A DNA stretch of 64,000 nucleotides from Phreatobacter cathodiphilus. Lineage in GTDB: Bacteria; Pseudomonadota; Alphaproteobacteria; Rhizobiales; Phreatobacteraceae. The position numbers and the translations under genes were made by a program. Below, piece by piece: positions 1 through 64,000 of the stretch; the first letter of the stretch is position 1, and every line of letters begins with the position of its first letter. The notes beneath the pieces were generated by a model. That model searched no databases. It was not told the origin of the DNA and worked only from the letters and a program-made list of their open reading frames with translations. Location: positions 620,001-684,000 of the forward strand of contig NZ_CP027668.1 in the NCBI RefSeq assembly GCF_003008515.1, given 5' to 3'.

Positions 1-176
1 GGGAGAAGGACTTCACCCTCGCCGAGGTCTATGCCGCCGACGAGGCCTTCGTCACCGGCACCCTCGGCGGCGTCACGCCGGTGACGCGCATCGACGGGCG
101 GGTGATCGGCGCCGGTAAGCCTGGCCCGATGACGCAGCTCGCCTCCGAGCGCTACCAGGCCTGGGTCGCCCGATGA
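1..176 (+). CDS. Class IV aminotransferase, C-terminal fragment
   Basis: The window opens inside this gene and only the last 57 residues are visible. The motif TGTLGGVTPV followed by RIDGRVIGAGKPGPMT is the C-terminal signature of the fold-type IV PLP enzymes (branched-chain and D-amino-acid aminotransferases, aminodeoxychorismate lyase); this region helps bind the cofactor phosphate. Substrate cannot be decided from the fragment. The stop codon overlaps the ATG of the following GntR gene by four bases, so the two are very probably co-transcribed and the regulator may control this enzyme. Confidence 0.85.
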   Translation, partial: EKDFTLAEVYAADEAFVTGTLGGVTPVTRIDGRVIGAGKPGPMTQLASERYQAWVAR

Positions 177-868
177 GCCGCGCGGCGTCGCCGATCCCCG
201 CGGAACCTATCGCCCAGCTCCGGCGGGCGACCTTCCGCGACCAGATCGCCGAGCGGCTGCGCCACGCCATCATCGACGGCCGCATTCCTCCCGGCGAGGC
301 GGTGACCGAACTTCAGCTCGCCGCCGAATTCGGCGTCAGCCGCGGTCCGCTGCGCGAGGCCATGGGGCAACTCGCCGAGGAGGGGCTGCTGATCACCGTG
401 CCCTACACGGGCACGCGGGTGGTCGACCTCTCGGCCGGCGACATCAGCGAAATCTATTCGCTGCGCACGGCGCTGGAGACGCTGGCGTTTCAGCAGATCT
501 GGCAGCGGCGGACGCCCGCCTTCGCGCGCGCGCTGAAGTCCCGCCATGCCACCCTTCTCGAGGCGCTGCCCAAGGGGGACGGCTATGCCTCCTCCCTGGC
601 CGAGGTGCAGTTCCACTCCACCGTCTACGAATATTGCGGCCACGCGCTGTTGCTGGAGACCTGGCGACGCATCTCGGCGCGCCTCCACCTCTATCTCGCC
701 GTCCATCAGAAGGCCCACGGCCGCTCCGGCCCCCTCGGCGATGCGCACCAGCGCTATGTCGAGCTCGCCCTCGGCGACGATCTCGCGCCGATGATCGCCG
801 AGATCGAGCATCACATGCGGCGCGGCGTCCTGCAGCTCCAGTCCTATCTCGGCGGCCTGACGGCCTGA
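173..868 (+). CDS. GntR-family regulator, FadR/FCD subfamily
   Basis: A 231-residue DNA-binding repressor. An N-terminal winged helix covers about residues 18-85 (LRHAIIDGRIPPGEAVTE, then GVSRGPLREAM as the recognition helix). A helical FCD ligand domain follows (YSLRTALETLAF near residue 95; several histidines of the type that bind a metal or an organic acid, as in FHSTVYEYCGHALLLE). The start overlaps the stop of the upstream aminotransferase (ATGA), which points to a shared transcript and to that enzyme or its substrate as the likely target. FCD regulators usually sense small carboxylates or amino acids; the effector here is unknown. Confidence 0.9.
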   Translation: MSRAASPIPAEPIAQLRRATFRDQIAERLRHAIIDGRIPPGEAVTELQLAAEFGVSRGPLREAMGQLAEEGLLITVPYTGTRVVDLSAGDISEIYSLRTALETLAFQQIWQRRTPAFARALKSRHATLLEALPKGDGYASSLAEVQFHSTVYEYCGHALLLETWRRISARLHLYLAVHQKAHGRSGPLGDAHQRYVELALGDDLAPMIAEIEHHMRRGVLQLQSYLGGLTA

Positions 869-969
869 GGGCGCGGGCCGTTCAAACCGCCGTGATCCCG
901 GTGTGCCGTTCACGGTAAGGCCCTATTCTCCGGCAGAGTGGACAGACCTGGACGCCGAGGAGGACCGCC

Positions 970-1464
970 TTGACCGACGACCGATCGACCCGCCGCCTCT
1001 TTCTTGTCCGTAGCGCGGCGCTGGCGGGCGCGGCGCTGACGACCGGCGGCCTCGTCCTGCCCGCCCGTACGCAGGGCCTCGCGCCCACCCCCACGATGCG
1101 CGGCGGCGCCAACAACTACATCCCCGGTGCGCCGGTGGTGCAGCGCATCGGCGGCGGCGGCTTCTGGATGACCGGCACCGTGCGGCGGGCCGGCGACGGC
1201 GCACCGCTCTCCGGCATCCGCATCCAGATCTGGGCCCATACGACCGAGGGGCGCGAGTCCGACCGCCACAGCCACGGCGCCACCCTGACCGCCGCCGACG
1301 GCAGCTTCCGCCTGGAGATGCCGCAGATCGTGCCGGCATTCGGCCAGGCTCACGGTCATCTCGCCTATGAGGGCGAGGGCTTCCGGTCGGTCTTCCTGCG
1401 CCCGGTCATGGCCAGCGCCCGCGACACCAGCCTCGCCGCCCATTTCGTGCTGCAGCCGGTCTGA
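970..1464 (+). CDS. Tat-exported intradiol dioxygenase-like beta-sandwich protein
   Basis: A 164-residue protein beginning with TTG. The start is supported by a strong GAGGAGG ribosome site at 957-963. Residues 7-11 (TRRLF) plus the following hydrophobic stretch form a twin-arginine signal ending near residue 36. The rest resembles the transthyretin-like core of intradiol ring-cleavage dioxygenases: LSGIRIQIWAH near 80-90, TAADGSFRL near 108-115, and an HGH at 128-130 where the classical enzymes have the HxH iron ligands. I do not see the two tyrosine ligands of protocatechuate or catechol dioxygenases, so normal dioxygenase activity is doubtful. It is followed after 5 bp by a heme-type membrane protein, suggesting a periplasm/membrane pair. 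Function unknown. Confidence 0.75.
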   Translation: MTDDRSTRRLFLVRSAALAGAALTTGGLVLPARTQGLAPTPTMRGGANNYIPGAPVVQRIGGGGFWMTGTVRRAGDGAPLSGIRIQIWAHTTEGRESDRHSHGATLTAADGSFRLEMPQIVPAFGQAHGHLAYEGEGFRSVFLRPVMASARDTSLAAHFVLQPV

Positions 1465-1469
1465 GCCGC

Positions 1470-2078
1470 TTGCCGACCATCCGGGTCGTCCTGGTCTGGA
1501 CCGCGCTGGCGGTCGCCATCCTCGTCCCCGTGGTGATCGCGGCGCGCAGCCCGCTGCTCGCCTGGCGGGACGGGGTCTATATCACGGCCGGTTTCGCCGG
1601 GATCCTCGGGCTGGCGCTGCTGCTCGTGCAGCCGCTGCTCGCCGGCGGTCACCTGCCGGGCCTCGCGCCGCGCCGGGCGCGGCTGGCCCACCGATGGCTC
1701 GGGGTCGTCCTCGTCGCGCTCGTCGTCGCCCATGTCGCAGGGCTGTGGATCACCAGCGCCCCCGACGTGATCGATGCCCTGCTCTTCCAGTCGCCGACGT
1801 CTTTCTCGCCCTTCGGCGTCGTCGCCATGTGGGCGGTCTTCGCCACGGCCCTGCTGGCGGCTGTCCGGCAGCGGCTGCGCCTGTCGCCGGCCGCCTGGCG
1901 GATCGGCCATACGGCGCTGGCGCTGGTGATCGTCGTCGGCACCATCGTCCATGCGCTGCTGATCGAGGGGGCGATGGGCACCGTCTCGAAGGCCGCCTTC
2001 TGCCTGCTGGTCGCCGCCGCCACGGCGCGGCTCGCCTTCGACCTCGCGGTCTGGATGCGGGCGCGTCGGAGGGCTTGA
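1470..2078 (+). CDS. Ferric reductase-like transmembrane protein
   Basis: A 202-residue membrane protein with about six hydrophobic segments. It matches the ferric reductase-like transmembrane domain family (which includes MsrQ and NADPH-oxidase cores). Histidines that could bind b-type heme lie in RLAHRWLGVVLVALVVAHVAG (first helix pair, written without implying exact ligands) and in WRIGHTALALVIVVGTIVHAL. No flavin or NAD(P) domain follows, so electrons would come from elsewhere. The start is TTG at 1470, six bases after the stop of the Tat-exported gene, and has no clear ribosome site of its own, so translation is probably coupled. The pair probably forms a small membrane redox unit; the role is inferred. 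Confidence 0.75.
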   Translation: MPTIRVVLVWTALAVAILVPVVIAARSPLLAWRDGVYITAGFAGILGLALLLVQPLLAGGHLPGLAPRRARLAHRWLGVVLVALVVAHVAGLWITSAPDVIDALLFQSPTSFSPFGVVAMWAVFATALLAAVRQRLRLSPAAWRIGHTALALVIVVGTIVHALLIEGAMGTVSKAAFCLLVAAATARLAFDLAVWMRARRRA

Positions 2079-2081
2079 GCG

Positions 2082-3272
2082 TCAGGTGAGGCCGAACAGC
2101 GGCCGGATCTTCACGCCGAGCCAGGCGCCGGGCAGGGCGGCGGCGATCCACAGCCAGCCGTGCAGGCTGCCGGAGGCGATGCCGGAGAAGAAGGCGCTGA
2201 TGTTGCAGCCCGTGGCGACGATGGCGCCGGCGCCGATCATCAGGCCGCCGAGGACGCTGCCCAGCACCGCCCCGGCGGGGATGCGCAGCGAGGGCGCAAA
2301 GCGGCCGGCGAGGAGCGCCGCACCGAGAGCCCCGGCCATGACGGCCAGGTTCATGACGGTGGTGGCGTCGGCTGCGAGCGGGCGCATCAGGGTTTCCACC
2401 CGCGTCGGCTCCTCCCAGAAGGCCCAGAAGACGGGGTCGGCGAGGCCGGCCGCTTCCATCGCCTTGGAGCCCCAGAGCGCGAAGGCCTGCGTCACCCCCC
2501 AGGGGCGGCCGGCGACCACCAACGTCGCGAAATTGAGGACGGCGAGGGCGAGCGCCGCCCAGGCATAGGGCCAGGGCCCCGACAGCCAGCGACCGCGACC
2601 GCCGATGCTCTCGACCCCGCCGGTGCGGCGGCGCTCGAGGGCGAGGAGCCCGGCATAGGCGCCGGCGAACAGCGCGGCATGGAGGAGGAGGGCCGGACCG
2701 AGCCCGAGAACGGCCGGCAGCGAGACCGCCGGCCATTGCGGCAAACCTTCCCAGAGCGGCGCGGCGAAGGCGGCGAGGGTCGCACCGGCGACCGCCGAGG
2801 CGAGGGTGATCCACATGCGCAGCGACCCGCCACCCGCGCTGTAGAGCGTGCCGGAGATGCAGCCGCCGGCGATCTGCATGCCGAGGCCGAAGGCGAAGGC
2901 GCCGAGGACGACGCCGAGCCCGAGCGGGAAGACGAAGCCGCGCACCGGCCGGCCGAAGACCTCGCCCATGGTCAGAGCGGGCAGGAAGAGCAGGACCGCG
3001 GCGGCGAGCATCAGGATCTGCGCGCGGACATGGGCGGTGCGGCCCTCGGCCAGCAGCGCCCGGTAGCCGTGGCTGAAGCCGAAGGCGGCGTGGTAGAGCG
3101 CCAGCCCCATGGCGAGGCCGATGACGCCGAGCAGGACGAGGCGGCCCGAGCCCGTCGCCGTCAGGGCTGCGAGGGCGATCGCCGCCACGACACCGGCGGC
3201 GACGAGGCGGGCCGCGGGCAGGGTGCCAGGGGTGTCGAAGGCGGATTTCGGGGCGAGGGTAGCGAGTGACAT
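2082..3272 (-). CDS. YeeE/YedE (TsuA-like) sulfur-compound transporter
   Basis: A 396-residue, very hydrophobic protein with about ten membrane segments and the duplicated YeeE/YedE repeat. Each repeat carries the family cysteine motif: GGCISGTLYSAGGGS near residue 135-150 and ATGCNISAFFSG near residue 350-362. In TsuA these cysteines guide thiosulfate through the membrane. Thiosulfate or a related sulfur species is therefore the likely substrate, but this comes from the family. No TusA-like partner is beside it. No Shine-Dalgarno sequence precedes the ATG; a perfect dyad (3274-3288) occupies that position. Confidence 0.85.
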   Translation of the reverse strand: MSLATLAPKSAFDTPGTLPAARLVAAGVVAAIALAALTATGSGRLVLLGVIGLAMGLALYHAAFGFSHGYRALLAEGRTAHVRAQILMLAAAVLLFLPALTMGEVFGRPVRGFVFPLGLGVVLGAFAFGLGMQIAGGCISGTLYSAGGGSLRMWITLASAVAGATLAAFAAPLWEGLPQWPAVSLPAVLGLGPALLLHAALFAGAYAGLLALERRRTGGVESIGGRGRWLSGPWPYAWAALALAVLNFATLVVAGRPWGVTQAFALWGSKAMEAAGLADPVFWAFWEEPTRVETLMRPLAADATTVMNLAVMAGALGAALLAGRFAPSLRIPAGAVLGSVLGGLMIGAGAIVATGCNISAFFSGIASGSLHGWLWIAAALPGAWLGVKIRPLFGLT

Positions 3273-3273
3273 G

Positions 3274-3288
3274 TCGCTTAAGAAGCGA
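3274..3288. promoter_or_regulatory. Perfect dyad covering the leader of the yeeE-like gene
   Basis: TCGCTTAAGAAGCGA is a perfect inverted repeat (6-bp arms, 3-base centre) that ends two bases before the start codon of the minus-strand transporter gene. It could be an operator or, in the mRNA, a hairpin over the ribosome-binding region. Nothing else identifies the factor. Confidence 0.4.
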
Positions 3289-3414
3289 TCCCGCCGGCGC
3301 TTGGCAAGGGGCTGAAAAAGAAAGCAAAACAGCCTCTGCGGCAGCGCCGTGCGGGAGAAGAACGGCCTCTCCGGGGACCGCTGCGCGAAGGTTTCGCTCT
3401 CCTGGTCTCCAGGC

Positions 3415-4494
3415 TCATCCGGCCGTCGAGGCCCCCACCGTGTCCGCCGCCACGGCGCCGCGCGTTCCCAGGGGGCGCGGGGCGCCCTCCGTCGTGTCCT
3501 TCAGGGTCTGGCGCTCCGTCTCCGCATTCAGCTCGGCGCCCATCAGCAGGGCGATGACCGAAACCCACAGCCACAGCATGCCCGCGATCAGCCCGCCGAG
3601 GGGGCCGTAGGTGGCGTCGAAATCGGAGAAGCGGCTGATATAGAGCGAGAACAGCGCCGAGCCTGCAAGCCAGGTCGCGGCGGCGGCGAAGGCACCGAGC
3701 CAGACCCAGTGCCATTGCGGCGGGCGGCGGCTGGGGGCGTAGCGGTAGAGCACGGCGAAGGCGAGGGTCACGCCCGCGGCGATCAGGGGCCAGCGAGCGA
3801 GGGCGATGGCCTGCCGCAGCGGCTCGCTCCCCAGTGCGTCGAGCAGGAGAGGGATCGCCACCACCAGCCACAGCGACGCGAGCGCCGCCCCCAACGCGCC
3901 GAAGGTCAGCGTCAGCGAGATCAGATTGAGCCACAGGAAGCCGCGCTTCTCCCGCTCGCCATAGGCGACGTTGAGCGCCTCGATCACCGCCTTGGTGCCG
4001 GCATTGGCGCTCCAGAGGGCGAAGCCGAGGCCGACGGCGAGCGTGACACCGAGCGCGGCGTCGCCCTGCGCCACGTGGCGGTCCACCTCGTCGAGAATGA
4101 GGGTTCTCAAGCCATCGGGGAGGAATCCGACGAGCTGGGCGATGTCGCCGGCGATCGCCCCGCGATCGGCGAAGAGGCCGGCCAGCGACACCAGCGCGGC
4201 GATGGCGGGAAAGATCGCCATCAGCGCGAAGAACACCACGCCGCCCGCCACCGCCGCCACCCGGTCGTTCGACACTTCGCCCGCGGTGCGCCAGAGGACG
4301 TCCTTCCAGCCGGCGGCGGTGATCTCCCCGAGCCTGCGCGCCTGCCGCCCGCGCCCCGTCTCCAGCGCCGCCTGCATCGGCACGGAGTCCTTCGTGGCGC
4401 GGGAAACCGGCTGCGGCATGGTGAGCCTCACCGCAGCGGCGGTGCCGAGGCCGGTCGCCAGGGCGATGAGCAGGGAGCGGAGAAGCGGGTGCAT
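3415..4494 (-). CDS. YihY/BrkB-family inner-membrane protein
   Basis: A 359-residue protein with six or seven membrane helices. The characteristic start of the family is seen at about residues 60-110 (GWKDVLWRTAGEVSNDRV, then AGGVVFFALMAIFPAIAALVSLAGL), and the later GPLGGLIAGMLWLWVSVIALLMGAELNAE region (residues 295-325) is equally typical; each piece is read separately here. The family was once called ribonuclease BN and is now regarded as a membrane protein of uncertain transport role. The N-terminal 50 residues are basic and variable. It lies between unrelated genes on the same strand. Confidence 0.85.
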   Translation of the reverse strand: MHPLLRSLLIALATGLGTAAAVRLTMPQPVSRATKDSVPMQAALETGRGRQARRLGEITAAGWKDVLWRTAGEVSNDRVAAVAGGVVFFALMAIFPAIAALVSLAGLFADRGAIAGDIAQLVGFLPDGLRTLILDEVDRHVAQGDAALGVTLAVGLGFALWSANAGTKAVIEALNVAYGEREKRGFLWLNLISLTLTFGALGAALASLWLVVAIPLLLDALGSEPLRQAIALARWPLIAAGVTLAFAVLYRYAPSRRPPQWHWVWLGAFAAAATWLAGSALFSLYISRFSDFDATYGPLGGLIAGMLWLWVSVIALLMGAELNAETERQTLKDTTEGAPRPLGTRGAVAADTVGASTAG

Positions 4495-4550
4495 GGGGGC
4501 CTCGGCGGAGGGGGGCGCCGGCGACCGGCGGAGGAGACGGGCCGTCCCGG

Positions 4551-5147
4551 CTAGTCCCAGAGGAGCACGATGCCGGTTGCCTCGCCGTAGACCGGATCCC
4601 TGTCCGGGGGCGGGCAGGCGGCGATCCGCGCCTTCGCGTCGAGCCGCTGGCGGCTGTCGGTCACCTCGTCGTACTTGCCCTTGTCGGGATAGGCGCCGAC
4701 CACGAGAAGGTCCTCGCTCGCCGAGACCAGCCTGTGGCCGGTCCCCGCCGGCAGGATGGCGACGTCGCCCGGCTTGAGTGCGTAGACCCGCCCGCGCGGG
4801 CCGCCGAACTCGACCTCCGCCGTGCCGATGGCGACGCCCAGCACCTCGTGGACCTGCGAATGGTAATGGGTGAAGTCGTAGATGCCGTCGCGCCAGGAGC
4901 GGCCCCAGCCGTTCTGTGCGAAGAGCGCGTCGAGGGCGGCCGCCGGATCGGTGTCCACCGCCTCCAGATCCAGCGGGGCGCGATAGATCACCAGCGGCCA
5001 GTGCGGATGGTTGGGAATCGTCCCGTCGTCGCGGAAGAGGCGGGCGATCGGCTTGCGGCTGCGAAGATGGTCGCGCAGGGCATCGGGCGCCGGTCGGGAC
5101 TCCATCAGCTTGCGGGCGACGTTCTTCACCTGGTCGATGATCGGCAT
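4551..5147 (-). CDS. Cupin protein, YjlB-like
   Basis: A 198-residue soluble single-domain cupin. The first half holds DGTIPNHPHWPLVIYRAPLD, resembling the Bacillus YjlB family. The cupin barrel runs from about residue 95 to 155: the first motif includes THYHSQVHEVLGV with metal-ligand histidines and a glutamate, and the second is LPAGTGHRLVSAS with a further histidine. It is therefore probably metal binding. No substrate can be named. It is followed on the same strand, after about 55 bp, by the YihY gene. Confidence 0.75.
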   Translation of the reverse strand: MPIIDQVKNVARKLMESRPAPDALRDHLRSRKPIARLFRDDGTIPNHPHWPLVIYRAPLDLEAVDTDPAAALDALFAQNGWGRSWRDGIYDFTHYHSQVHEVLGVAIGTAEVEFGGPRGRVYALKPGDVAILPAGTGHRLVSASEDLLVVGAYPDKGKYDEVTDSRQRLDAKARIAACPPPDRDPVYGEATGIVLLWD

Positions 5148-5220
5148 GGCGGCTCTCGCGCGTGGGTCCGGGCGCGGTGATGAACGAGCCGGCCGTCCGT
5201 GCGGTTCCCCGCGAGGGGCG

Positions 5221-5475
5221 TCAGCGTTCGGCCCGCGCCTTGATCGCGGCGAGCACGGCGATGAGCGAGACGGCCACGATGTTGGAGGCGATGATCACCC
5301 AGTCCCCCTGGCGGATGCCGTAGACGACCCAGAGCGACAGGCCGGCACCCAGCACCGCCAGCATGCCGTAGGAAATGTCGGCGGTCTCCTGCGTCTGCCA
5401 CGCCTTCCAGATCTGCGGCAGGTAGGAGAGGGAGGTGAGCACGGCGGCGAGGCCGCCGATGGCCGTGGTCAGCAT
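5221..5475 (-). CDS. SemiSWEET-type small transporter
   Basis: An 84-residue protein with three membrane helices and the PQ-loop motif TSLSYLPQIWKAWQTQ at about residues 14-29. This size and motif are those of bacterial SemiSWEETs, which work as dimers and let small sugars move down their gradient. A second half-conserved feature is the GLSLWVVYGI helix near residue 45-55. It is probably a stand-alone gene. The 124 bp upstream (5476-5599) are GC-rich with short inverted repeats but no gene. Confidence 0.8.
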   Translation of the reverse strand: MLTTAIGGLAAVLTSLSYLPQIWKAWQTQETADISYGMLAVLGAGLSLWVVYGIRQGDWVIIASNIVAVSLIAVLAAIKARAER

Positions 5476-5599
5476 GGCGCACCCCCATGGGGCACGCTCG
5501 GTCGGTTGGGCCTCATTCCGTCACCTCGCGGGAACCCCCGGCGGGGTGCCGGAATGCTCCCTCAACGGGGGCCGGATGACTTGGTTCCTCTGGCGTCGC

Positions 5600-6424
5600 T
5601 CAGGCGCCGGGATAGTCGGGGTCGCGCAGGAAGGGGAAGGGCCCCGGCGCCTTCTCGACATAGGCGGTGTGGCTGACGAGGCCGGCGCCCTCCGTCCACA
5701 GGTGCAGGTGGAAGGCCGCAGGCTCGAAGTTGAAATGCGCTGGCGGCCGGTCGTTGAGGTCGAGCACCACCTGATGGGCGACGGACGGGGCGACCATGGC
5801 GAGCGTGCCGGCGAACATCGCCTGGATCGGCCGGTGATGATGGCCGGCGAGGACGCGCACCACCTGCGGGTGGCGGCGGATGACGGCCTCGAACTCGGCC
5901 GTGCCCTCGATCAGGCTGATCCGGTCCATGTGATGGATGCCGCAGACAAAGGCCGGGTGGTGCATGGCGACGATGGTGGGCTTGCCCGGCGCCTCGGCCA
6001 GGCGCTCCTCCAGCCAGGCGAGCCGTTCGGCGCAGAGCCGGCCGGCGCCGGAGCCCGGCACCACGGTGTCGAGGCCGATGAGGCGCACCGGGCCGAGGTC
6101 GGTCGCCCACTGGGCGAAGTGCGGATGGTCCGACAGGCCGGGATGGTCCGCGAGGATCGTCTTGAGGTTCTCGCGGCGGTCGTGGTTGCCGGGGATCAGC
6201 CAGACCGGCATGGGCAGCCGGGAGAGCATCCGCTTCAGGTTCTCGTATTCGGCGGCAAGGCCGTTGTCGGTGAGGTCACCGGTGATCAGCACCGCGTCGG
6301 GCCGGGGATCGAGGGCCAGCACCGCGTCGATGGCCCGTTCCGTCAGCATGTTGGTCTCCGCCGTGCGGTAGGCGGGAAGCCCGTGCGGGCGCACGTGGAG
6401 ATCGGTGAGATGGGCGATGAGCAT
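5600..6424 (-). CDS. Calcineurin-like metallophosphoesterase (GpdQ/CpdA-type)
   Basis: A 274-residue cytosolic two-metal phosphoesterase. The metal-binding blocks appear in order: LTDLH (residues 6-10), TGDLTDNG near 49-56, IPGNHDRR near 76-83, AMHHPAF near 155-161 and AGHHHR near 197-202. This spacing matches the class III cyclic nucleotide or glycerophosphodiester phosphodiesterases (CpdA, GpdQ). I start it at MLIAHLTDLH; the frame stays open upstream but that part is not protein-like. It diverges from a Ugp-like importer operon, with a Pho-box-like element 45-62 bp upstream. I therefore infer that it hydrolyses an imported phosphodiester under phosphate limitation rather than cAMP. Confidence 0.85.
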   Translation of the reverse strand: MLIAHLTDLHVRPHGLPAYRTAETNMLTERAIDAVLALDPRPDAVLITGDLTDNGLAAEYENLKRMLSRLPMPVWLIPGNHDRRENLKTILADHPGLSDHPHFAQWATDLGPVRLIGLDTVVPGSGAGRLCAERLAWLEERLAEAPGKPTIVAMHHPAFVCGIHHMDRISLIEGTAEFEAVIRRHPQVVRVLAGHHHRPIQAMFAGTLAMVAPSVAHQVVLDLNDRPPAHFNFEPAAFHLHLWTEGAGLVSHTAYVEKAPGPFPFLRDPDYPGA

Positions 6425-6468
6425 GGCGCGAATCCGGGTGGAGGATGCCGGCTGCCTAGGGACGGCGC

Positions 6469-6486
6469 ATGACATTGCGACGACAG
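6469..6486 (-). promoter_or_regulatory. Pho-box-like element for the phosphoesterase
   Basis: Read on the minus strand, CTGTCGT, four bases, then ATGTCAT: two 7-bp direct repeats, each 6/7 identical to the Pho-box half CTGTCAT and with the standard 4-bp gap. It ends 44 bp before the phosphoesterase start codon. This is a candidate PhoB site; PhoB itself is not in the window. Confidence 0.6.
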
Positions 6487-6503
6487 CGCCGGGACGCGTG
6501 GGG

Positions 6504-6543
6504 CTGTCACGCGGCCGTCGTCCAATCGTCGGTGAATCGTCAT
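6504..6543 (+). promoter_or_regulatory. Pho-box-like repeat array for the Ugp-like operon
   Basis: Four heptamers with an exact 11-bp period: CTGTCAC (6504-6510), CCGTCGT (6515-6521), TCGTCGG (6526-6532) and TCGTCAT (6537-6543). They match CTGTCAT at 6, 5, 3 and 5 of 7 positions. The period is that of PhoB direct repeats. The array ends 62 bp before the ATPase start codon and is oriented toward it. I cannot place a convincing -10 downstream. Confidence 0.55.
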
Positions 6544-6605
6544 CGGTGCGTTGCCGTTCCGTCGTCGAAGCCGCGTAGGCCAGCCCCATCACGGAGCGGG
6601 TGGCC

Positions 6606-7793
6606 ATGGCCGGTATCGTCCTCGACGCAATCGAGAAATCCTTCGGCGAGACGCGCGTCCTCAGGGGCGTGAGCCTTTCCTTCGACCAGGGCGCCTTCGT
6701 CTCGCTGGTCGGGCCCTCGGGCTGCGGCAAGACCACGCTCCTGCGCATCATCGCAGGCCTCGAGAGCGCCGACCGCGGCCGGGTCGTGATCGCCGGCGCC
6801 GAGGTGACCGGCCGCCGCGCCGCCGACCGCGACGTCGCCATGGTGTTCCAGAACTACGCGCTCTATCCCCACATGACGGTCGCGCAGAACATGGCCCTGC
6901 CGCTGGTCATGCGCCGCCTCTCGGCGCTCGAGCGGGCACCCTTCCTCGGCCGCCTCGTCACCGGCACGGCCGAGCGCCGCGCTGCCATCCGCCGCGAAGT
7001 GGAGGAGGCGGCGAAGCTCCTCTCCATCGACCATCTGATGGAACGTCGCCCCGGCCAGCTCTCCGGCGGCCAGCGCCAGCGCGTCGCCCTCGGCCGCGCC
7101 ATCGTCCGCCACCCCAAGGCCTTCCTGATGGACGAGCCGCTGTCCAATCTCGACGCGGCGCTGCGCCACGACATGCGGCGCGAACTGGTCGACCTGCACC
7201 GGCGCGTCGGTGTGACCACGGTCTACGTCACCCATGATCAGGCCGAGGCCATGACCATGTCGGACCGCGTGGCGGTCATGCTCGGCGGCGCCGTGCTGCA
7301 GTTCGGCTCGCCGCGCGAGATCTACGAGCAGCCGGCGACCGTCGACGTGGCGAAGTTCATCGGCTCGCCGCGCATCAACATCCTGCCGGCCGAGACCGAC
7401 GCCGAGAGCCGCGTCGTCGTCGCCGGTTTCGTCACCGGCGAGGTGGCGCCCCGCGCAGCCGGCCGCATCCAGGCCGGCATCCGTCCGGAACACCTCGTGC
7501 CCGCCGCCGACGGCCTGCCGCTGGCGGTTCGCCACGTCGAGTTCCTCGGCGCGGAGGTGCTGGTCTACGGCGAGCACAAGGCGACCGGCACGGAGCTGAT
7601 CGTCCGCCTCGACCCCGCGGCCTGGGAGGCGACGCCCTCGCGCCACGTCCTCTGCGTCGCGCCGATGCCCGGGCGGCTCCTCGCCTTCGACGCCGCCGGC
7701 ACCCGCCTCGGCCTGATCAGCGCCGAGGCGGCGCGCCAGGTCCAGGCGCCCGCCGCCGCCGGGCCGCTGGTCAGGGTGCCGCGCTATGTCTGA
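6606..7793 (+). CDS. ABC importer ATPase, UgpC/MalK-like (copy 1)
   Basis: The energising subunit of a CUT1-type importer, 395 residues. Walker A is GPSGCGKTT (residues 36-44), the Q-loop is VFQNYALYPHMT, the signature is LSGGQRQRVALGRA, Walker B is FLMDEPLSNLD and the switch is VTHDQAEAMTMSDRV. A C-terminal MalK-type OB domain follows from about residue 240. Between Q-loop and signature there is about 18 residues more than in MalK (roughly residues 105-125, RAPFLGRLVTG); the second ATPase in this window has an insert of the same length. I start at the ATG at 6606, spaced 10 bp from GGAG; a GTG at 6600 is possible. First gene of a five-gene operon. Confidence 0.92.
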   Translation: MAGIVLDAIEKSFGETRVLRGVSLSFDQGAFVSLVGPSGCGKTTLLRIIAGLESADRGRVVIAGAEVTGRRAADRDVAMVFQNYALYPHMTVAQNMALPLVMRRLSALERAPFLGRLVTGTAERRAAIRREVEEAAKLLSIDHLMERRPGQLSGGQRQRVALGRAIVRHPKAFLMDEPLSNLDAALRHDMRRELVDLHRRVGVTTVYVTHDQAEAMTMSDRVAVMLGGAVLQFGSPREIYEQPATVDVAKFIGSPRINILPAETDAESRVVVAGFVTGEVAPRAAGRIQAGIRPEHLVPAADGLPLAVRHVEFLGAEVLVYGEHKATGTELIVRLDPAAWEATPSRHVLCVAPMPGRLLAFDAAGTRLGLISAEAARQVQAPAAAGPLVRVPRYV

Positions 7794-8718
7794 CCTCGCT
7801 CTCCCCGCTGCTCTTGCACCGGCGGCCCGCCGCGCCGACCCGATCGGCCGCGGCGAGGCGCTGGCCGCCTGGCTTCTCACGGGACCTGCCATCCTCGCCT
7901 TCGTTCTGATGCTGCTGGTGCCGACGCTGGCCGTCGTCGCCATCGCCTTCACCGATTACGAACTCGGTGCCACCGCCTTGCGCTTCGTCGGTTTCGCGAA
8001 CTTCGCCGAGCTGATGGAGGACCGCGGCTTCGTCACCTCGTTCCGCAACACCGCCTTCTTCGTGGCGGTGACCACCCCCGCTTCGGTGATCGGCGGTCTG
8101 GCGCTGGCCATCGCCATCGAGGGCGGCCGTCGCGGCCGCACCTTCTTCCGGGCCGTCTTTTTCCTGCCCGTCGTCTCGCTGATGGTCGCAATGGCGACCG
8201 CCTTCCAGTACATGTTCCACCCGACCATCGGCCCGGTGAACGCGCTGCTGCGCGGTCTCGGTATCGTCGGCCCGAACTGGCTCGGCTCCTCCGACAGCGT
8301 CATGTGGACCCTCGCCGTCATCGGCGTCTGGGAGCAGATCGGCTTCAACATGGTGCTGTTCATGGCGGGGCTCACCGCCATCCCGCGCGATCTCTACGCG
8401 GCGGCGGAGGTGGACGGCGTGCGCTCCGGCTGGTCGCGGTTCTGGACGGTGACCTGGCCGCTCCTCGGCCCGACGACGCTCTTCGTCCTGACCATCACCA
8501 TGATCCGCTCCCTGCGCGTCTTCGACATCGTCGCGACGCTGACCCAGGGCGGGCCGAACAAGGCCTCCGAGGTGCTGCTCTACACCATGTACACCGAGGG
8601 CTTCACCTACTTCCGCATGGGCTATTCCGCCGCCATCACCGTCGTCTTCCTGGCGGCGGTGGTCGTCCTGATGCTGATCCAGACGCGCCTCATCGACCGG
8701 CGCGTGCACTACGGGTGA
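7786..8718 (+). CDS. ABC importer permease, UgpA-like (copy 1)
   Basis: A 310-residue inner-membrane permease with six predicted helices and the CUT1 coupling (EAA) loop: AAAEVDGVRSGWSRFWTV at about residues 204-221, followed by WPLLGPT. It overlaps the ATPase gene by eight bases. It pairs with the next gene to form the channel. Substrate is not visible in the sequence; context (phosphoesterase, Pho boxes) suggests a phosphorylated organic compound such as a glycerophosphodiester. Confidence 0.9.
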   Translation: MSDLALPAALAPAARRADPIGRGEALAAWLLTGPAILAFVLMLLVPTLAVVAIAFTDYELGATALRFVGFANFAELMEDRGFVTSFRNTAFFVAVTTPASVIGGLALAIAIEGGRRGRTFFRAVFFLPVVSLMVAMATAFQYMFHPTIGPVNALLRGLGIVGPNWLGSSDSVMWTLAVIGVWEQIGFNMVLFMAGLTAIPRDLYAAAEVDGVRSGWSRFWTVTWPLLGPTTLFVLTITMIRSLRVFDIVATLTQGGPNKASEVLLYTMYTEGFTYFRMGYSAAITVVFLAAVVVLMLIQTRLIDRRVHYG

Positions 8719-8725
8719 GGCGGCC

Positions 8726-9574
8726 ATGATCCCCGGTTCCAACGTCCGCAGCCTCGTCGCCGACCTGCCGCGCCTGGCCATCCTGAGCGCGCTCGGCCTG
8801 CTCTTCCTGATGCCCTATCTGTGGATGATCTCGGTGTCGCTGAAGCCGCTGGACGAGGTCTGGCGCGCCTCCATGTCGCTGATCCCCGAGACTTTCGCCA
8901 TCCAGAAGAACTACGGCCGCGTCCTCTCCGAGGTGCCGATCGGCCGCTACCTCCTCAACGGCGTCATCGTCTGCTTCGGCATCCTCGTCTTCCAGCTCGC
9001 ATTCGCCCTGCCGGCCGGCTACGCCCTCGCCAAGCTCAATTTCCGCGGCCGCGAGACGCTCTTCGCCTTCGTCATGCTCGGCCTGCTCATCCCGGCCCAC
9101 GTGCCGGCGATCCCGCTCTACATCGCCTTCGCCAAGACCGGCGTCCTCAACAGCTATGCGGCGCTGATCGCGCCCTCGACCATCTCGGTCTTCGCCATCT
9201 TCATGTTCCGCCAGTTCTTCCGCTCCATGCCGGACGAGCTGATCCAGGCGGCGCGCATGGACGGTCTCGGCGAATGGTCCATCGTCTGGCGCATCGTCGT
9301 GCCCAACGCCTGGCCCGCCGCCACCGCCTTCGCGATCTTCTCCGTCGTCGCCCACTGGAACGACCTGTTCTGGCCGCTCATCGCCGTTTCGGGGAAGGGC
9401 GAGCTCGCGACCCCCGCCCTCGGCGTCGTCTATTTCCGCACCGAGGAGGCGGGCGACGATTTCGGCGCCCTGATGGCCGCAGCGACCCTCACCACGCTCC
9501 CCCTGGTCGCCGCCTTCCTCATCGCCCAGCGCCGCTTCATCGAAGGCATCACCATGACCGGGCTCAAGGGATGA
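8726..9574 (+). CDS. ABC importer permease, UgpE-like (copy 1)
   Basis: A 282-residue six-helix permease, the second half of the importer channel. The EAA loop is QAARMDGLGEWSIVWRIVVP near residues 172-191. PYLWMISVSLKP near residue 30 is typical of the MalG/UgpE branch. It follows the first permease by 7 bp and precedes the first binding-protein gene by 34 bp. Confidence 0.9.
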   Translation: MIPGSNVRSLVADLPRLAILSALGLLFLMPYLWMISVSLKPLDEVWRASMSLIPETFAIQKNYGRVLSEVPIGRYLLNGVIVCFGILVFQLAFALPAGYALAKLNFRGRETLFAFVMLGLLIPAHVPAIPLYIAFAKTGVLNSYAALIAPSTISVFAIFMFRQFFRSMPDELIQAARMDGLGEWSIVWRIVVPNAWPAATAFAIFSVVAHWNDLFWPLIAVSGKGELATPALGVVYFRTEEAGDDFGALMAAATLTTLPLVAAFLIAQRRFIEGITMTGLKG

Positions 9575-9608
9575 GCCCGGCCCGCCCCCGTTTCCACCGG
9601 AGTTCGCG

Positions 9609-10883
9609 ATGACCGCCCGCCTGACCCGCCGCACCGCCCTCGCCGCCGCCGCCGCGACACTCGCCGCCCCGCGCCTCGCCTTCGCCGCGCCGGTAGAAAT
9701 CGACGTCCACTACGCCATGCCCGCCGTCTACAAGGACGTGATGGACCGGCTCGCCGCCGACTTCATGGCCGCCAACGCCGACATCAAGGTGAGCTACAGG
9801 CAGGCGAGCGCCAGCTACGACGACGGCGCCCAGCTCGTGCTGCGCGAGGCGGTGACCGGCCGCCAGCCCGACCTCTCCTTCCAGGGTCTCAACCGCCTGC
9901 GCGTCATCGCCGAGCGCGGCCTCGCCGTCGATCTCGCGCCGCTGCTCGCCGCCGAGGGCGATGTCGGCAAGCTCGGCTACACGCCCGAGCTCCTCGGCCT
10001 CGGCAAGGCGGGCGGCGTGCAGGCGGGCCTCGCCTTCGCCACGTCCAACCCCATCGTCTTCGTCAATGCCGACCTGTTCCGCCGCGCCGGCCTCGACCCC
10101 GACAGGAAGCTGACGACCTGGGACGAGATCATCGCCGCCTCGAAGGCCATTTCCGCCCTCGGCGGCGGCGTCCACGGCTCCTACTACCGCTGGCAGGGCG
10201 ACTGGATCTATTCGGCGCTGCTCTTCGGTTTCGGCGGCCGGATGATGGACGAGGCCGAGCGCGAGATCGGCTTCGCCGGTCCGGAGGGCCGGGCCTCCCT
10301 CACCGTGCTCGACCGCCTGGTGAAGGAGGGCGGCATGCCCGCGCTGTCCGGCGAGGCCGGCGCGCAGGCCTTCGCCGCCGGCCGGGTCGGCATGTATTTC
10401 TGGTCCACCGCCTTCCTGCGCCAGGCCCAGCGCTCCCTCGGCGGCAACTTCCAGCTCGCGACCTGGGAATTCCCGCTGGGAGACCGCGCCCGCGGCCGCC
10501 TGCCGACCGGCGGCGCCGCCGGCATGGTGCTGGCCAAGGACCTGGCGAAGCGGCAGGCCGCCTATCGCTTCCTGCGTCACTGCACCTCGCCGGAGGGCAC
10601 CGCGGTCATGGTCAAGGGCACCGGCTACGTGCCCGTCAACCAGCTCGCCGCCGACGACCCGCGCCATCTCGGCGAGTTCTATCGCGAGAACCCGCTGTTC
10701 ATGACCGGCGTCCGGCAGATGCCCATCATGGTGCCCTGGTACGCCTTCCCCGGCTCCAACGGCGTCCGCATCACATCCGTCATCACCGACAACGTCTCCC
10801 GCGTCGTCGAACAGAAGGCGAGCGTCGATGCGGCGCTGGCCGACATGGCCCGCGACGTCGCGCGCCTCCTGGCGCGCGCCTGA
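9609..10883 (+). CDS. Extracellular solute-binding protein, UgpB-like (tandem 1)
   Basis: A 424-residue periplasmic binding protein (solute-binding family 1). The N-terminus has twin-arginine-like LTRRTALAAAAATLA and a likely cleavage after AFA near residue 27. Shared family blocks are SYDDGAQLVLREA and DLSFQGLNRLR, and a C-terminal block PWYAFPGSNGVRIT. It is a clear paralogue of the next gene and of the binding protein at 13280-14572. Such proteins deliver the ligand to the UgpAE channel; the ligand is unknown but probably a phosphorylated metabolite. Confidence 0.9.
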   Translation: MTARLTRRTALAAAAATLAAPRLAFAAPVEIDVHYAMPAVYKDVMDRLAADFMAANADIKVSYRQASASYDDGAQLVLREAVTGRQPDLSFQGLNRLRVIAERGLAVDLAPLLAAEGDVGKLGYTPELLGLGKAGGVQAGLAFATSNPIVFVNADLFRRAGLDPDRKLTTWDEIIAASKAISALGGGVHGSYYRWQGDWIYSALLFGFGGRMMDEAEREIGFAGPEGRASLTVLDRLVKEGGMPALSGEAGAQAFAAGRVGMYFWSTAFLRQAQRSLGGNFQLATWEFPLGDRARGRLPTGGAAGMVLAKDLAKRQAAYRFLRHCTSPEGTAVMVKGTGYVPVNQLAADDPRHLGEFYRENPLFMTGVRQMPIMVPWYAFPGSNGVRITSVITDNVSRVVEQKASVDAALADMARDVARLLARA

Positions 10884-10959
10884 CCCCCTCATGCCCCGCG
10901 GGCCGGAGGGGCCGGCCGGCGGGGATCTCGTTCAGACCAGCCCCGGAACCGAGGTTGTC

Positions 10960-12249
10960 ATGTCCACCAAACTCACTCGCCGCACGACGCTCGGCCTGAT
11001 GGCCGGCGCCGCCACCATCGCCATGCCGCATGTGGTCCGCGCCCAGACCGTCGAGGTCGTCGCCCACTATTCCATGCCGCCGATCTTCAAGGCCGCCATG
11101 GAGGCCGTCGCCGAGGCCTTCAACAAGAAGAGCGACAAGGTGAAGGTCACCTATGTCAATCCGACGCCCACCTACGAGGACGGCGCCCAGCTCGTGCTGC
11201 GCCAGGCGACCACCGGCGGCCTGCCTGACGTCTCCTTCCAGGGCCTCAACCGCCTGCGCCTCTTCGCCGAGCGGTCCATCGCCGCCGACCTCAAGCCCTT
11301 CCTCGACCGTGAGGGCGACCTCGCGAAGATCGGCTACTCGAAGCCGATCCTCGGCCTCGGCCACCACGGCGGCGTCCAGTGCGGCCTGCCCTTCGCCACC
11401 TCCAATCCGATCAGCTACATGAACGTCGATCTCCTCAAGAAGGTCGGCGCCAGCGCCGAGACCTTCCCGAAGAGCTGGGACGAGGTCATCGCCCTGTCGG
11501 CGAAGATCGCCGCCCTCGGCGACGGCAACACCGGCATGTTCTTCCGCTGGCCGGGCGACGACTGGATGTTCTCCGCCCTGCTCTACGGCTTCGGCGGCCG
11601 CATGCTGACCGAGGACGAGACGAAGGTCGCCTTCGACGGCGCCGAGGGTCTCGCCGCGCTCCGTCTCCTCGACCGCATGGTCAAGGAAGGCAAGATGCCG
11701 AACCTCACCGGCAATGCCGACCTGCAGTCCTTCGGCGCCGGCAAGATGGGCATGATGTTCCGCACCACGGCGCAGGTGCGCCAGGTCTCCGGCATGGTCG
11801 GCAGCAATTTCGAGCTGCAGACCACCACCCTGCCGGTCATCGATCCCGTCAAGGGCCGCCTGCCCACCGGCGGCGCCGGCGCCATGATGACCGCCAAGGA
11901 CCCGGCTCGTCAGGCCGCGGCCTGGGAGTTCATCAAGTTCGCGACCTCCGCCGAGGGCACGACCCTGATGGCCAGGAACACCGGCTACGTGCCCTGCAAC
12001 CAGCTCGCCATCGACGATCCCATGTATCTCGGCGAGTTCTACAAGGCGAACCCGCTGTTCCAGGCCGCGACGAAGCAGGTCCACCTGATGATCCCGTGGT
12101 ACGCCTTCCCGGGCCAGAACTCGGTACGCGTCACCCAGGTCATGGTCGACAATCTCGCCCGCATCGTCGAGCAGAAGGCCTCTCCGGAAGAGGTCCTGCG
12201 CGACATGTCGCGTGAGGTCACGCGCCTCATTCCGCGTCGCCAGGGCTGA
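10960..12249 (+). CDS. Extracellular solute-binding protein, UgpB-like (tandem 2)
   Basis: A 429-residue paralogue of the preceding gene, lying 76 bp downstream. Signal: LTRRTTLGLMAGAATIAM, with likely cleavage after VRA or RAQ near residue 28. Shared blocks are TYEDGAQLVLRQA, VSFQGLNRLR, PTGGAGAMM and PWYAFPGQNSVRVTQV. The frame is open further upstream, but I start at the ATG at 10960 because a signal peptide begins there. Two binding proteins for one channel suggests two related ligands or an environmental back-up. A strong hairpin terminator follows. Confidence 0.9.
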   Translation: MSTKLTRRTTLGLMAGAATIAMPHVVRAQTVEVVAHYSMPPIFKAAMEAVAEAFNKKSDKVKVTYVNPTPTYEDGAQLVLRQATTGGLPDVSFQGLNRLRLFAERSIAADLKPFLDREGDLAKIGYSKPILGLGHHGGVQCGLPFATSNPISYMNVDLLKKVGASAETFPKSWDEVIALSAKIAALGDGNTGMFFRWPGDDWMFSALLYGFGGRMLTEDETKVAFDGAEGLAALRLLDRMVKEGKMPNLTGNADLQSFGAGKMGMMFRTTAQVRQVSGMVGSNFELQTTTLPVIDPVKGRLPTGGAGAMMTAKDPARQAAAWEFIKFATSAEGTTLMARNTGYVPCNQLAIDDPMYLGEFYKANPLFQAATKQVHLMIPWYAFPGQNSVRVTQVMVDNLARIVEQKASPEEVLRDMSREVTRLIPRRQG

Positions 12250-12272
12250 GCCCGACCCGCGAAGCATGCGAA

Positions 12273-12302
12273 AAGCCCGCCCGGAGCGATCCGGGCGGGC
12301 TT
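12273..12302. terminator. Bidirectional hairpin terminator
   Basis: A 13-bp perfect stem (12273-12285 with 12290-12302) and GCGA loop lies between two convergent genes. On the minus strand the stem runs directly into TTTT, so it is a canonical terminator for the phosphoesterase operon; for the plus-strand importer operon the T-tract is weak. Confidence 0.85.
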
Positions 12303-12326
12303 CGTCATGCAGGGATGGCGCAGAGC

Positions 12327-13196
12327 TTACTCCGCCGCCTGGTGCATCTTGCTGCCCATCACCTCCCGGAAATCCGGCAGAGGCGACAGCCAGCGGCGGG
12401 CGAGCGCCTCGGTGCGGGTGGACCAGGCGAAGGGATCGCGGCCGTGGACGCGCCAGAGCACATCGTCCGACAGTTCGAGCAGCGCGAAGGCGCCCGCCGG
12501 CTCGCCGGCCGTGGTGAAGGTCTCGGTCAGCGACTGCAGGGTGATGTGGGCGATGCCGTCCACCATGGTCAGCGTGTTCCAGTGGACGTGGCCGGAAATC
12601 CAGATCACCGGCACGCGGGCGGTCCGCAAGACGGCACGCACGCGCTCGGCGGTGGGATAGGTCGAGAAGCGCACGTTGTTCTCGAACCAGAAGTTGCCGA
12701 CCTGCGAATGACCGGAGACGGGCACGTGGCTGACGATGGCGAGCGGCCGGTCGGCGGCCGCGATCGTCGCCGCCAGCCAGGCGAGATCGGCATCCTGGAG
12801 AGCGAAGCCCGTGGGCCGGTGCAGCTTCGAATCGGCGCGCCAGATCACGAGGCGCCAGTCGCCGACGTCCACCGTCTCGTGGCCGGCGCTGCGGCCGAGG
12901 AGGGCGTCGTTGTCAGCAACCTCGAGGTAATCGCGGTCGTGGTTGCCGTCGAGATGGAATCGCGGCGCGGCGATGGGCGCGAAGGCCTCCGCCACCTCGC
13001 GCTCCAGCACGAGGTCGGCCTCGCGTGCTTCGTCGGAAATGCGGTCGCCGAGGTCGAGCACGAGGTCGGGCCGCGTCTCCGCGACGAAGCGGCGGAACTC
13101 CTCCATCAGGCCGAGCGCGGCCGGCCCCGCCTTCGAGAAGGACGGCTTGCCGTGGTGGATGTCGGTGACGATGCAGATGCGGGGGGCGCGGGACAT
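12327..13196 (-). CDS. Metallophosphoesterase (second copy)
   Basis: A 289-residue calcineurin-like phosphoesterase. Metal-site blocks in order are VTDIHHGK (residues 10-17), LDLGDRISD near 47-55, LDGNHDRD near 82-89, SHVPVSGH near 154-161 and SGHVHWN near 200-206. It is only distantly similar to the phosphoesterase at 5600-6424, so it is not a recent duplicate. It is the last gene of the minus-strand Ugp/Phn operon, after the binding protein, with a possible terminator between them. A role in hydrolysing the imported phosphoester is inferred. Confidence 0.85.
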   Translation of the reverse strand: MSRAPRICIVTDIHHGKPSFSKAGPAALGLMEEFRRFVAETRPDLVLDLGDRISDEAREADLVLEREVAEAFAPIAAPRFHLDGNHDRDYLEVADNDALLGRSAGHETVDVGDWRLVIWRADSKLHRPTGFALQDADLAWLAATIAAADRPLAIVSHVPVSGHSQVGNFWFENNVRFSTYPTAERVRAVLRTARVPVIWISGHVHWNTLTMVDGIAHITLQSLTETFTTAGEPAGAFALLELSDDVLWRVHGRDPFAWSTRTEALARRWLSPLPDFREVMGSKMHQAAE

Positions 13197-13231
13197 GGAG
13201 GGGTTCCTCGGGTGGAATCGGCAAAGGCAAA

Positions 13232-13260
13232 GGCCCGCCCCGCCGGTGGCGGGACGGGCC
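13232..13260 (-). terminator. Hairpin between binding protein and phosphoesterase
   Basis: A 13-bp stem with one mismatch (13232-13244 with 13248-13260) and a 3-base loop, followed on the minus strand by TTTGCCTTTG. It sits 20 bp after the stop of the binding-protein gene. It may stop or attenuate transcription before the phosphoesterase gene, or protect the upstream mRNA, giving different expression of the two genes. Confidence 0.6.
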
Positions 13261-13279
13261 GGATCGGGAGAGGCAGCGG

Positions 13280-14572
13280 TCAGCTGGCGCGGCGCGGCAG
13301 CAGCGGCTGGACGGCGGCGGCCATGGCCTTCAGCGCCTCGTCGGCACCCTTCGACTTGTTCACCACCGACTGCAGGTGATCGTTGATCACGTCGGTGATG
13401 CGCAGCGCGTTCTGGCCGGGGAAGGCGTACCAGCCGTTGATCACATCCTGCTGGCGGATGGCGACGAGGTGGTTCGGGTTGTCGCGATAGAACTTGCCGA
13501 GCATGTCCTCGCGCTCCGCCGGAATGGTGGTGCCCGGCATGTAACCGGTGGCGTTGACCATGGCCGTCGCGCCGATCGGGCCGGTGGCGTATTTGATGAA
13601 CTTCCAGGCCGCCTCCTGGCGGGCGCGGTCCTTGGTGAACATCATCGCGACGTTGCCGCCCGCCGGCAGGCGCGGATTGGCGGCCGACAGCGGGAAGCGG
13701 CCGCAGACCAGCTTGAAGCGCCCGCCGATCTCGCGGTTGTAGCGGCCGAGCTGTGCGGTGGACTGCATCGACATGCCGAGGCGGCCGGAGAAGAAGTCCT
13801 GAAAGGCCGTGTCGGGGCGGATGTCGGGCATCTTGCCCTCGTCCACCATCTTGCGCAGCACGCGGATCGCCTTCTCGCCCGGCTCGTCGGCGAAGGCGAC
13901 GCGCGTCTCGTCGGCGTTCAGCATGGTTCCGCCGTGCGACATGACGAGAGCCTGCCAGGCCCAGTTGCCGGTGATGGTCCAGTCATAGAACAGGCCGGCG
14001 CGGTTCTGCGCCGGGGCGGAGATGGCGGCGGCGAGGCGGATCACCTCGTCCCAGGTCGTCGGCAGCTTGTCCGGATCGCCGCCGGCGGCCTTCAGCAGGT
14101 CGACGTTGTAGTAGAGGATCGGCGTCGACATGGCGAAGCCGATGCCCGTCTGCTTCGTGCCGGTCTGGCCGAGCGACAGGAGCGAGGGCGAGAAGCCGAG
14201 CGAGGCGGTCTCCGGGTCGGCGTCCATGAAGGGCTTCAGGTCGATCGGGATGCGGCGCTCGTCGAGGGTGCGCTGGCGGTTCAGGCCATGAAAGGCGACG
14301 TCCGGCAGGCTGTTGGTGACGACGTCGCGGAGGTTGCGCTGGAGGATTTCCTCATAGCCGACCTCCGGCGCGCGCAGCGTCACCTTGATGGTCGGGTTGG
14401 CCTTCTGGAAGTCGGCCGCGATCTTCTCCATCAGGTCCTTGAAGAGGACGGGGATGGAGTACTGCACCTGCAGTTCCACCGGTGTCGACTGGGCGCGCAG
14501 GTAGGACGGCATGGCGACGGAACCGGCCAGTGCGGCCGACGTGGTCAGGAATGTGCGGCGGGACGGGGTCAT
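13280..14572 (-). CDS. Extracellular solute-binding protein, UgpB-like (copy 3)
   Basis: A 430-residue periplasmic binding protein with a twin-arginine-like signal (SRRTFLTTSAALAG, residues 4-17; cleavage probably after RAQ). It is homologous to the tandem binding proteins at 9609-12249, sharing PDVAFHGLNRQR and WYAFPGQNALRITDV. I start at MTPSRR because GGAG lies 8 bp upstream; the frame extends further but is not signal-like. It lies after phnC in the operon, separated from its presumed UgpA/UgpE partners by phnD, phnE and phnC. Confidence 0.9.
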   Translation of the reverse strand: MTPSRRTFLTTSAALAGSVAMPSYLRAQSTPVELQVQYSIPVLFKDLMEKIAADFQKANPTIKVTLRAPEVGYEEILQRNLRDVVTNSLPDVAFHGLNRQRTLDERRIPIDLKPFMDADPETASLGFSPSLLSLGQTGTKQTGIGFAMSTPILYYNVDLLKAAGGDPDKLPTTWDEVIRLAAAISAPAQNRAGLFYDWTITGNWAWQALVMSHGGTMLNADETRVAFADEPGEKAIRVLRKMVDEGKMPDIRPDTAFQDFFSGRLGMSMQSTAQLGRYNREIGGRFKLVCGRFPLSAANPRLPAGGNVAMMFTKDRARQEAAWKFIKYATGPIGATAMVNATGYMPGTTIPAEREDMLGKFYRDNPNHLVAIRQQDVINGWYAFPGQNALRITDVINDHLQSVVNKSKGADEALKAMAAAVQPLLPRRAS

Positions 14573-14608
14573 CGGAAGGCTCCAGGGTCGGTGAGGAGAG
14601 GGCATGCG

Positions 14609-15415
14609 TCAGGCGGCTGCGATGCGCGGGGGCGCCTCGCAGGATGAAGGGGCTGGGCCGCCGGCCGGCGGCTCGGGGGTGCCGTAGATGTCGGCGAAGG
14701 CGGTGGGGGTGAGGGCGCCGGCGGGTGCTTCGAGCACGACACGGCCGCCGCGCAGGGCGACGACCCGGTCGGCGAAGCGGCGTGCGAGGTCGACCTGGTG
14801 CAGCGAGCACAGGACCGCGATGCCGTTCTCCCGCGCCACGGTGCGCAGCACGCCGAGAACGGTGTCGGCGGCCTTCGGGTCGAGGCTGGAGACGGGCTCG
14901 TCGGCGAGCAGCACCCGCGAGCGCTGCGCCAGCACCCTTGCGATGGCGACACGCTGCTGCTGGCCGCCCGAGAGGGAATCGGCGCGCTGATAGGCCTTGT
15001 CGAGGAGCCCCACCCGGTCAAGGCAGGCGAGGGCGAGTTGCCGGTCGGCGGCGGGGAACATCCGGGCGACCACCCGCCACGTCGCGACATGGCCCATGCG
15101 GCCCGCCAGCACGTTGTCGAGGGCCGACATGCGGCCGATCAGGTTGAACTGCTGGAAGATGAGGCCGATGTCGCGCCGGGCCTCGCGCAGCGCCCGCCCG
15201 CCGAGCCCCGCCAGGTCGCGGCCGAGCACCGAGACGCTGCCGTTGTCGGGGTCCACGAGGCGCGTCACGCAGCGGAACACCGTCGACTTGCCGGCGCCCG
15301 ACGGGCCGACCAGCGCGACGACTTCGCCGGGGGCGAGAGAGAAGGACACGTCCGCGAGGGCGGTGGTCGGCCCATAGGTCTTGGACACGCCGCTGAGGCT
15401 GAGCACCGGGGGCAT
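14609..15415 (-). CDS. phnC: Phosphonate-type ABC importer ATPase PhnC
   Basis: A 268-residue ATPase of the PhnC family. Walker A is GPSGAGKST (residues 38-46), the Q-loop is IFQQFNLIGRMSALDNVL, which is diagnostic for PhnC, the signature is LSGGQQQRVAIARVLAQ and Walker B is LLADEPVSSLDP. The switch region is SLHQVDLARRFADR. It overlaps the phnE stop by one base (TGATG). The last 25 residues are low-complexity Pro/Ala. With phnD and phnE it makes a complete phosphonate-type importer, although no C-P lyase or other phosphonate-degrading gene is in the window. Confidence 0.92.
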   Translation of the reverse strand: MPPVLSLSGVSKTYGPTTALADVSFSLAPGEVVALVGPSGAGKSTVFRCVTRLVDPDNGSVSVLGRDLAGLGGRALREARRDIGLIFQQFNLIGRMSALDNVLAGRMGHVATWRVVARMFPAADRQLALACLDRVGLLDKAYQRADSLSGGQQQRVAIARVLAQRSRVLLADEPVSSLDPKAADTVLGVLRTVARENGIAVLCSLHQVDLARRFADRVVALRGGRVVLEAPAGALTPTAFADIYGTPEPPAGGPAPSSCEAPPRIAAA

Positions 15416-16248
15416 CAGACGAGCCTCCGCCGCAGCCAGGCCGAGAACTGGTCGATGGCGGTCACCATCACCAGCACGATGGCCGAGAGGGTCAGCAGCT
15501 TCTGGAAATCGAGGAGGTCGATTGCCGCCTTGATCTCGATGCCGATGCCCCCCGCACCGACGATGCCGAGGATGGTCGAGGTGCGCACGTTCGCCTCCCA
15601 GACGTAGAGCGACACCGAGGCGAGGTTCGGCAGCACGGTCGGCAGCATGGCGTAGGTGACGACCTTGGTGCGGTTAGCGCCGGAGAGGGCGGCGGCCTCC
15701 AGCGGCGCCGGCGGGATCGTCTCGATCGCCTCGGCGTTGAGCTTGGCGATGACGCCCAGCGAATGGACGATCATGCCGAGCACGCCGGCGAAGGGTCCGA
15801 GGCCCACGGCCGCGACGAAGAGGATGGCGAAGACCACCGTGTCGATGCCGCGGAAGGCATTGACCACCGCCCGGACCGGGATCGACAGCAGCGGCGATGG
15901 CGTGACGTTGCGGGCGATGAAGACCGACAGCGGAAAGGCGAGCACGGTGGCCACCGCCGTGCCCACCGTCGCGATGGCGACGGTTTCCAGCGCCCGGTAG
16001 AGGAAGGCGTCGAAGTCGCCGGTATAGGGCGGCCAGGCGGTCGAGGCCCAGGCCCAGAGCCGCGGCAGGCCCGTCACAAGCTTCGCCGGGTCGACTTCGG
16101 CGACCCGCACGGAGGCGAGCACGAAGGCGAGGACGGCGAGGATCACCGCCGCCCGCGTCACGCTCTCGCGCGAGAGGAGGGCGACCGGCGGCTCCGCGTA
16201 GGAGCCGTCGGCGTGCCGGATCGGCAGGGTGGACCTTTCCACGGTCAC
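15415..16248 (-). CDS. phnE: Phosphonate-type ABC permease PhnE
   Basis: A 277-residue permease starting at GTG, which overlaps the phnD stop (GTGA). Family features are ARNVTPSPLLSIPVRAVVNA near residue 130, FRGIDTVVFAILFVAAVGLG, and a coupling loop EAAALSGANRTKVVTYAMLP near 198-217. The end, FSAWLRRRLV, is typical. It forms a homodimeric channel for a PhnD-bound ligand. Confidence 0.9.
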   Translation of the reverse strand: MTVERSTLPIRHADGSYAEPPVALLSRESVTRAAVILAVLAFVLASVRVAEVDPAKLVTGLPRLWAWASTAWPPYTGDFDAFLYRALETVAIATVGTAVATVLAFPLSVFIARNVTPSPLLSIPVRAVVNAFRGIDTVVFAILFVAAVGLGPFAGVLGMIVHSLGVIAKLNAEAIETIPPAPLEAAALSGANRTKVVTYAMLPTVLPNLASVSLYVWEANVRTSTILGIVGAGGIGIEIKAAIDLLDFQKLLTLSAIVLVMVTAIDQFSAWLRRRLV

Positions 16249-17108
16249 GAGGTCCGGATGGCGCCGAGGTCTCGGCCCATCTTCTCGAGGCCCTCATAGG
16301 GCTGGTGGGTGGCCGGCACAAAGCCCGTATAGGGCCAGGGCAGCAGCTTCTTCTCGTCGTCCGAGAGGCCGGCGAGAGCGGCGCCGACGGCGGCCGCGCG
16401 GTCCTGCGGGAAGCTCTTCGAGACCACGACGCACTCGTTCGGCAGCGGGTCGGATTCCCACACCACCGTATTGGAGGTCGGCTGGATGGTGCCGTTGCGG
16501 ATCATCGTGTTGCGGTGGGTGTCCCAGCCGGTGGCGAGGTCGACCTGGCCGTTGACGGTCGCCATCTGGGCTGCGGCAGCGGAGGCGCCCTCCGCATAGC
16601 GGCCGAAGAAGCTCTTCGGCTCGATGCCCTTGGAGCGCAGGAAGTGGGTCGGCACCAGCCAGCCGGACGTCGAGCCGACATCGAGCATCTGCATCGACTT
16701 GCCGCGGGCGTCCTCGGGGAATTTCGCCACCGTCAGGCCCGGGCGAGCGACGATGATGGCCTTGTAGGTGGGGATGCCGTTGACCAGCATGGTGTTGATG
16801 ATGCGCGCCTCGCCCCGCACCTTGGCGAGGATGTAGCCCCAGGGACCCATCTGGGCGACGTCGATCTGCTCGTTGGCGAGCGCCGTGGCGATGCCGGCCC
16901 AGTCGTTGGCGACCTGGAGCTCGAGGTTGGCGCCGACCTTCTCGGCGACGGCCTTGTAGACCGGCTCCCAGACGCGGCGGGTGTCGGCCTGGGTCGGCTG
17001 CTGCGGCCCGAGGCCGATCTTCAGCGTCGGGCGGCCTTGCGCGAGCGCCGGGGCGGCCAGAGTGGCGCCTGCGGCGGCGAGGAGCAGGCGGCGGTCGATG
17101 AGAGTCAT
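16245..17108 (-). CDS. phnD: Phosphonate/phosphate-type binding protein PhnD
   Basis: A 287-residue periplasmic binding protein with a short signal (IDRRLLLAAAGATLAAPALA; cleavage near residue 23). PhnD features are IGLGPQQPTQ, LANEQIDVAQMGPWGYILA and the ligand-binding STSG motif in VGSTSGWLVP. In characterised PhnD proteins the serines and threonine of that motif hold the phosphonate group. The gene lies 23 bp after ugpE copy 2 and overlaps phnE, so a phosphonate-type importer is embedded in a Ugp-type operon. It might bind phosphonate, phosphite or a phosphate ester; sequence alone cannot decide. Confidence 0.9.
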   Translation of the reverse strand: MTLIDRRLLLAAAGATLAAPALAQGRPTLKIGLGPQQPTQADTRRVWEPVYKAVAEKVGANLELQVANDWAGIATALANEQIDVAQMGPWGYILAKVRGEARIINTMLVNGIPTYKAIIVARPGLTVAKFPEDARGKSMQMLDVGSTSGWLVPTHFLRSKGIEPKSFFGRYAEGASAAAAQMATVNGQVDLATGWDTHRNTMIRNGTIQPTSNTVVWESDPLPNECVVVSKSFPQDRAAAVGAALAGLSDDEKKLLPWPYTGFVPATHQPYEGLEKMGRDLGAIRTS

Positions 17109-17131
17109 GGTCGGTCTCCGGTGGGTCGAGA

Positions 17132-17977
17132 TCACTTCACGGCGGTCATGGTGACGCCGTCGATGAACCAGCGCTGGGCAGCGAGGAAGGCGATGACGAG
17201 GGGGGCGGTGATGGCGGTGGCGGCGGCCATGAGCGGGCCGTAGTTCGTCCCCGCCTCGGCATTGGCGAAGTAGACGACGCCGAGCGGCGGGGTCGCGAGA
17301 TGCTCCGACTGGATGACGATCAGCGGCCAGAAGAACTCGTTCCAGTTCCACACCAGAGACAGCACGCCGAAGGCGACCACCGCCGGCATGGCGGTCGGCA
17401 TCATGATGCGCCAGACGATGGCGAACTCGCCGAGCCCGTCGAGGCGGGCCGCGTTGATGAGGTCGTCGGGAACGGTGAGGAAGAACTGCCGGAGCAGGAA
17501 GATGCCGAAGACCGAGATGGTCGAGGGCAGGATGACGGCGGCATAGCTGTTCAGGAGGCCGAGCTGCCAGAGCAGGATGTAGAGCGGGATGGCGGTGACC
17601 TGCGGCGGGATCAGGAGGCCGAGCAGCACCAGCAGGAACATCGTCTCCTTGCCGCGCCAGCGCAGCTTCGCCAGCGCATAGGCGCAGGGCAGGGCGGTCA
17701 GGAGCTGGCAGGTGAAGATGGCGCCGGTGACGATGAAGCCGTTCAGGATGTAGCGGGCGAGCGGCTGCTTGGTGAAGGCGTCGGCATAGTTCTGCCAGGC
17801 GTGCCACTGCTTCGGCAGCAGGCTGAACTCCGGCGAGAAGATCTCGCCCGAGGACTTGAGGCTCACCGAGACCATGATGACGAAGGGCGCCAGCATCAGC
17901 ACGGCGCCGAGGCCGAGGACGGCGTGGCGGAAGATCTCGAAGCCGAGGCCGGAGGCGGCGAGGGACCTTGTACGCAT
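17132..17977 (-). CDS. ABC importer permease, UgpE-like (copy 2)
   Basis: A 281-residue six-helix permease. The EAA loop is NAARLDGLGEFAIVWRIMMP near residues 172-191. It is closely related to the UgpE-like permease at 8726-9574 (both have the VSLK block near the first helix and end in a GVTMT or GITMT motif). It follows ugpA copy 2 by nine bases and precedes phnD by 23 bp. Confidence 0.9.
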   Translation of the reverse strand: MRTRSLAASGLGFEIFRHAVLGLGAVLMLAPFVIMVSVSLKSSGEIFSPEFSLLPKQWHAWQNYADAFTKQPLARYILNGFIVTGAIFTCQLLTALPCAYALAKLRWRGKETMFLLVLLGLLIPPQVTAIPLYILLWQLGLLNSYAAVILPSTISVFGIFLLRQFFLTVPDDLINAARLDGLGEFAIVWRIMMPTAMPAVVAFGVLSLVWNWNEFFWPLIVIQSEHLATPPLGVVYFANAEAGTNYGPLMAAATAITAPLVIAFLAAQRWFIDGVTMTAVK

Positions 17978-17986
17978 GGGATCGCC

Positions 17987-18922
17987 TCAACCGTAGTGGG
18001 TGTGGCGTTCCTGCAGCTTCACCTGGATGACGGTGACTAGCAGGACGAAGCCGAGGAAGACGACGGTGAGGGCGGCGGCATAGGCCGAGCGCAGGAAGGA
18101 AAAGCCCTCCTGGTACATCTGGAACAAGAGCACGTTGGTGGACTTGTTGGGGCCGCCGTCGGTGAGCACCTGCACCGTGTCGAAGACCTGGAAGGCGCGG
18201 ATGGCGGTGATGGTGACGACGAAGAGCGTCGCCGGCCCCAGCATCGGCCAGGTCACGCGCCGGAACCGCTCGAAGGCGCCGTCCGCTCCGTCCACCGCGG
18301 CGGCCTCGTAGAGATCCCTGGGGATCGCCTTGAGGCCGGCGACGAAGAGCACCATGGACAGGCCGATCGCCTGCCAGATGCCGATGACGCCGAGGGCGAA
18401 GAGCGCCGTGTCGGGGTTCTTCAACCAGTCGGTCGTCGGCAGGCCGAGGAAGGCGAGGGTCAGGTTGATGGCGCCGACGGTCGGATGGAAGGCGAACTGG
18501 AACACCAGCGCCATGGCGAGGAGGGTGGAAACCACCGGCAGGAAGAAGGCGGCGCGATAGAAGCCGCGCAGGCTGGTGCCGGCCTCGATCAGGATCGCGG
18601 CGCCGAGCCCGAGGAACACCGACAGCGGCACGACGAAGGCGACATAGGCCAGCGTATTGCGCAGCGTCTTCCAGAACACCTCGTCGGCGGCCATCTCGCG
18701 GTAGTTGGCGAGCCCCGCCCAGGCGATCTCCGGCATGCCGAAGGTCCAGTCGGTGAACGACAGGACGAAGACGGCGACGGTCGGTCCCAGTAGCATGATC
18801 CAGATGAGGACGAAGGCCGGCCCGGCGAGAACCCAGGCCGCCATCTGCTCGGCCGCCTCGCCTGCCGCCCTGCGCCGGCGGCCGGTCGCGGCTCCCGCCA
18901 TGGGCAGCGCCAGGTCAGACAT
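17987..18922 (-). CDS. ABC importer permease, UgpA-like (copy 2)
   Basis: A 311-residue permease paralogous to 7786-8718: both start MSDLALP and end in an R-x-HYG tail. The EAA loop is EAAAVDGADGAFERFRRV near residues 206-223. It overlaps the ATPase gene by eight bases, exactly as in copy 1, so the ATPase-permease-permease block of the two operons is a conserved unit that was probably duplicated or acquired twice. Confidence 0.9.
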   Translation of the reverse strand: MSDLALPMAGAATGRRRRAAGEAAEQMAAWVLAGPAFVLIWIMLLGPTVAVFVLSFTDWTFGMPEIAWAGLANYREMAADEVFWKTLRNTLAYVAFVVPLSVFLGLGAAILIEAGTSLRGFYRAAFFLPVVSTLLAMALVFQFAFHPTVGAINLTLAFLGLPTTDWLKNPDTALFALGVIGIWQAIGLSMVLFVAGLKAIPRDLYEAAAVDGADGAFERFRRVTWPMLGPATLFVVTITAIRAFQVFDTVQVLTDGGPNKSTNVLLFQMYQEGFSFLRSAYAAALTVVFLGFVLLVTVIQVKLQERHTHYG

Positions 18923-20099
18923 GGAGCGCCTCGATCCGCTGCGGCTGCAGCGGTGTCTCGGTGAGCGCCTGCGCCTTCAGCCGCCGGCCGTCCGCGGCGA
19001 AGACCATCACCCGCCCGGGCGCCACCGTGAAGGCGGCCTCGTCGCCCGGGCGGAACCGCGCCCCGACGGCCGGCTCGACCCGAGCGACGACGGGCTTTTC
19101 CGCCCCCGCCACCCGCAGATGCACCAGTGTCTCCGCGCCGAGCATCTCGACATGGCGGACCGTCCCGGCGATCCTGATCGCCGCCTCGCCGCGCCCCGCG
19201 GGCAGCAGGACCTCCGGCCGGACGGCGACGGTCGCCTGCGCTCCCGCCGGTGTGGTGACCGCCACCGGCCAGCGCGCGCCGAGCACCGAGAGGCCGCCGT
19301 CGGCCTCGATCCGCGCCGGCAGGGTGTTGATCTCCGGCGTGCCGATGAAGGTCGCCACCGCCAGGTCCTGCGGGTCGTCGTAGATGACCTGGGGCGAAGC
19401 GACCTGCATCAGGCGCCCGCCCATCATCACCGCGACCCGGTCCGACATGGTCATGGCCTCGGCCTGGTCGTGGGTGACGTAGACGAAGGTCGTGCCGAGG
19501 CTGCGGTGCAGTTCCGAGATTTCCGTGCGGGCCTGCACGCGCATCTTGGCGTCGAGGTTCGACAGCGGCTCGTCCATCAGGAAGGCCTTGGGCCGCCGCA
19601 CCATGGCGCGCGCGAGGGCGACGCGCTGGCGCTGGCCGCCGGAGAGCTGGGCGGGACGGCGCGCCAGGAGATGGCCGATGCCGAGGCCTTCGGCGACTGC
19701 CGTCACGTCGGCGGCGATGCCGGCGCGCGTCGTGGCCGCGCCGGGCATGATGCGCCCGACCAGCGGCAGGCGCTGGGCCGCCGAGAGCCGGCGCATCTCC
19801 AGCGGCAGGCCGATGTTCTCCGCCACCGTCATATAGGGGTAGAGGGCGTAGGACTGGAACACCATGGCGATGTCGCGTGCCTTCGGCGGCAGGTCGTCGA
19901 CCAGGGTCCCGCCGATGACGACGTCGCCCGCGTCCTGAGTCTCGAGGCCCGCGAGGATGCGCAGGATCGTCGTCTTGCCGCAGCCGGAGGGACCGACCAG
20001 CGTCAGGAACTCGCCCGCCGCGATGTCGAGGGAGACGCCCTGGAGGACCGGGGTATCCCGAAAGCTCTTCGCGATGCCGCGCAGCGAAATTCCGGCCAT
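18915..20099 (-). CDS. ABC importer ATPase, UgpC/MalK-like (copy 2)
   Basis: A 394-residue ATPase with Walker A GPSGCGKTT (residues 36-44), signature LSGGQRQRVALARA, Walker B FLMDEPLSNLD and switch VTHDQAEAMTMSD, then a MalK-type regulatory domain. It carries the same approximately 18-residue insertion as copy 1 (RLPLVGRIMPG near residues 111-121), which sets both apart from MalK and UgpC. It is the first gene of the minus-strand Ugp/Phn operon and is preceded by an operator-like dyad at 20132-20159. Confidence 0.92.
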   Translation of the reverse strand: MAGISLRGIAKSFRDTPVLQGVSLDIAAGEFLTLVGPSGCGKTTILRILAGLETQDAGDVVIGGTLVDDLPPKARDIAMVFQSYALYPYMTVAENIGLPLEMRRLSAAQRLPLVGRIMPGAATTRAGIAADVTAVAEGLGIGHLLARRPAQLSGGQRQRVALARAMVRRPKAFLMDEPLSNLDAKMRVQARTEISELHRSLGTTFVYVTHDQAEAMTMSDRVAVMMGGRLMQVASPQVIYDDPQDLAVATFIGTPEINTLPARIEADGGLSVLGARWPVAVTTPAGAQATVAVRPEVLLPAGRGEAAIRIAGTVRHVEMLGAETLVHLRVAGAEKPVVARVEPAVGARFRPGDEAAFTVAPGRVMVFAADGRRLKAQALTETPLQPQRIEALHV

Positions 20100-20131
20100 G
20101 ACGCCCTGCCCATCGACGCCCCGGAGGGCTC

Positions 20132-20159
20132 ACTTGTCGCGTTTAACTCGACAAGTTAA
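20132..20159. promoter_or_regulatory. Operator-like dyads upstream of the Ugp/Phn operon
   Basis: Two overlapping perfect inverted repeats in the 82-bp gap between the PhnF-like gene and ugpC copy 2. The first is TTAACT-CGACA-AGTTAA (20143-20159). The second is ACTTGTCG (20132-20139) with CGACAAGT (20149-20156). The spacing and the GT...AC ends suit a HutC/PhnF-type GntR dimer. The adjacent PhnF-like protein is the obvious candidate binder; this is inferred. Confidence 0.6.
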
Positions 20160-20181
20160 CGGGCGTATGACGGAGCCTGTG

Positions 20182-20898
20182 TCAGAGCGTGTCGATGCGG
20201 ACGATGAGGCTGCCGGAGGGGATGACGGCATTGCCGTAGAGCAGCGGCCGCCCCTCGCCGTCGCTGTCGACATACATCATCACCAGCACGGGTGCGTCGA
20301 GCGGGATGGAGAGCGCCTCCGCCTCGCGCGGCCGCGGCATGCGGCAGTCGATCCAGGTCGAGGCGCGGTAGAAGGCGTCGACGCCGTATTCGGCCAGCGC
20401 CTGGGTGAAGCTGCCCGACCGCGCCACGGCCTCGCCGATGCCGGCGAAGCGGGCGCCGTCGAAGAGATGGTAGCCGTAGATGAGGAGCGAGGGGCTGGCG
20501 CCGCGCACCGTCTCGACCATGACCAGCGGGGTGCCCTCGGCGAGGCCGAGATGGCCGGCGATGGCGGTCGTCGCCAGCCGCTCCTCGGTGCCGACCACCC
20601 GCCCGGAGGGACCGGCGTTCATCTGCCGCTCGATCTCGCTCCACTTGGAATCGCGGGTGATGCGGTATTCGGGCGGCCGGTCCTCGACGAAGACCCCGCG
20701 GCCGCGGCGCGCCCGCACGAGGCCGAGCATGGCGAGGTTGGCGAGCGCCATGCGCACCGTGTGGCGATTGACGGAAAAGCGCTCGGCGAGGTCGTTTTCC
20801 GACGGGAGCTGGTCGCCCGGCCCGATCAGGCCGGCACGGATCTCGGCCTCCAGGTCGCTCTGGATCAGCCGCCAGACCGGTATGCGCGTCTTCGCCAT
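20182..20898 (-). CDS. GntR/HutC-family regulator, PhnF-like
   Basis: A 238-residue regulator. The N-terminal winged helix (about residues 8-75) contains LPSENDLAERFSVNRHTVRM. The C-terminal UTRA ligand domain (about residues 95-238) resembles phosphonate-metabolism regulator PhnF, with a family-typical block YRASTWIDCRMPRPREAE. I start at MAKTRIPVW; a GTG seven codons upstream is possible. It lies between the nitrile-hydratase genes (73 bp upstream) and the Ugp/Phn operon (82 bp downstream), all on one strand. It could regulate either, but the dyad next to ugpC favours the importer operon. Confidence 0.8.
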   Translation of the reverse strand: MAKTRIPVWRLIQSDLEAEIRAGLIGPGDQLPSENDLAERFSVNRHTVRMALANLAMLGLVRARRGRGVFVEDRPPEYRITRDSKWSEIERQMNAGPSGRVVGTEERLATTAIAGHLGLAEGTPLVMVETVRGASPSLLIYGYHLFDGARFAGIGEAVARSGSFTQALAEYGVDAFYRASTWIDCRMPRPREAEALSIPLDAPVLVMMYVDSDGEGRPLLYGNAVIPSGSLIVRIDTL

Positions 20899-20971
20899 CG
20901 GCCCCGCCGCCCTCGACACCCGGGGGAGAGGTGGACCATTCCGCCCCCGATCTCAAGGACCGAGGCCCCCC

Positions 20972-21622
20972 TCATGCCCCGGAATAGGGTTCCGGGATGG
21001 CGGTGCCGATGAGCATGTTGCGCGTCACGAGGCCGACGAGTTCCTCGAACGGCCGATCCGCCGCATCGGCCGGCGCCTTCGGCAGGACGAGGTAGCGCAT
21101 GTCGGCGTTGGAATCGTGAACGCGGACCTCCACCTCGGCAGGGATGTCGACGCCGAATTCCGCCAGCACGGCGCGCGGCTCCCTGACCGTCCGCGCGCGG
21201 TAATTCTTCGAGATGTACCACCAGGGCGGCTGCCCCAGCAGCGACCGCGGATAGCAGGAGCAGAGCGTGCAGACGATCACGTTGTGCAGGCGCGCGGTGT
21301 TCTCGACCACTACGAGCTTCGCTTCTTTGATCGTGTAGCCCATCTCGCGGGCGGCGGCCGAGCCGTCGGCGAGGAGGCGCGCCTTGTAGGACGGGTCCCT
21401 CCAGGCCTGCGCCACGATCCGCGCGCCCCAGGTGACGTTCGGCGCCTCCAGCGCGGCGATGACGCGGTCGGTGTCGGCCGGCGCCAGGATCTGCTTCTCC
21501 AGCAGGATCTTGTGCAGCGCCTCGGTCATGAGAGCGTAGTAGTCCGCCCCCTCGTGGCCCTCGACCACGGGGCGCGAGGGATCGACGGCATCCGCCGCGT
21601 AGCCGATGGGTTCGGGCGTCAT
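20972..21622 (-). CDS. Nitrile hydratase alpha / thiocyanate hydrolase gamma-type subunit
   Basis: The metal-bearing catalytic subunit, 216 residues. The claw motif CTLCSC is at residues 118-123; threonine at position 2 is typical of cobalt-type enzymes, while iron types have CSLCSC. The two later cysteines are normally oxidised to sulfinate and sulfenate. The flanking YRARTVREPRAVLAEFG is also family-typical. After the claw the sequence is YPRSLLG, where many nitrile hydratases have YPWPVLG. The gene overlaps the preceding half-beta gene (ATGA). The family hydrates C-N triple bonds (nitriles, or thiocyanate in SCNase). Which applies here is unknown. Confidence 0.88.
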   Translation of the reverse strand: MTPEPIGYAADAVDPSRPVVEGHEGADYYALMTEALHKILLEKQILAPADTDRVIAALEAPNVTWGARIVAQAWRDPSYKARLLADGSAAAREMGYTIKEAKLVVVENTARLHNVIVCTLCSCYPRSLLGQPPWWYISKNYRARTVREPRAVLAEFGVDIPAEVEVRVHDSNADMRYLVLPKAPADAADRPFEELVGLVTRNMLIGTAIPEPYSGA

Positions 21623-21912
21623 GTCAGGGGCTCCGCCGGCTCGAGCCAGTGGTCGTAGACCTCGATTTCCAGCGTGTCGCTCGCCGCACCGGCATAGTCG
21701 GGCCACAGGTCGGTCTGCGGGAAGTGGACGCGGTAGAGATCGATGGCCGGCAGGCCCGGCCGGCCGAAGGCGAGGTCCTCCGGATTGGGATAGGCGCCGC
21801 AATAGCGCTCGATCCGGCCAGTCCTGTGCCGGATGAACCAGGGGATGCGGACATGGCCCGGCTTGCCGAGGTCGAGCACCGTCACGCGGTCGCCGGGTGA
21901 GAAGCGCGGCAT
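21619..21912 (-). CDS. Nitrile hydratase beta subunit, C-terminal half as a separate protein
   Basis: A 97-residue protein that corresponds to the SH3-like C-terminal domain of nitrile hydratase beta: FSPGDRVTVLDL near residues 4-15, PGHVRIPWFIRHRTGRIER, and YRVHFPQTDLWP near 60-71. It starts inside the stop of the N-terminal half gene (TGATG), so the beta chain is truly encoded as two proteins and not broken by an error. In thiocyanate hydrolase the same split gives the alpha subunit. Confidence 0.85.
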   Translation of the reverse strand: MPRFSPGDRVTVLDLGKPGHVRIPWFIRHRTGRIERYCGAYPNPEDLAFGRPGLPAIDLYRVHFPQTDLWPDYAGAASDTLEIEVYDHWLEPAEPLT

Positions 21913-22283
21913 CAGAGCGCCTCCACCGTCCGGGCCGCGTGATCGACGCGCTGGCCGCGTGAGGCGGCGATGGCGTCCATCCGCGTGAGAACCTCCTCGC
22001 GGGTGACGATCTCCTTCTCGGTGAGGAGGATCGTCAGCGCCTCGGCCCGCCGCTCGTAGAAGCCGAGCGTCTCGTAGAGGTGCTCGCCGAAGCTCTCGAA
22101 GACGCGGCGGATCTCGTCGAGCGAGACCGTCCGGTTCTTCTGCTCCAGCGCCCCGCGGATCGCCTCCGACAGCTTCTGCCAGTCGTCGAAGGGCCGCTCG
22201 ACGCAGGCGACCGGCCCGCCGGGCAGGCCGCCGATGTCGTGGTAGCCGCGATAGGGCGGTCCCTTGCCGGCCTCGTCGGTCAT
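21912..22283 (-). CDS. Nitrile hydratase beta subunit, N-terminal half as a separate protein
   Basis: A 123-residue, mostly helical protein. YRGYHDIGGLPG (residues 11-22) matches the start of nitrile hydratase beta chains, where HD.GG is conserved, and the helical remainder (FGEHLYETLGFYERRAEALT) matches the beta N-domain. It starts two bases after the ABC ATPase stop, so it belongs to the importer operon. The order N-half, C-half, alpha is the scnB-scnA-scnC order of thiocyanate hydrolase and also occurs in a few three-subunit nitrile hydratases. Confidence 0.8.
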   Translation of the reverse strand: MTDEAGKGPPYRGYHDIGGLPGGPVACVERPFDDWQKLSEAIRGALEQKNRTVSLDEIRRVFESFGEHLYETLGFYERRAEALTILLTEKEIVTREEVLTRMDAIAASRGQRVDHAARTVEAL

Positions 22284-22285
22284 GG

Positions 22286-23119
22286 TCAGCTGGCCCTCAC
22301 GGCGTTCTGGAAGACCTCGAGCGTGCGCGCCTTCAGATCGATGAAGCGTGGATCGGTCAGGGTGGAGGGATCGCGCGGCCGCGGCAGGTCGACGTCCATG
22401 TAGTCGGCGATCCGGGACGGGCGACGGGTGAGCATGAGCACCTTGTCGGCGAGATAGACGGCCTCCTCGAGGTCGTGGCTGACCAGCACCGTGGTGACGC
22501 CGCGCGCCACCAGCACCTTCTGGAGCTGGTCGCGCATGATCAGCGTCATCTCGTAGTCGAGCGCCGAGAAGGGCTCGTCGAGAAACAGCACCTCCGGTTC
22601 GATCACCAGCGAGCGCATGATCGAGACGGTCTGCTGCTGCCCGCCCGACATCTGGTAGGGATAGCGGTTGAGGTCGAACTTCAGGTCGAAGCCTGCCACC
22701 AGTTCCTCGATCCGCCTGTCGCGCTCCGCCTTGGGCACGCCCATCAGGCGCAGCGGATAGTGGATGTTGTCGACGGCGCGCAGCCACGGAAACAGCGCCT
22801 CCCGGTAGTTCTGGAAGACGTAGCCGATGCGCGTCTCGGCGATGGTCTTGCCCTCGAACAGGATCTGCCCGGCGTCGATGGGCATCAGGCCGGCGACCAT
22901 GTTGATGAAGGTCGACTTGCCGCAGCCGTTCGGCCCGAAGACCGAGACGATCTTGCCCTTCGGCAGGTCGATGTCGAAGCCGACATAGACGGGATTGCCG
23001 TCGAAGGCCTTCTTGAGCCCGCGGACGGTGATATGCGTGCCCGGCGGGAACCACCGCAGGTCGGGGTAGGAGGCGCCCTCCGGCGCCTCCACCTGCCGCT
23101 GCCTCTGCGCCATGGTCAT
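22286..23119 (-). CDS. NitT/TauT-family ABC importer ATPase
   Basis: A 277-residue ATPase of the nitrate/sulfonate/taurine importer family (SsuB, TauB). Walker A is GPNGCGKST, the Q-loop is VFQNYREALFPWL, typical of the family, the signature is MSGGQQQTVSIMRSL and Walker B is VLFLDEPFSALD. The signature has QQQTVS instead of the common QQQRVA, a small oddity. I start at MTMAQRQ, overlapping the binding-protein stop (TGATG). Confidence 0.9.
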   Translation of the reverse strand: MTMAQRQRQVEAPEGASYPDLRWFPPGTHITVRGLKKAFDGNPVYVGFDIDLPKGKIVSVFGPNGCGKSTFINMVAGLMPIDAGQILFEGKTIAETRIGYVFQNYREALFPWLRAVDNIHYPLRLMGVPKAERDRRIEELVAGFDLKFDLNRYPYQMSGGQQQTVSIMRSLVIEPEVLFLDEPFSALDYEMTLIMRDQLQKVLVARGVTTVLVSHDLEEAVYLADKVLMLTRRPSRIADYMDVDLPRPRDPSTLTDPRFIDLKARTLEVFQNAVRAS

Positions 23120-24114
23120 CAGGCGAGGTCCGAAGGCTTCAGGATGATGTCCTGCACCTTCATCGGCGTCTTCAGCGCGCCCTCGGCCGAGAACACGTCC
23201 ACCAGCGCCTGGTAGGACTTGAGGTCGGTCTCGTTGAGGTCGCGCCAGGCCCGCAGGTAGGGCTGGGCCACGATGGCCGCCTGGTCCGCCCTCACGGCCG
23301 TGTACTTCGGCAGGATCGGTCGGTACTTCTCGTACTGCGTCTCGGCGAGACGCGTCGCCTCGTCCAGCACCTCCACCACGCGGCGGGCGACGGCCGGCCG
23401 GTCCTTGATGAACTTGGTCGTGAGCAGCGAGCAGCCGGAATAGAAGGGATCGGCGATCACCGCGGCCACGGGGTTGGTCATGGCCCGCTTGGCCTCGCCG
23501 AGGGCGACGGCGATCGAGCCGACCGGCTCGAGCGACAGCGTGGCATCGGCCGAGCCGGCGATCACCGCCTGGACCTGGAGCCCGACCGCGAGTTCCACCA
23601 GCCTGACGTCCTTGTCCGGGTCGAGGCCGGCCTTGCGCACCATGTGGCGCGAGATGGTTCGCCACTGGATGCCCGGCAGGTGGCCGAGCGTCTTGCCCTT
23701 CAGGTCGGCGAAGGAGGTGATGGAGGAGCCGTTGGCGACGATCAGGCCGTCGTTGATGCGGTTGACGCCGACGCCGCCGCCCTGCAGACCGAAGACCTTG
23801 AACGTGCCGGGGAACTGGCTCTCGGCGAGCACCGAGATGCCTGCCGCCGCGCCGGGCGCGCCGACGTCGGCGCGGGCCGAGACGAGGCTGTCGATAATCT
23901 GGTTCGGCGCCTGGAAGCGTGCCGCCTCGACCTCGATGTTGGCCTTCTCGAACAGCTTCTCCTCCTGCGCCACGTAGAAGGCCATGGTCTGCATGATCGG
24001 CAGCCAGGACATGACGACCTTGTCGCGCGCCTGGGCGAGGGCCGGGGCCTGCGGGGCTCCCGATGCGACCACGGCGGCGCCGAGGCCAAGGATGAATTCG
24101 CGTCTCTTCGTCAT
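23119..24114 (-). CDS. NitT/TauT-family ABC substrate-binding protein
   Basis: A 331-residue periplasmic protein. The signal is TKRREFILGLGAAVVASG, with cleavage near residue 27 (ALA-QA). Family features are WLPIMQTMAFYVAQEEKLFEKANIEVE (read as separate blocks) and ADATLSLEPVGSIAV. Members bind small anions or amides such as nitrate, sulfonates, thiamine precursors and cyanuric-acid-like compounds. Its place in front of a nitrile-hydratase-type enzyme suggests it captures that enzyme's substrate; this is inference. Confidence 0.88.
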   Translation of the reverse strand: MTKRREFILGLGAAVVASGAPQAPALAQARDKVVMSWLPIMQTMAFYVAQEEKLFEKANIEVEAARFQAPNQIIDSLVSARADVGAPGAAAGISVLAESQFPGTFKVFGLQGGGVGVNRINDGLIVANGSSITSFADLKGKTLGHLPGIQWRTISRHMVRKAGLDPDKDVRLVELAVGLQVQAVIAGSADATLSLEPVGSIAVALGEAKRAMTNPVAAVIADPFYSGCSLLTTKFIKDRPAVARRVVEVLDEATRLAETQYEKYRPILPKYTAVRADQAAIVAQPYLRAWRDLNETDLKSYQALVDVFSAEGALKTPMKVQDIILKPSDLA

Positions 24115-24142
24115 GGATGACTCCTGGGGATTGCTCGGGGCT

Positions 24143-24910
24143 TCAGGCTCGGCCGGACCAGTGGACCAGCCATTTCTCGAGCCCGAGGAAGATGAGGTTG
24201 AGGCCGTAGCCGAGGATGCCGCTGACCAGGATCGTCCCGTAGAGCTGCGGCAGGTCGAAGGTGATCTGGCTGTCGATGATGCGTTTGCCGAGGCCGTCGT
24301 CGGAGCCGATGAACATCTCGGCGACGACGATGACGACCAGCGCCAGCGAGACGGCCGTGCGCAGACCGATGAAGGTCTGCGGCAGACACTCGTAGAACAT
24401 CACGTCCTTGAAGATGCGGGCGCGCGAGGCGCCCATCACCTTGGCCGCGAGGATGCGCGTCTGCCGCGCGTTCATCACGCCGTAGGCGACGTTGAACAGC
24501 ACGACGAGCCAGGCGGCGAAGGCCGCCACGGCGATCTTCGAGAAGTCGCCGAGCCCGAAGATGATCATGAACAGGGGGAACATCGCCGTCGCCGGCGTCG
24601 AGCGGAAGAAGTCGATCAGGAACTCGATGGAGCGGTAGAGTTTCTCGCTGGCGCCGATGACGATGCCGATGGGTACGCCGAAGGCTGCGGCGATGCCGAA
24701 GGCCTGCAGCGTGCGCCACAGGGTCCGTATGAAATCGGGCCCAAGGCCGCCCGAGACGGCCTGAGTCCATATCGATTGCAGTGTGCGTACCGGGGAGGGG
24801 AGGAGCCTGCCCGTCACCAGGCCGGTCAGGTTGACGGCATACCAGACGAGGAAGAGCGCGAGCGGACCCACGGCCATCCAGACGTAGCGGGAGATGCGGG
24901 CCGATTGCAT
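24143..24910 (-). CDS. NitT/TauT-family ABC permease
   Basis: A 255-residue permease with about six helices. The coupling loop KVMGASRARIFKDVMFYECLP lies near residues 148-168 (quoted in part). TPATAMFPLFMIIFGLGD and the C-terminal VSGILGYGLNLIFLGLEKWL are typical of SsuC/TauC. The ATG overlaps the near-palindrome at 24904-24915. The frame is open upstream but I see no reason to extend. It is the first gene of the six-gene importer/hydratase operon and diverges from the biuret hydrolase gene. Confidence 0.88.
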   Translation of the reverse strand: MQSARISRYVWMAVGPLALFLVWYAVNLTGLVTGRLLPSPVRTLQSIWTQAVSGGLGPDFIRTLWRTLQAFGIAAAFGVPIGIVIGASEKLYRSIEFLIDFFRSTPATAMFPLFMIIFGLGDFSKIAVAAFAAWLVVLFNVAYGVMNARQTRILAAKVMGASRARIFKDVMFYECLPQTFIGLRTAVSLALVVIVVAEMFIGSDDGLGKRIIDSQITFDLPQLYGTILVSGILGYGLNLIFLGLEKWLVHWSGRA

Positions 24911-24954
24911 ACAATAGCTCCGATGTGCCTCAATAAATGCACAACAAGTGTGCA
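24904..24954. promoter_or_regulatory. Divergent control region with two dyads
   Basis: TGCACA-ACAAG-TGTGCA (24938-24954) is a perfect inverted repeat. ATTGCATACAAT (24904-24915) is a near palindrome over the permease start codon and resembles FCD-type GntR sites (TTGTATACAA-like). The region is clearly AT-richer than its surroundings and separates the importer operon from the biuret hydrolase gene. The GntR gene at 25765 is the nearest candidate regulator. Confidence 0.5.
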
Positions 24955-25074
24955 GATACCCGCCAGCCAAAGGTTGTTGCGCTGGTTCCACCCGTGGAAC
25001 CGCAAGACCAGTGCCAAGAGGCACAGGCCTTGCTCAGGCCTCCGCATCAGTGCCGTTCCACCAAAGGTTCGCCC

Positions 25075-25752
25075 ATGCCGACCATCGCTTCCGATCCCTA
25101 TGCCTGGCCGTTCGACGGTGCCCTCGCGCCCGCCGACACCGCCTTGGTCATCATCGACATGCAGACCGACTTCTGCGGGAAGGGGGGCTATGTCGACGCC
25201 ATGGGTTACGACATCTCCCTCACGCGGGCGCCGATCGAGCCGATCCGCCGGGTTCTCGCGGCCATGCGCGACAAGGGCTACTGGGTGATCCACACCCGCG
25301 AGGGCCACCGGCCGGACCTCGCCGACCTTCCCGCCAACAAGCGGTGGCGGTCGCAGCAGATCGGTGCCGGCATCGGCGATCCCGGCCCCTGCGGCAAGAT
25401 CCTGGTGCGCGGCGAGCCCGGCTGGGAGATCATCGACGAGCTGAAGCCGCTGCCCGGCGAGACCATCATCGACAAACCGGGCAAGGGCTCGTTCTGCGCC
25501 ACGGACCTGGAGCTGATCCTGCGCCAGCGCGGCATCCGCAACCTGATCCTCACCGGCATCACCACCGACGTCTGCGTCCACACCACCATGCGGGAGGCCA
25601 ACGACCGCGGCTTCGAATGCCTGCTTCTGGAGGATTGCTGCGGCGCCACCGACCTCGGCAATCACCTCGCCGCCATCAAGATGGTGAAGATGCAGGGCGG
25701 TGTCTTCGGCGCCGTCGCGAGCTCGGCCGCCCTGGTGGACGCCCTGCCCTGA
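25075..25752 (+). CDS. biuH: Biuret amidohydrolase (isochorismatase-like cysteine hydrolase)
   Basis: A 225-residue cysteine hydrolase that converts biuret to allophanate and ammonia. The triad is Asp28 (IIDMQTDF), Lys134 ([10 protein letters not shown]) and Cys167 (TTDVCVHTT), with Gln207 in KMQGGVFG. As I recall the characterised Rhizobium enzyme, its catalytic residues (Asp36, Lys142, Cys175, Gln215) all lie exactly eight positions later, and long blocks such as [17 protein letters not shown] look the same. A close relative such as RutB-type ureidoacrylate hydrolase is less likely. It diverges from the importer/nitrile-hydratase operon and converges with a GntR gene. Allophanate hydrolase is not in the window. 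Confidence 0.85.
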
Positions 25753-25764
25753 GACGACGCCGGC

Positions 25765-26430
25765 TCAGCGTCGGCGGATGATGCGCGTGGTGCGGTCGAT
25801 ATGGGCGCGCATGCGGGCCTCGGCCGCACCCGCGTCGCGCGCCGCGATCGCGGCCAGGATCTGGGCGTGGTCGGCATTGCCCTCGGCCATCTGGTCGGCC
25901 GAGGACATGCGCACGACATCGCCGTTGAAGTAGAACAGGCCCGTCGCGTCGATGGCGTCGACGAGCTTGGGATTGCGCGCCGCCGCGATGACCGCATCGT
26001 GGAAGGCGCGGTTGGTGCGCACCCGCGCCTTTTCGTCTTCCGGGTCGAGGCCGAGACGCTCGCGGTGGATGGTCTCCAGCAGCGCGATGTCCTCGGCGCT
26101 CGCACGCTGCGCCGCGAGACCGGCCGCATAGCCCTCCAGCCCCGCACGCACCTCGGCGTTGAGGGCGACGTCCTCCAGCGAAAACTCGCGCACCGCCCAG
26201 CCCCGCTTGCGCGGCACGACGAGGCCCGACGCCGCCAGCCTCTGCATGCTCTCCCTCACCGGCGTGCGGCTCACCGCCAGGCGGGCGGCGAGGTCGGCCT
26301 CGATCAGCGGCTCGTTCGGGCGCAGCTCGCCGGTGACGATCGCCCGACGCAGCTGGTCGAAGACTTCCAGCGACCGCCGCTGCGGGGCGGAGCCTGCGGG
26401 TTGAGATGGTTCCGACGGGGCGAGGCGCAC
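25765..26430 (-). CDS. GntR-family regulator, FCD subfamily
   Basis: A 221-residue regulator. The winged helix spans about residues 22-85 (VFDQLRRAIVTGELRPNEPL, then RLAVSRTPVRESMQRL). The FCD domain spans about 95-215 and includes NRAFHDAVIAAARNPKLV with metal-ligand-type histidine. It converges with biuH (12-bp gap) and its own leader contains a set of TGCATGCAA-type palindromes at 26467-26489. It probably controls the biuH/importer region and itself. Confidence 0.88.
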   Translation of the reverse strand: MRLAPSEPSQPAGSAPQRRSLEVFDQLRRAIVTGELRPNEPLIEADLAARLAVSRTPVRESMQRLAASGLVVPRKRGWAVREFSLEDVALNAEVRAGLEGYAAGLAAQRASAEDIALLETIHRERLGLDPEDEKARVRTNRAFHDAVIAAARNPKLVDAIDATGLFYFNGDVVRMSSADQMAEGNADHAQILAAIAARDAGAAEARMRAHIDRTTRIIRRR

Positions 26431-26466
26431 GGCTCCCTCCAGGGCTCGATTGACAGCCAGCTAACA

Positions 26467-26489
26467 CGCATGCGAGTTTGCATGCAAAC
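26467..26489. promoter_or_regulatory. Palindrome cluster between GntR and LuxR genes
   Basis: CGCATGCG (26467-26474) is followed by the perfect 14-bp palindrome GTTTGCATGCAAAC (26476-26489), with a further ATGCAA at 26494-26499. It lies 37 bp upstream of the GntR gene and 56 bp upstream of the LuxR-type gene. FCD regulators often bind such sites, so autoregulation is likely; control of the LuxR gene is possible. Confidence 0.55.
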
Positions 26490-26544
26490 AAGAATGCAAA
26501 ATTCGGGAGGGCGGCCGTCGGCCCGCCGACCCATGGAGGATGCC

Positions 26545-27318
26545 ATGCATGTCCTTGATATCGGGCAGTTCGCCGGCCGGGGCGCCGTGCCGCATGGATC
26601 TCTCGCCGACCTCATCTCCCGGATCGGCCGGCCGGACTTCGGCAAGAGCCTCCTCGCCCTGTCGCGGCTCGCGGTGGGCGCCGACCATGTCACCGCCTTC
26701 GCCGAGGCGCCCGGCGACCGCATCGGCACCGTCGTGGCCGAGAACGGCGGGCCTCGCCCGCTCGCGCGCACCGTGGCCGAACGCTACGTCCGCCACCACT
26801 GGCAGAGCGATCCGGTGACGCGCCTGCTGCGCGGGCCGGAGGGCCGACGGATCATCGTCGACATCGACGCGGACGACGTGGAGAAGGGCGACTACCGCCG
26901 TGACTGCTACGCCGCCGTCAGCCTCGGCCACCGCCTCTCCGTCGCGGAGAGCCGCGGGGCGCGCACCATGCGGCTGAACTTCTACCGGGCGAGGGGCGAG
27001 GACTTCCGGCCCGAGGACGTCGAGCGCCTCGGCGGCATGGCCGAGATGCTGCTGGCCATGCTCTGGCGCCACGAGGAGACGGCGGCCGCCGACGAGAACC
27101 CGGAGGCGCTGTTCAACGCCCGGCTCGCGAGCCTCGCGCCGGGCCTCAGCGTGCGCGAACGGCAGGTCTGCGCGCTCATCGCCCTCGGCGTCACCTCGGA
27201 AGGGATCGGGCTGCGCCTCGACATCGGCCTCAACACGGTGCTGACCTATCGCAAACGGGCGTATGCCCGACTGGGCATCAGCTCGCAGAACGAGTTGATG
27301 CGCCGCCTGATGTCGTGA
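26545..27318 (+). CDS. LuxR-type transcriptional regulator
   Basis: A 257-residue protein. The last 60 residues form a LuxR/GerE helix-turn-helix: LSVRERQVCALIALGVTSEG, then IGLNTVLTYRKRAYARLGIS. The N-terminal 190 residues are not a recognisable autoinducer or receiver domain to me; there is no phosphorylatable aspartate pattern. I start at 26545 because GGAGGA sits 4 bp upstream; an in-frame ATG four codons earlier is possible. It lies upstream of, and on the same strand as, the fumarylacetoacetase operon, which it may regulate. Confidence 0.8.
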   Translation: MHVLDIGQFAGRGAVPHGSLADLISRIGRPDFGKSLLALSRLAVGADHVTAFAEAPGDRIGTVVAENGGPRPLARTVAERYVRHHWQSDPVTRLLRGPEGRRIIVDIDADDVEKGDYRRDCYAAVSLGHRLSVAESRGARTMRLNFYRARGEDFRPEDVERLGGMAEMLLAMLWRHEETAAADENPEALFNARLASLAPGLSVRERQVCALIALGVTSEGIGLRLDIGLNTVLTYRKRAYARLGISSQNELMRRLMS

Positions 27319-27327
27319 GCAGGCCCT

Positions 27328-27346
27328 GGACGGGCTGTCCCCGTCC
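27328..27346 (+). terminator. Possible hairpin after the LuxR-type gene
   Basis: GGACGGG and CCCGTCC form a 7-bp perfect stem with a 5-base loop, 9 bp after the stop. There is no T-tract, so if it terminates it would need Rho or act weakly. Confidence 0.3.
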
Positions 27347-27422
27347 GCTGTGACAGTGCCGGCCGCCGGGCCGTGCGAGAGTGCTGCGGGCGCCGTCCCG
27401 CCCGCCCCAGCCGGAGTGCTTC

Positions 27423-28808
27423 GTGACCCAGAGCCTGATCGACGAGACCCATGCGCGCGGCCGCCGGAGCTGGGTTGCCGCCGCCAATGCGGACGACACC
27501 GATTTCCCCATCCAGAACCTGCCCTTCGGCGTCTTCCGGCCCGTCGGCAGCGACGTCGCCGGCCGTATCGGCGTCGCCATCGGCGACCGCATCCTCGACC
27601 TCGCGGGCATCGCGGACCGCCTCGCCGACGCGGTCGAGGACGCCCGCACGCTGCTCGCCTCGCCCTCGCTCGCGCCGCTCATGGCACGCGAGCCCCGGCT
27701 CTGGACGGCCCTGCGCCGGGCGCTGGTCCGGATGCTCGAGGCGGGCTCGCCCGACCGGCCGGCGCTCGAACCGCATCTCGTCGCCGCCGAGACGGCGCAG
27801 ATGCTGCGCCCGGTTCGCCCCGGCGGCTTCGTCGACTTCTTCGCCTCGATCCAGCACGCGACCAATGCCGGCAGCCTGTTTCGGCCGCAGTCGCCCCTGC
27901 TGCCCAACTACAAGCACGTTCCCATCGGCTATAACGGCCGCGCCTCCACCATCGGCGTCGATGGTGCGGCCGTCCGCCGCCCGAACGGCCAGAGGCGGCG
28001 CGACGGCGAGGAGGCTCCGTCCTTCGGGCCGAGCCTGCGCCTCGATTACGAGATGGAACTCGGGATCTTTCTCGGCGGCGCCAGCGAGATCGGCGAGCCC
28101 GTTCCCATCGCCGGCGCCTGGCGGCACATCTTCGGCCTCTGCCTGCTCAACGACTGGTCGGCCCGCGACATCCAGGCCTGGGAGTATCAGCCACTGGGGC
28201 CGTTCCTCGGCAAGAGCTTCGCCACGACCATCTCGCCCTGGATCGTAACGGCGGATGCCCTCGCTCCCTTCCGCGTCCCGGCCCTGGCACGGACCGCCGG
28301 CGATCCAGCCCCGCTGCCCTATCTGCTCGATCCCGCCGACCAGGACCTGGGCGGCGTCGACATCCGCGCCTCGGCCTGGCTGCGCACGGCATCGATGGCG
28401 GCGGCCGGCACGCCGCCCCGGCGCCTCGGCCAAGCCTCCTCCCGTGGGCTCTACTGGACCCCGGCCCAGATGGTCGCCCACCAGACGAGCAACGGCTGCA
28501 ATCTCGAGCCCGGCGACCTCTACGGCACCGGCACGATTTCCGGCGACGGGCCGGATGCGCTCGGCAGCCTGCTCGAGATCACCCGTGGCGGCAGCATTCC
28601 GCTGTCCCTGCCGGACGGCCAGATGCGCACCTTCCTCGAAGACGGCGACGAACTGACACTCACCGCGCGCTGCGAGCGCGAGGGCTTCACCCCGATCGGC
28701 TTCGGCCGGTGCCGCGGCACGATCCTCCCCGCGCGCGGGGACCCTCACGCCTCCCCGCCTGTCACCGCCGATGGGGACAGACGGCCGGCCCCCGCCGCCT
28801 TAGCCTGA
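27423..28808 (+). CDS. fahA: Fumarylacetoacetase
   Basis: A 461-residue enzyme that cleaves fumarylacetoacetate to fumarate and acetoacetate, the last step of tyrosine/homogentisate breakdown. Active-site blocks match the animal enzyme: DFFASIQHATNAG (metal Asp and catalytic His), YEMELGIFLG (two metal glutamates) and LLNDWSARDIQAWEYQPLGP (metal Asp). The start is GTG with GGAG 7 bp upstream. It heads an operon with an SDR and homogentisate dioxygenase. Maleylacetoacetate isomerase and hydroxyphenylpyruvate dioxygenase are not in the window. Confidence 0.93.
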   Translation: MTQSLIDETHARGRRSWVAAANADDTDFPIQNLPFGVFRPVGSDVAGRIGVAIGDRILDLAGIADRLADAVEDARTLLASPSLAPLMAREPRLWTALRRALVRMLEAGSPDRPALEPHLVAAETAQMLRPVRPGGFVDFFASIQHATNAGSLFRPQSPLLPNYKHVPIGYNGRASTIGVDGAAVRRPNGQRRRDGEEAPSFGPSLRLDYEMELGIFLGGASEIGEPVPIAGAWRHIFGLCLLNDWSARDIQAWEYQPLGPFLGKSFATTISPWIVTADALAPFRVPALARTAGDPAPLPYLLDPADQDLGGVDIRASAWLRTASMAAAGTPPRRLGQASSRGLYWTPAQMVAHQTSNGCNLEPGDLYGTGTISGDGPDALGSLLEITRGGSIPLSLPDGQMRTFLEDGDELTLTARCEREGFTPIGFGRCRGTILPARGDPHASPPVTADGDRRPAPAALA

Positions 28809-28860
28809 CCGCAACCATGGGATGGCCGAATGGTCCATCCCGACCCGCAGGAGCGAACCG

Positions 28861-29634
28861 ATGAGCAATCTCCGCCAGGGCGGGCAGGGCGAATATGCCC
28901 TGCAGGGCCGCGTCGCCGTCGTGACGGGCGGCAGCAACGGCATCGGTGCCGCGGCGGTGAAGCGCCTCGCGGCAGCCGGCGCCACCGTCGTCGTCGGCTA
29001 CAATGCGGGGCGGGACCGGGCCGAAGCCCTTGCCGCCGGCCTTCCCGGCAGCGGCCACCTGGCGCTGCGCCTGCCGATGGAGGACAGCGCCGCCATCGCC
29101 GCCGCCGCCGCCATCGTGCGCGAGCGGTTCGGCAAGGTCGACGTCCTCGTCAATTCCGCCGGCGTCACCCGCGCGGTGCCGCACGCCGATCTCGATGCGC
29201 TGGACGACGCCACCTTCGACCGCATCCTCATCACCAACGTCCGCGGTCCCTTCGCCACCGTCCGCGCCTTCGCGCCGCTGCTGCGCGCCAGCGGGGATTC
29301 CGTCGTGGTGAACGTCTCCTCGCTGTCGGGCATGACCGGCCTCGGCAGTTCCATTGCCTATTGCGCCTCCAAGGGGGCGCTGGACACGATGAGCCTGTCC
29401 CTCGCGCGCGTGCTCGCGCCCGAGACGCGCGTCATCACCGTCGCCCCCGCCGCGGTCGCCACGGACTTCGTCCCCGGCCGCGGCCGCGAGGCCGTCGAGA
29501 AACAGGCCGCCTCCACCCCCCTGCGCACCGTCGCCGAGCCCGACGACGTCGCCCTGTCCATCCTGGCCGCCGTCACGCATCTGCGCCTGACGACCGGCAG
29601 CAGCATCGTCGTCGACGGCGGCCGCCACCTCTAG
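28861..29634 (+). CDS. Short-chain dehydrogenase/reductase
   Basis: A 257-residue classical SDR. The Rossmann nucleotide motif is TGGSNGIG (near residues 22-29). The catalytic serine is in VNVSSLSG and the Tyr-Lys pair is in YCASKGAL. The start ATG has GGAG 8 bp upstream. It lies between fahA and hmgA, an unusual position in homogentisate operons, so it may reduce a related keto acid. Its substrate cannot be read from sequence. Confidence 0.88.
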   Translation: MSNLRQGGQGEYALQGRVAVVTGGSNGIGAAAVKRLAAAGATVVVGYNAGRDRAEALAAGLPGSGHLALRLPMEDSAAIAAAAAIVRERFGKVDVLVNSAGVTRAVPHADLDALDDATFDRILITNVRGPFATVRAFAPLLRASGDSVVVNVSSLSGMTGLGSSIAYCASKGALDTMSLSLARVLAPETRVITVAPAAVATDFVPGRGREAVEKQAASTPLRTVAEPDDVALSILAAVTHLRLTTGSSIVVDGGRHL

Positions 29635-29661
29635 GCACGCCCCGGCAAGGAGAGTGAAGCC

Positions 29662-31011
29662 ATGAACGCCCATGTCACCGTCGCCTCCAGCGAGGCGGTG
29701 CTGTCGCCCTCCGACGGCTCGACCGCCTACATGACGGGCTTCGAGAATTCCTTCGCCACCGAGGCGGTCGCCGGCGCGCTGCCCATCATGCGCAACTCGC
29801 CGCAGAAGGCGCCGCAGGGCCTCTACGCCGAACAGCTCTCGGGCTCGGCCTTCACCGCGCCGCGCCACACCAACAAGCGCACCTGGTTCTACCGCATGCG
29901 GCCCTCGGTGAAGCACGGCCGCGGCTTCCGCCAGGTCGACCACGGGCTGATCCGCACGGCGCCCTGCCGCGACGAGAGCGATCTGCCGATCGCCCAGATG
30001 CGCTGGCACCCGGTGCCCATCCCCTCCGAGCCCTGCACCTTCCTGTCGGGGCTCAGGACCATCTGCACCGGCGGCGACGTCTATATGCAGGCGGGCATGG
30101 CCAGCCACGTTTATGTGGCGAACAGGTCCATGGGCGACGACTATTTCTACAATTGCGACGGCGAGATGCTGCTCGTGCCGCAGGACAATTCCATCCGCGT
30201 CTTCACCGAATGCGGCATCATCGACGCCACGCCCGGCGAGATCGTCGTCGTGCCGAAAGGCATGAAGTTCAAGGTCGATCTGCCCAACGGCCCGGCCCGC
30301 GGCTATGTCTGCGAGAACTACGGCTCCTATCTGACGCTGCCGGAGCGCGGTCCCATCGGTGCCAATTGCCTGGCCAACCCCCGCGACTTCCTCACGCCCG
30401 TCGCCGCCTACGAGGACAAGGAGACGCCCTGCCGGCTCTTCGTGAAGGCCCTCGGCAAGCTCTACGTGACGGACCTGCCGCAATCGCCGCTGGACGTCGT
30501 CGCCTGGCACGGCAATTTCGCGCCCGTGAAATACGATCTCCGGCGCTTCTCGCCGGTCGGCTCGATCCTCTTCGACCACCCCGATCCGTCGATCTACACG
30601 GTGCTAACCTCGGCGTCCGACACGCCAGGCACCGCCAATGTCGACTTCGTCATCTTCCCCGAGCGCTGGATCGTGATGGAGAACTCGTTCCGGCCGCCCT
30701 GGTACCACATGAACGTCATGAGCGAGTTCATGGGGCTCATCTACGGCGTCTACGACGCCAAGCCCGGCGGCTTCGTGCCCGGCGGCATGAGCCTGCACAA
30801 CGCCCTGGTGGCCCACGGGCCGGACGCCGAGGCCTTCGAGAAGGCCTCCAACAAGCCGCTCCACCCCGAGAAGCTCTCGGGCACCATGGCCTTCATGTTC
30901 GAGACCCGCTTTCCGCTGAGCCCCACCGCGTATGCCTCCAGCCTCGACCTGATGGACGGGGCCTATCCGGACTGCTGGGACACGATCGACCGCAAGTTCG
31001 CCCCCGCCTGA
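29662..31011 (+). CDS. hmgA: Homogentisate 1,2-dioxygenase
   Basis: A 449-residue iron enzyme that opens the homogentisate ring to maleylacetoacetate. The iron ligands are visible: His and Glu in [14 protein letters not shown] (the known H-x5-E spacing) and the last His in the [12 protein letters not shown] region. The N-terminal block [19 protein letters not shown] is diagnostic. It lies 27 bp after the SDR. Confidence 0.96.
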
Positions 31012-31072
31012 GGGTCGCCCCGGCGTCGCCGCCGGCCGCCCGCAGCCACACCGCTAGCCCGAGGAACCCCCG

Positions 31073-32038
31073 ATGCCCACACGCCGCCTTGCCGTCGCCG
31101 GCATGATCTCGTCAGCCTTCGTGCCGCGCTTCGCCCGGGCGCAGGCCTGGCCGAGCCGGCCCGTCATTCTCGTCCACGGTTTCGGTGCCGGCGGCAACGC
31201 CGATTCCATCTCGCGGGTCATGGCCAACGCCCTGTCCGAGGAGCTCGGCCAGCAGGTCGTCGTCGAAGCGAAGCCGGGCGCGGGCGGCAATCTCGCCTCC
31301 GAACAGGTGGCCCGCTCCCAGCCGGACGGGCATACGATCATCCTGCTCACCGGCGGCCATGCGGTCTCGGCGGCTCTCTACCGGAACCTGCGCTTCAATC
31401 CGGTGGATGACTTCGCCTTCGCCTCCCTGGTGGCGACCTTCCCCTTCATCGTCGCCGCGCGCGCCGAGAGCCCGCTGAAGACCATCGGCGACGTCATCGA
31501 GGCAGCCCGCAAGGACCCCGGCAAGCTGACCTTCTCCTCGGTCGGCTTCGGCTCCACCCAGCACCTGACGGGCGAGCTCTTCGCCGGCACCGCCGGAATC
31601 AAGCTCACCCACGTGCCCTATCGCGGCGGCATGCAGCCGCTGGCGGATCTGATCTCCGGCCGCATCGACCTGGTGGTCGACACGATTACCGTCACGGGTG
31701 CCGCCATCCGCTCCGGCACGATCCGCGGCCTCGGCGTGACCAGCCCCGAGCCGTGGCCGGCCCTTGCCGAGGTGCCGCCGGTCGCCGCCACCCTGCCGGG
31801 CTTCCAGGTGCCGTCCTGGATCGGTATCGCCGCGCCCGCGGGAACGCCGCCCGCCGTCGTCGAGAGGCTCAACGCCGCCATCGCCAAGGCGCTGCAGGTC
31901 GAGAAGGTCAGGGAGCAGCTCGGCTTCCTCGGCGTGAAGCCGCAGGCGACGTCGCCGGACGGTATGCGCGCCTTCGTCGCCGCCGAGATCCAGCGCTGGA
32001 AGGGCGTCGTCGAGACGGCCCGGCTGGAGCGGATCTGA
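31073..32038 (+). CDS. Bug-type (tripartite tricarboxylate) binding protein
   Basis: A 321-residue periplasmic protein with a twin-arginine-like start (TRRLAVAGM) and cleavage after RAQA near residue 25. Bug features are WPSRPVILVHGFGAGGNADS, VVVEAKPGAGGNLASE and HVPYRGGMQPLADLISGRID (quoted as separate blocks). Bug proteins capture carboxylic acids for TctAB permeases; no permease genes are near, so it is an orphan. Its place after hmgA suggests an aromatic or carboxylic acid ligand. Confidence 0.88.
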   Translation: MPTRRLAVAGMISSAFVPRFARAQAWPSRPVILVHGFGAGGNADSISRVMANALSEELGQQVVVEAKPGAGGNLASEQVARSQPDGHTIILLTGGHAVSAALYRNLRFNPVDDFAFASLVATFPFIVAARAESPLKTIGDVIEAARKDPGKLTFSSVGFGSTQHLTGELFAGTAGIKLTHVPYRGGMQPLADLISGRIDLVVDTITVTGAAIRSGTIRGLGVTSPEPWPALAEVPPVAATLPGFQVPSWIGIAAPAGTPPAVVERLNAAIAKALQVEKVREQLGFLGVKPQATSPDGMRAFVAAEIQRWKGVVETARLERI

Positions 32039-32057
32039 CGGCACCCCGCCGGCACCG

Positions 32058-35000
32058 TCAGCCGGGGGTCTCCGACAGGCGGCGGATGGCGTCGCCGAGC
32101 GACTTCACGTCGAACGGCTTGCGGATCACCGCCGCAGCCTGCGGGGCGCCGTCGTCCAGCGGCTCGGCATAGCCGGTGCAGTAGATGAAGGGCACGCCGA
32201 GCCTCTGCAGCGCCTCGGCCACCGGACGGCTCGTCTCCCGGCCGAGATTGACGTCGAGCACCGCCAAATCCGGCGGCGCCTGCGCGATGATGGCGAGGGC
32301 CGCCTCGCAGGATGCCGCGGGCCCCGTCACCTCGCAGCCCAGCTCGATGACCGTCTGCTCGAGTTCCATGGCGATCAGCGCCTCGTCCTCGACGATGAGC
32401 ACGCGGCGCCCCGACACCGCCGGGGCCTCGACCGCGCCGGCGAGCTCCGGCACCTCGGGCATGGCCGGCTGGGCCATGGCCTCGAGCTCTTCCGCCGGCA
32501 CGTCGATGCGGCAGGAGAGACCCTCGGGATCCCAGTCGAGCCGCACCTCGCCGCCGAGCTGGCGTTCCACCGAGGTCCGGATCACCGTCGAGCCGAAGCC
32601 CTTGCGCCCCGGTGGTTGGACGGGGGGGCCGCCGCGCTCCCGCCAGGTCAGTTCGAGGGTCCGCGAGGACGGCGCCCCCGCATAGCGCCAGGAGACGTCG
32701 AGGCTGCCCTGTTCGAGGGACAGCGCACCGTATTTGGTGGCGTTTGTGGCGAGTTCATGCAGGGCGAGAGCGAGGGCCTGGGAGGCCGCCGGGCGCAGCC
32801 GGAGGGACGGCCCCTCGATATGGATGCGGTCTGCGCCGGGGCGGGCGAAGGGCGCCAGTTCCTCGCGCACCAGCGTGTCGAGATTGACGCCTTGCCACCG
32901 GCTCTCGGCGAGGAGGCTGTGGGCGCGCGCGAGGGCGTGGATGCGCCCGCTCACCGCCGCCTTGAACGCGGCGACGTCGGCACTCTTGGTCAGCTGCACC
33001 ACCGACTGCACGACGCTCAGCAGGTTCTTGGCGCGGTGATCCACTTCGCGGGCGAGCAGGCGGGCGCGGTCGTCGGCCTGCCGCCGCTCCGTCATGTCGA
33101 GGGAGACCCCCACAAGTCCAGCGACCGAGCCGTCGGCCGCCCGCAGCGGCGTCTTGATCGACAGCCACTGCAGCAAGGTCCCGTCTGGCTGGACGACGTC
33201 CTCCTCGACCTGCCGGGCGACACCCGTCGTCATGACCTCCCGGTCGTTGGCCATGATGGCGCCGGCCTGATCCGCATCGGCCATGAACGCGAGGGCGGTC
33301 TTGCCGAGGAAGGCCTCCGGCGGCAGGCCTGTGGCTTCGGCGAAGCCGCGGTTGCCGAGCAGGATGCGGCCTTCGAGGTCCTTGGCATAGGCGGCCCCCG
33401 GAAACGTGTCGAAGAAGGCTTGGAGGAGCGATGTCGCGCGATCCCGGTCGGCCTCCAGCGCTCGCCGGGCCTCCACGTCCACCGCCACGCCGGGAAAACG
33501 CAGGGGACCGCCGTCCGCCGACAGTTCCACCTTGCCGCTCGCCTCCACCCAGCGGTAGACGCCGTCGCTGTTCCGCACGCGGTATTCGCATCGGTAGCTG
33601 CCGCCCGTGTCCAGCGCCCCCTGGATCGCGTCGCGCACCGCAGCCTGGTCGTCGGGATGGATGGCGGCAACCGCCTTGGTGAGGGGAAAGCCGGTCCGCG
33701 CCTCGTCGATGTCGATGCCGAAGGTCCGCGCAAAACGCTCGTCGGCGGTGACGCGGTCGCCCGGCACGTCCCACACCCAGGTGCCCTGGATGGCGCCGGA
33801 ATCGAGCGCCAGCTCCAGCCGCTCCTTCGCCTCGCGCTGTTCGTGGATGTCGGTCGAGGTGCCGAACCAGGCGGTCACGGCGCCGGTTTCGTCCCGGAGC
33901 GGTTCGGCCTGCGCCACGTACCAGCGATAGGCGCCGTCGTGCCGCCGGTAACGCATTTCGATCCGGTAGGGTTCGGCCCTCTCGCGCGCCTGGGCCCAGG
34001 CCCTCGCGGTGCGGTCCGCGTCCTCCGGGTGAAGGGCAGCCGCCCAGCCGTTGGGCAAGGCCTCCGCCGGGCTCTGGCCGGTAAACTCGTACCAGCGCTC
34101 GTTGAGGTAGTGGAGGTCGCCGTCGACCGTGGCGAACCAGACGAAGGAGGGGATCACGTTGGTGAGCGTGCGAAGCCGGTCCTCGCTCTGGCGCAGTAGC
34201 TCCCCGCTCTGGCGCAGGGCCTCCTCGACGTTGCGCCGCTCGTCGATGTCGATGACCGAGCCGACATAGCCGAGGAACTCTCCCGACGGCGAAAATCGCG
34301 GAGCCGCCGCGTCGATGGCCCAGCGATAGGCGCCGTCGACCCGGCGAAGGCGATATTCGAGCCGGAACGGCTTGTGGGCGGCATTGGCCTCGCGGAAGAT
34401 CTCCTCGGCCATCGCCCTGTCGTCCGGGTGGGTCGCGGAAAGCCAGCCGAAGCCTTCCGCCTCCTCCTGCGTCTGCCCGGTGAAGTCGTACCAGAGCCTG
34501 TTGAGATAGGTGCAGTAGCCCGAGGCATCCGTCACCCACATCATCACCGGCGAACTGTCCGCGATGTTCCTGAACCGCGCCTCGCTCTCCCGCAGGTCGT
34601 CTTCGGCCCGGGCGCGCTCGACCGCCTCCCAGGTCCGGGCTCCCGTTTCCTCGATGAGCTGGATCTCCTCGCTGGTCCAGGCGTGAGGCTCGCGGAAGTT
34701 GACATAGAGCGAGGCGGAGAAGCGGCCGTGGCGGATGAGCGGCACCGAGGCATAGGCGCGGGTGTCGAGGGCCGTCCAGACCGCTGCGTCCTGGCCGGGA
34801 TCTGCGAGCACGTCGTCGCAGCTCTGGGTGAGGCCGCGGCGCTGGCGGGCGATGTCCTCTGCGCCGAAGCTGTCCAGGGGGAAACGGCCCGAGATCGGCG
34901 CGACCCCGTCCGCCCAGCAGACGTCGAGGGATACGGTTGCGTCGTCCAGCAGCACCTCGCCATAGCCCACCCGGTTGGCGCCGAGATGCCGCCCGAGCGC

Positions 35001-35561
35001 CCCGGCCGCGGCCAGCATGATGGCGCGGCCGTCGCTCTCCTGGCGCAGCGCGGCCTCCAGCTTGAGCTTGAACTCCTGGCGGCGCAGGCCGAGCACGCGG
35101 TCGGTGGTCTCGTTGCCCTGGTTGAGGATGCCGACCACCTGCCCGTCCTCGTCGAGGATGGGGGTGAAGCTGTAGTTCCAGTAGGTCTCGTGGACCCGCC
35201 CGAGCCGCTGCATCGGCAGCATCTGGTCGAAGACCGAGAAGCCCTCGCCGGTGGAGAGGACCCGCGCAAATTGCGGCCCGACCACCGGCCAGATGTCCGA
35301 CCAGACCTCGGCACCCGTCCTGCCGAGCGCCCAGGGGTGGCGCTCGCCCGGGATCGGGGCCCAGGCGTCGTTGTAGATCAGGAGCAGATCCCGCCCCCAG
35401 TAGACCGCCGTGGGAAAGGCCGAGTTCAGGCAGATCGCCACCGCCGACCTCAGGCTCGCCGGCCAGGCGGCGGGAGCTCCCAGAGGATGGGCGGACCAGT
35501 CGAAGCTGCGGATGCGCTCGCCCATCAGGCCGCCGCCGGCCAGGAATTTGGGAGTGTCCAA
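32058..35561 (-). CDS. Hybrid HWE-family histidine kinase with PAS/GAF sensors and receiver
   Basis: A 1,167-residue soluble sensor kinase. In order: a PAS-like domain (about 20-160, GRDLLLIYNDAW), a GAF domain (about 175-325), four PAS domains (about 335-450, 465-580, 585-705 and 715-830; e.g. GWLSATHPDDR), an HWE kinase core (about 840-1045: EVDHRAKNLLSVVQSVVQL with the phospho-accepting His, HELATNATKYGALS as N-box, TWRERGGPPV as the WxE motif), and a C-terminal receiver (about 1055-1165, with the phosphoryl Asp in LAVLDVNLG and Lys in IRKPF). No membrane helix is evident. No partner regulator lies nearby. HWE kinases in rhizobia often act in general stress or light responses; the signal is unknown. 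Confidence 0.92.
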   Translation of the reverse strand: MDTPKFLAGGGLMGERIRSFDWSAHPLGAPAAWPASLRSAVAICLNSAFPTAVYWGRDLLLIYNDAWAPIPGERHPWALGRTGAEVWSDIWPVVGPQFARVLSTGEGFSVFDQMLPMQRLGRVHETYWNYSFTPILDEDGQVVGILNQGNETTDRVLGLRRQEFKLKLEAALRQESDGRAIMLAAAGALGRHLGANRVGYGEVLLDDATVSLDVCWADGVAPISGRFPLDSFGAEDIARQRRGLTQSCDDVLADPGQDAAVWTALDTRAYASVPLIRHGRFSASLYVNFREPHAWTSEEIQLIEETGARTWEAVERARAEDDLRESEARFRNIADSSPVMMWVTDASGYCTYLNRLWYDFTGQTQEEAEGFGWLSATHPDDRAMAEEIFREANAAHKPFRLEYRLRRVDGAYRWAIDAAAPRFSPSGEFLGYVGSVIDIDERRNVEEALRQSGELLRQSEDRLRTLTNVIPSFVWFATVDGDLHYLNERWYEFTGQSPAEALPNGWAAALHPEDADRTARAWAQARERAEPYRIEMRYRRHDGAYRWYVAQAEPLRDETGAVTAWFGTSTDIHEQREAKERLELALDSGAIQGTWVWDVPGDRVTADERFARTFGIDIDEARTGFPLTKAVAAIHPDDQAAVRDAIQGALDTGGSYRCEYRVRNSDGVYRWVEASGKVELSADGGPLRFPGVAVDVEARRALEADRDRATSLLQAFFDTFPGAAYAKDLEGRILLGNRGFAEATGLPPEAFLGKTALAFMADADQAGAIMANDREVMTTGVARQVEEDVVQPDGTLLQWLSIKTPLRAADGSVAGLVGVSLDMTERRQADDRARLLAREVDHRAKNLLSVVQSVVQLTKSADVAAFKAAVSGRIHALARAHSLLAESRWQGVNLDTLVREELAPFARPGADRIHIEGPSLRLRPAASQALALALHELATNATKYGALSLEQGSLDVSWRYAGAPSSRTLELTWRERGGPPVQPPGRKGFGSTVIRTSVERQLGGEVRLDWDPEGLSCRIDVPAEELEAMAQPAMPEVPELAGAVEAPAVSGRRVLIVEDEALIAMELEQTVIELGCEVTGPAASCEAALAIIAQAPPDLAVLDVNLGRETSRPVAEALQRLGVPFIYCTGYAEPLDDGAPQAAAVIRKPFDVKSLGDAIRRLSETPG

Positions 35562-35701
35562 CGCTGCTTGCCCCTCTCACGCAGGGGCCCGAAGGCTGGT
35601 CCCCGCGCGGTCTGTGCCGAGGCGGACTGCCCCTCGCCGCGCCCTGAACGCGCGAGCGGCAGAATGGTTCCCGGCGGCGAGCAGATCCGGCCGCGGCGGG
35701 C

Positions 35702-37288
35702 TCACGCCCGCCTGACGTTCCAGAAAACCGGGTTGCCGTTGAGAATGCCGGTCAGGTTGCTGCGGAAGGCGGTCGGGAAGAAGCGCTGCCCGAGCGGGAT
35801 GTAGGGCACCTCCTGGAAGGCGAGCTCCTGCATCCGCCGCGCCAGCGCCACCTGCGCCTCGGGGGTCGGTGCCCGGAACCAGTCGTCGCGCATCTGTTCC
35901 ATGGCGGGAATGGTCGGCCAGCCGGGGGCGGCGTTGCGGCCGTGCGAGCGCAGGAAGGCGTGGCCCGCCGGGGTGAACTGGTCAGTGCCGCTCCAGAAGG
36001 TGTGGAAGACGTTCCAACCGCCCTGCTCGACCGGCTCCGTCTTGGCGCGGCGCTGCACAACCGTGCCCCAGTCGGAGAGCTGGTAGTCGACGTTGAAGCC
36101 GAGCTTCTTCAGGAGGTCGGCGCCGACGTCGGAGAGAGCCTTGGAACTGGCGATCTCCGCCGCCCCGAGCACCACCACCTTCTCGCCCTTGTAGCCGGCG
36201 GCGAGGATGGCGGCCTTCGCCTTTTCCAGATCGCGCGGGCCGGTGATGGCGCTCATGCCGGCATCGGTCGCCATCGGCGTGCCCGGGCAGAAGATGCCGA
36301 CGCCGTCCTTCCAGAGGTCCCGGTCGCTGGTCTGGGCCTCCATGAAGTCCGACTGGCTGACGGCTGACAGCACGGCCCGGCGGATGGCCGGATTGTCGAA
36401 GGGCGGCACGAGGTGGTTCAGCCGCATGGTCGAGATCCAGCCCGTGGGGTCGATGACGCGCGTCGACACCCCGCGCATCGCTTTCAGCGCCGGCAGGAGG
36501 TCGGCGTCGGGTGAGTACCACCAGTCGATCTCGCCCGCCCGGAGGGCCCCCATCGCCGTGTTGGGGTCCGGCATGATCCGCCACTCGACGCGCTCGAAAT
36601 GGGCGACCTTGGGTCCCGCCGTCCAGTCCGGCGTCCCGCCGGAGCGCGGCACGTATCCGTCGAATTTCTGGTAGGCGATCAGCGCCCCGGGCACCCGCTC
36701 TCCCGCAAGGAAGCGATAGGGTCCGGAGCCCACCATCTCGTTGACCCGTTCCGTCGGCGACGTGGCGGCCAGCCGTTCCGGCATGATGGCGCACATGTTG
36801 GGCGAGGCCTTGCCCAGCGCGTCCGGCAGCAGCGGGAAGGCGTGTTTCAGGCGGAAGCGGATGGTCTTGTCGTCGGCGGCGACGAGCTCGTCCGTCGCGG
36901 CCATCAGGACCTGGCCGAAGGCGTCGCGGGCGCCCCAGCGCTTGATCGAGGCGACGCAGTCGCGCGCCAGCACCGGCGAACCGTCGTGGAACTTCAGCCC
37001 GTCGCGCAGGGTGAGCACCCAGACCTTGCCGTCGTTCTCCGTCAGCGCGCCGGCCAGCATCTGGGGCTGCATGCGGTACTGGCCGTCCATGCCGAACAGC
37101 GTGTCGAAGACCATGTAGCCGTGGTCGCGCGTCGGATAGGTCGTGGTCCAGACCGGGTCGAGCACGGCGACATCCGTCTGCGGTACGAATTTCAGCACGT
37201 TGGCGCCCTGGGACAGCGACAGGGACGGCGCGGCGACGACGGCTGCGGAGGTTGCGAGAAAACGGCGGCGGGACAGCGAACGGGCCAT
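35702..37288 (-). CDS. Oligopeptide-type ABC substrate-binding protein (family 5)
   Basis: A 528-residue periplasmic binding protein with a Tat signal (LSRRRFLATSAAVVAAPSLS). Family 5 features are DGLKFHDGSPVLARDCVASI, NEMVGSGPYRFL and MRLNHLVPPFDNPAIRRAVL near the middle. The family binds peptides, nickel complexes, glutathione and other compounds. No permease or ATPase gene is adjacent, so it is an orphan and must use a distant transporter. The 140-bp gap to the kinase gene shows nothing notable. Confidence 0.88.
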   Translation of the reverse strand: MARSLSRRRFLATSAAVVAAPSLSLSQGANVLKFVPQTDVAVLDPVWTTTYPTRDHGYMVFDTLFGMDGQYRMQPQMLAGALTENDGKVWVLTLRDGLKFHDGSPVLARDCVASIKRWGARDAFGQVLMAATDELVAADDKTIRFRLKHAFPLLPDALGKASPNMCAIMPERLAATSPTERVNEMVGSGPYRFLAGERVPGALIAYQKFDGYVPRSGGTPDWTAGPKVAHFERVEWRIMPDPNTAMGALRAGEIDWWYSPDADLLPALKAMRGVSTRVIDPTGWISTMRLNHLVPPFDNPAIRRAVLSAVSQSDFMEAQTSDRDLWKDGVGIFCPGTPMATDAGMSAITGPRDLEKAKAAILAAGYKGEKVVVLGAAEIASSKALSDVGADLLKKLGFNVDYQLSDWGTVVQRRAKTEPVEQGGWNVFHTFWSGTDQFTPAGHAFLRSHGRNAAPGWPTIPAMEQMRDDWFRAPTPEAQVALARRMQELAFQEVPYIPLGQRFFPTAFRSNLTGILNGNPVFWNVRRA

Positions 37289-37646
37289 GGTTCTGCCTCA
37301 TCTACGGGAAGACCAGCAGGATGTGAGCGGGTCGTCTCCCTGTAAAGGCCGATGTTGCGGCCCTGTCGCCCGAATAGGCGCGGAGGCCTGTGCTGAAACA
37401 GGTGATGGAGCAGACGTAAATGACAAAGAGAATAGGTATTTTCGAAAGGGAAGGCGGCGCTCGGCGCGGCTGAAAATTGGGAAACGGGCGGCCGGCCGGT
37501 CTGGAATCTTGCGATCCGTGTCGTCAGGTCATCGCGTCAGCCGCCACAACGCGTGCTCCGGCCTTGCGTGCCGAACCACCGCCCGTGTGCCATGACGTCG
37601 CGGCTGAACCTTGCTCACGGTCCTGCCCTCCGCGGGAGGGCGAACG
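37289..37646. other. 358-bp non-coding interval
   Basis: I see no credible gene. The stretch near 37405-37450 is AT-richer and could hold the promoter of the minus-strand family 5 binding-protein gene, but no -10/-35 pair stands out. A perfect 7-bp hairpin, GCCCTCC-CGC-GGAGGGC minus-strand reading (37625-37641), lies 6 bp after the fhuB stop. It has no T-tract and is at best a weak terminator. Confidence 0.5.
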
Positions 37647-39650
37647 TCAACGGCGGCGCGCCAGGGCCACGAGGACATAGGGGAGGCCGATCAGGGCGGC
37701 CACCAGCCCGGCGGGCAGTTCGTAGGGGAACAGCACAAGCCGCCCGCCGCAGTCCGCCAGCACCATCAACGTGGCGCCGGTCACCACCGCCGCCGCGATC
37801 TGGGACGCCGCACGGGTGAAGCCGGCGAGGCGCGCCATGTGGGGCGCCATCAGGCCGACGAAGCTCAGCGGGCCGACCGCCATCATCGCCGCCGCCGCGA
37901 GACCCGCCGCCACCGCGAGAATGGCGAGGCGCGCGCGCCGCACGTCGAGGCCGAGGCCGGCGGCGGCGACCGGTCCGAGACCGAGGAGGTCGAGCCACCG
38001 GGCGAGCGCAAGGGCGGCGGGCAATCCCAGTGCCGCCGCGGCCAGGAGGGCGGCGACCGCTCGCCCGTCGGCGTAATAGGTCGCCCCCGAGGTCCAGAGG
38101 AGCAGCTTGGAGGCGCGGAAATCGCCGGTCACCAGGAAGGCGACGACCACGGCGTCGAGCAGGGCGCTCAGCGCCAGTCCAGTCAGCACCAGCGGCTCGG
38201 GGGCGAATTGCGAGCGCCGGCCGAGCCAGAAGAGCACCATCGCCACGCCGAAGGCCCCGGCGGTGGAGGCCGACAGCAGGAGGAGCGGCCCGGGCACGAG
38301 GCTGATGGTCAGCGCCGCGACGAGTCCCGCCGCGACGCCTGAGCCGATGCCGAGCATTTCCGGGCCGGCGAGGGGATTGCCGGTGAGGCGCTGGAGCAGT
38401 ACGCCGGCCGCCGCCAGCATGGCGCCGGCGGTGAGCGCCGCCACGACCCGCGGCAGGCGCCAGGGCGCCAGCGCCGCGAGGTCGGTGCCCCAGGCGAGGG
38501 CGAGGCCGCCGTCCGCCGTGCGGCCGATCAGCGTCGCGGCGAGCGCCGCGGCCATGCAGGAGACCGCCAGCACCGCGATCATCCGCCCGGGCGGGGTGCG
38601 GCCCGCAGTCGCGGAGCCGGCGGCCGGGCCGTCCCGGGTCGGGGCCGCCACTCCCAGGCGGATGCGCGGCAGCAGCCACAGCAGGATCGGTGTGCCGAGG
38701 AGCGCGGTGGCCGCCCCCGTCGGCAGGTTGCCGCTCGCCTGGACGGCGATGTCCACGATCACCAGGAGAGCGCCACCGATGACGGGCGTCGCCCACAGGC
38801 GCTGCGACAGCCGCCGCGCGCCCGCCATGCGCGCGATCTGCGGCGCGGCGAGTTCGAGGAAGCCGATCATGCCGACCGCCGCCGTGACCGTCGCCGTCAG
38901 CATGACGCCGAGGCCGAGGACGAGGATGCGGAACCGGCCGACCGGAACGCCGAGGCTGCGGGCATTGTCCTCGCCGAGCGCCAGCAGCGCCAGCGGGCGG
39001 ACCACCAGCGCGGCGAGTGCCAGCAGCACCGCGATGCGCGGCAGGAGGAACGAGACGACGGACCAGTCCTGCTGCTCCAGCGATCCCGAGCCCCATAGGA
39101 ACAGCGTCCCGACATATTCGTGGTTGACCAGCTTCAAGGTGGTCGCCACCGCCCAGCAGGCGAGATTCAGCACCAGTCCGGCGAGGATGACCGGCAGCGA
39201 GGCGAAGCCGCGCCGCCACGTGACCGCAAAGACCGCCGCCGTCAGCGCCGCGGCACCGGCGAGCGCCACCGCTTCGCGCGAAAAGCCCGCGAGGCCGGGC
39301 AGGCCGATGACTGCCAGGGTGACGGCGAGCTGGGCGCCGGCCGAGACACCGAGCGTCGTCGGCGCGGCGAGCGGATTGCCCAGCGCCTCCTGGAACAAGA
39401 GGCCCGCCGTCGCCAGAGCGGCACCGCAGAGGAAGGCGACCGCCAGCCGGGGCAGGAGGCTGTAGTGGAGGACCAGCCCCCCGACGTCGCCGTCGCGGCC
39501 GAGCCCGGCGGAGAGCCAGCGCGCCGGCGGCACGGCCTCGCCCGCCCGCAGGAGGAAGAGGGCGAGGGCGAGCCCGGCCAGGCCGAGGCACCAGGCCAGC
39601 GGTCCCGCCCTTCGGAGCGGGGCTCCGGCGGTCTGCGGGCCGGCAGTCAT
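37647..39650 (-). CDS. fhuB: Fe3+-hydroxamate ABC permease FhuB (fused double permease)
   Basis: A 667-residue membrane protein made of two FecCD-type halves (about residues 15-325 and 345-667) fused in one chain, as in FhuB. Each half has the family coupling region: the first has GEDNARSLGVPVGRFR and GFLELAAPQIARM, the second has GLDVRRARLAILAVAAG and SFVGLMAPHMARLAG. It moves ferric hydroxamate siderophores across the inner membrane. It is the last gene of the operon and its ATG overlaps the FhuD stop (ATGA). Confidence 0.93.
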   Translation of the reverse strand: MTAGPQTAGAPLRRAGPLAWCLGLAGLALALFLLRAGEAVPPARWLSAGLGRDGDVGGLVLHYSLLPRLAVAFLCGAALATAGLLFQEALGNPLAAPTTLGVSAGAQLAVTLAVIGLPGLAGFSREAVALAGAAALTAAVFAVTWRRGFASLPVILAGLVLNLACWAVATTLKLVNHEYVGTLFLWGSGSLEQQDWSVVSFLLPRIAVLLALAALVVRPLALLALGEDNARSLGVPVGRFRILVLGLGVMLTATVTAAVGMIGFLELAAPQIARMAGARRLSQRLWATPVIGGALLVIVDIAVQASGNLPTGAATALLGTPILLWLLPRIRLGVAAPTRDGPAAGSATAGRTPPGRMIAVLAVSCMAAALAATLIGRTADGGLALAWGTDLAALAPWRLPRVVAALTAGAMLAAAGVLLQRLTGNPLAGPEMLGIGSGVAAGLVAALTISLVPGPLLLLSASTAGAFGVAMVLFWLGRRSQFAPEPLVLTGLALSALLDAVVVAFLVTGDFRASKLLLWTSGATYYADGRAVAALLAAAALGLPAALALARWLDLLGLGPVAAAGLGLDVRRARLAILAVAAGLAAAAMMAVGPLSFVGLMAPHMARLAGFTRAASQIAAAVVTGATLMVLADCGGRLVLFPYELPAGLVAALIGLPYVLVALARRR

Positions 39651-40528
39651 GGGGCGCTGCCCGCCAGCACGGGCGGCAGCGCCTGCGCGAAGCGCGCGGC
39701 TGCCGACAGGTCGCCGAAAGCCCACACCGGCCCGATGCTCCGCACCCGGCCCTCGCGCACGAAGGGCAGGGCCCGCCACAGGCCGGGCCGCGCCAACGTC
39801 GCCTCGACCCCCGGCGGGGTGGGGCCGATGACGACGGCCAGAGCGTCGGAATGGCTGGCGAGTTCCGCGAGGCCGAGAACCGCGAAGCCCCAGGGATTGG
39901 TCGCGCCCTCATAGGCGGAGCGCAGGCCGAGCCGAGCCAGCACGTCCGCCAGCAGGCTGCCCCGGCCATAGACCCGGACGTGTCGGGCATCCAGGAAGGC
40001 GATCGGCAGGAGGGGGCGGTCGATGCCGGCGAGGCGCGCCCGCACCGTATCGGCGGTCCGTTCGAAGGCGGTGATGAAGGCGCGTGCCTCGGTCTCGCGG
40101 CCCGTGGCCACGCCGAGGCTTAGGGCCGCCTCCCGTGCCGCGGCGAGGGGCGTCCGTCGCCCGGAATAGATGTCGAGCACCAGGGCGGGGGCGATGGGGG
40201 CCATCAGGGCCCGCGCATTCTCCGTCTGCTGCCCCATGACGATGAGGTCGGGCCTGAGGGCCGCCAGCCGCTCGAGATTGGGCGCCGTCCGCAGGCCGAT
40301 ATCCGCGACGGCGGCCGGCAGGGCCGGCTCCGCCACCCAGGTCCGGTAGAGCGGGATCTCCGCGACGCCGACCGGCGTGACGCCGATCGAGACCAGCGTC
40401 GCCGCCAGGCCCCAGTCGATGGCGACGACGCGTGCGGCGGCACCGAGGGCCGGCGGTGCCGCGCCCGACCAGGCGACCGCCGCCAGGCCGGCGAGGAGCC
40501 GGCGCCTCCGGGGATCCGCCAGGGTCAA
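39647..40528 (-). CDS. fhuD: Siderophore-binding protein FhuD
   Basis: A 293-residue periplasmic binding protein with a Tat-like start (PRRRRLLAGLAAVAW). FhuD-type blocks are RVVAIDWGLAATLVSIGV, ALRPDLIVMGQQ and RSAYEGATNPWGF. I place the start at a TTG (40528) that overlaps the FhuC stop; no ATG or GTG lies close enough upstream to spare the signal peptide. The gene order C-D-B is that of E. coli fhuCDB. Confidence 0.88.
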   Translation of the reverse strand: MTLADPRRRRLLAGLAAVAWSGAAPPALGAAARVVAIDWGLAATLVSIGVTPVGVAEIPLYRTWVAEPALPAAVADIGLRTAPNLERLAALRPDLIVMGQQTENARALMAPIAPALVLDIYSGRRTPLAAAREAALSLGVATGRETEARAFITAFERTADTVRARLAGIDRPLLPIAFLDARHVRVYGRGSLLADVLARLGLRSAYEGATNPWGFAVLGLAELASHSDALAVVIGPTPPGVEATLARPGLWRALPFVREGRVRSIGPVWAFGDLSAAARFAQALPPVLAGSAP

Positions 40529-41331
40529 TGCGGCAGCCCCACGGGCCAGCCGGCGCCGGGGTGCCGTAACACGTGCATCGGAACCCCGTAGATCGCCTCC
40601 AGGGTCGCCTCCGTCATGATCGCCTCGGGCGGGCCGGCGGCCGCCACCCGTCCGCCGCGGAGCGCGATGATCTCGTCGGCGAAGCGGGCGGCCATGTTGA
40701 TGTCGTGGATGATGATGAGGACGCCGCAAGCTCTGATGCGCGACAGCCCGCGGATCAGCCCGAGGATGTCGATCTGCTGGGCGACGTCGAGGGCCGCCGT
40801 GGGTTCGTCCAGCAGCATGAACTCGGCGCGTTGGGCCAGCAGCATGGCGAGCCAGGCCCTCTGGCGCTCGCCGCCCGACAGGCTGTCCGCCGGCCGGTCC
40901 GCATGGGCGCCGAGCCCGGTCAGCGCGACCGCTTCGTCCACCAGGGCGGCGTCGGTTGCCGAGGGCCTGCCGAGCGGGCCGTGCCAGGGATAGCGGCCGA
41001 AGCCCGCCAGTTCGCGCACCGTCAGGCCGGCGCCGGTCGACAGGATCTGGGGGAGATAGGCCACCTTGCGGGCGAAGGCGCGACCGCCCAGCGCGACGAG
41101 GGGCTGGCCGTCGAAGGAAATGGCGCCCTCGTCCGGCTCCGCCTGTCGCGCCAGCATCCGCATCAGGCTGGACTTGCCCGAGCCGTTGTGGCCGATCAGC
41201 CCGTAGACGCGGCCGCGCGTCAGGCTCAGGGAGATCGGTCCGACGATGCGGCGTCCCTCGGCGGACAGGCAGGCTCCGTCCAGGACGAAGCCGCCTCCTG
41301 CGCCCTCGGAGCTGTCGCCGCCCTCGCTCAC
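40525..41331 (-). CDS. fhuC: Fe3+-hydroxamate ABC ATPase FhuC
   Basis: A 268-residue ATPase. Walker A is GHNGSGKSS, the Q-loop is VAYLPQ, the signature is LSGGERQRAWLAMLLAQ and Walker B is MLLDEPTAALD; the switch is IIHDINMAARFADE. These are FhuC/FepC-type motifs. The start is a GTG that overlaps the TonB-receptor stop (GTGA), so translation is coupled to the receptor gene. Confidence 0.92.
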   Translation of the reverse strand: MSEGGDSSEGAGGGFVLDGACLSAEGRRIVGPISLSLTRGRVYGLIGHNGSGKSSLMRMLARQAEPDEGAISFDGQPLVALGGRAFARKVAYLPQILSTGAGLTVRELAGFGRYPWHGPLGRPSATDAALVDEAVALTGLGAHADRPADSLSGGERQRAWLAMLLAQRAEFMLLDEPTAALDVAQQIDILGLIRGLSRIRACGVLIIIHDINMAARFADEIIALRGGRVAAAGPPEAIMTEATLEAIYGVPMHVLRHPGAGWPVGLPH

Positions 41332-43484
41332 CAGCGATAGCCGATGCTGACCGTCGCCCGCCGCCGGTCGCCGTAGAAACAGGCCGACGCGGAGGAGCAA
41401 CTGGCGACATAGGTCTTGTCGAAGAGGTTGGTGACCGTCATGCGCATGGTCCAGTTCCGGTACTCGTATTTCAGCCCCGCATCCACCACCGCATAGGCCG
41501 GCACGGGCAGGGTGTTGGCGCCGTCGGCGAAGGATTCCCCCACATAGCGGACGCCGGCGGACAAGCCGAGCCCGGCCAGGGCGCCGTCCTGCACCGTGTA
41601 GTGCGCCCAGAGCGAGGCGAACTGGCGCGGAATGCCGGCCGGGGTATGGCCGATGAGCGTGGTGTCGAGGTCGCTCACCACGCGGGGATCGGCATGGGTA
41701 TAGGCGGCGATCACCTTCCACCCCGAGCCGAGATCGGCATTGGCCTCCAGCTCCACGCCGCGCGACCGGATCGCGCCGATCTGCGAGGTGGCGAAGGCCG
41801 GCGTGTAGATGGTGGTGGAGACGTTCTCCCGTCGGATGTCGAACACCGCCGCGCCGAACGTGACGTTCCAGCCGGTGGGCCGGAACTTGACGCCGGCCTC
41901 GAGGCCGCGGCCGGTTTCGGGTTGCAGCAACTGGCCGGTCAGGCCGTTCGTGCCGACCTGCGGGTTGAACGAGGTCGCATAGGAGACATAGGGCGCGAGG
42001 CCGAAGGCGGTCGTGTACATGAGCGCCGCGCGGCCGGTGAACCGGCCCGTGGTGTCGCTGGTGTCGGCGGCGGGGTTCAGGCGGTTGGTCAGGCTGGTGC
42101 TGACGCTGTCGTAGCGACCGCCGAGGACGAGGTTGAAACCGCCGAGGCGGATCTGGTCCTGAACGTAGAAGCCGGCCTGCGACTGCACCACCGTGCCGAG
42201 GATGTAGCGCGAGGTGACGGGCGTCACCGGCGTATAGACCGGGTTCAGCAGGTTGAGGTTGGTGCCGAAGGCGAAGCCCTGGTCGTCGTTGATCTGATAG
42301 CGCTTGAGGTCGATGCCGGTGAGCAGCGTGTGGCTGAGCGCGCCGGTGCTGAAGCGCCACTCGGCTTGGGTGTCGAGGTTGAACTGATAGGCGGTCGGCG
42401 ACGTGACGAAATTGTAGCGCAGCAGATCGGCCGCGGCGGCGGTGGTGGCATAGCCGCCGCCGTAGACGGTCTGGTAGTCGACCGACAGATAGGCCATGCG
42501 GCCGTTCTGCCGGATCGTCAGCGTGTCGTTCACCCGATGGCTCAGGGCATAGCCGAGCATGGCCTGCTCGCGGCGGAAATGGTCGTAGCCGGGATTGCCG
42601 GTGAACAGGCTGGTGGGGATGCGACCCCAGGGCGCCGAGACCACGGTGCCCACATAGGGCAGGAAGTTCTGCCCGCGCGTCAGGTCGCGCGTGTAGGAGG
42701 CGAGGATGGTCAGGCTGGTGTCCGGCGAGGGCTGCCAGGTCAAGGCGGGCGCGATGTGGAACCGGTCGTTCTCGGTGTAGTCCGTCTGCGTGCCGCCGAG
42801 CCGGCCGATCATGGAGAGCCGGTAGAGCCACTTGCCCGAGGCGTCGACGGGGCCGCCGACGTCCAGCGCGCCATAGGCGTTGCCGAAACTGTCGATGCCG
42901 GTCTCGGCACGGCCGCCGAAGGTGGAGGGTGGTCGCCGGCTGATGGCGTTGATGATGCCGCCGGGGTCGCCGCCGCCATAGAGGGTCGAGGCCGGGCCGC
43001 GCAGGATCTCGATACGCTCCAGGCTCCAGGGGTCGAGCTTCCAGGTGGCGAAGGAGGTCGAGTAGAGCTGCAGTCCGTCGAGGAAATAGCCCGTCGTCTG
43101 CTGCGGGAAGCCGCGGATCAGGAACCAGTCGTTGCGCGCATCGGCGCCGAAGGTCTCGCTGCGCACGCCAGCCGAATAGCGCGTGGCCTCGGTCACGGTC
43201 GTCGGCTGCTGAAGGCGCATCTGCTCGGCGCCGACGACGCCGATCGCCTGCGGCGTCTCCAGGATCGGCGTGTTGGTCTTGGTGGCGGTGGCGCTGCGGT
43301 TGGCCACGACGCCCCGCACCGGCCCCAGCGGATCCTCGTTGCCCTCGCGCTCGATGACGACCTCGCCCAATGCTGTGGCGCCTTGGGCCGATACTGGTTG
43401 CGTCTGTGCTTTGGCCACGGATATGGGCAATGTTGCCGAGAATAAAATAAGAAATGTTCTAGTGAACGTCCCGATGCCCGCCAT
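41328..43484 (-). CDS. TonB-dependent siderophore receptor
   Basis: A 718-residue outer-membrane receptor. The signal peptide is about residues 1-27 (cleavage after AKA). The plug domain holds TPQAIGVVGAEQMRLQQP, FLIRGFPQQTTGYFLDGLQL (two blocks) and ILRGPASTLYGGGDPGGIIN. The barrel ends in VSIGYRW with the usual terminal aromatic. It resembles the FhuE/FoxA ferrichrome-ferrioxamine-coprogen group, consistent with the downstream fhuCDB genes. The ATG at 43484 has GGAGG 5 bp upstream. It is the first gene of the iron operon. Confidence 0.93.
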   Translation of the reverse strand: MAGIGTFTRTFLILFSATLPISVAKAQTQPVSAQGATALGEVVIEREGNEDPLGPVRGVVANRSATATKTNTPILETPQAIGVVGAEQMRLQQPTTVTEATRYSAGVRSETFGADARNDWFLIRGFPQQTTGYFLDGLQLYSTSFATWKLDPWSLERIEILRGPASTLYGGGDPGGIINAISRRPPSTFGGRAETGIDSFGNAYGALDVGGPVDASGKWLYRLSMIGRLGGTQTDYTENDRFHIAPALTWQPSPDTSLTILASYTRDLTRGQNFLPYVGTVVSAPWGRIPTSLFTGNPGYDHFRREQAMLGYALSHRVNDTLTIRQNGRMAYLSVDYQTVYGGGYATTAAAADLLRYNFVTSPTAYQFNLDTQAEWRFSTGALSHTLLTGIDLKRYQINDDQGFAFGTNLNLLNPVYTPVTPVTSRYILGTVVQSQAGFYVQDQIRLGGFNLVLGGRYDSVSTSLTNRLNPAADTSDTTGRFTGRAALMYTTAFGLAPYVSYATSFNPQVGTNGLTGQLLQPETGRGLEAGVKFRPTGWNVTFGAAVFDIRRENVSTTIYTPAFATSQIGAIRSRGVELEANADLGSGWKVIAAYTHADPRVVSDLDTTLIGHTPAGIPRQFASLWAHYTVQDGALAGLGLSAGVRYVGESFADGANTLPVPAYAVVDAGLKYEYRNWTMRMTVTNLFDKTYVASCSSASACFYGDRRRATVSIGYRW

Positions 43485-43512
43485 CGGTGCCTCCAAACTA
43501 CAATTCGAACCT

Positions 43513-43542
43513 ACATAAGAAGGGTTCTAATCTTGCCGACAA
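43513..43542 (-). promoter_or_regulatory. Possible promoter of the siderophore operon
   Basis: On the minus strand TTGTCG (43542-43537) and TTATGT (43518-43513) are separated by 18 bp, 28 bp before the receptor start codon. The region is AT-rich compared with its surroundings. I could not identify a convincing Fur, Irr or RirA site. Confidence 0.35.
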
Positions 43543-43672
43543 TGGCCATTAGGGTGCATAGGCGCTTGCACGACCCGCGTATTGCATGATCATGTCCGGG
43601 GTTGAATGTTTTTGTTTCCCTCTGCCGCCCCTGCAGCCGCACGCATGAGGTCCTGGTCCCGACGGAGCCGTC

Positions 43673-44551
43673 ATGGTCTTCAAACCCGATATGAAAGCCG
43701 ACATCCGCGGCATTTCCGCCATCGGCGACCTGAAATGGCGGTCCTGGGACGGCGTGGTGGCCGATCTCTGGCATGCACGGGCCGAGACCGGGGCCGAGGG
43801 CGTCTATCTCTCGCGCCACCACCGTCTGTTCGTCGTGCTCGACAAGACCAGCCGCGAGATCAACGCACGGCTGCGGCCGGAGGGGCCGGACGTCGCCCTC
43901 CGGGCGGCTCAGCACGCCAGCTTCATCCCCGCCGGTGTGCCGTTGTGGCTGCAGGTGCCGGCCGCGACCCAGCTCCGCCACCTCGACGTCCATTTCGATC
44001 TCGCGGCCCTGGAATCCCGCTTCGAGCGACCCCTGCCGCCGTCGCGCCTCGCGGGGGCCCGGCTGGTCTTCGACGACCGCCGCATGTTGGCCCTCGCCCG
44101 GCTCCTCGCCGAGGAATGCGCGGGCCAGGGCGGCCACGGCCTGTTCGGCGACGGCGTGGCGCTCGCCATGCTGGGCGAACTCCTGCGTGAGGACGAGGAG
44201 GCGGTGGCGTCGCGCCGCCCCTCGCTGCCCGCCTGGCAGTTGCACAAGGTCACCGCCTTCATCGAGGACCATTGCGTCGAACCCATCCGGCTGCAGCAGC
44301 TCGCCGGCATCACCGGCCTGTCGCAGTCCTATTTCAGCCGGGCCTTCAAGGAGGCGACCGGCGTGCCGCCCCATCGCTGGCACATGCAGGCCCGCGTCCG
44401 CCGTGCCCAGAAGCTCCTCTGCGACGCCCGCATCCCGCTCAACGAGATCGCCGTGACCACCGGCTTCGCCGACCAGGCCCACTTCACCCGCGTGTTCCGC
44501 GACGTGGTCGGCCTGCCGCCGGCGGCCTGGCGCCGCAGCATGGTCCTCTAG
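43673..44551 (+). CDS. AraC-family regulator of the siderophore operon
   Basis: A 292-residue regulator. The N-terminal part (about 1-170) is a cupin-like sensor. The C-terminal 100 residues hold two helix-turn-helices: RLQQLAGITGLSQSYFSRAF and LNEIAVTTGFADQAHFTRVF, the second being the family signature. It is divergent from the TonB receptor, the arrangement of PchR-type regulators that respond to the ferric siderophore; this role is inferred. GGAG lies 8 bp upstream of the ATG. Confidence 0.88.
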   Translation: MVFKPDMKADIRGISAIGDLKWRSWDGVVADLWHARAETGAEGVYLSRHHRLFVVLDKTSREINARLRPEGPDVALRAAQHASFIPAGVPLWLQVPAATQLRHLDVHFDLAALESRFERPLPPSRLAGARLVFDDRRMLALARLLAEECAGQGGHGLFGDGVALAMLGELLREDEEAVASRRPSLPAWQLHKVTAFIEDHCVEPIRLQQLAGITGLSQSYFSRAFKEATGVPPHRWHMQARVRRAQKLLCDARIPLNEIAVTTGFADQAHFTRVFRDVVGLPPAAWRRSMVL

Positions 44552-44688
44552 GGCCGGACAGGAACATCCCGCGCGAGAGGGGCTGCCGGCCGCTCGCCCG
44601 CGCCGGTGAGTCACGCATGGCGGCCGACGCTCCCCCCGCTGGTGCTCGACGTCCCCCGGCGCGATCCTTGCGGACCCCTGCACGGCCC

Positions 44689-45471
44689 TCAGACCGTGGG
44701 CACGGTCCCGCCATCGATGACGAATTCCGAGCCGGTGATGCTGCCGGCCCTGTCGGAGGCGAGGAAGGCGATCAGGCTCGCCACCTCCAGGGGTGTCGAT
44801 GGTCGGCCGATCGGAATGCCGCCGAGCGAGGCCATGATGCGTCTCCTGCCCTCCTCGATGCCGCCGCCGCTTTCCGCGCCCAGGCGCTCGGCCAATTGCA
44901 CGGCGGCCTCAGTCTCGATCCAGCCCGGTGAGACCCGCACGACCCGGATGCCGTGGGGTGAGACCTCCTTGGACAGGCTCTTGCTGTAGGTGGACAGAGC
45001 CGCCTTCGCCGCGGCATAGGCGGTCGTCGCCTCCGGCAGCGGCAGATCCCTCTGGATGGACGTGACGTGGATGACGGTTCCGCTGCCGCGGGCGACCATG
45101 TTCGGCACCAGCGCCCGGTCGAGGCGCACTGCCGGAAAGAGGTTCAGGTCCAGCTCCCGGTGCCATGTCGCGTCGGAGAGGGCGCCGAAGCCGCCGGCGG
45201 GCGCCGACGATCCGCCCAGCATGTGGACGATGACGTCGACGCCTCCCAGGCGCTGTCGCACCGCGGCCGCAAGCGCGTCACAGCCCTCCGCCGTCGTGAG
45301 GTCGGCGGCGACGAAGAGCGGGCCCGCCTCATGACCGGGAGGAGAGGTGCGGGCGCTCGTCAGGACCTCGGCACCGAGTTCGCGGAACAGGGCGACCGTT
45401 GCGGCGCCGGCGCCGCGGGTGCCGGACGTGATCAGCGCCCGCTTGCCCGTCAGGGTGAGGAACGGCGTCAT
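44689..45471 (-). CDS. Short-chain dehydrogenase/reductase
   Basis: A 260-residue SDR. The nucleotide loop is [11 protein letters not shown] (near residues 15-25), a variant of TGxxxGIG. Ser is in [10 protein letters not shown] and the Tyr-Lys pair in YAAAKAAL. The C-terminus [11 protein letters not shown] is typical. It overlaps the upstream NTF2-like gene (ATGA). The substrate is unknown. Convergent with the AraC gene; the 137-bp gap has no clear terminator. Confidence 0.88.
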
Positions 45472-45797
45472 GGCTTGATCTCCAGCGCGGCGATGGCGTC
45501 GCCCTCGAGGCGGAAGACATAGTTCAGGTCGACGGGGCTGCCGGGAAAGTCGCCGGCAACGTGGCTCGTCACCACCACCAGGTCGCCGGCGCTCGCGATG
45601 GAACGCGGACTGGCGGTGTAGGTGTAGGCCCGCGAAGCCTCGTCCTTCCACTGCCGGATGGCGTCGCGGCCGGCATGGGTCCGACCCTCGTCCGTGACGA
45701 CGGCCGTTGCCGTGAAGCAATGGGCGACCCGCTCGGCACTGCCGCTCCTGTCGGCGTCGAAATAGGTGGCGATGATCGGTGGAAGTTGGATGGTCAT
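45468..45797 (-). CDS. NTF2/SnoaL-like small protein
   Basis: A 109-residue protein with the SnoaL-like pattern: an N-terminal helix ([12 protein letters not shown]), [15 protein letters not shown], then [11 protein letters not shown], followed by a beta sheet. Such proteins are small isomerases, hydrolases or binding folds. It is translationally coupled to the SDR and divergent from a LysR gene, a common arrangement for small detoxification or catabolic operons. I start at MTIQLP. Confidence 0.78.
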
Positions 45798-45892
45798 GGG
45801 TCTCTTCCCTGTCGAAGGAGGGCCGTGCATCCGGAACGGATCATCCGGCCGGAGCAGCGACCGCTGCGCCTTCACAAGCTAGGGCTGGACCT

Positions 45893-45907
45893 CTGTTGTG
45901 ATAACAG
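45893..45907. promoter_or_regulatory. LysR-type operator candidate
   Basis: CTGTT-GTGAT-AACAG is a perfect inverted repeat in the gap between the divergent NTF2-like/SDR operon and the LysR gene. It lies 38 bp upstream of the LysR ATG, where such regulators usually bind. Confidence 0.5.
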
Positions 45908-45944
45908 GGATAAAGAGGGACGTGTTGATGCGGGAAACGGGACA

Positions 45945-46874
45945 ATGTCGCGCCTCGGCCTGACACAACTGGACGCGGTGCTGGCCATCGCGCGCCGGGG
46001 ATCGTTTCGCGCCGCTGCGCTCGACCTCGGCCTTTCCACCACGGCTCTCAGCAACCTCATCGCCAGGCTCGAGGCGGAGGTGGGCGTGCGCCTGTTCAAC
46101 CGGACGACCCGCAGCGTGTCGCTCACCGATGCCGGTCGAACCTTCGTCGAGAAGGTTGGCCCGGCGCTCGACGACATCCACGCCGCGATGGACACGGTCC
46201 GCTCGCAGCAGGACGTTCCCTCCGGAACGCTCCGGATCAACGCCTTCGCGACGGCAGCCCGGCAGATCATGGCTCCGCTCATCCTGGAATTCCTGCGTCG
46301 CCATCCGCAGGTGCACGTGGACCTGGTCACCGAAGGTCGCATCGTCGACATCGTCGCCGAGGGTTTCGATCTCGGCCTGCGGAGAGCCGATCTCGTGCCG
46401 AGCGACATGATCGCGGTTCCGGTCGGGCCGCCGGAGAGACACGCCGTCGTTGCCGCCCCCTCCTACTTCCGGACGAGGGAGCGCCCCAGGGTTCCGCCCG
46501 ACCTGCTCGCCCACGACTGCATTCGCGTCCGGTTGCCGAACGGCGCCCTCTATCGCTGGCCCTTCGAGAAGGACGGCCAGGCGGTCCACATCGATGCGGA
46601 AGGGCCCATCACGCTGGACGAAGCGAGCCTGGCGCGTCTGGCTGTCCTGGAAGGGGTCGGCATCGGCTTCTTCATGGAGGCCGACATCCGGGAGGACCTC
46701 GCCGCCGGCCGGCTCGAGCGGGTCCTGGACGACTGGACGCCGCCGACGGCGCCCATCAGCCTCTATTATCCCGGCCGGCGCAACCCGTCGGCCGCTCTCA
46801 GGACCTTCCTCGACCTCGCCCGGACCCTCGGCCGCACCGGCGCCCCTTTGCGGCGGCGCGGCGAGGCCGGATAA
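45945..46874 (+). CDS. LysR-family regulator
   Basis: A 309-residue regulator. The winged helix is residues 6-65 ([20 protein letters not shown], then [13 protein letters not shown]). The substrate-binding domain follows from about residue 90. It belongs to the large DsdC/CrgA-like group. Its likely target is the divergent NTF2-like/SDR pair. Confidence 0.88.
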
Positions 46875-46907
46875 GAGTGTCCGCGGTCGGACGACCCTTC
46901 GTGAGCC

Positions 46908-47720
46908 TCAGGCTTTGCCCGGCGGGTTGAAGTCGGGAGCCCGCCGCGCGAGGAAGGCCTGCAGTCCCTCCGCCGCCTCGGCGCCGAAGCGCGCGAGGTT
47001 GATGGCGCGGGCCTCCTCATCCATCTGCCCGGCGAGGTCCGTCCGCCCGGCCATGTTCACCAGGCGCTTGATGGTCGCGATGGCCCGGGGTGGACCCGCG
47101 GCGAGACGCGTCGCCAGATCCATGGCACGCGCGAGCGCCTCGCCGTCGGGAACGCAGGCATTGACGATCCCGGCGGCCGCCAGCCGTGGGGCGGCGACGG
47201 GCTGGCCGGTCAGACACATGTCCATGACGAGCTGGCGGGGCAGGGCGGTGCCGAGGAAATGGGTGATGCCGCCGTCGGGGCTCAGCCCCACCCGCACATA
47301 GGCGGCCGCGAAGCTCGCTCCCTCTCCGGCGACGATCAGATCGCAGGCCAGCACCAGCGAAAACCCCGCCCCGGCCGCCCCGCCCTCCACCGCGGCGATG
47401 ACGGGCTTGGGACATTCCACGATGGTGCGGATCATCGCGTTCAGCCGGTCCGTCTTGACCGTCGCCTCTGCGAGCGTCCCGCGGGCGCTCGCCTCGAGCG
47501 CGCGGACATTGCCGCCCGAGGTGAAGAACCCGCCTGCCCCGGTGACGACGATCGCGCCGATACTGGTGTCGGTGCCCGCCGTGACGACGGCGGCCTGCAC
47601 GGCCTCGTAGACTTCCGGGCCGATGGCGTTGCGCGTCTTCGGACCGTCCAGCACCAGCCTCAGCACGCGCCCGTCCTGCTCGCGGCGGACCTCCGTCCGC
47701 CCGACGTCCTGTTCGACCAT
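46908..47720 (-). CDS. Crotonase-fold enzyme (enoyl-CoA hydratase/isomerase)
   Basis: A 270-residue crotonase. CoA-binding blocks are FFTSGGNVRAL (near 65-75) and AAVEGGAAGAGFSLVLACDL (near 110-130). The two catalytic glutamates of classic hydratases do not appear at their places. Instead there is an Asp in GLSPDGGITHFL, as in PaaG-type isomerases. An isomerase or unusual hydratase is therefore more likely than a beta-oxidation hydratase. It diverges from a CaiB-type CoA-transferase, probably sharing a pathway. I start at MVEQDV, with GGAG upstream. Confidence 0.82.
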   Translation of the reverse strand: MVEQDVGRTEVRREQDGRVLRLVLDGPKTRNAIGPEVYEAVQAAVVTAGTDTSIGAIVVTGAGGFFTSGGNVRALEASARGTLAEATVKTDRLNAMIRTIVECPKPVIAAVEGGAAGAGFSLVLACDLIVAGEGASFAAAYVRVGLSPDGGITHFLGTALPRQLVMDMCLTGQPVAAPRLAAAGIVNACVPDGEALARAMDLATRLAAGPPRAIATIKRLVNMAGRTDLAGQMDEEARAINLARFGAEAAEGLQAFLARRAPDFNPPGKA

Positions 47721-47739
47721 CACCGTCTCCCTCTGTGGC

Positions 47740-47781
47740 TTACAAATATGTGTAACATTCAGAAGAATCGTTTCATATAAT
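47740..47781 (+). promoter_or_regulatory. Promoter and dyad for the CoA-transferase operon
   Basis: GTAACA (47752-47757) and a perfect TATAAT (47776-47781) with an 18-bp spacer form a good promoter 32 bp before the CoA-transferase ATG. TTACA-AATATG-TGTAA (47740-47755) is a perfect inverted repeat overlapping the -35. It is a plausible site for the IclR-type regulator encoded downstream. Confidence 0.6.
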
Positions 47782-47812
47782 AAAACAAACGAGATCGCAC
47801 AGGAGGCTTGCC

Positions 47813-49024
47813 ATGACAGCGGAGACGGCGCAGGGGCCATTGAAGGGCCTGCGCGTCCTCGACATCGCGACCATCATCGCGGGGCCGATGGCAGGGACTC
47901 TGATGGCGGATTTCGGCGCCGAGGTCGTGAAGCTGGAACTGCCGGGGCTCGGCGACGGCCTGCGCGGCTTTCCCCCCTTCAAGGAGGGCAAGTCGCTGTG
48001 GTGGAAAGTCACCAACCGCGGCAAGCTCTTCGGCACGCTCGATCTGCGCCTGCCGGCGGGCAAGGCCCTGTTCCTGCGGATGGTGAGCCAGAGCGACGTC
48101 GTCATCGAGAACTTCCGGCCCGGCACGCTGGAGCGTTGGGGCCTCGACGTCGAGACGCTGTGGAAGGCCAATCCGCGGCTGGTCGTGCTGCGGCTGAGCG
48201 GCTTCGGCCAGGACGGGCCGAACGCCCGGTTGCCGGGCTTTGCCCGCATCTTCGAGGCGGTCGGTGGCCTCACGGGCATTTCCGGCAGCGAGGACCTGCC
48301 GCCCATGCACACCGGCTATCCGATTGGCGACCCGATCGGCGGGCTCTTCGGCGCCTTCGCCATCATGGCCGCGCTCTGGCGGGTCGCGCAGGGCGAGCGC
48401 GAGAAGGGCGAGGAGATCGACCTGTCGCTGACGGAGGCGATCCTGCGCATCATCGAGGTGCTGGCGATCGAATATGACCAGCTCGGCGAGGTGCGCGAGC
48501 GCAGCGGCAACCGCAACCAGTATTCCGCCCCGTCCGACGTCTACCTCACCGCCGACAAGCGCTATGTGTCGCTGGCGGGCAGCACCAACCGCACCTTCGC
48601 CAACAATTGCCGCGCCATCGGCCGGCCGGAGCTGCCGGACGACCCGCGCTTCGCCACCAATGCGGGCCGCGTCGCCCATGCGGGCGAACTCGACCGCATC
48701 TTCGGCGGCTGGATCGGCGCCCGCACGCAGGAGGAGGTGGTGGGCGCCTTCCGCGACGCCAGCGGCACGCTGGCGCCGATCTATTCCATCGACCAGATCT
48801 TCCAGGACCCGCAGTTCCGGGCGCGCGAGGCGATCGTGCCCGTGGCGGATGAGGATTTCGGCGCGGTCCGCATGCCGGGGCTCGTGCCGCGCTTCAAGCG
48901 CAATCCCGGCCGGATCCGCTGGGCCGCCAAGGGCGTGGCTGCCGACAACGACTACATCTATAAGACCATCGTCGGCCTGACCGACGACGAGATTGCGACC
49001 TATCGGGCGGACAAGGTCATATGA
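47813..49024 (+). CDS. CaiB/BaiF-family CoA-transferase
   Basis: A 403-residue class III CoA-transferase. The N-terminal signature is LKGLRVLDIATIIAGPMAGT, then FGAEVVKLE and VVIENFRPGTLERWGLD. The catalytic aspartate is in TGYPIGDPIGGLFG near residue 170. It moves CoA between an acyl-CoA and a carboxylic acid. The acid is unknown. GGAGG lies 7 bp before the start; the stop overlaps the IclR gene (ATGA). Confidence 0.92.
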   Translation: MTAETAQGPLKGLRVLDIATIIAGPMAGTLMADFGAEVVKLELPGLGDGLRGFPPFKEGKSLWWKVTNRGKLFGTLDLRLPAGKALFLRMVSQSDVVIENFRPGTLERWGLDVETLWKANPRLVVLRLSGFGQDGPNARLPGFARIFEAVGGLTGISGSEDLPPMHTGYPIGDPIGGLFGAFAIMAALWRVAQGEREKGEEIDLSLTEAILRIIEVLAIEYDQLGEVRERSGNRNQYSAPSDVYLTADKRYVSLAGSTNRTFANNCRAIGRPELPDDPRFATNAGRVAHAGELDRIFGGWIGARTQEEVVGAFRDASGTLAPIYSIDQIFQDPQFRAREAIVPVADEDFGAVRMPGLVPRFKRNPGRIRWAAKGVAADNDYIYKTIVGLTDDEIATYRADKVI

Positions 49025-49833
49025 CGAAGCCAAGGGAGGGCGACGGGGAGGGCGCGGCCCGCCTTCAACCGGACGCCTCGCTGTCCTCCACCCTGATCCG
49101 CGGGCTCGAGGTTCTCCAGTGCTTCTCCACCGAGGACCGCTCGCTGTCCAATGCCGAGATCGCGCGGCGCGTCGGGCTGAACCGGCCGACGGTGTCGCGG
49201 CTGTGCAAGACCCTTGTGCATGTCGGCTATCTGCGCCGCGATGCGCGCGGCGGCTTCCGCCTGGCGCCCCGGCTCGTCGCCCTGAGCTATCCGGTGCTCT
49301 CGGCCATGCCCTGGCGGCACGAGGTGTTGATCCCGATGCGGGATCTCGCCGCGATGTTCTCCGGCAACAGCTCGCTGGGGGTGATGTCCGGTGACTGCTT
49401 CGTCCATATCCAGACGGCGGGCAATCCGCCGGGCTGGCCGCACGTTCCCGACATCGGCCAGACCGGGCCGCTGCACCGCTCGGCGCTAGGCTGGGCGCTG
49501 CTCTCCATCCTTCAGGGGCGCGAGTACGAGGACAAGCTCGTCGAGCTGCGCGACCTCCATCCCGAGGAGTTCGCCGGCTCGGCGGAGAAGACCACCGCCG
49601 CCGTGGCGCGCTGCCGCACGGAGGGTTTCTGCGTTTCATACGGCGACTGGCGGCCGAATCTCACCGCCGCCGCGGCGCCCCTCGGCCGCACCGAGGACGG
49701 GCTCTGCGTCGCCATCGCCTGCGCCGTGCCGAGCTACCGGGCGGTGGCGGAGGCCTTCGAGACCGAACTCGGGCCGCGGCTCGCCAGCGCGGCGCAGGCG
49801 ATCCGTCAGGACGGCGTCTTCGTCCTGCGCTGA
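49021..49833 (+). CDS. IclR-family regulator
   Basis: A 270-residue regulator. The N-terminal winged helix (about residues 18-80) includes SNAEIARRVGLNRPTVSRL, then HVGYLRRDARGGFRLAP. The C-terminal GAF-like effector domain ends with PLGRTEDGLCVAIACAVPS. It is translationally coupled to the CoA-transferase gene and probably controls that operon and the divergent crotonase gene. Confidence 0.9.
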   Translation: MTKPREGDGEGAARLQPDASLSSTLIRGLEVLQCFSTEDRSLSNAEIARRVGLNRPTVSRLCKTLVHVGYLRRDARGGFRLAPRLVALSYPVLSAMPWRHEVLIPMRDLAAMFSGNSSLGVMSGDCFVHIQTAGNPPGWPHVPDIGQTGPLHRSALGWALLSILQGREYEDKLVELRDLHPEEFAGSAEKTTAAVARCRTEGFCVSYGDWRPNLTAAAAPLGRTEDGLCVAIACAVPSYRAVAEAFETELGPRLASAAQAIRQDGVFVLR

Positions 49834-49847
49834 GGAGGCCGGGCTCA

Positions 49848-50822
49848 TTAGGTGACGGTGATGCCGGTATCCTTGATGATGCCGCTCCACCGCGTGGTCT
49901 CCTCCTCGATGAACCGGCCGAAGGCGGCGGCGGAGGCGCTCCGCGCCTCCAGGCCGAGGGCGGCGAAGCGCTGCTTGACGTCGCCCTCGCCCACGGCGCG
50001 CATGGTCTCGGCCTCCAGTCGCGCGCGGATCGGTTCGGGCGTGCCCGCCGGCGCCATGAAGCCGTACCAGCCGGCGGCGACGACGCGCGACAGGCCCTGT
50101 TCGCGCAGGGTGGGGGCGGCCGGGAACAGCGGACTGCGCTCGGCCGAGGCGACGCCGAGGACGCGCAGCTTGCCGGCCTCGATGAGCTGGAGGGCGGAGG
50201 TGATGGCGGTGATGGTGGCGTCGATGCGGCCGGCGAGCAGTTCGGAATAGGCCGGCGCATCGCCGCGGAACTGCACGGCGAGGCCCTTGATGCCGGCATC
50301 CTTGAACAGCAGTTCGCCCGCGAGGTGCGGCTGCGATCCGGGACCCGGCGAGCCGAAGGTGACGCCTTCCGGTTTGGATTTGGCCAGGGCGACGAAATCG
50401 GCGACGGTCTTGGCGGGGCTGTCGGCGTTGACGATCAGGAAAAGCGGAGCCAGCACCGTCATGGCGATGGGCAGAAGATCCTTGCGCGGATCGTAGCGCA
50501 GCGGGCTGTAGAGCGCCTCGGCCAGCGCATAGGGCGCCGCCGCATAGAGGAAGGTGTGGCCGTCGGGCTCGGCGCGGGCCACCATCTCGTTGGCGAGGCG
50601 GGTGCCGGCGCCGGGCTTGTTCTCGACGATGCACTGCTGGCCGAGCACCCCTGACAGGCGCTCGGCGAGGACGCGCAGCGAGATGTCGCTGGCGCCGCCG
50701 GCGGCGTAGGGCGAGACGAGGCGGATGGGCCGCGAGGGCCAAGAGCCCTGGGCGCGGGCGGTGCCGAGGGCTGGCGCCGACAGGGCGGCCGCCGCGAGCA
50801 GGGTCCGGCGTGAAACCGACAT
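49848..50822 (-). CDS. Bug-type (tripartite tricarboxylate) binding protein
   Basis: A 324-residue periplasmic protein with a signal at residues 1-25 (SRRTLLAAAALSAPALG, cleavage near ARA-QG). Bug features are WPSRPIRLVSPYAAGGASD, IVENKPGAGTRLANEMVA and AVQFRGDAPAYSELLAGRID (separate blocks). No TctA/TctB permease is nearby. It converges with the IclR operon and probably brings in the acid activated by the CoA-transferase. I start at MSVSRRT, 8 bp from GGAG. Confidence 0.88.
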   Translation of the reverse strand: MSVSRRTLLAAAALSAPALGTARAQGSWPSRPIRLVSPYAAGGASDISLRVLAERLSGVLGQQCIVENKPGAGTRLANEMVARAEPDGHTFLYAAAPYALAEALYSPLRYDPRKDLLPIAMTVLAPLFLIVNADSPAKTVADFVALAKSKPEGVTFGSPGPGSQPHLAGELLFKDAGIKGLAVQFRGDAPAYSELLAGRIDATITAITSALQLIEAGKLRVLGVASAERSPLFPAAPTLREQGLSRVVAAGWYGFMAPAGTPEPIRARLEAETMRAVGEGDVKQRFAALGLEARSASAAAFGRFIEEETTRWSGIIKDTGITVT

Positions 50823-50992
50823 GGGCAGCACTCCTCATAGAGAATGGCGTTTCCTGATGCGGAGCGTTCGGATCGGCGGCGCCGCGCATCACGCGGCCCT
50901 TCCGGCTCCGGCGCGGCCCCGCGCCGACGGGGTTCGGTCCCCGTTCATGTCGTGACGATAGGAGTGGCGGCATTATCGTACAAAATGTATTT

Positions 50993-51010
50993 TCCGACAG
51001 ATTGATCGGA
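50993..51010. promoter_or_regulatory. LysR-type operator candidate
   Basis: TCCGA (50993-50997) and TCGGA (51006-51010) form an inverted repeat in the AT-rich gap between the Bug gene and the divergent LysR gene. TTTTCCGA occurs twice here. It lies 28 bp upstream of the LysR start. Confidence 0.4.
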
Positions 51011-51037
51011 TTTTCCGAAGCCTGTCGGAGGTCGCCC

Positions 51038-51952
51038 ATGACGAGCAACGTCACGCTCCGCCAGTTGCGTGCCTTCATCGCCGTGCTGGAGACCGGCTCC
51101 TTCTCGGAGGCGGCGCAGGCCATGCACCTCTCCCAGGCGGCGCTCAGCGGCCTGATCCGCGAGCTGGAGACGCGGCTGGGGCTGCGGCTCCTCGACCGCA
51201 CGACCCGCAGTGTCAGCCCCACCGCCGTCGGCGCCCAGTTCGAGCCGATGGCGCGCCGTGTCCTCGCGAGCCTCGAGGAGGCGTTGGACAGCCTCGCGCA
51301 GCTCAAGGAGCTCCGCCGCGGCGTCGTGCGCATCGCTGCCCCCGAGCCGCTCTCCTGCACGCTGCTGCCCGAACTGATCGCTGCCTATGGCGCGGCCCAT
51401 CCCGGCGTGGAGGTGCGCTTCAGCGACGTGCCCATCGCGCAGGTTCAGGACGGCCTGCAGAACGGCAGCGTCGACATCGGCTTCGGCCCGGCCGGCGTGC
51501 TGGTGGACGAGCGGATCGCCGAGACGGAACTGACGGCGGATCCCGTCTGGGTCGCCCTGCGCGACGACGATCCGCTGGCCCGCCGGACCACCGTCGCCTG
51601 GAAGGATCTCACCGAGCGGCCGCTCATCAATTTCATGCCGAACCTCGCGGTCAGCGTGCTCGCCAAGGTGACGGCGCGCCACCAGCCGCGGAACATCCTG
51701 GCGGTCAACCGCGTCAACACGGCCCTGTCCATGCTGCGGGTCCGCGGCGGCGCGGTGGTCTGCCCGTCCATGACGGCGCCGCTGGTCCGCGGCTTCGGTC
51801 TCGCCTTTCGCCCCCTGACGGGGCCGCAGGTGCATTGGCAGACGGCCGTCTATTTCCCCCGCTCCGTGTCGTTGTCGCCGGCGGCGGAGAGCTTCTTCCG
51901 CTTCATCACCGGCACGGCGGCAACCTCGGGTCAGTCCTGTCCGGGCGCCTGA
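51038..51952 (+). CDS. LysR-family regulator
   Basis: A 304-residue regulator. The winged helix is residues 5-65 (ETGSFSEAAQAMHLSQAALS, then DRTTRSVSPTAVG), with a substrate-binding domain from about residue 90. It is divergent from the Bug gene, its likely target. GGAGG lies 6 bp upstream of the ATG. Its last 22 bp overlap the end of the next, convergent LysR gene. Confidence 0.88.
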   Translation: MTSNVTLRQLRAFIAVLETGSFSEAAQAMHLSQAALSGLIRELETRLGLRLLDRTTRSVSPTAVGAQFEPMARRVLASLEEALDSLAQLKELRRGVVRIAAPEPLSCTLLPELIAAYGAAHPGVEVRFSDVPIAQVQDGLQNGSVDIGFGPAGVLVDERIAETELTADPVWVALRDDDPLARRTTVAWKDLTERPLINFMPNLAVSVLAKVTARHQPRNILAVNRVNTALSMLRVRGGAVVCPSMTAPLVRGFGLAFRPLTGPQVHWQTAVYFPRSVSLSPAAESFFRFITGTAATSGQSCPGA

Positions 51953-52893
51953 GGCGGCGATCGGAAGTCCGAAACGGTCGTGCGGCGCTGCATGAGAGTG
52001 CAGCGCGCGAACAGATCGGCGAGCCAGTCGACGAAGACACGCACCTTGTTGCTGAGATGGCGATTGGGCGGATAGACGATATGCAGCGGCACCGCCTCGG
52101 ACGACAGGTGGGTGAGGATCGGCACGAGCCGACCGCTCGCGACGTCGTCCTGGACCGCAAAGGTCGGGACCTGCCCGATCCCGAGCCCGGCGCGCACGGC
52201 GGCGACGTAGCCGGTGCCGTCGTTCAGCGTGATGACGGACGGCGCGCGGATCTCCAGGGTTTCCCGGCCGTCGTCGAATTCCATCGGCCATGCGCGCCCC
52301 GAGGCGTTCATCCGATAGCCGACCACGACATGATCGCGCTCGAGGTCCGTCGGATGCTGCGGCACGCCATATCGTGCGAGATAGGACGGGGCGGCACATG
52401 TGATCACGTGGAGCTCGCCGATACGCCGGGCGACCAGGCTCTGGTCGGCGATGGTGCCCGCGCGCACCACGCAGTCGACGTTCTCGGCCAGGAGGTCGAC
52501 CGGCCGGTCGCCGAGGCCGAGGTCGATCTGGATGTCCGGGTAGCGCTCGCAGAAGCCGGGCAGTTCCGGGATGATCACCAGATTGGCCAGCAGGGCGCTG
52601 ACGTCCACGCGCAGGCGGCCACGCGGGCTGCCCTGCGACACCGCTACGCTGCCGTCGAGTTCGTCGATGTCTCCGAGAATGCGCAGTGCCCGCTCGTAGT
52701 ATGCGGCGCCGTCCGTGGTCACCGTCACGCGGCGGGTCGTCCGGTTCAGGAGCCTGACGCGCAGATGCGCCTCCAACTGCTGCACAAGCTTGGTGACCGT
52801 GGGCTTGGGCATATCGAGCATGTCCGCGGCGCGGGTGAAGCTGCCGCATTCCACCACCCGGGCGAAGGCGCGCATGGCGCTGAGCTGGTCCAT
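51931..52893 (-). CDS. LysR-family regulator of the RND operon
   Basis: A 320-residue regulator of the CrgA-like group. The winged helix is residues 1-60 (FTRAADMLDMPKPTVTKLVQ, then NRTTRRVTVTTDG). The substrate domain starts near residue 90. It is divergent from the hydrolase/RND efflux operon across a 113-bp AT-rich gap that holds a dyad. It overlaps the convergent LysR gene by 22 bp at its end. Confidence 0.88.
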   Translation of the reverse strand: MDQLSAMRAFARVVECGSFTRAADMLDMPKPTVTKLVQQLEAHLRVRLLNRTTRRVTVTTDGAAYYERALRILGDIDELDGSVAVSQGSPRGRLRVDVSALLANLVIIPELPGFCERYPDIQIDLGLGDRPVDLLAENVDCVVRAGTIADQSLVARRIGELHVITCAAPSYLARYGVPQHPTDLERDHVVVGYRMNASGRAWPMEFDDGRETLEIRAPSVITLNDGTGYVAAVRAGLGIGQVPTFAVQDDVASGRLVPILTHLSSEAVPLHIVYPPNRHLSNKVRVFVDWLADLFARCTLMQRRTTVSDFRSPPQAPGQD

Positions 52894-52924
52894 CAGCCGG
52901 ATACCTCGATATTGTTTCTATATG

Positions 52925-52958
52925 TGAATAATGTAGGAGCAATATGCATCTTTATTCA
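52925..52958. promoter_or_regulatory. Dyad between LysR and the RND efflux operon
   Basis: TGAATAA (52925-52931) and TTATTCA (52952-52958) form a perfect 7-bp inverted repeat with a 20-bp centre. It lies in the only AT-rich stretch of this region, between divergent start codons. It is probably the LysR control site and may overlap both promoters. Confidence 0.5.
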
Positions 52959-53006
52959 ATGTGGGACGGATACTAGTTTTCCGCATCATCCCCTGATGGC
53001 TGAGCC

Positions 53007-53804
53007 ATGTCCGCCCCCCTCGTTCCCGCCGTACAAGAGGTCCAGTTCGGCCCGCTCGCCGCGCGCATCTACGGCTGCGGAGGCGCCGCGCCGGCCGCGC
53101 TCGTCCTGCATCTCCATGGCGGAACGTTCAACACGGGTTCGGTCGAGAACGGCCGCTGCGTCGCCGAGGCCCTTCGGGACGCGGGCGCGGCGGTGGCCTC
53201 GGTCGCCTACCCCCTGGCGCCCGGTCATCGCTTTCCCGAAACGCTGGAAGACATCTACGGCGCCCTCCAGGCCCTTCATGCCAAGCGGCGGGCCTGGAGC
53301 GGACGCACGACGCCCCTTCATGTGGCGGGCGAAGAGGCTGGCGGCAATCTGGCCGCGGCTCTCGCCATGATGGCCCGCGACCGCGGCGGGCCCCGGCTCG
53401 CCGGCCAGATCCTGTTCTCGCCGATGCTCGATGCCTGCCTCGCCACCCATTCGCTGCGCATCGCCGACGCCGGTCCGGTCGGTTGCCGCTGGGCCGACGG
53501 CTGGCACGACTATCTCGGCTCGCCCGACAGGGCCGCCCATCCCTACGCCGCGCCGCTCGGCGCCGTTCGCCTATCCGGCCTTCCGCCGGCGCTGATCGTC
53601 ACCGCCGAGGACGACCCGTTGCGCGACGAATGCGCCTCCTATGCCGACAAGCTCCGCAAGGCGGGGGTCCGGGCGGAGCTGCATGTCGAACCCGGCCCGA
53701 CCGACTGGCCGGGCGCCTATTCCGCCGCCGAGAGAGAGCCTTGCTGCCTTGAATCGGTTCACGACCCGCTAGTGACCTTCTTCAGATCGACTGCGCCGCC
53801 CTAA
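53007..53804 (+). CDS. HSL-type alpha/beta hydrolase, probably catalytically dead
   Basis: A 265-residue protein with the hormone-sensitive-lipase fold: oxyanion motif HLHGGTF (residues 35-41) and the end-of-sheet Asp in TAEDDPLRDE (near 203). The nucleophile elbow, normally GDSAGG or GESAGG, reads GEEAGG (108-113), so the serine is glutamate. The base histidine, normally in an HGF motif, is absent: the place reads GPTDWPGAY. The frame is intact and the flanking elbow sequence is conserved, so this looks like a pseudo-enzyme. First gene of the RND operon, 44 bp before the adaptor gene. A ligand-binding or regulatory role is possible. Confidence 0.8.
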   Translation: MSAPLVPAVQEVQFGPLAARIYGCGGAAPAALVLHLHGGTFNTGSVENGRCVAEALRDAGAAVASVAYPLAPGHRFPETLEDIYGALQALHAKRRAWSGRTTPLHVAGEEAGGNLAAALAMMARDRGGPRLAGQILFSPMLDACLATHSLRIADAGPVGCRWADGWHDYLGSPDRAAHPYAAPLGAVRLSGLPPALIVTAEDDPLRDECASYADKLRKAGVRAELHVEPGPTDWPGAYSAAEREPCCLESVHDPLVTFFRSTAPP

Positions 53805-53848
53805 CGGCGGCGCGACCCCGATTTTCTTTTGCAAACAGGAATGAACCC

Positions 53849-55081
53849 ATGTCTCAGGGAACGATTCGTCGTGCCTTGTTCGGTGGCGGCTTTGCCGCGA
53901 CCCTCGCCATCGCGGGGGGCACCGTCTTCTGGCCCGGTCTCGGCGACAAGGCACAGAGCACCACCGGCCCCGCCGCCATGCCGCCGCCCGCGGTTTCGGT
54001 CGCGACCGTCGAGCAGCATCAGATCATCAACTGGGCGGAGTTCTCCGGCCGGCTGGAGGCTGTGGAGCGGGTCGAGGTGCGCGCCCGCGTCGCCGGCGTG
54101 ATCGAGGCCATCCACTTCCGGGAAGGCAACGTGGTGGCGCAGGGCGACCTTCTCGTCAGCCTCGACGCCGAGCCCTACAAGGCCGAGTTCGAGCGCGCCT
54201 ACGCACAGGTGCAGGCAGCCGAGGCGCGCCTTGCCCTCGCCACCACCGAGCACGAGCGTGGCCAGCGGCTCATCGCCACCCAGTCGATGTCGCAGCGCGA
54301 CCTCGACACCCGGCTGAACGGCATGAAGGAGGCGCAGGCCAACCTGCGTGCGGCGCAGGCCGCCCTCCAGACCGCCAGGCTCAACCTCGACTACACGCAG
54401 ATCCGCGCCCCGATCGGCGGCCGCATCGGCCGCATGGAGGTCACCCCCGGCAACCTCGTCGGCCAGGGTGCGGGAGCGGCGCTGCTCACGACGATCGTCT
54501 CGGTGAGCCCGATCTATGCCGGCTTCGACGCCGACGAAGGCTCGATGTTGCGCGCTCTCGCAACGCTTCCGGAAGCCAATGCCGACGACCGCGCGCTCGA
54601 CCGGATTCCCGTCCTCATGGCCACGGCCAGCGGAGGCGACTACGGCCGGCAGGGCCGCCTGCGCTTCGTCGACAACCGCATCGACGGGGCGAGCGGAACG
54701 GTGCGCGTGCGCGCCATCTTCGAGAACGCCGACGGCGCGCTGATGCCGGGCCAGTTCGTGCGCCTGCGCATGGGCCAGGCGCGCGCCGCCCCGGCGCTGG
54801 CGATCTCCGAACGGGCGGTCGGCACGGACCAGAACAAGAAGTTCGTTCTGGTCGTCGACGCCGAGAACAAGGCCGTCTATCGCGAGGTCACGCTCGGCGC
54901 CGTCCATGAGGGCTTGCGCATCGTCACCGGCGGCCTCGCTCCCGGCGAGCGCATCATCGTCAACGGTCTGCAGCGCGTCCGGCCCGGCGGGACGGTCGCG
55001 CCGGAACAGGTGCCGATGGCCGGGCATCTCACCCCCCGTCCCGTTGCCGCCAACACCTCCGCCGGCAGCGCCCAGCGCTGA
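53849..55081 (+). CDS. RND efflux periplasmic adaptor (AcrA/MexE-type)
   Basis: A 410-residue membrane fusion protein. An N-terminal anchor helix (about residues 8-32) without a lipobox cysteine is followed by the lipoyl halves (SGRLEAVERVEVRARVAGVI near 70), a coiled-coil hairpin (about 115-190), and LDYTQIRAPIGGRIGR near 185-200. It links the inner-membrane pump to an outer-membrane channel. It sits 38 bp before the pump gene. No outer-membrane factor gene is in the operon. Confidence 0.92.
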   Translation: MSQGTIRRALFGGGFAATLAIAGGTVFWPGLGDKAQSTTGPAAMPPPAVSVATVEQHQIINWAEFSGRLEAVERVEVRARVAGVIEAIHFREGNVVAQGDLLVSLDAEPYKAEFERAYAQVQAAEARLALATTEHERGQRLIATQSMSQRDLDTRLNGMKEAQANLRAAQAALQTARLNLDYTQIRAPIGGRIGRMEVTPGNLVGQGAGAALLTTIVSVSPIYAGFDADEGSMLRALATLPEANADDRALDRIPVLMATASGGDYGRQGRLRFVDNRIDGASGTVRVRAIFENADGALMPGQFVRLRMGQARAAPALAISERAVGTDQNKKFVLVVDAENKAVYREVTLGAVHEGLRIVTGGLAPGERIIVNGLQRVRPGGTVAPEQVPMAGHLTPRPVAANTSAGSAQR

Positions 55082-55119
55082 TCGGCAACCCTCGAAATCA
55101 CGCCCGGAAGGGGCGAGCC

Positions 55120-58100
55120 ATGAACCTCTCGAAGTTCTTCATCGACCGCCCGATCTTCGCGGCGGTGCTCTCCGTCCTCATCTTCGTCGCGGGCCTCCTG
55201 TCGCTGCGCTCGTTGCCGATCTCGGAATATCCCGACGTCGTGCCGCCGACCATCGTCGTGCGGGCCCAGTATCCGGGCGCCAATCCGCGCGTCATCGCCG
55301 AGACCGTCGCAACGCCGATCGAGGAGGCGGTCAACGGCGTCGAGGGCATGCTCTACATGTCCAGCCAGGCGACGACCGACGGCGTCATGACCCTGAACGT
55401 GACGTTCAAGCTCGGCACCGATCCCGACAAGGCCCAGCAGCTCGTCCAGAACCGCGTCAGCCAAGCCGAGCCGCGCCTGCCGGAGGAAGTCCGCCGCCTC
55501 GGCGTGACCACGGTGAAGAGTTCGCCGGACCTGACCATCGTGGTCCACCTGCTGTCGCCCAACAGCCGCTACGATCTGACCTACCTGCGCAACTACGCCC
55601 TGCTCAACGTCCGCGACCGCTTGGCCCGCGTGCAGGGCGTCGGGCAGGTCCAGATTTTCGGCGGAGGAGACTATTCTCTGCGCGTCTGGCTCGACCCGCA
55701 GAAGGTCGCAGAGCATGGCCTCTCCCCGAGCGACGTGGTGCGCGAAATCCGCGGCCAGAACGTGCAGGCCGCAGCCGGCGTCATCGGCGCCTCGCCGAGC
55801 CCGGCCGGCCTCGACCTCCAGCTTTCGGTCAATGCACAGGGCCGCCTCCAGACAGAGGAGGAGTTCGGCGACATCATCGTGCGCACCGGCCCGAACGGCG
55901 CGGTGGTGCGGCTCCGCGACATCGCCCGGATCGAACTCGGCTCGGCCGAATATTCGCTGCGCTCGCTGCTCGACAACAAGCCGGCGGTCGGCATGGGCGT
56001 GTTCCAGGCCCCCGGCTCCAACGCCATCGCCGTCTCGGACAGCGTGCGCGCGGTGATGGAGGACATCCGTCAGATCATGCCGGAGGGGGTGGAGTACAGG
56101 ATCGCCTACGACACCACGCAGTTCGTGCGTGCCTCCATCCGCTCCGTCGTCGAGACGCTTTTGGAAGCCGTGCTGCTGGTCGTGCTGGTGGTGATCGTGT
56201 TCCTGCAGACGTGGCGGGCCTCGATCATCCCGCTGGTCGCCGTGCCGGTCTCGATCATCGGCACCTTCGCGGTGATGTATGTCTTCGGCTTCTCGATCAA
56301 TGCGTTGAGCCTGTTCGGTCTCGTGCTCGCCATCGGCATCGTCGTCGACGACGCGATCGTCGTGGTCGAGAACGTCGAGCGCAACATCGAGGAGGGCCTT
56401 TCCCCCCGCGAGGCCACCTACAAGGCCATGCGCGAGGTGTCCGGCCCCATCATCGCCATCGCCCTCGTGCTGGTGGCGGTGTTCGTGCCGCTCGCCTTCA
56501 TCTCCGGCCTGACCGGCCAGTTCTACCGGCAGTTCGCGCTCACCATCGCGATCTCGACCGTGATCTCGGCGATCAACTCGCTGACCCTGTCGCCGGCGCT
56601 CGCCGCCCTGCTCCTGCGGGGCCACGACGCGCCGAAGGACCGGCTGACGCGGATCATGGACACGCTGTTCGGCCGGTTCTTCCGCGGCTTCAACCGCCTG
56701 TTTCGCGCCGGCTCGAACGCCTATGGCGGCGGGGTGACGCGCATCCTGTCGCGCAAGGCCGTCATGATGGCGGTCTATCTGGTGCTGGTCGGTCTCACCG
56801 TCGTCCTGTTCCGCACCGTGCCCGGCGGTTTCGTGCCGAGCCAGGACAAGCAGTACCTCGTCGGCTTCGCCCAGCTCCCCGATGCGGCGACCCTCGACCG
56901 CACGGAAGAGGTCATGCGCCGGATGAGCGAGATCGCCATGAAGCAGCCCGGCGTCGAGGCGGCGCTGGCGTTTCCCGGCCTGTCGATCAACGGCTTCACC
57001 AACTCGTCCAATGCCGGCATCGTCTTCGTGACGCTGAAGCCCTTTGCGGAGCGGCGCGCGCCGAACCTCTCGGGCTTCGCCATCGCCGGCCAGCTCAACC
57101 AGCACTATGCCGGCATCAAGGAGGCCTTCATCGCCATGTTCCCGCCGCCGCCCGTGCAGGGCATCGGCCAGGTCGGCGGCTTCAAGCTGCAGATCGAGGA
57201 CCGCGCCGGCCTCGGCTACGCGGCGCTGGACCAGGCGACGAAGGCCTTTCTCGGCCGGGCCATGCAGGCCCCGGAGCTCGCCGGCATCTTCTCCTCCTTC
57301 CAGGTCAACGTGCCGCAGCTTCAGGCCGACATCGACCGCACCAAGGCGCGCCAGCTCGGCGTCGCGGTCACCGACGTGTTCGAGACGCTGCAGACCTATC
57401 TCGGCTCGACCTATGTCAACGACTTCAACCGCTTCGGCCGCACCTACACCGTGCGGGTGCAGGCCGACGCCCAGTATCGCGCCTACCCCGAGCACATCGG
57501 CCGGCTGCGGGTGCGCTCCTCCTCCGGCGAGATGGTGCCGCTCGGCGCGCTGATGACGGTGAAGGCCGAGGCGGGTGCCGAACGCGCCATGCGCTACAAC
57601 GGCTTCCTCACCGCCGACATCAACGCCGGGCCGGCGCCGGGCTTCTCCTCGGGGCAGGCACAGGCCGTGGCCGAGCGCATCGCCAACGAGACGCTGCCGC
57701 GCGGCTTCGCCTTCGAGTGGACGGACCTAGCCTATCAGGAGATCCTCGCGGGCAACTCCTCGCTCCTCGTCTTCCCTCTCGCCATCCTGCTCGTCTTCCT
57801 CGTGCTGGCTGCGACCTACGAGAGCCTGACCCTGCCCATCGCCATCCTGCTCATCATCCCGATGGGTCTCCTGGCGGCGCTGACGGGCGTCTGGCTGACA
57901 GCCGGCGACAACAACGTGTTCACGCAGATCGGCCTCGTCGTCCTGGTGGGATTGTCCGCCAAGAATGCGATCCTGATCGTCGAGTTTGCACGCGAGCTGG
58001 AGCTGGACGGCCGGACCCCGGTTCAGGCCGCGATCGAGGCCAGCCGCCTGCGCCTGCGCCCGATCCTGATGACCTCGCTCGCCTTCATCATGGGCGTGGT

Positions 58101-58299
58101 GCCGCTGGTCCTTTCGGTCGGCGCCGGCGCCGAGATGCGGCAGGCCATGGGCATCGCCGTCTTCGCGGGGATGATCGGCGTCACCGCCTTCGGCATCTTC
58201 CTGACGCCGGTCTTCTACGTTCTGATGCGGGCGCTCGCGGGCAATCGCCCGCTCGCCCAGCACGAAGGGGCCGGTCCGCTGGCACAGCCCGCCGAATGA
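55120..58299 (+). CDS. RND multidrug efflux pump (HAE1/AcrB-type)
   Basis: A 1,059-residue proton-driven exporter with twelve membrane helices and two large periplasmic loops. The start MNLSKFFIDRPIFAAVLSVL is standard. The proton-relay aspartates are in helix 4 (LAIGIVVDDAIVVVENVER, near residue 410). LGVTTVKSSPDLTIVVHL and PLAFISGLTGQFYRQFALTI (read as blocks) are family regions. It probably exports hydrophobic or aromatic compounds. Expression is likely controlled by the divergent LysR. It must borrow an outer-membrane channel such as a TolC from elsewhere. Confidence 0.95.
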   Translation: MNLSKFFIDRPIFAAVLSVLIFVAGLLSLRSLPISEYPDVVPPTIVVRAQYPGANPRVIAETVATPIEEAVNGVEGMLYMSSQATTDGVMTLNVTFKLGTDPDKAQQLVQNRVSQAEPRLPEEVRRLGVTTVKSSPDLTIVVHLLSPNSRYDLTYLRNYALLNVRDRLARVQGVGQVQIFGGGDYSLRVWLDPQKVAEHGLSPSDVVREIRGQNVQAAAGVIGASPSPAGLDLQLSVNAQGRLQTEEEFGDIIVRTGPNGAVVRLRDIARIELGSAEYSLRSLLDNKPAVGMGVFQAPGSNAIAVSDSVRAVMEDIRQIMPEGVEYRIAYDTTQFVRASIRSVVETLLEAVLLVVLVVIVFLQTWRASIIPLVAVPVSIIGTFAVMYVFGFSINALSLFGLVLAIGIVVDDAIVVVENVERNIEEGLSPREATYKAMREVSGPIIAIALVLVAVFVPLAFISGLTGQFYRQFALTIAISTVISAINSLTLSPALAALLLRGHDAPKDRLTRIMDTLFGRFFRGFNRLFRAGSNAYGGGVTRILSRKAVMMAVYLVLVGLTVVLFRTVPGGFVPSQDKQYLVGFAQLPDAATLDRTEEVMRRMSEIAMKQPGVEAALAFPGLSINGFTNSSNAGIVFVTLKPFAERRAPNLSGFAIAGQLNQHYAGIKEAFIAMFPPPPVQGIGQVGGFKLQIEDRAGLGYAALDQATKAFLGRAMQAPELAGIFSSFQVNVPQLQADIDRTKARQLGVAVTDVFETLQTYLGSTYVNDFNRFGRTYTVRVQADAQYRAYPEHIGRLRVRSSSGEMVPLGALMTVKAEAGAERAMRYNGFLTADINAGPAPGFSSGQAQAVAERIANETLPRGFAFEWTDLAYQEILAGNSSLLVFPLAILLVFLVLAATYESLTLPIAILLIIPMGLLAALTGVWLTAGDNNVFTQIGLVVLVGLSAKNAILIVEFARELELDGRTPVQAAIEASRLRLRPILMTSLAFIMGVVPLVLSVGAGAEMRQAMGIAVFAGMIGVTAFGIFLTPVFYVLMRALAGNRPLAQHEGAGPLAQPAE

Positions 58300-58390
58300 C
58301 CGGCATCGTCGACGACCGACGACGGGCGCGTGTCCGGACCATGCGAAGCGCGAGGAGCAGACGTTTGCTTCCCGCGTCCTTTGCAGACAT

Positions 58391-58622
58391 GGGCCGCTGT
58401 GGCGTCCGGAACGGACGGTGGCGCCGCGCCCGTCGCCGGGGCCTCGGCCAGCGCGATGCGACGCGCCTCGATCGTGCGGCCGCGCAGACGGCCTTCCGCC
58501 TCCACACCGCGCCCTCGCTCCAAAGCGGGTTCTTCCTGGGCGACTACACGGCACTTTCGCAGAGGATGTTGCAGTCGGTCTTCCATGCGGAGCCGGCGAG
58601 CCGCTACCGGCTTCGCCTGTAG
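58391..58622 (+). pseudogene. Possible decayed gene remnant
   Basis: This lies in the 375-bp gap (58300-58674) after the pump gene. The frame ending at the stop 58620-58622 has a C-terminal block SGFFLGDYTALSQR that resembles a conserved patch seen near the end of sialidase/BNR-type secreted proteins (FxGDYxxLA). The rest is arginine-rich and not protein-like. There is no good start or ribosome site. I read it as the tail of a lost gene, with low certainty; it could be chance. The remaining gap holds nothing else I can identify. Confidence 0.25.
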
Positions 58623-58674
58623 CGTGGATCGAACCTGCTGGCTCATCACCGCCCTTCGACCGGAGTCGCCCCCA

Positions 58675-59682
58675 ATGGCATGGAAAACCCGAGCCTGGAC
58701 GCTCATCGATCGCCCCGACGGCTTGCCGAAGCGAGAGCATTTCGCGCTGCACGACTTCGACGATCCCCCTCTCTGCGAGGCGGAGGTTCGGGTGCGCAAC
58801 CTCTGGCTCACCGTCGGACCCGCCATGCGGGTGCGGATGTCCGCGCAGACACGCGGCTATCTGCCGCCGTTTGCTCTGGGAAGGCCGATGGAGGGATGGG
58901 CCATCGGGGAGGTCGTCGCCTCGAAGACGCAAGCCTTGGCCGAAGGTGATCTGGTCATGCATCAGCACGGCCTGCGGGACTACAGCCAAGGCCCCGCGGC
59001 TGGTTTCGAGAAGCTGCCGAAGCCGGGGCCGCCCCCGCACCACTATCTGAACGCACTGGGGTCGACGGGCTACACCGCTTATGTCGGGCTTCTGCACATC
59101 GGCGAGCCGCGGCCGGGCGAAACCATGTTCGTGTCGGGCGCCGCCGGCGCCGTCGGCAGCACGGCGGTCCAGATCGGCAAAGCGCTCGGCCTCACGGTCG
59201 TCGGGTCGGCCGGAGGAGAGACCAAGAGGCGTCTGCTTCTCGATCTCGGGGCGGATGCGGCGATCGATTACAGGTCACCGGGGCCGCTCACCGAGAAGCT
59301 TGCGGCTGCTGCACCGCAGGGGATCGACATCTACATCGACAATGTCGGCGGTGAGCATCTCGACGCGGCGCTGGCTGCGGCAAGGCCCCATGCGCGCTTC
59401 GCGATGAGCGGCATGATCAGCAGCTACAATCGCGACCAGGCGCGCGACGTGATGCATCATCTCAACCGCATCGTCACCCAGCGCATTCGCCTCCAGGGCT
59501 ACCTGCCGTTCGCCGATCATGTCGAGGGCCTGGGTCCGTTTCGAGAGCAGATGTGGTCGTGGATCGAAGCAGGCCGGGTCCGGCCGCTCCAGACGATATG
59601 GGATGGCCTGGAACACGTGCCGACCGTCATTGAAGAGCTCTTCGCCGGGGGCTTCACCGGCAAGCCACTGATCCGCATCTGA
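58675..59682 (+). CDS. NADP-dependent oxidoreductase (CurA/leukotriene B4 dehydrogenase family)
   Basis: A 335-residue zinc-free medium-chain reductase. The N-terminal GroES-like half includes RNLWLTVGPAMRVRM. The Rossmann half has SGAAGAVGSTAVQIGKALG (near residues 154-172) and AIDYRSP. IDIYIDNVGGEHLDAAL is a family hallmark. Such enzymes reduce the C=C bond of alkenals and alkenones using NADPH, a detoxification role. GGAG lies 9 bp upstream of the ATG. It converges with kdpE. Confidence 0.9.
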   Translation: MAWKTRAWTLIDRPDGLPKREHFALHDFDDPPLCEAEVRVRNLWLTVGPAMRVRMSAQTRGYLPPFALGRPMEGWAIGEVVASKTQALAEGDLVMHQHGLRDYSQGPAAGFEKLPKPGPPPHHYLNALGSTGYTAYVGLLHIGEPRPGETMFVSGAAGAVGSTAVQIGKALGLTVVGSAGGETKRRLLLDLGADAAIDYRSPGPLTEKLAAAAPQGIDIYIDNVGGEHLDAALAAARPHARFAMSGMISSYNRDQARDVMHHLNRIVTQRIRLQGYLPFADHVEGLGPFREQMWSWIEAGRVRPLQTIWDGLEHVPTVIEELFAGGFTGKPLIRI

Positions 59683-59700
59683 TGTCCCGCGCGGGCATCA
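59680..59700. terminator. Hairpin spanning two convergent stop codons
   Basis: The 21-bp stretch from the reductase stop (59680) to the kdpE stop (59700) is one hairpin: TGATG pairs with CATCA and CCCG with CGGG, with one bulged base. Both stop codons are inside the stem. There is no strong T-tract on either side, so it is a candidate bidirectional terminator of moderate strength. Confidence 0.4.
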
Positions 59701-60390
59701 CTTCAGCCGGTAGCCGACCCCCGGTTCCGTCAGGATGAAGCGCGGGTCGGCGGCGTCGTCCCCGAGCTTGTCCCGGATATGGCCGACGGCGATGCGCAGA
59801 TAGTGCGTGTCCTCCACATGCGCCGGCCCCCAGACGGTAGTGAGCAGCTGTCGGTGCGTGACGAGCCTGCCGCGGTGGCGGGCCAGCAGCGCCAGGACGT
59901 CGTATTCCTTGCGCGTCAGCTTGACGTCGATGCCGTCGAGCGTGACCACACGGCGTGCGAGGTCCACCACCAGCGGGCCGATCTGCACGGCGGGCTTGTC
60001 GGCCTCCGCGGGCCGTCGGCTGCGGATCAGCGCCCTGAGGCGGGCCATCAGCTCGCCGGTGGCGAAGGGCTTCGTCACGTAGTCGTCGGCACCGGCATCG
60101 AGGGCGGCGATCTTCTCCTCCTCGGCATCGCGGACCGACAAGACGAGGATCGGCACCTGTGACCATTCGCGGATGGCGGCGACGACGGTCTTGCCGTCGA
60201 GATCGGGAAGGCCGAGGTCGAGGACGACGACGTCGGGCGCCGAGGTCGCCGCCCGCTCGATGCCCTCGCGGCCCCGGGACGCCTCCTCCACGCTGAAACC
60301 GGCACTGGCGAGGCCGATGGCGAGGAAGCGGCGGATGGGCGCCTCGTCCTCGATCACCAGCACGCGCGCGGGGGAAGGGGTGTCGGTCAT
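59698..60390 (-). CDS. kdpE: Potassium-response regulator KdpE
   Basis: A 230-residue OmpR-type response regulator. The receiver is residues 8-120, with acidic pocket IEDEAPIR, phosphoryl Asp in VVVLDLGLPDLDG and Lys in YVTKPF. The DNA-binding winged helix is about 135-230 (LTRKEYDVLALLARHRGRLV, VRxxIGxLRxKL-like end AVGHIRDKLGDD). It activates kdp transcription when phosphorylated by KdpD. It overlaps kdpD by four bases. Confidence 0.93.
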   Translation of the reverse strand: MTDTPSPARVLVIEDEAPIRRFLAIGLASAGFSVEEASRGREGIERAATSAPDVVVLDLGLPDLDGKTVVAAIREWSQVPILVLSVRDAEEEKIAALDAGADDYVTKPFATGELMARLRALIRSRRPAEADKPAVQIGPLVVDLARRVVTLDGIDVKLTRKEYDVLALLARHRGRLVTHRQLLTTVWGPAHVEDTHYLRIAVGHIRDKLGDDAADPRFILTEPGVGYRLK

Positions 60391-63089
60391 CGGTCGTCGT
60401 CCCGCATCTCGGGGTCGGGGGCTGCCGGCAGGGTCATGGTGACGGTCGCCCCGCGGCCCAAGGGGCCGCCTTCGATGCCGACGGCTCCACCATGGGCTTC
60501 GACGAACCCGCGGACGATCGCAAGCCCCAGTCCGGTTCCGGCGGGCGCGCCGTCGCCCTGCGCCGCCCGGTAGAAGAGATCGAAGACCTTCTCGCGCTCG
60601 GCAGGAGGGATACCGGGCCCCTCGTCGGTGACGGTCAGGCGCACCATGCCGCCGTCCGCCCTGGCGGCGATGGTGATCGGACTGCCGGGCGGGGCATATT
60701 TCGACGCATTCTCCACCACGTTGGCGAGGGCCTGGCCGACGAGGACCGGATCGACGAGGACCCTCGGCAGGTCCTTCGGCATGTCGATCACGACTGGGTT
60801 CGCCTCGATCACCCGGGCGAGGTCGGCCCTGACGCGGCCGACGATCTCACGGAGGTCGAGGCTCGCCCGCTTCGGCTCCAGCACGCCATGGCCGAGGCGC
60901 GTCATGTCGAGGAGGTTCTGCACGTAGCGGTCGAGCCGCCGGGCCTCGGCGAGCGCCGTCGCGGTCAGCTCGGTCCGGTCGTCCGGGCTGAGCCCCGGCG
61001 CGCCGTCGGCCAGCGTCGTGATGGCGCCGATGACGGTGACGAGGGGCGTCCGGAGGTCGTGGCTGACCGAGTTCAGGAGGGCGGAGCGCAGCTTCTCCCC
61101 TTCCGCGCGCACCCGCGCGTCCTCGAGATCGGCGCTCAGCGTGAACCGTTCGAGGGCGACGGCCACCTGATCCTCGACCGCGAGGAGCAGCCGCTTGGTC
61201 TCAGGGTCCAGACCGCCGGCGGCGTCGCGGAACTGGACGCCGATGACGCCGAGAATGCTCCTTGCGGTGGCCATCGGCACGAAGAGCCAGTCCGCGGTGG
61301 GCAGGGTGGTGGTGCCGGCCCCGGCCGGCTCGTTCTTCTCGAAGGCCCAGCGCGCTGCACCCTCGGCCTTGGCGTCCAGTTCGTCGATGGAGGGATGTCC
61401 CTGCACCTGTTCGAGAACCCCGGACCTGTCGGGCATCAGGATCAGGGACCGGCAGTTGAGGCTCGCGGCGATGTGGGCCGCGGCCGCCCAGAGGACGTCG
61501 TCGGACTTCGTGGCGGAAGCGATCCGGCGCGCGAAGTCGTAAAGCGTCTCGGTCCGCCGCTGCGCTGCCCGCATCGAATCCACCTGCGCCTTCAGTCGGC
61601 TCGCCAGCGTGCCGGTGAAGACCGCGCTGATCAGGAAGACGAGCAGCGCAATGACGGATTCCGACTGCTCGACCGCCAGCGAATAGTAGGGCGTCGTGAA
61701 GAAGAAATTGTAGGTGAGGAAGCCGAGGCCGCTGGCGAGCAGGGCGGCCGCGAGGCCGCGGCGGAACGCCACCAGCGACACGGCGAGAAGGTAGACCACC
61801 GCGAGGGACGCCACGGGCAGATGCGGCGAGAACGGCCAGGCGAAGAGCGTCGCCGCCGCCATGGCTCCCATCGTTTCGACGAGGATCGGGCCCCACTGGC
61901 GCCATTGCGGCAGGCGCGCCGTCTCCAGCATGCGGCGGCGCGCGGCGCGCGCGCCGTGCGCCACCACCGTGACCTCGAAATCGGTCGCCCGGTCGAGGAT
62001 GCGCTCGGCCACCGCTTCGCGCAGCAGGCCGAGCGGCCAGCGGCTGCGGGGGCGGCCGATGAGCACGCGCGTGACGTTGCGGCTCCGCGCAAACCCCAGG
62101 ATCTCCGAGGCGACGTCCGACTCGGTCTGCAGGGTCACGACCTCTGCGCCGAGCGTCTCCGCCAGGCGCAGCGCGTCCGCCGTCGCGCCGCGCGCCTCCT
62201 CGCCGAGCGCCTCGTGCCGCGGCGTGACGACGGTGGCGACGATCCAGGCGATGCGGGCCCGGTCGGCCATGCGCTTGCCGGCGCGCACCAGCGCCTTCGC
62301 CACCGGCGCTTCGTTGATGCAGACCAGCAGGCGTTCCTGCGTCGGCCAGGGGCCCTTGACCGCATTGGCCTGCATGTAGCTGAGCATGTCGGCGTCGACG
62401 CGGCTCGCCGCCGTCCTGAGCGCCAGCTCCCGCAGGGCCGTGAGATTGCCGCGGCTGAAGAAGTTCTCCAGCGCGCGGCCGACCTGCTGGGGAACATAGA
62501 CCTTGCCCTCGCGCAGCCGGTGGATCAGCTCCTCCGGCGGCAGATCGATCAGCTCGATCTCGTCCGCCTGCTGGAGGACCTCGTCCGGCACGGTCTCCTG
62601 CACCCGTACGCCGGTGATGCTGGCGACGACGTCGTTGAGGCTCTCGATGTGCTGGATGTTGAGCGTGGTGGTGACGTCGATGCCGGCGTCCAGCACCTCC
62701 ACCACGTCCTGCCAGCGCTTCGGGTGGCGGGCGCCGGGTGCGTTGGTGTGGGCGAACTCGTCGATCAGCGCGAGTTGCGGCCGGCGGGCGAGCAGGCCGT
62801 CGAGATCGAGCTCTTCCAGCGCCTGCCCGCGGTAGGAGACGCTCTTGCGCGGCAGCACCTCGAGGCTGGCGAGGAGGCCCGCCGTCTCGGCCCGGCCATG
62901 GGTCTCGACCAGCGCCACCACCACGTCGCGCCCGGCACGCTGGCGCTGGCGGGCCTCCTCCAGCATGGCGAAGGTCTTCCCCACGCCCGGTGAGGCGCCG
63001 AGGAAGACCTTGAGGCGGCCCCGCCCGTCGCGCCGGTGCGCGTCGAGCAGGGCCTGCGGGTCGGGACGGTCGGGTTCGGTCGTCGGCAT
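60387..63089 (-). CDS. kdpD: Potassium sensor kinase KdpD
   Basis: A 900-residue sensor kinase. The N-terminal KdpD domain (about 20-230) has the Walker-like GASPGVGKTFAMLEEA and DEFAHTNAPGARHPKRW. A universal-stress-protein domain follows (about 250-370), then four membrane helices (about 400-500), a GAF domain (about 520-640), HisKA with the phospho-His in SVSHDLRTPL (near 672) and an ATPase domain with NVVENASKYAPPG and DEGPGIP. It senses potassium shortage. It starts 5 bp after the kdpC stop. Confidence 0.95.
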   Translation of the reverse strand: MPTTEPDRPDPQALLDAHRRDGRGRLKVFLGASPGVGKTFAMLEEARQRQRAGRDVVVALVETHGRAETAGLLASLEVLPRKSVSYRGQALEELDLDGLLARRPQLALIDEFAHTNAPGARHPKRWQDVVEVLDAGIDVTTTLNIQHIESLNDVVASITGVRVQETVPDEVLQQADEIELIDLPPEELIHRLREGKVYVPQQVGRALENFFSRGNLTALRELALRTAASRVDADMLSYMQANAVKGPWPTQERLLVCINEAPVAKALVRAGKRMADRARIAWIVATVVTPRHEALGEEARGATADALRLAETLGAEVVTLQTESDVASEILGFARSRNVTRVLIGRPRSRWPLGLLREAVAERILDRATDFEVTVVAHGARAARRRMLETARLPQWRQWGPILVETMGAMAAATLFAWPFSPHLPVASLAVVYLLAVSLVAFRRGLAAALLASGLGFLTYNFFFTTPYYSLAVEQSESVIALLVFLISAVFTGTLASRLKAQVDSMRAAQRRTETLYDFARRIASATKSDDVLWAAAAHIAASLNCRSLILMPDRSGVLEQVQGHPSIDELDAKAEGAARWAFEKNEPAGAGTTTLPTADWLFVPMATARSILGVIGVQFRDAAGGLDPETKRLLLAVEDQVAVALERFTLSADLEDARVRAEGEKLRSALLNSVSHDLRTPLVTVIGAITTLADGAPGLSPDDRTELTATALAEARRLDRYVQNLLDMTRLGHGVLEPKRASLDLREIVGRVRADLARVIEANPVVIDMPKDLPRVLVDPVLVGQALANVVENASKYAPPGSPITIAARADGGMVRLTVTDEGPGIPPAEREKVFDLFYRAAQGDGAPAGTGLGLAIVRGFVEAHGGAVGIEGGPLGRGATVTMTLPAAPDPEMRDDDR

Positions 63090-63094
63090 GCGCT

Positions 63095-63685
63095 TCAGGG
63101 CAGTTCCGCGTCGAGGGCGAGATTGAGCGCGAGAACGTTGACCCGCGGTTCGCCGATGATGCCGAAACTACGCCCTTCCGTGTGGCGTTGCACCAGGGCC
63201 TCGACCCGTGCCGGTGCGACGCCGCGCGCGGCGGCGATGCGGGCCGCCTGCGCCATCGCCGCGGTCGGCGAGACGTGCGGGTCGAGACCCGAGGCCGAGG
63301 CGGTGACGAGATCGGCCGGCGCCTGCGTCACGCCCAGCGCCGTCACGCGCGCCTGCACCGCCTCCAGGAGGGCCTTGGACGAGGGCCCGAGGTTGGAGCC
63401 GCCGGAGGCGGCGGCATTGTAGGGCGCGTCGACGGTCTTGGTGGCGTCGGCCGGGTCGACGGCCGTCGTGGCGGAGGGGCGGCCGTGGACGTAGCGCGGA
63501 CCTGCGAAGGCCTGGCCGATCAACTCGGAACCGACGACGCGGTCGCCGCGCGTGATCAGGGAACCGTTGGCCTCTCGGGGCAGGAGCCCCTGGGCGAGAC
63601 CGGTGATCGCCAGCGGATAGGCGAGGCCGGTCAGGAGGGTGAAGAGCGCCATCAGAACGAGGGCGGGGCGCAGAAGGGCGAGCAT
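63095..63685 (-). CDS. kdpC: Potassium-transporting ATPase subunit KdpC
   Basis: A 196-residue subunit with one N-terminal membrane helix (residues 5-30) and a periplasmic-side domain. Family blocks are SELIGQAFAGPRYVHGRPS, PYNAAASGGSNLGPSSKAL (read separately) and the C-terminal GEPRVNVLALNLALD. It stabilises the KdpFABC complex. It starts 13 bp after the kdpB stop. Confidence 0.94.
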   Translation of the reverse strand: MLALLRPALVLMALFTLLTGLAYPLAITGLAQGLLPREANGSLITRGDRVVGSELIGQAFAGPRYVHGRPSATTAVDPADATKTVDAPYNAAASGGSNLGPSSKALLEAVQARVTALGVTQAPADLVTASASGLDPHVSPTAAMAQAARIAAARGVAPARVEALVQRHTEGRSFGIIGEPRVNVLALNLALDAELP

Positions 63686-63698
63686 GGAAGCCTCCTTT

Positions 63699-64000
63699 TC
63701 AGGCGAGGCGCAGCAGATCGACGACGATGTCGATCAGCTTGATGCCGATGAAGGGCACGATCAGGCCGCCGAGGCCGTAGATCGTGAGGTTGCGGGCGAG
63801 CAGTGCGGAGGCGGACGCCGGCACGTAGGAGACGCCCTTCAGTGCGATGGGGATCAGCGCGACGATGACCAGCGCATTGAAGATGATCGCCGAGAGGATC
63901 GCCGACTGCGGCGTGCCGAGGCCCATTACGTCGAGAACGCCGAGGCCGGGATAGGCGGTGACGAACAGAGCCGGCAGGATGGCGAAATACTTCGCCACAT
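63699..64000 (-). CDS. kdpB: Potassium-transporting P-type ATPase KdpB, C-terminal part
   Basis: The last 100 residues of KdpB; the gene continues beyond the right edge. [20 protein letters not shown] and [20 protein letters not shown] are the final membrane segments of the family, and [20 protein letters not shown] is the usual end. It is the catalytic, potassium-stimulated ATPase of the Kdp pump. Confidence 0.95.

Follow-up and report, generated by a model that had tools for sequence, protein, structure and literature searches.

A freshwater bacterium probably joins two unrelated importers and a probable phosphodiester-cutting enzyme in a single operon

Results

Gene content and conservation of the operon

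The freshwater bacterium Phreatobacter cathodiphilus probably joins two unrelated importers, PhnDEC and UgpCAEB, with an enzyme that would cut phosphodiesters, all in a single operon. The reading that we favor, and on which we are evenly divided, is that this operon serves to scavenge phosphorus from an organic phosphodiester, where UgpCAEB would import the diester, the phosphoesterase cleave it, and PhnDEC import a small phosphorus species related to it. In the window, as we call the whole stretch of 64,000 nucleotides analyzed, ORF calls and profile matches place phnF, ugpCAE, phnDEC, ugpB, and a metallophosphoesterase gene on the minus strand, with neighbors that overlap or are separated by at most 83 bp (Table 1). 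The original prediction had described this order and strand, the overlaps or short gaps, and a PhnF-like gene in front, and all genes are found at these places.

Table 1. Coordinates of the features discussed, in window positions.
Feature	Position	Strand	Basis or remark
GpdQ-like phosphodiesterase, divergent from paralogous operon	5600..6424	-	GpdQ 125.5 bits
Convergent paralogous Ugp-type operon	6600..12249	+	41-54% identity to ugpC/A/E/B
Paralogous operon ATPase	6600-7793	+	related module, outside main operon
Paralogous operon permeases	7786-8718 and 8726-9574	+	
Paralogous operon binding proteins, two	9609-10883 and 10963-12249	+	
Calcineurin-like metallophosphoesterase	12327..13196	-	PF00149
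GC-rich terminator-like hairpin, ugpB/phosphoesterase gap	13232..13260	-	terminator scan
UgpB-like binding protein	13280..14572	-	ATG at 14572; another ATG at 14605
PhnC ATPase	14609..15415	-	TIGR02315 297.9 bits, above cut-off 266.1
PhnE permease	15415..16248	-	TIGR01097 254.6 bits, above cut-off 216.7
PhnD-family binding protein, HtxB lineage, altered pocket	16245..17108	-	bit scores and alignment A3
UgpE-type permease	17132..17977	-	UgpE model 138.5 bits, cut-off 297
UgpA-type permease	17987..18922	-	UgpA model 118.4 bits, cut-off 335
UgpC/MalK-type ATPase	18915..20099	-	UgpC model 369.4 bits, cut-off 432
Candidate operator, 33 bp, between phnF and ugpC	20130..20162	-	conservation in genus
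PhnF/HutC-family regulator (GntR+UTRA)	20182..20919	-	GTG start 20919, ATG possible at 20898; PF00392, PF07702

The order is not peculiar to this strain. It is complete in 6 of the 12 Phreatobacter genomes and present in pieces in a seventh, and two more carry phnF-ugpCAE-ugpB-phosphoesterase without phnDEC. Over the 12 genomes, the phosphoesterase is present in nine, with ugpB adjoining on the stretch examined in eight and PhnD in seven of the nine. The ugpCAE-phnDEC-ugpB-phosphoesterase neighborhood, for which a search had been proposed, is kept in the genus. The two transporter clades are also linked in four beta-proteobacterial genomes, there in the order phnDEC-ugpCAE-ugpB-phosphodiesterase-HAD phosphatase. 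These beta-proteobacterial genomes are metagenome-assembled, so genes missing from them prove little. Both modules are present in six of the eight Roseomonas-type genomes, outside one operon; in one of them, G1126, they lie on the same contig, about 12 kb apart. That two members of the genus do without phnDEC counts against the scavenging reading.

Transcription of the whole cluster as one unit appears plausible. No sigma-70-like promoter was found in 12200-21200, which says little because only 0.5 would be expected by chance, and three terminator-like sites were found there versus 2.5 expected. The GC-rich hairpin at 13260-13232, between ugpB and the phosphoesterase gene, has 13 pairs, and a GC-rich inverted repeat was seen by eye at this gap in nine loci (eight genomes). 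This arrangement of genes is kept within the genus, so it is more than chance.

The PhnF-type regulator passes the TIGR02325 equivalog (191.4 bits, cut-off 156.8). A candidate operator palindrome, ACTTGTCG-N9-CGACAAGT (20156-20132), lies within the 33-bp element, which is kept in all 10 genus loci (nine genomes) while the rest of the gap is divergent; the palindrome is exact in nine of the 10, with one base changed in one arm in L015. As phnF and the element both stay in the two genus members without phnDEC, their distribution indicates that the regulator and the candidate operator belong with the Ugp module, not with phnDEC. The regulator would control the operon via this conserved element before ugpC.

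The UgpB-like protein and its phosphodiesterase

The ATPase, two permeases, and binding protein of a CUT1-type importer are all present. UgpC, UgpA, UgpE, and UgpB match the Ugp models, all below cut-offs, the binding protein reaching 75.5 bits against the UgpB equivalog cut-off of 411. In the accessible part of PMC12718374, the phosphate contacts of Phaeobacter UgpB are Tyr64, Ser143, Ser266, and Tyr342, and the glycerol contacts Glu88, Trp188, Trp191, Gly303, and Arg393. By sequence alignment (A1), the phosphate contacts correspond to Y74, S150, S272, and Y345, so that all four appear to be kept; among the 42 rows, Y74 and Y345 are found in 42, S150 in 41, and S272 in 35 (Thr in the others). 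The glycerol contacts align with G97, F196, W199, G306, and T394, two of the five being kept. This numbering starts at the codon before the ATG at 14572 and is one above the protein numbering. With the glycerol contacts partly lost, glycerol-3-phosphate is not the first choice of ligand. A sugar, which would have spoken against the original prediction, is made unlikely by the aligned phosphate contacts. The predicted model (mean pLDDT 90.4) has a cyclic-maltooligosaccharide binder as its best match in a fold search. UgpB structures take ranks 3, 5, and lower places, mixed with sugar binders, so that the fold favors neither kind of ligand.

The operon phosphoesterase has intact metal-ligand motifs DxH, GD, GNHD, H, and GHxH, invariant in 9/9, which we take to be the motif list of class III phosphodiesterases. 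Foldseek with its low-confidence model (pLDDT 62.7) returned GpdQ first and Rv0805 next, and the enzyme may have the class III (GpdQ/Rv0805) fold. By sequence it has no match in the PDB, and it is far from the GpdQ-like enzymes of the relatives (best 30.9% over 123 aa). A class III (GpdQ-like) phosphodiesterase gene lies directly 3' of ugpB in all 18 clade loci with enough sequence, as well as in 12 of 13 loci at 43-50% identity, which supports the view that a phosphodiesterase-type enzyme accompanies the Ugp module. The window holds another GpdQ-like gene next to the paralogous operon (161.3 bits to NF050112, below its cut-off of 400); the matches of ORF 5435-6472 (+), antisense to this gene (5600-6424), are artefacts.

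In the four linked beta-proteobacteria, a HAD phosphatase gene directly follows that of the phosphodiesterase (4/4), and such a gene lies beside phnDEC in six further genomes, where no ugpB was found at E≤1e-80; the 64-kb window gave no match to it. The best model of this partner is phosphoglycolate phosphatase (134-154.3 bits, cut-off 180); a phosphonatase was rejected, the match to TIGR03351 being weak (32.1-40.2 bits, cut-off 218.9).

The altered pocket of PhnD and the phosphonate and reduced-phosphorus readings

PhnC and PhnE score above their equivalog cut-offs, whereas PhnD clears the cut-off of the wide family TIGR01098 only (115.9 bits against 112.05) and stays below that of the PhnD equivalog (132.9 bits against 261.1). 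It scores 203.9 bits with HtxB versus 68.7 with PtxB, which the accessible part of PMC5700983 describes as reduced-phosphorus importers. The cap tryptophan W52 of HtxB is W70 in PhnD and the same in 25/25 rows of alignment A3, while HtxB N128, F158, R178, and D206 are replaced by S146, A177, T197, and E225 in 22/22 clade rows. By these alignments, PhnD is of the HtxB lineage with its hypophosphite-selective residues replaced, and hypophosphite was rejected as its ligand. Te_PtxB H160, the third oxygen site, is likewise replaced by A177; two more distant PhnD rows (L053 and L086) carry His there. Because of this lineage with an altered pocket, the ligand cannot be read from the name "phosphonate." In the part of PMC5700983 available, HtxB W52 contacts the P-H bond. 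The tryptophan kept in PhnD is as compatible with reduced phosphorus as with a monoester, which counts against the scavenging reading.

The cluster lacks a C-P lyase, as first noted, but the genome does not: it has one PhnJ match at C1:2709899, about 2.1 Mb away, with further phnC/D/E-type genes nearby. It is possible, if unlikely, that the Ugp importer takes an alkylphosphonate monoester, such as phosphonylated glycerol or a phosphonylated piece of a glycan. Cleavage of the ester would fall to the phosphodiesterase, PhnDEC would import the free phosphonate, and the distant C-P lyase would then break the C-P bond. The regulator, above its PhnF-family cut-off, is consistent with this, as are PhnJ in this genome, in all four further Phreatobacter genomes screened, and in 19 of the 29 genomes carrying this phnDEC, and a LysR of the linked beta-proteobacterial locus L038 near the aminoethylphosphonate-type TIGR03339 (298.3 bits, cut-off 341.1). 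However, the cluster has no phosphonate-cleaving gene, the PhnF-type gene stays with the Ugp module where phnDEC is absent, and within one family PhnJ is present in 2/6 genomes with this PhnD versus 10/68 without (Fisher p 0.25). As PhnJ was found in one of the four linked beta-proteobacterial genomes and not found in three, a phosphonate substrate is not required, nor is dependence of the operon on C-P lyase.

Quite unlikely, in our judgment, is the degradation of esters of reduced phosphorus, either phosphite esters (H-phosphonates) or methylphosphonate esters. UgpCAEB would import the ester, the GpdQ-like enzyme free phosphite or alkylphosphonate, and the HtxB-descended PhnDEC import the free reduced species, with relatives finishing by phosphite dehydrogenase. 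In L042, a gap of 36 bp separates the end of a ptxD-like gene from this clade's phnD frame; in L146 and L147, a ptxABC/ptxD-like unit lies beside the ugpB-phosphodiesterase module, with PtxB-like proteins 67% identical; and in G1126, about 25 kb of a single contig hold such a unit, ugpCAE-ugpB-phosphodiesterase, and phnDEC. For the dehydrogenase of L146, the solved phosphite dehydrogenase 4e5k gives 325.7 bits versus 182.4 for the best glyoxylate reductase. No htxA or ptxD was recognised in the operon cluster, and the ptxD-like neighbors could be mere clustering of phosphorus genes.

A reading that draws on the precedent of two unrelated importers with one ligand seems improbable. One cell with two such importers is published, but the glycerol contacts of UgpB are partly replaced here, and PhnD is not close to GpxB. 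Indeed, a GpxB identity was rejected: 9lf9 (which we take to be GpxB, judging from a neighboring entry code) scores 26.9 bits versus 371.4 for HtxB against the A3 profile, although an HtxB-like row is part of that profile.

Repeated association of the two importers

In the ugpCAEB tree (29/29 loci used), one clade (100/100) unites Phreatobacter with the linked beta-proteobacteria and the Roseomonas-type rows. In the PhnDEC tree, Phreatobacter groups with the Roseomonas-type phnDEC (100/99), and a single clade of Phreatobacter and the linked beta-proteobacteria is rejected (p-AU 4.6e-5). Of the 31 loci given for the latter tree, L023 was dropped (phnC matched in part), and four rows were flagged for long branches. 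Loci with incomplete sets, including L029, L030, L033, L042, L043, L045, L046, L095, and L147, were left out of the trees, and the clades tested were picked with the pairwise identities known. Since phnDEC from the two types of operon is not monophyletic, the importers were paired, or separated and paired again, on more than one occasion, and this speaks for functional coupling.

Among 398 genomes, PhnD was found at E≤1e-70 in G000 only; for ugpB, 12 of 385 genomes gave a match at E≤1e-100, none but G000 being better than 2.3e-139. Among the 23 genomes or records with this or a related phnDEC, 12 gave no ugpB at E≤1e-80, and in 5 of the 11 with a match the proteins are only 37-52% identical. 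The phnDEC loci were gathered by the PhnD search, so co-occurrence was judged against the separate genome draws, and the reverse test is possible within the genus only. The proposed coupling of the two importers is supported: their clades are linked in two different orders and are found together in other genomes as well. That phnDEC was inserted into a Ugp operon and carried along by accident, with no functional tie, suits the two genus members without it and the separate modules of the Roseomonas-type genomes, but is improbable given the different order in the beta-proteobacteria, the co-occurrence of two rare clades, and the tight packing at the joints around phnDEC (gaps of 23 and 36 bp).

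Discussion

The recurrence of the importer pair in distant bacteria suggests that the two probably serve one pathway for an organic phosphorus compound. For the scavenging reading, we infer the direction of flow and the identity of all ligands as follows. UgpCAE and the UgpB-like protein would take up an intact phosphodiester with an alcohol part other than glycerol, and the class III-type metallophosphodiesterase would cut it in the cytoplasm. PhnDEC, in a presumed division of labor, would take up a small phosphorus species related to the diester, most likely a phosphomonoester from diester already cut outside and less likely an alkylphosphonate or phosphite. In the beta-proteobacteria, the HAD phosphatase would free the phosphate of the monoester, a task that may fall in Phreatobacter to a phosphatase encoded elsewhere. 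Further points that weigh against this reading are the sugar binder as best fold match of the UgpB-like model, the sequence distance and poor model of the phosphoesterase, the window's lack of a HAD match, the ptxD-like neighbors in L042, L146, and L147, and the many phnDEC-bearing genomes whose ugpB match is distant or missing. Uptake of a phosphoester and its product, as first suggested, is still the best reading: the coupling and the phosphodiesterase have held, whereas the tie of PhnF to phnDEC and the identity of a phosphonate importer have not.

Two associated and apparently uncharacterised importer clades emerge: a PhnDEC derived from HtxB, and a CUT1 system of UgpB-like type with a phosphodiesterase. 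Distant bacteria have brought the two together at a single locus, in either of two gene orders. This makes the testable claim that some small organophosphorus compound, or else a diester together with its product, is important enough for two importers. Surveys of phosphonate and glycerophosphate cycling may be misled if they go by the labels "PhnD," "PhnF," and "UgpB" alone.

E. coli ugpBAECQ serves glycerophosphodiester uptake with a phosphodiesterase of the UgpQ/GDPD kind, whereas the operon here has the class III type instead. It resembles ugpBAECQ and, in the accessible part of PMC12718374, Phaeobacter UgpB in combining a CUT1-type importer and a phosphodiesterase with phosphate contacts that align, and differs in the partly lost glycerol contacts, the second importer phnDEC, and the PhnF-type regulator. 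With the HtxB/PtxB systems, as far as PMC5700983 could be consulted, it shares a PhnD nearest HtxB, the kept tryptophan, and PhnE and PhnC of the same kind; the residues S, A, T, and E in place of N128, F158, R178, and D206 set its PhnD apart from HtxB. GpxB, a PhnT-family importer of the phosphomonoester glycerol-1-phosphate, occurs beside a UgpB in one cell, at separate loci in the available part of PMC12718374, and the operon PhnD is distant from it. The plasmid-borne cassettes of Delftia, Cupriavidus, pAKD18, and Agrobacterium pusense likewise have ugpCAE-ugpB-phosphodiesterase, with a HAD gene annotated in three and a HAD-like match in pAKD18; they differ in their regulators and in a ugpB 44.7-48.9% identical, with no phnDEC in the stretches examined. 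A literature search on the Delftia phosphodiesterase PdeA, a possible precedent, gave nothing on its gene neighborhood, and no description of a system of this composition was found in open PMC papers, in line with the original prediction. The AccA/AccF system belongs to other protein families and has a single importer. Still, according to PMC7356202, agrocinopine is a phosphodiester that enters through this binding-protein transporter and is cleaved afterwards by a phosphodiesterase, the same succession of steps as we propose here.

Organization of the operon and its surroundings

The nine genes, which run from the phnF-type regulator gene to the calcineurin-like metallophosphoesterase gene, all lie on the minus strand, in agreement with the original prediction of a one-strand order with overlaps or short gaps. 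The junctions are tight: phnF and ugpC are separated by 82 bp, ugpA and ugpE by 9 bp, ugpE and phnD by 23 bp, and phnC and ugpB by 36 bp, while ugpC-ugpA, phnD-phnE, and phnE-phnC overlap by 8, 4, and 1 bp, respectively. The last gap, of 83 bp between ugpB and the phosphoesterase gene, holds a GC-rich terminator-like hairpin, and the nine loci (eight genomes) inspected all show an inverted repeat in the corresponding position; therefore, the phosphoesterase gene may be transcribed less than the rest of the operon. The number of terminator-like sites in the operon region is not above expectation (3 observed versus 2.5 expected).

A paralogous Ugp-type operon converges on the main one, and its two tandem binding proteins are 52.9% identical to each other. 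A tandem pair of homologs of these two proteins also occurs in L142 and L143, two loci of Roseomonas-type genomes. Directly upstream of phnF lie nitrile-hydratase alpha-like (220.8 bits, below the cut-off of 249.85) and short beta-like (34.3 bits, cut-off 152.2) genes, together with the ATPase and binding protein of a sulfonate/SaoA-like ABC importer.

Coordinates of the operon, neighboring genes, and related features in the window and in loci (L) of relatives
Feature	Location	Strand	Remark
phnF, ugpC, ugpA, ugpE, phnD, phnE, phnC, ugpB, calcineurin-like phosphoesterase	window 20919-12327	minus	in this order
Nitrile-hydratase and ABC importer genes	window 20990-24114	minus	directly upstream of phnF
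Paralogous Ugp-type operon, two tandem binding proteins	window 6600-12249	plus	convergent to main operon; 41-54% identity
GpdQ-like phosphodiesterase	window 5600-6424	minus	divergent from paralogous Ugp operon
TonB-dependent receptor gene	L031 12316-13482		downstream of HAD gene
TonB-dependent receptor gene	L038 18726-20795		downstream of HAD gene
TonB-dependent receptor gene	L095 9325-7328		downstream of HAD gene
ptxABC/ptxD-like unit	L042 6205-10714		directly upstream of phnD
ptxABC/ptxD-like unit	L146 2900-9300		near ugpB-phosphodiesterase module
Different metallophosphoesterase gene	L149 8683-9609		between ugpE and ugpB
Different metallophosphoesterase gene	L150 ~14.3-15.2 kb		between ugpE and ugpB

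Conservation within Phreatobacter

The original prediction proposed a search for the conserved neighborhood in other genomes, and this search recovered the full nine-gene order on a single contig in six genomes of the genus: that of the window, G001 (L072), and, assigned by shared sequence, G009 (L014), G010 (L015), G008 (L016, identical to L081), and G006 (L017). In a seventh, G003, the set is fragmented over L033 and L043. PhnD is matched in seven of the 12 genus genomes (E<=1e-60), with 91-94% identity to that of the window in four contigs, and the phosphoesterase in nine (E<=1e-20); neither was matched at these thresholds in G002, G004, and G007. G005 and G011 (L070, L071), where PhnD had no match at E<=1e-60, carry phnF-ugpCAE-ugpB-phosphoesterase with ugpE and ugpB directly adjacent, and thus the PhnF-type gene belongs with the Ugp module. 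Between phnF and ugpC lies a 33-bp element, taken as a candidate operator, that is kept in 10/10 loci (nine genomes), both phnDEC-less genomes included. The phnDEC genes may have been gained by most of Phreatobacter or lost in G005 and G011.

Recurrence of the two modules outside the genus

The same association is found in four beta-proteobacterial genomes, G755 to G758 (L031; L032 and L095; L036; L038), in the order phnDEC-ugpCAE-ugpB-GpdQ-like phosphodiesterase-HAD phosphatase, with members of the same clades and a divergent LysR gene upstream of phnD. For G756 we infer the joint, because the halves lie on two contigs, L032 ending in ugpC and L095 carrying ugpA to the HAD gene. In three of these four linked genomes, the gene for a TonB-dependent receptor lies downstream of HAD, suggesting an outer-membrane route for the substrate; the fourth contig stops 1.1 kb past HAD.

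Six of the eight Roseomonas-type genomes with this phnDEC encode a 70-72% identical UgpB elsewhere, in a ugpCAE-ugpB-phosphodiesterase arrangement (in L147, the ugpC end is missing from the available stretch); the ugpB search gave no match in one of the other two and only a 40% match in the last. In G1126, the modules lie ~12 kb apart on one contig (L018 and L146 overlap), and in the other five the phnDEC and ugpB stretches analyzed do not overlap. Six more genomes have phnDEC beside a HAD gene (L034, L035, L037, L039, L041, L042+L045), with a GpdQ-like gene in L039 and L041, and none has a ugpB match at E<=1e-80. In one alpha-proteobacterial locus (L023), a GpdQ-like gene lies upstream of phnD. 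Both components are rare: the PhnD clade was found in one of 398 genomes of the phylum (E<=1e-70), the window's own, and ugpB in 12 of 385 genomes of the class at E<=1e-100, only the window's own scoring better than 2.3e-139. The L038 ugpB matched three of 300 genomes of its order at E<=1e-110, two of them linked genomes already known.

In the PhnDEC tree, in which four long-branched rows are of unsure placement, Phreatobacter (six rows) is sister to the Roseomonas-type genomes (eight rows; support 100/99) and the linked beta-proteobacteria stand apart; constraining the latter and Phreatobacter to one clade is rejected (p-AU 4.6e-5). In the ugpCAEB tree, the Roseomonas-type genomes, the linked beta-proteobacteria, and Phreatobacter with and without phnDEC form one clade (100/100), where the linked beta-proteobacteria adjoin Phreatobacter with a support of only 92/93. 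A clade of phnDEC-bearing Phreatobacter and linked beta-proteobacteria that excludes G005 and G011 is rejected (p-AU 1.9e-8). We read these trees as indicating that the modules were joined on more than one occasion, or that their union was lost, relocated, and rearranged along the way; less probably, they were joined a single time and separated later. Under either history the same two modules met repeatedly, which speaks for a functional coupling of PhnDEC and UgpCAEB.

Phosphodiesterases next to ugpB

A class III phosphodiesterase gene lies directly 3' of ugpB in 18/18 clade loci (17 genomes) with at least 69% ugpB identity and enough sequence, one further locus being too short. The proportion is 2/5 at 50-69% identity, where one of the two positives, L149 (68.8%), belongs to the ugpB clade, 12/13 at 43-50%, and 4/13 below 43%, where three of the four are weak matches and three more loci were too short to score. 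Outside Phreatobacter, the clade enzymes are GpdQ-like by sequence, with 46-56% identity to a Delftia plasmid protein that itself scores 91.3 bits to GpdQ. The Phreatobacter phosphoesterase is diverged in sequence with intact metal-ligand motifs, and its poor model finds GpdQ and Rv0805 as best structural matches. Since L149 and L150 carry a different metallophosphoesterase gene between ugpE and ugpB, this joint, the phnDEC site in Phreatobacter, is possibly a recurrent insertion point. Cassettes that combine ugp-like and phosphodiesterase genes with a HAD gene or a HAD-like match occur on plasmids of Delftia, Cupriavidus, and Agrobacterium and on pAKD18. Those of L082 and L084, on IncP plasmids typed as conjugative, are flanked by IS21 and IS1071-type transposase genes, as expected for a mobile catabolic cassette.

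Binding proteins and possible substrates

The closest solved relative of PhnD is HtxB (203.9 bits), followed by PtxB (68.7 bits). Among the residues named in PMC5700983, which reports that the hypophosphite pocket of HtxB is tightened by F158, W52, and N128, W52 is kept as W70, and N128, F158, R178, and D206 are replaced by S146, A177, T197, and E225, all in 22/22 clade rows. The same paper names a fifth, 'hybrid' class, which the more distant PhnD rows L053 and L086 appear to resemble, judging from their histidine. G008 (L073, L053) has a second PhnD, 46% identical and accompanied by phnE and phnC, with a histidine at the HtxB F158 position as in that class. The UgpB-like protein keeps all four phosphate contacts described in PMC12718374, and three of the five glycerol contacts are altered, the N-terminal part (Tyr64, Glu88) being mapped through a weak sequence alignment to Escherichia coli UgpB. 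According to this paper, UgpB and the GPC- and U3G-binding proteins share the two Tyr and two Ser, which glucose-binding proteins do not conserve. Among PDB entries, the model of the UgpB-like protein (pLDDT 90.4) matches UgpBs and sugar-binding proteins intermixed.

PhnJ is present in the window genome and in 19 of the 29 genomes with this phnDEC, and was found in only one of the four linked beta-proteobacteria; in one beta-proteobacterial family, it occurs in 2/6 genomes with this PhnD versus 10/68 without (Fisher p 0.25). This distribution, together with the HAD phosphatase of the linked genomes, favors a phosphoester rather than a phosphonate as substrate. Against this stands a link to phosphite oxidation: in L042, the end of a ptxD-like gene lies 36 bp upstream of the phnD frame and 105 bp upstream of its matched part, a related ptxABC/ptxD-like unit is located near the ugpB-phosphodiesterase module in L146 and L147, and in G1126 this unit shares the contig with phnDEC. 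A substrate containing reduced phosphorus is therefore retained as a less likely alternative. An alkaline-phosphatase-superfamily gene (PF01663) lies between the unit and the module in L146 and L147.

Comparison with known systems

As the original prediction held, no description of a hybrid importer operon of this composition was found in the titles and abstracts of the open PMC papers searched. The component modules are of known kinds, and the novelty is their coupling.
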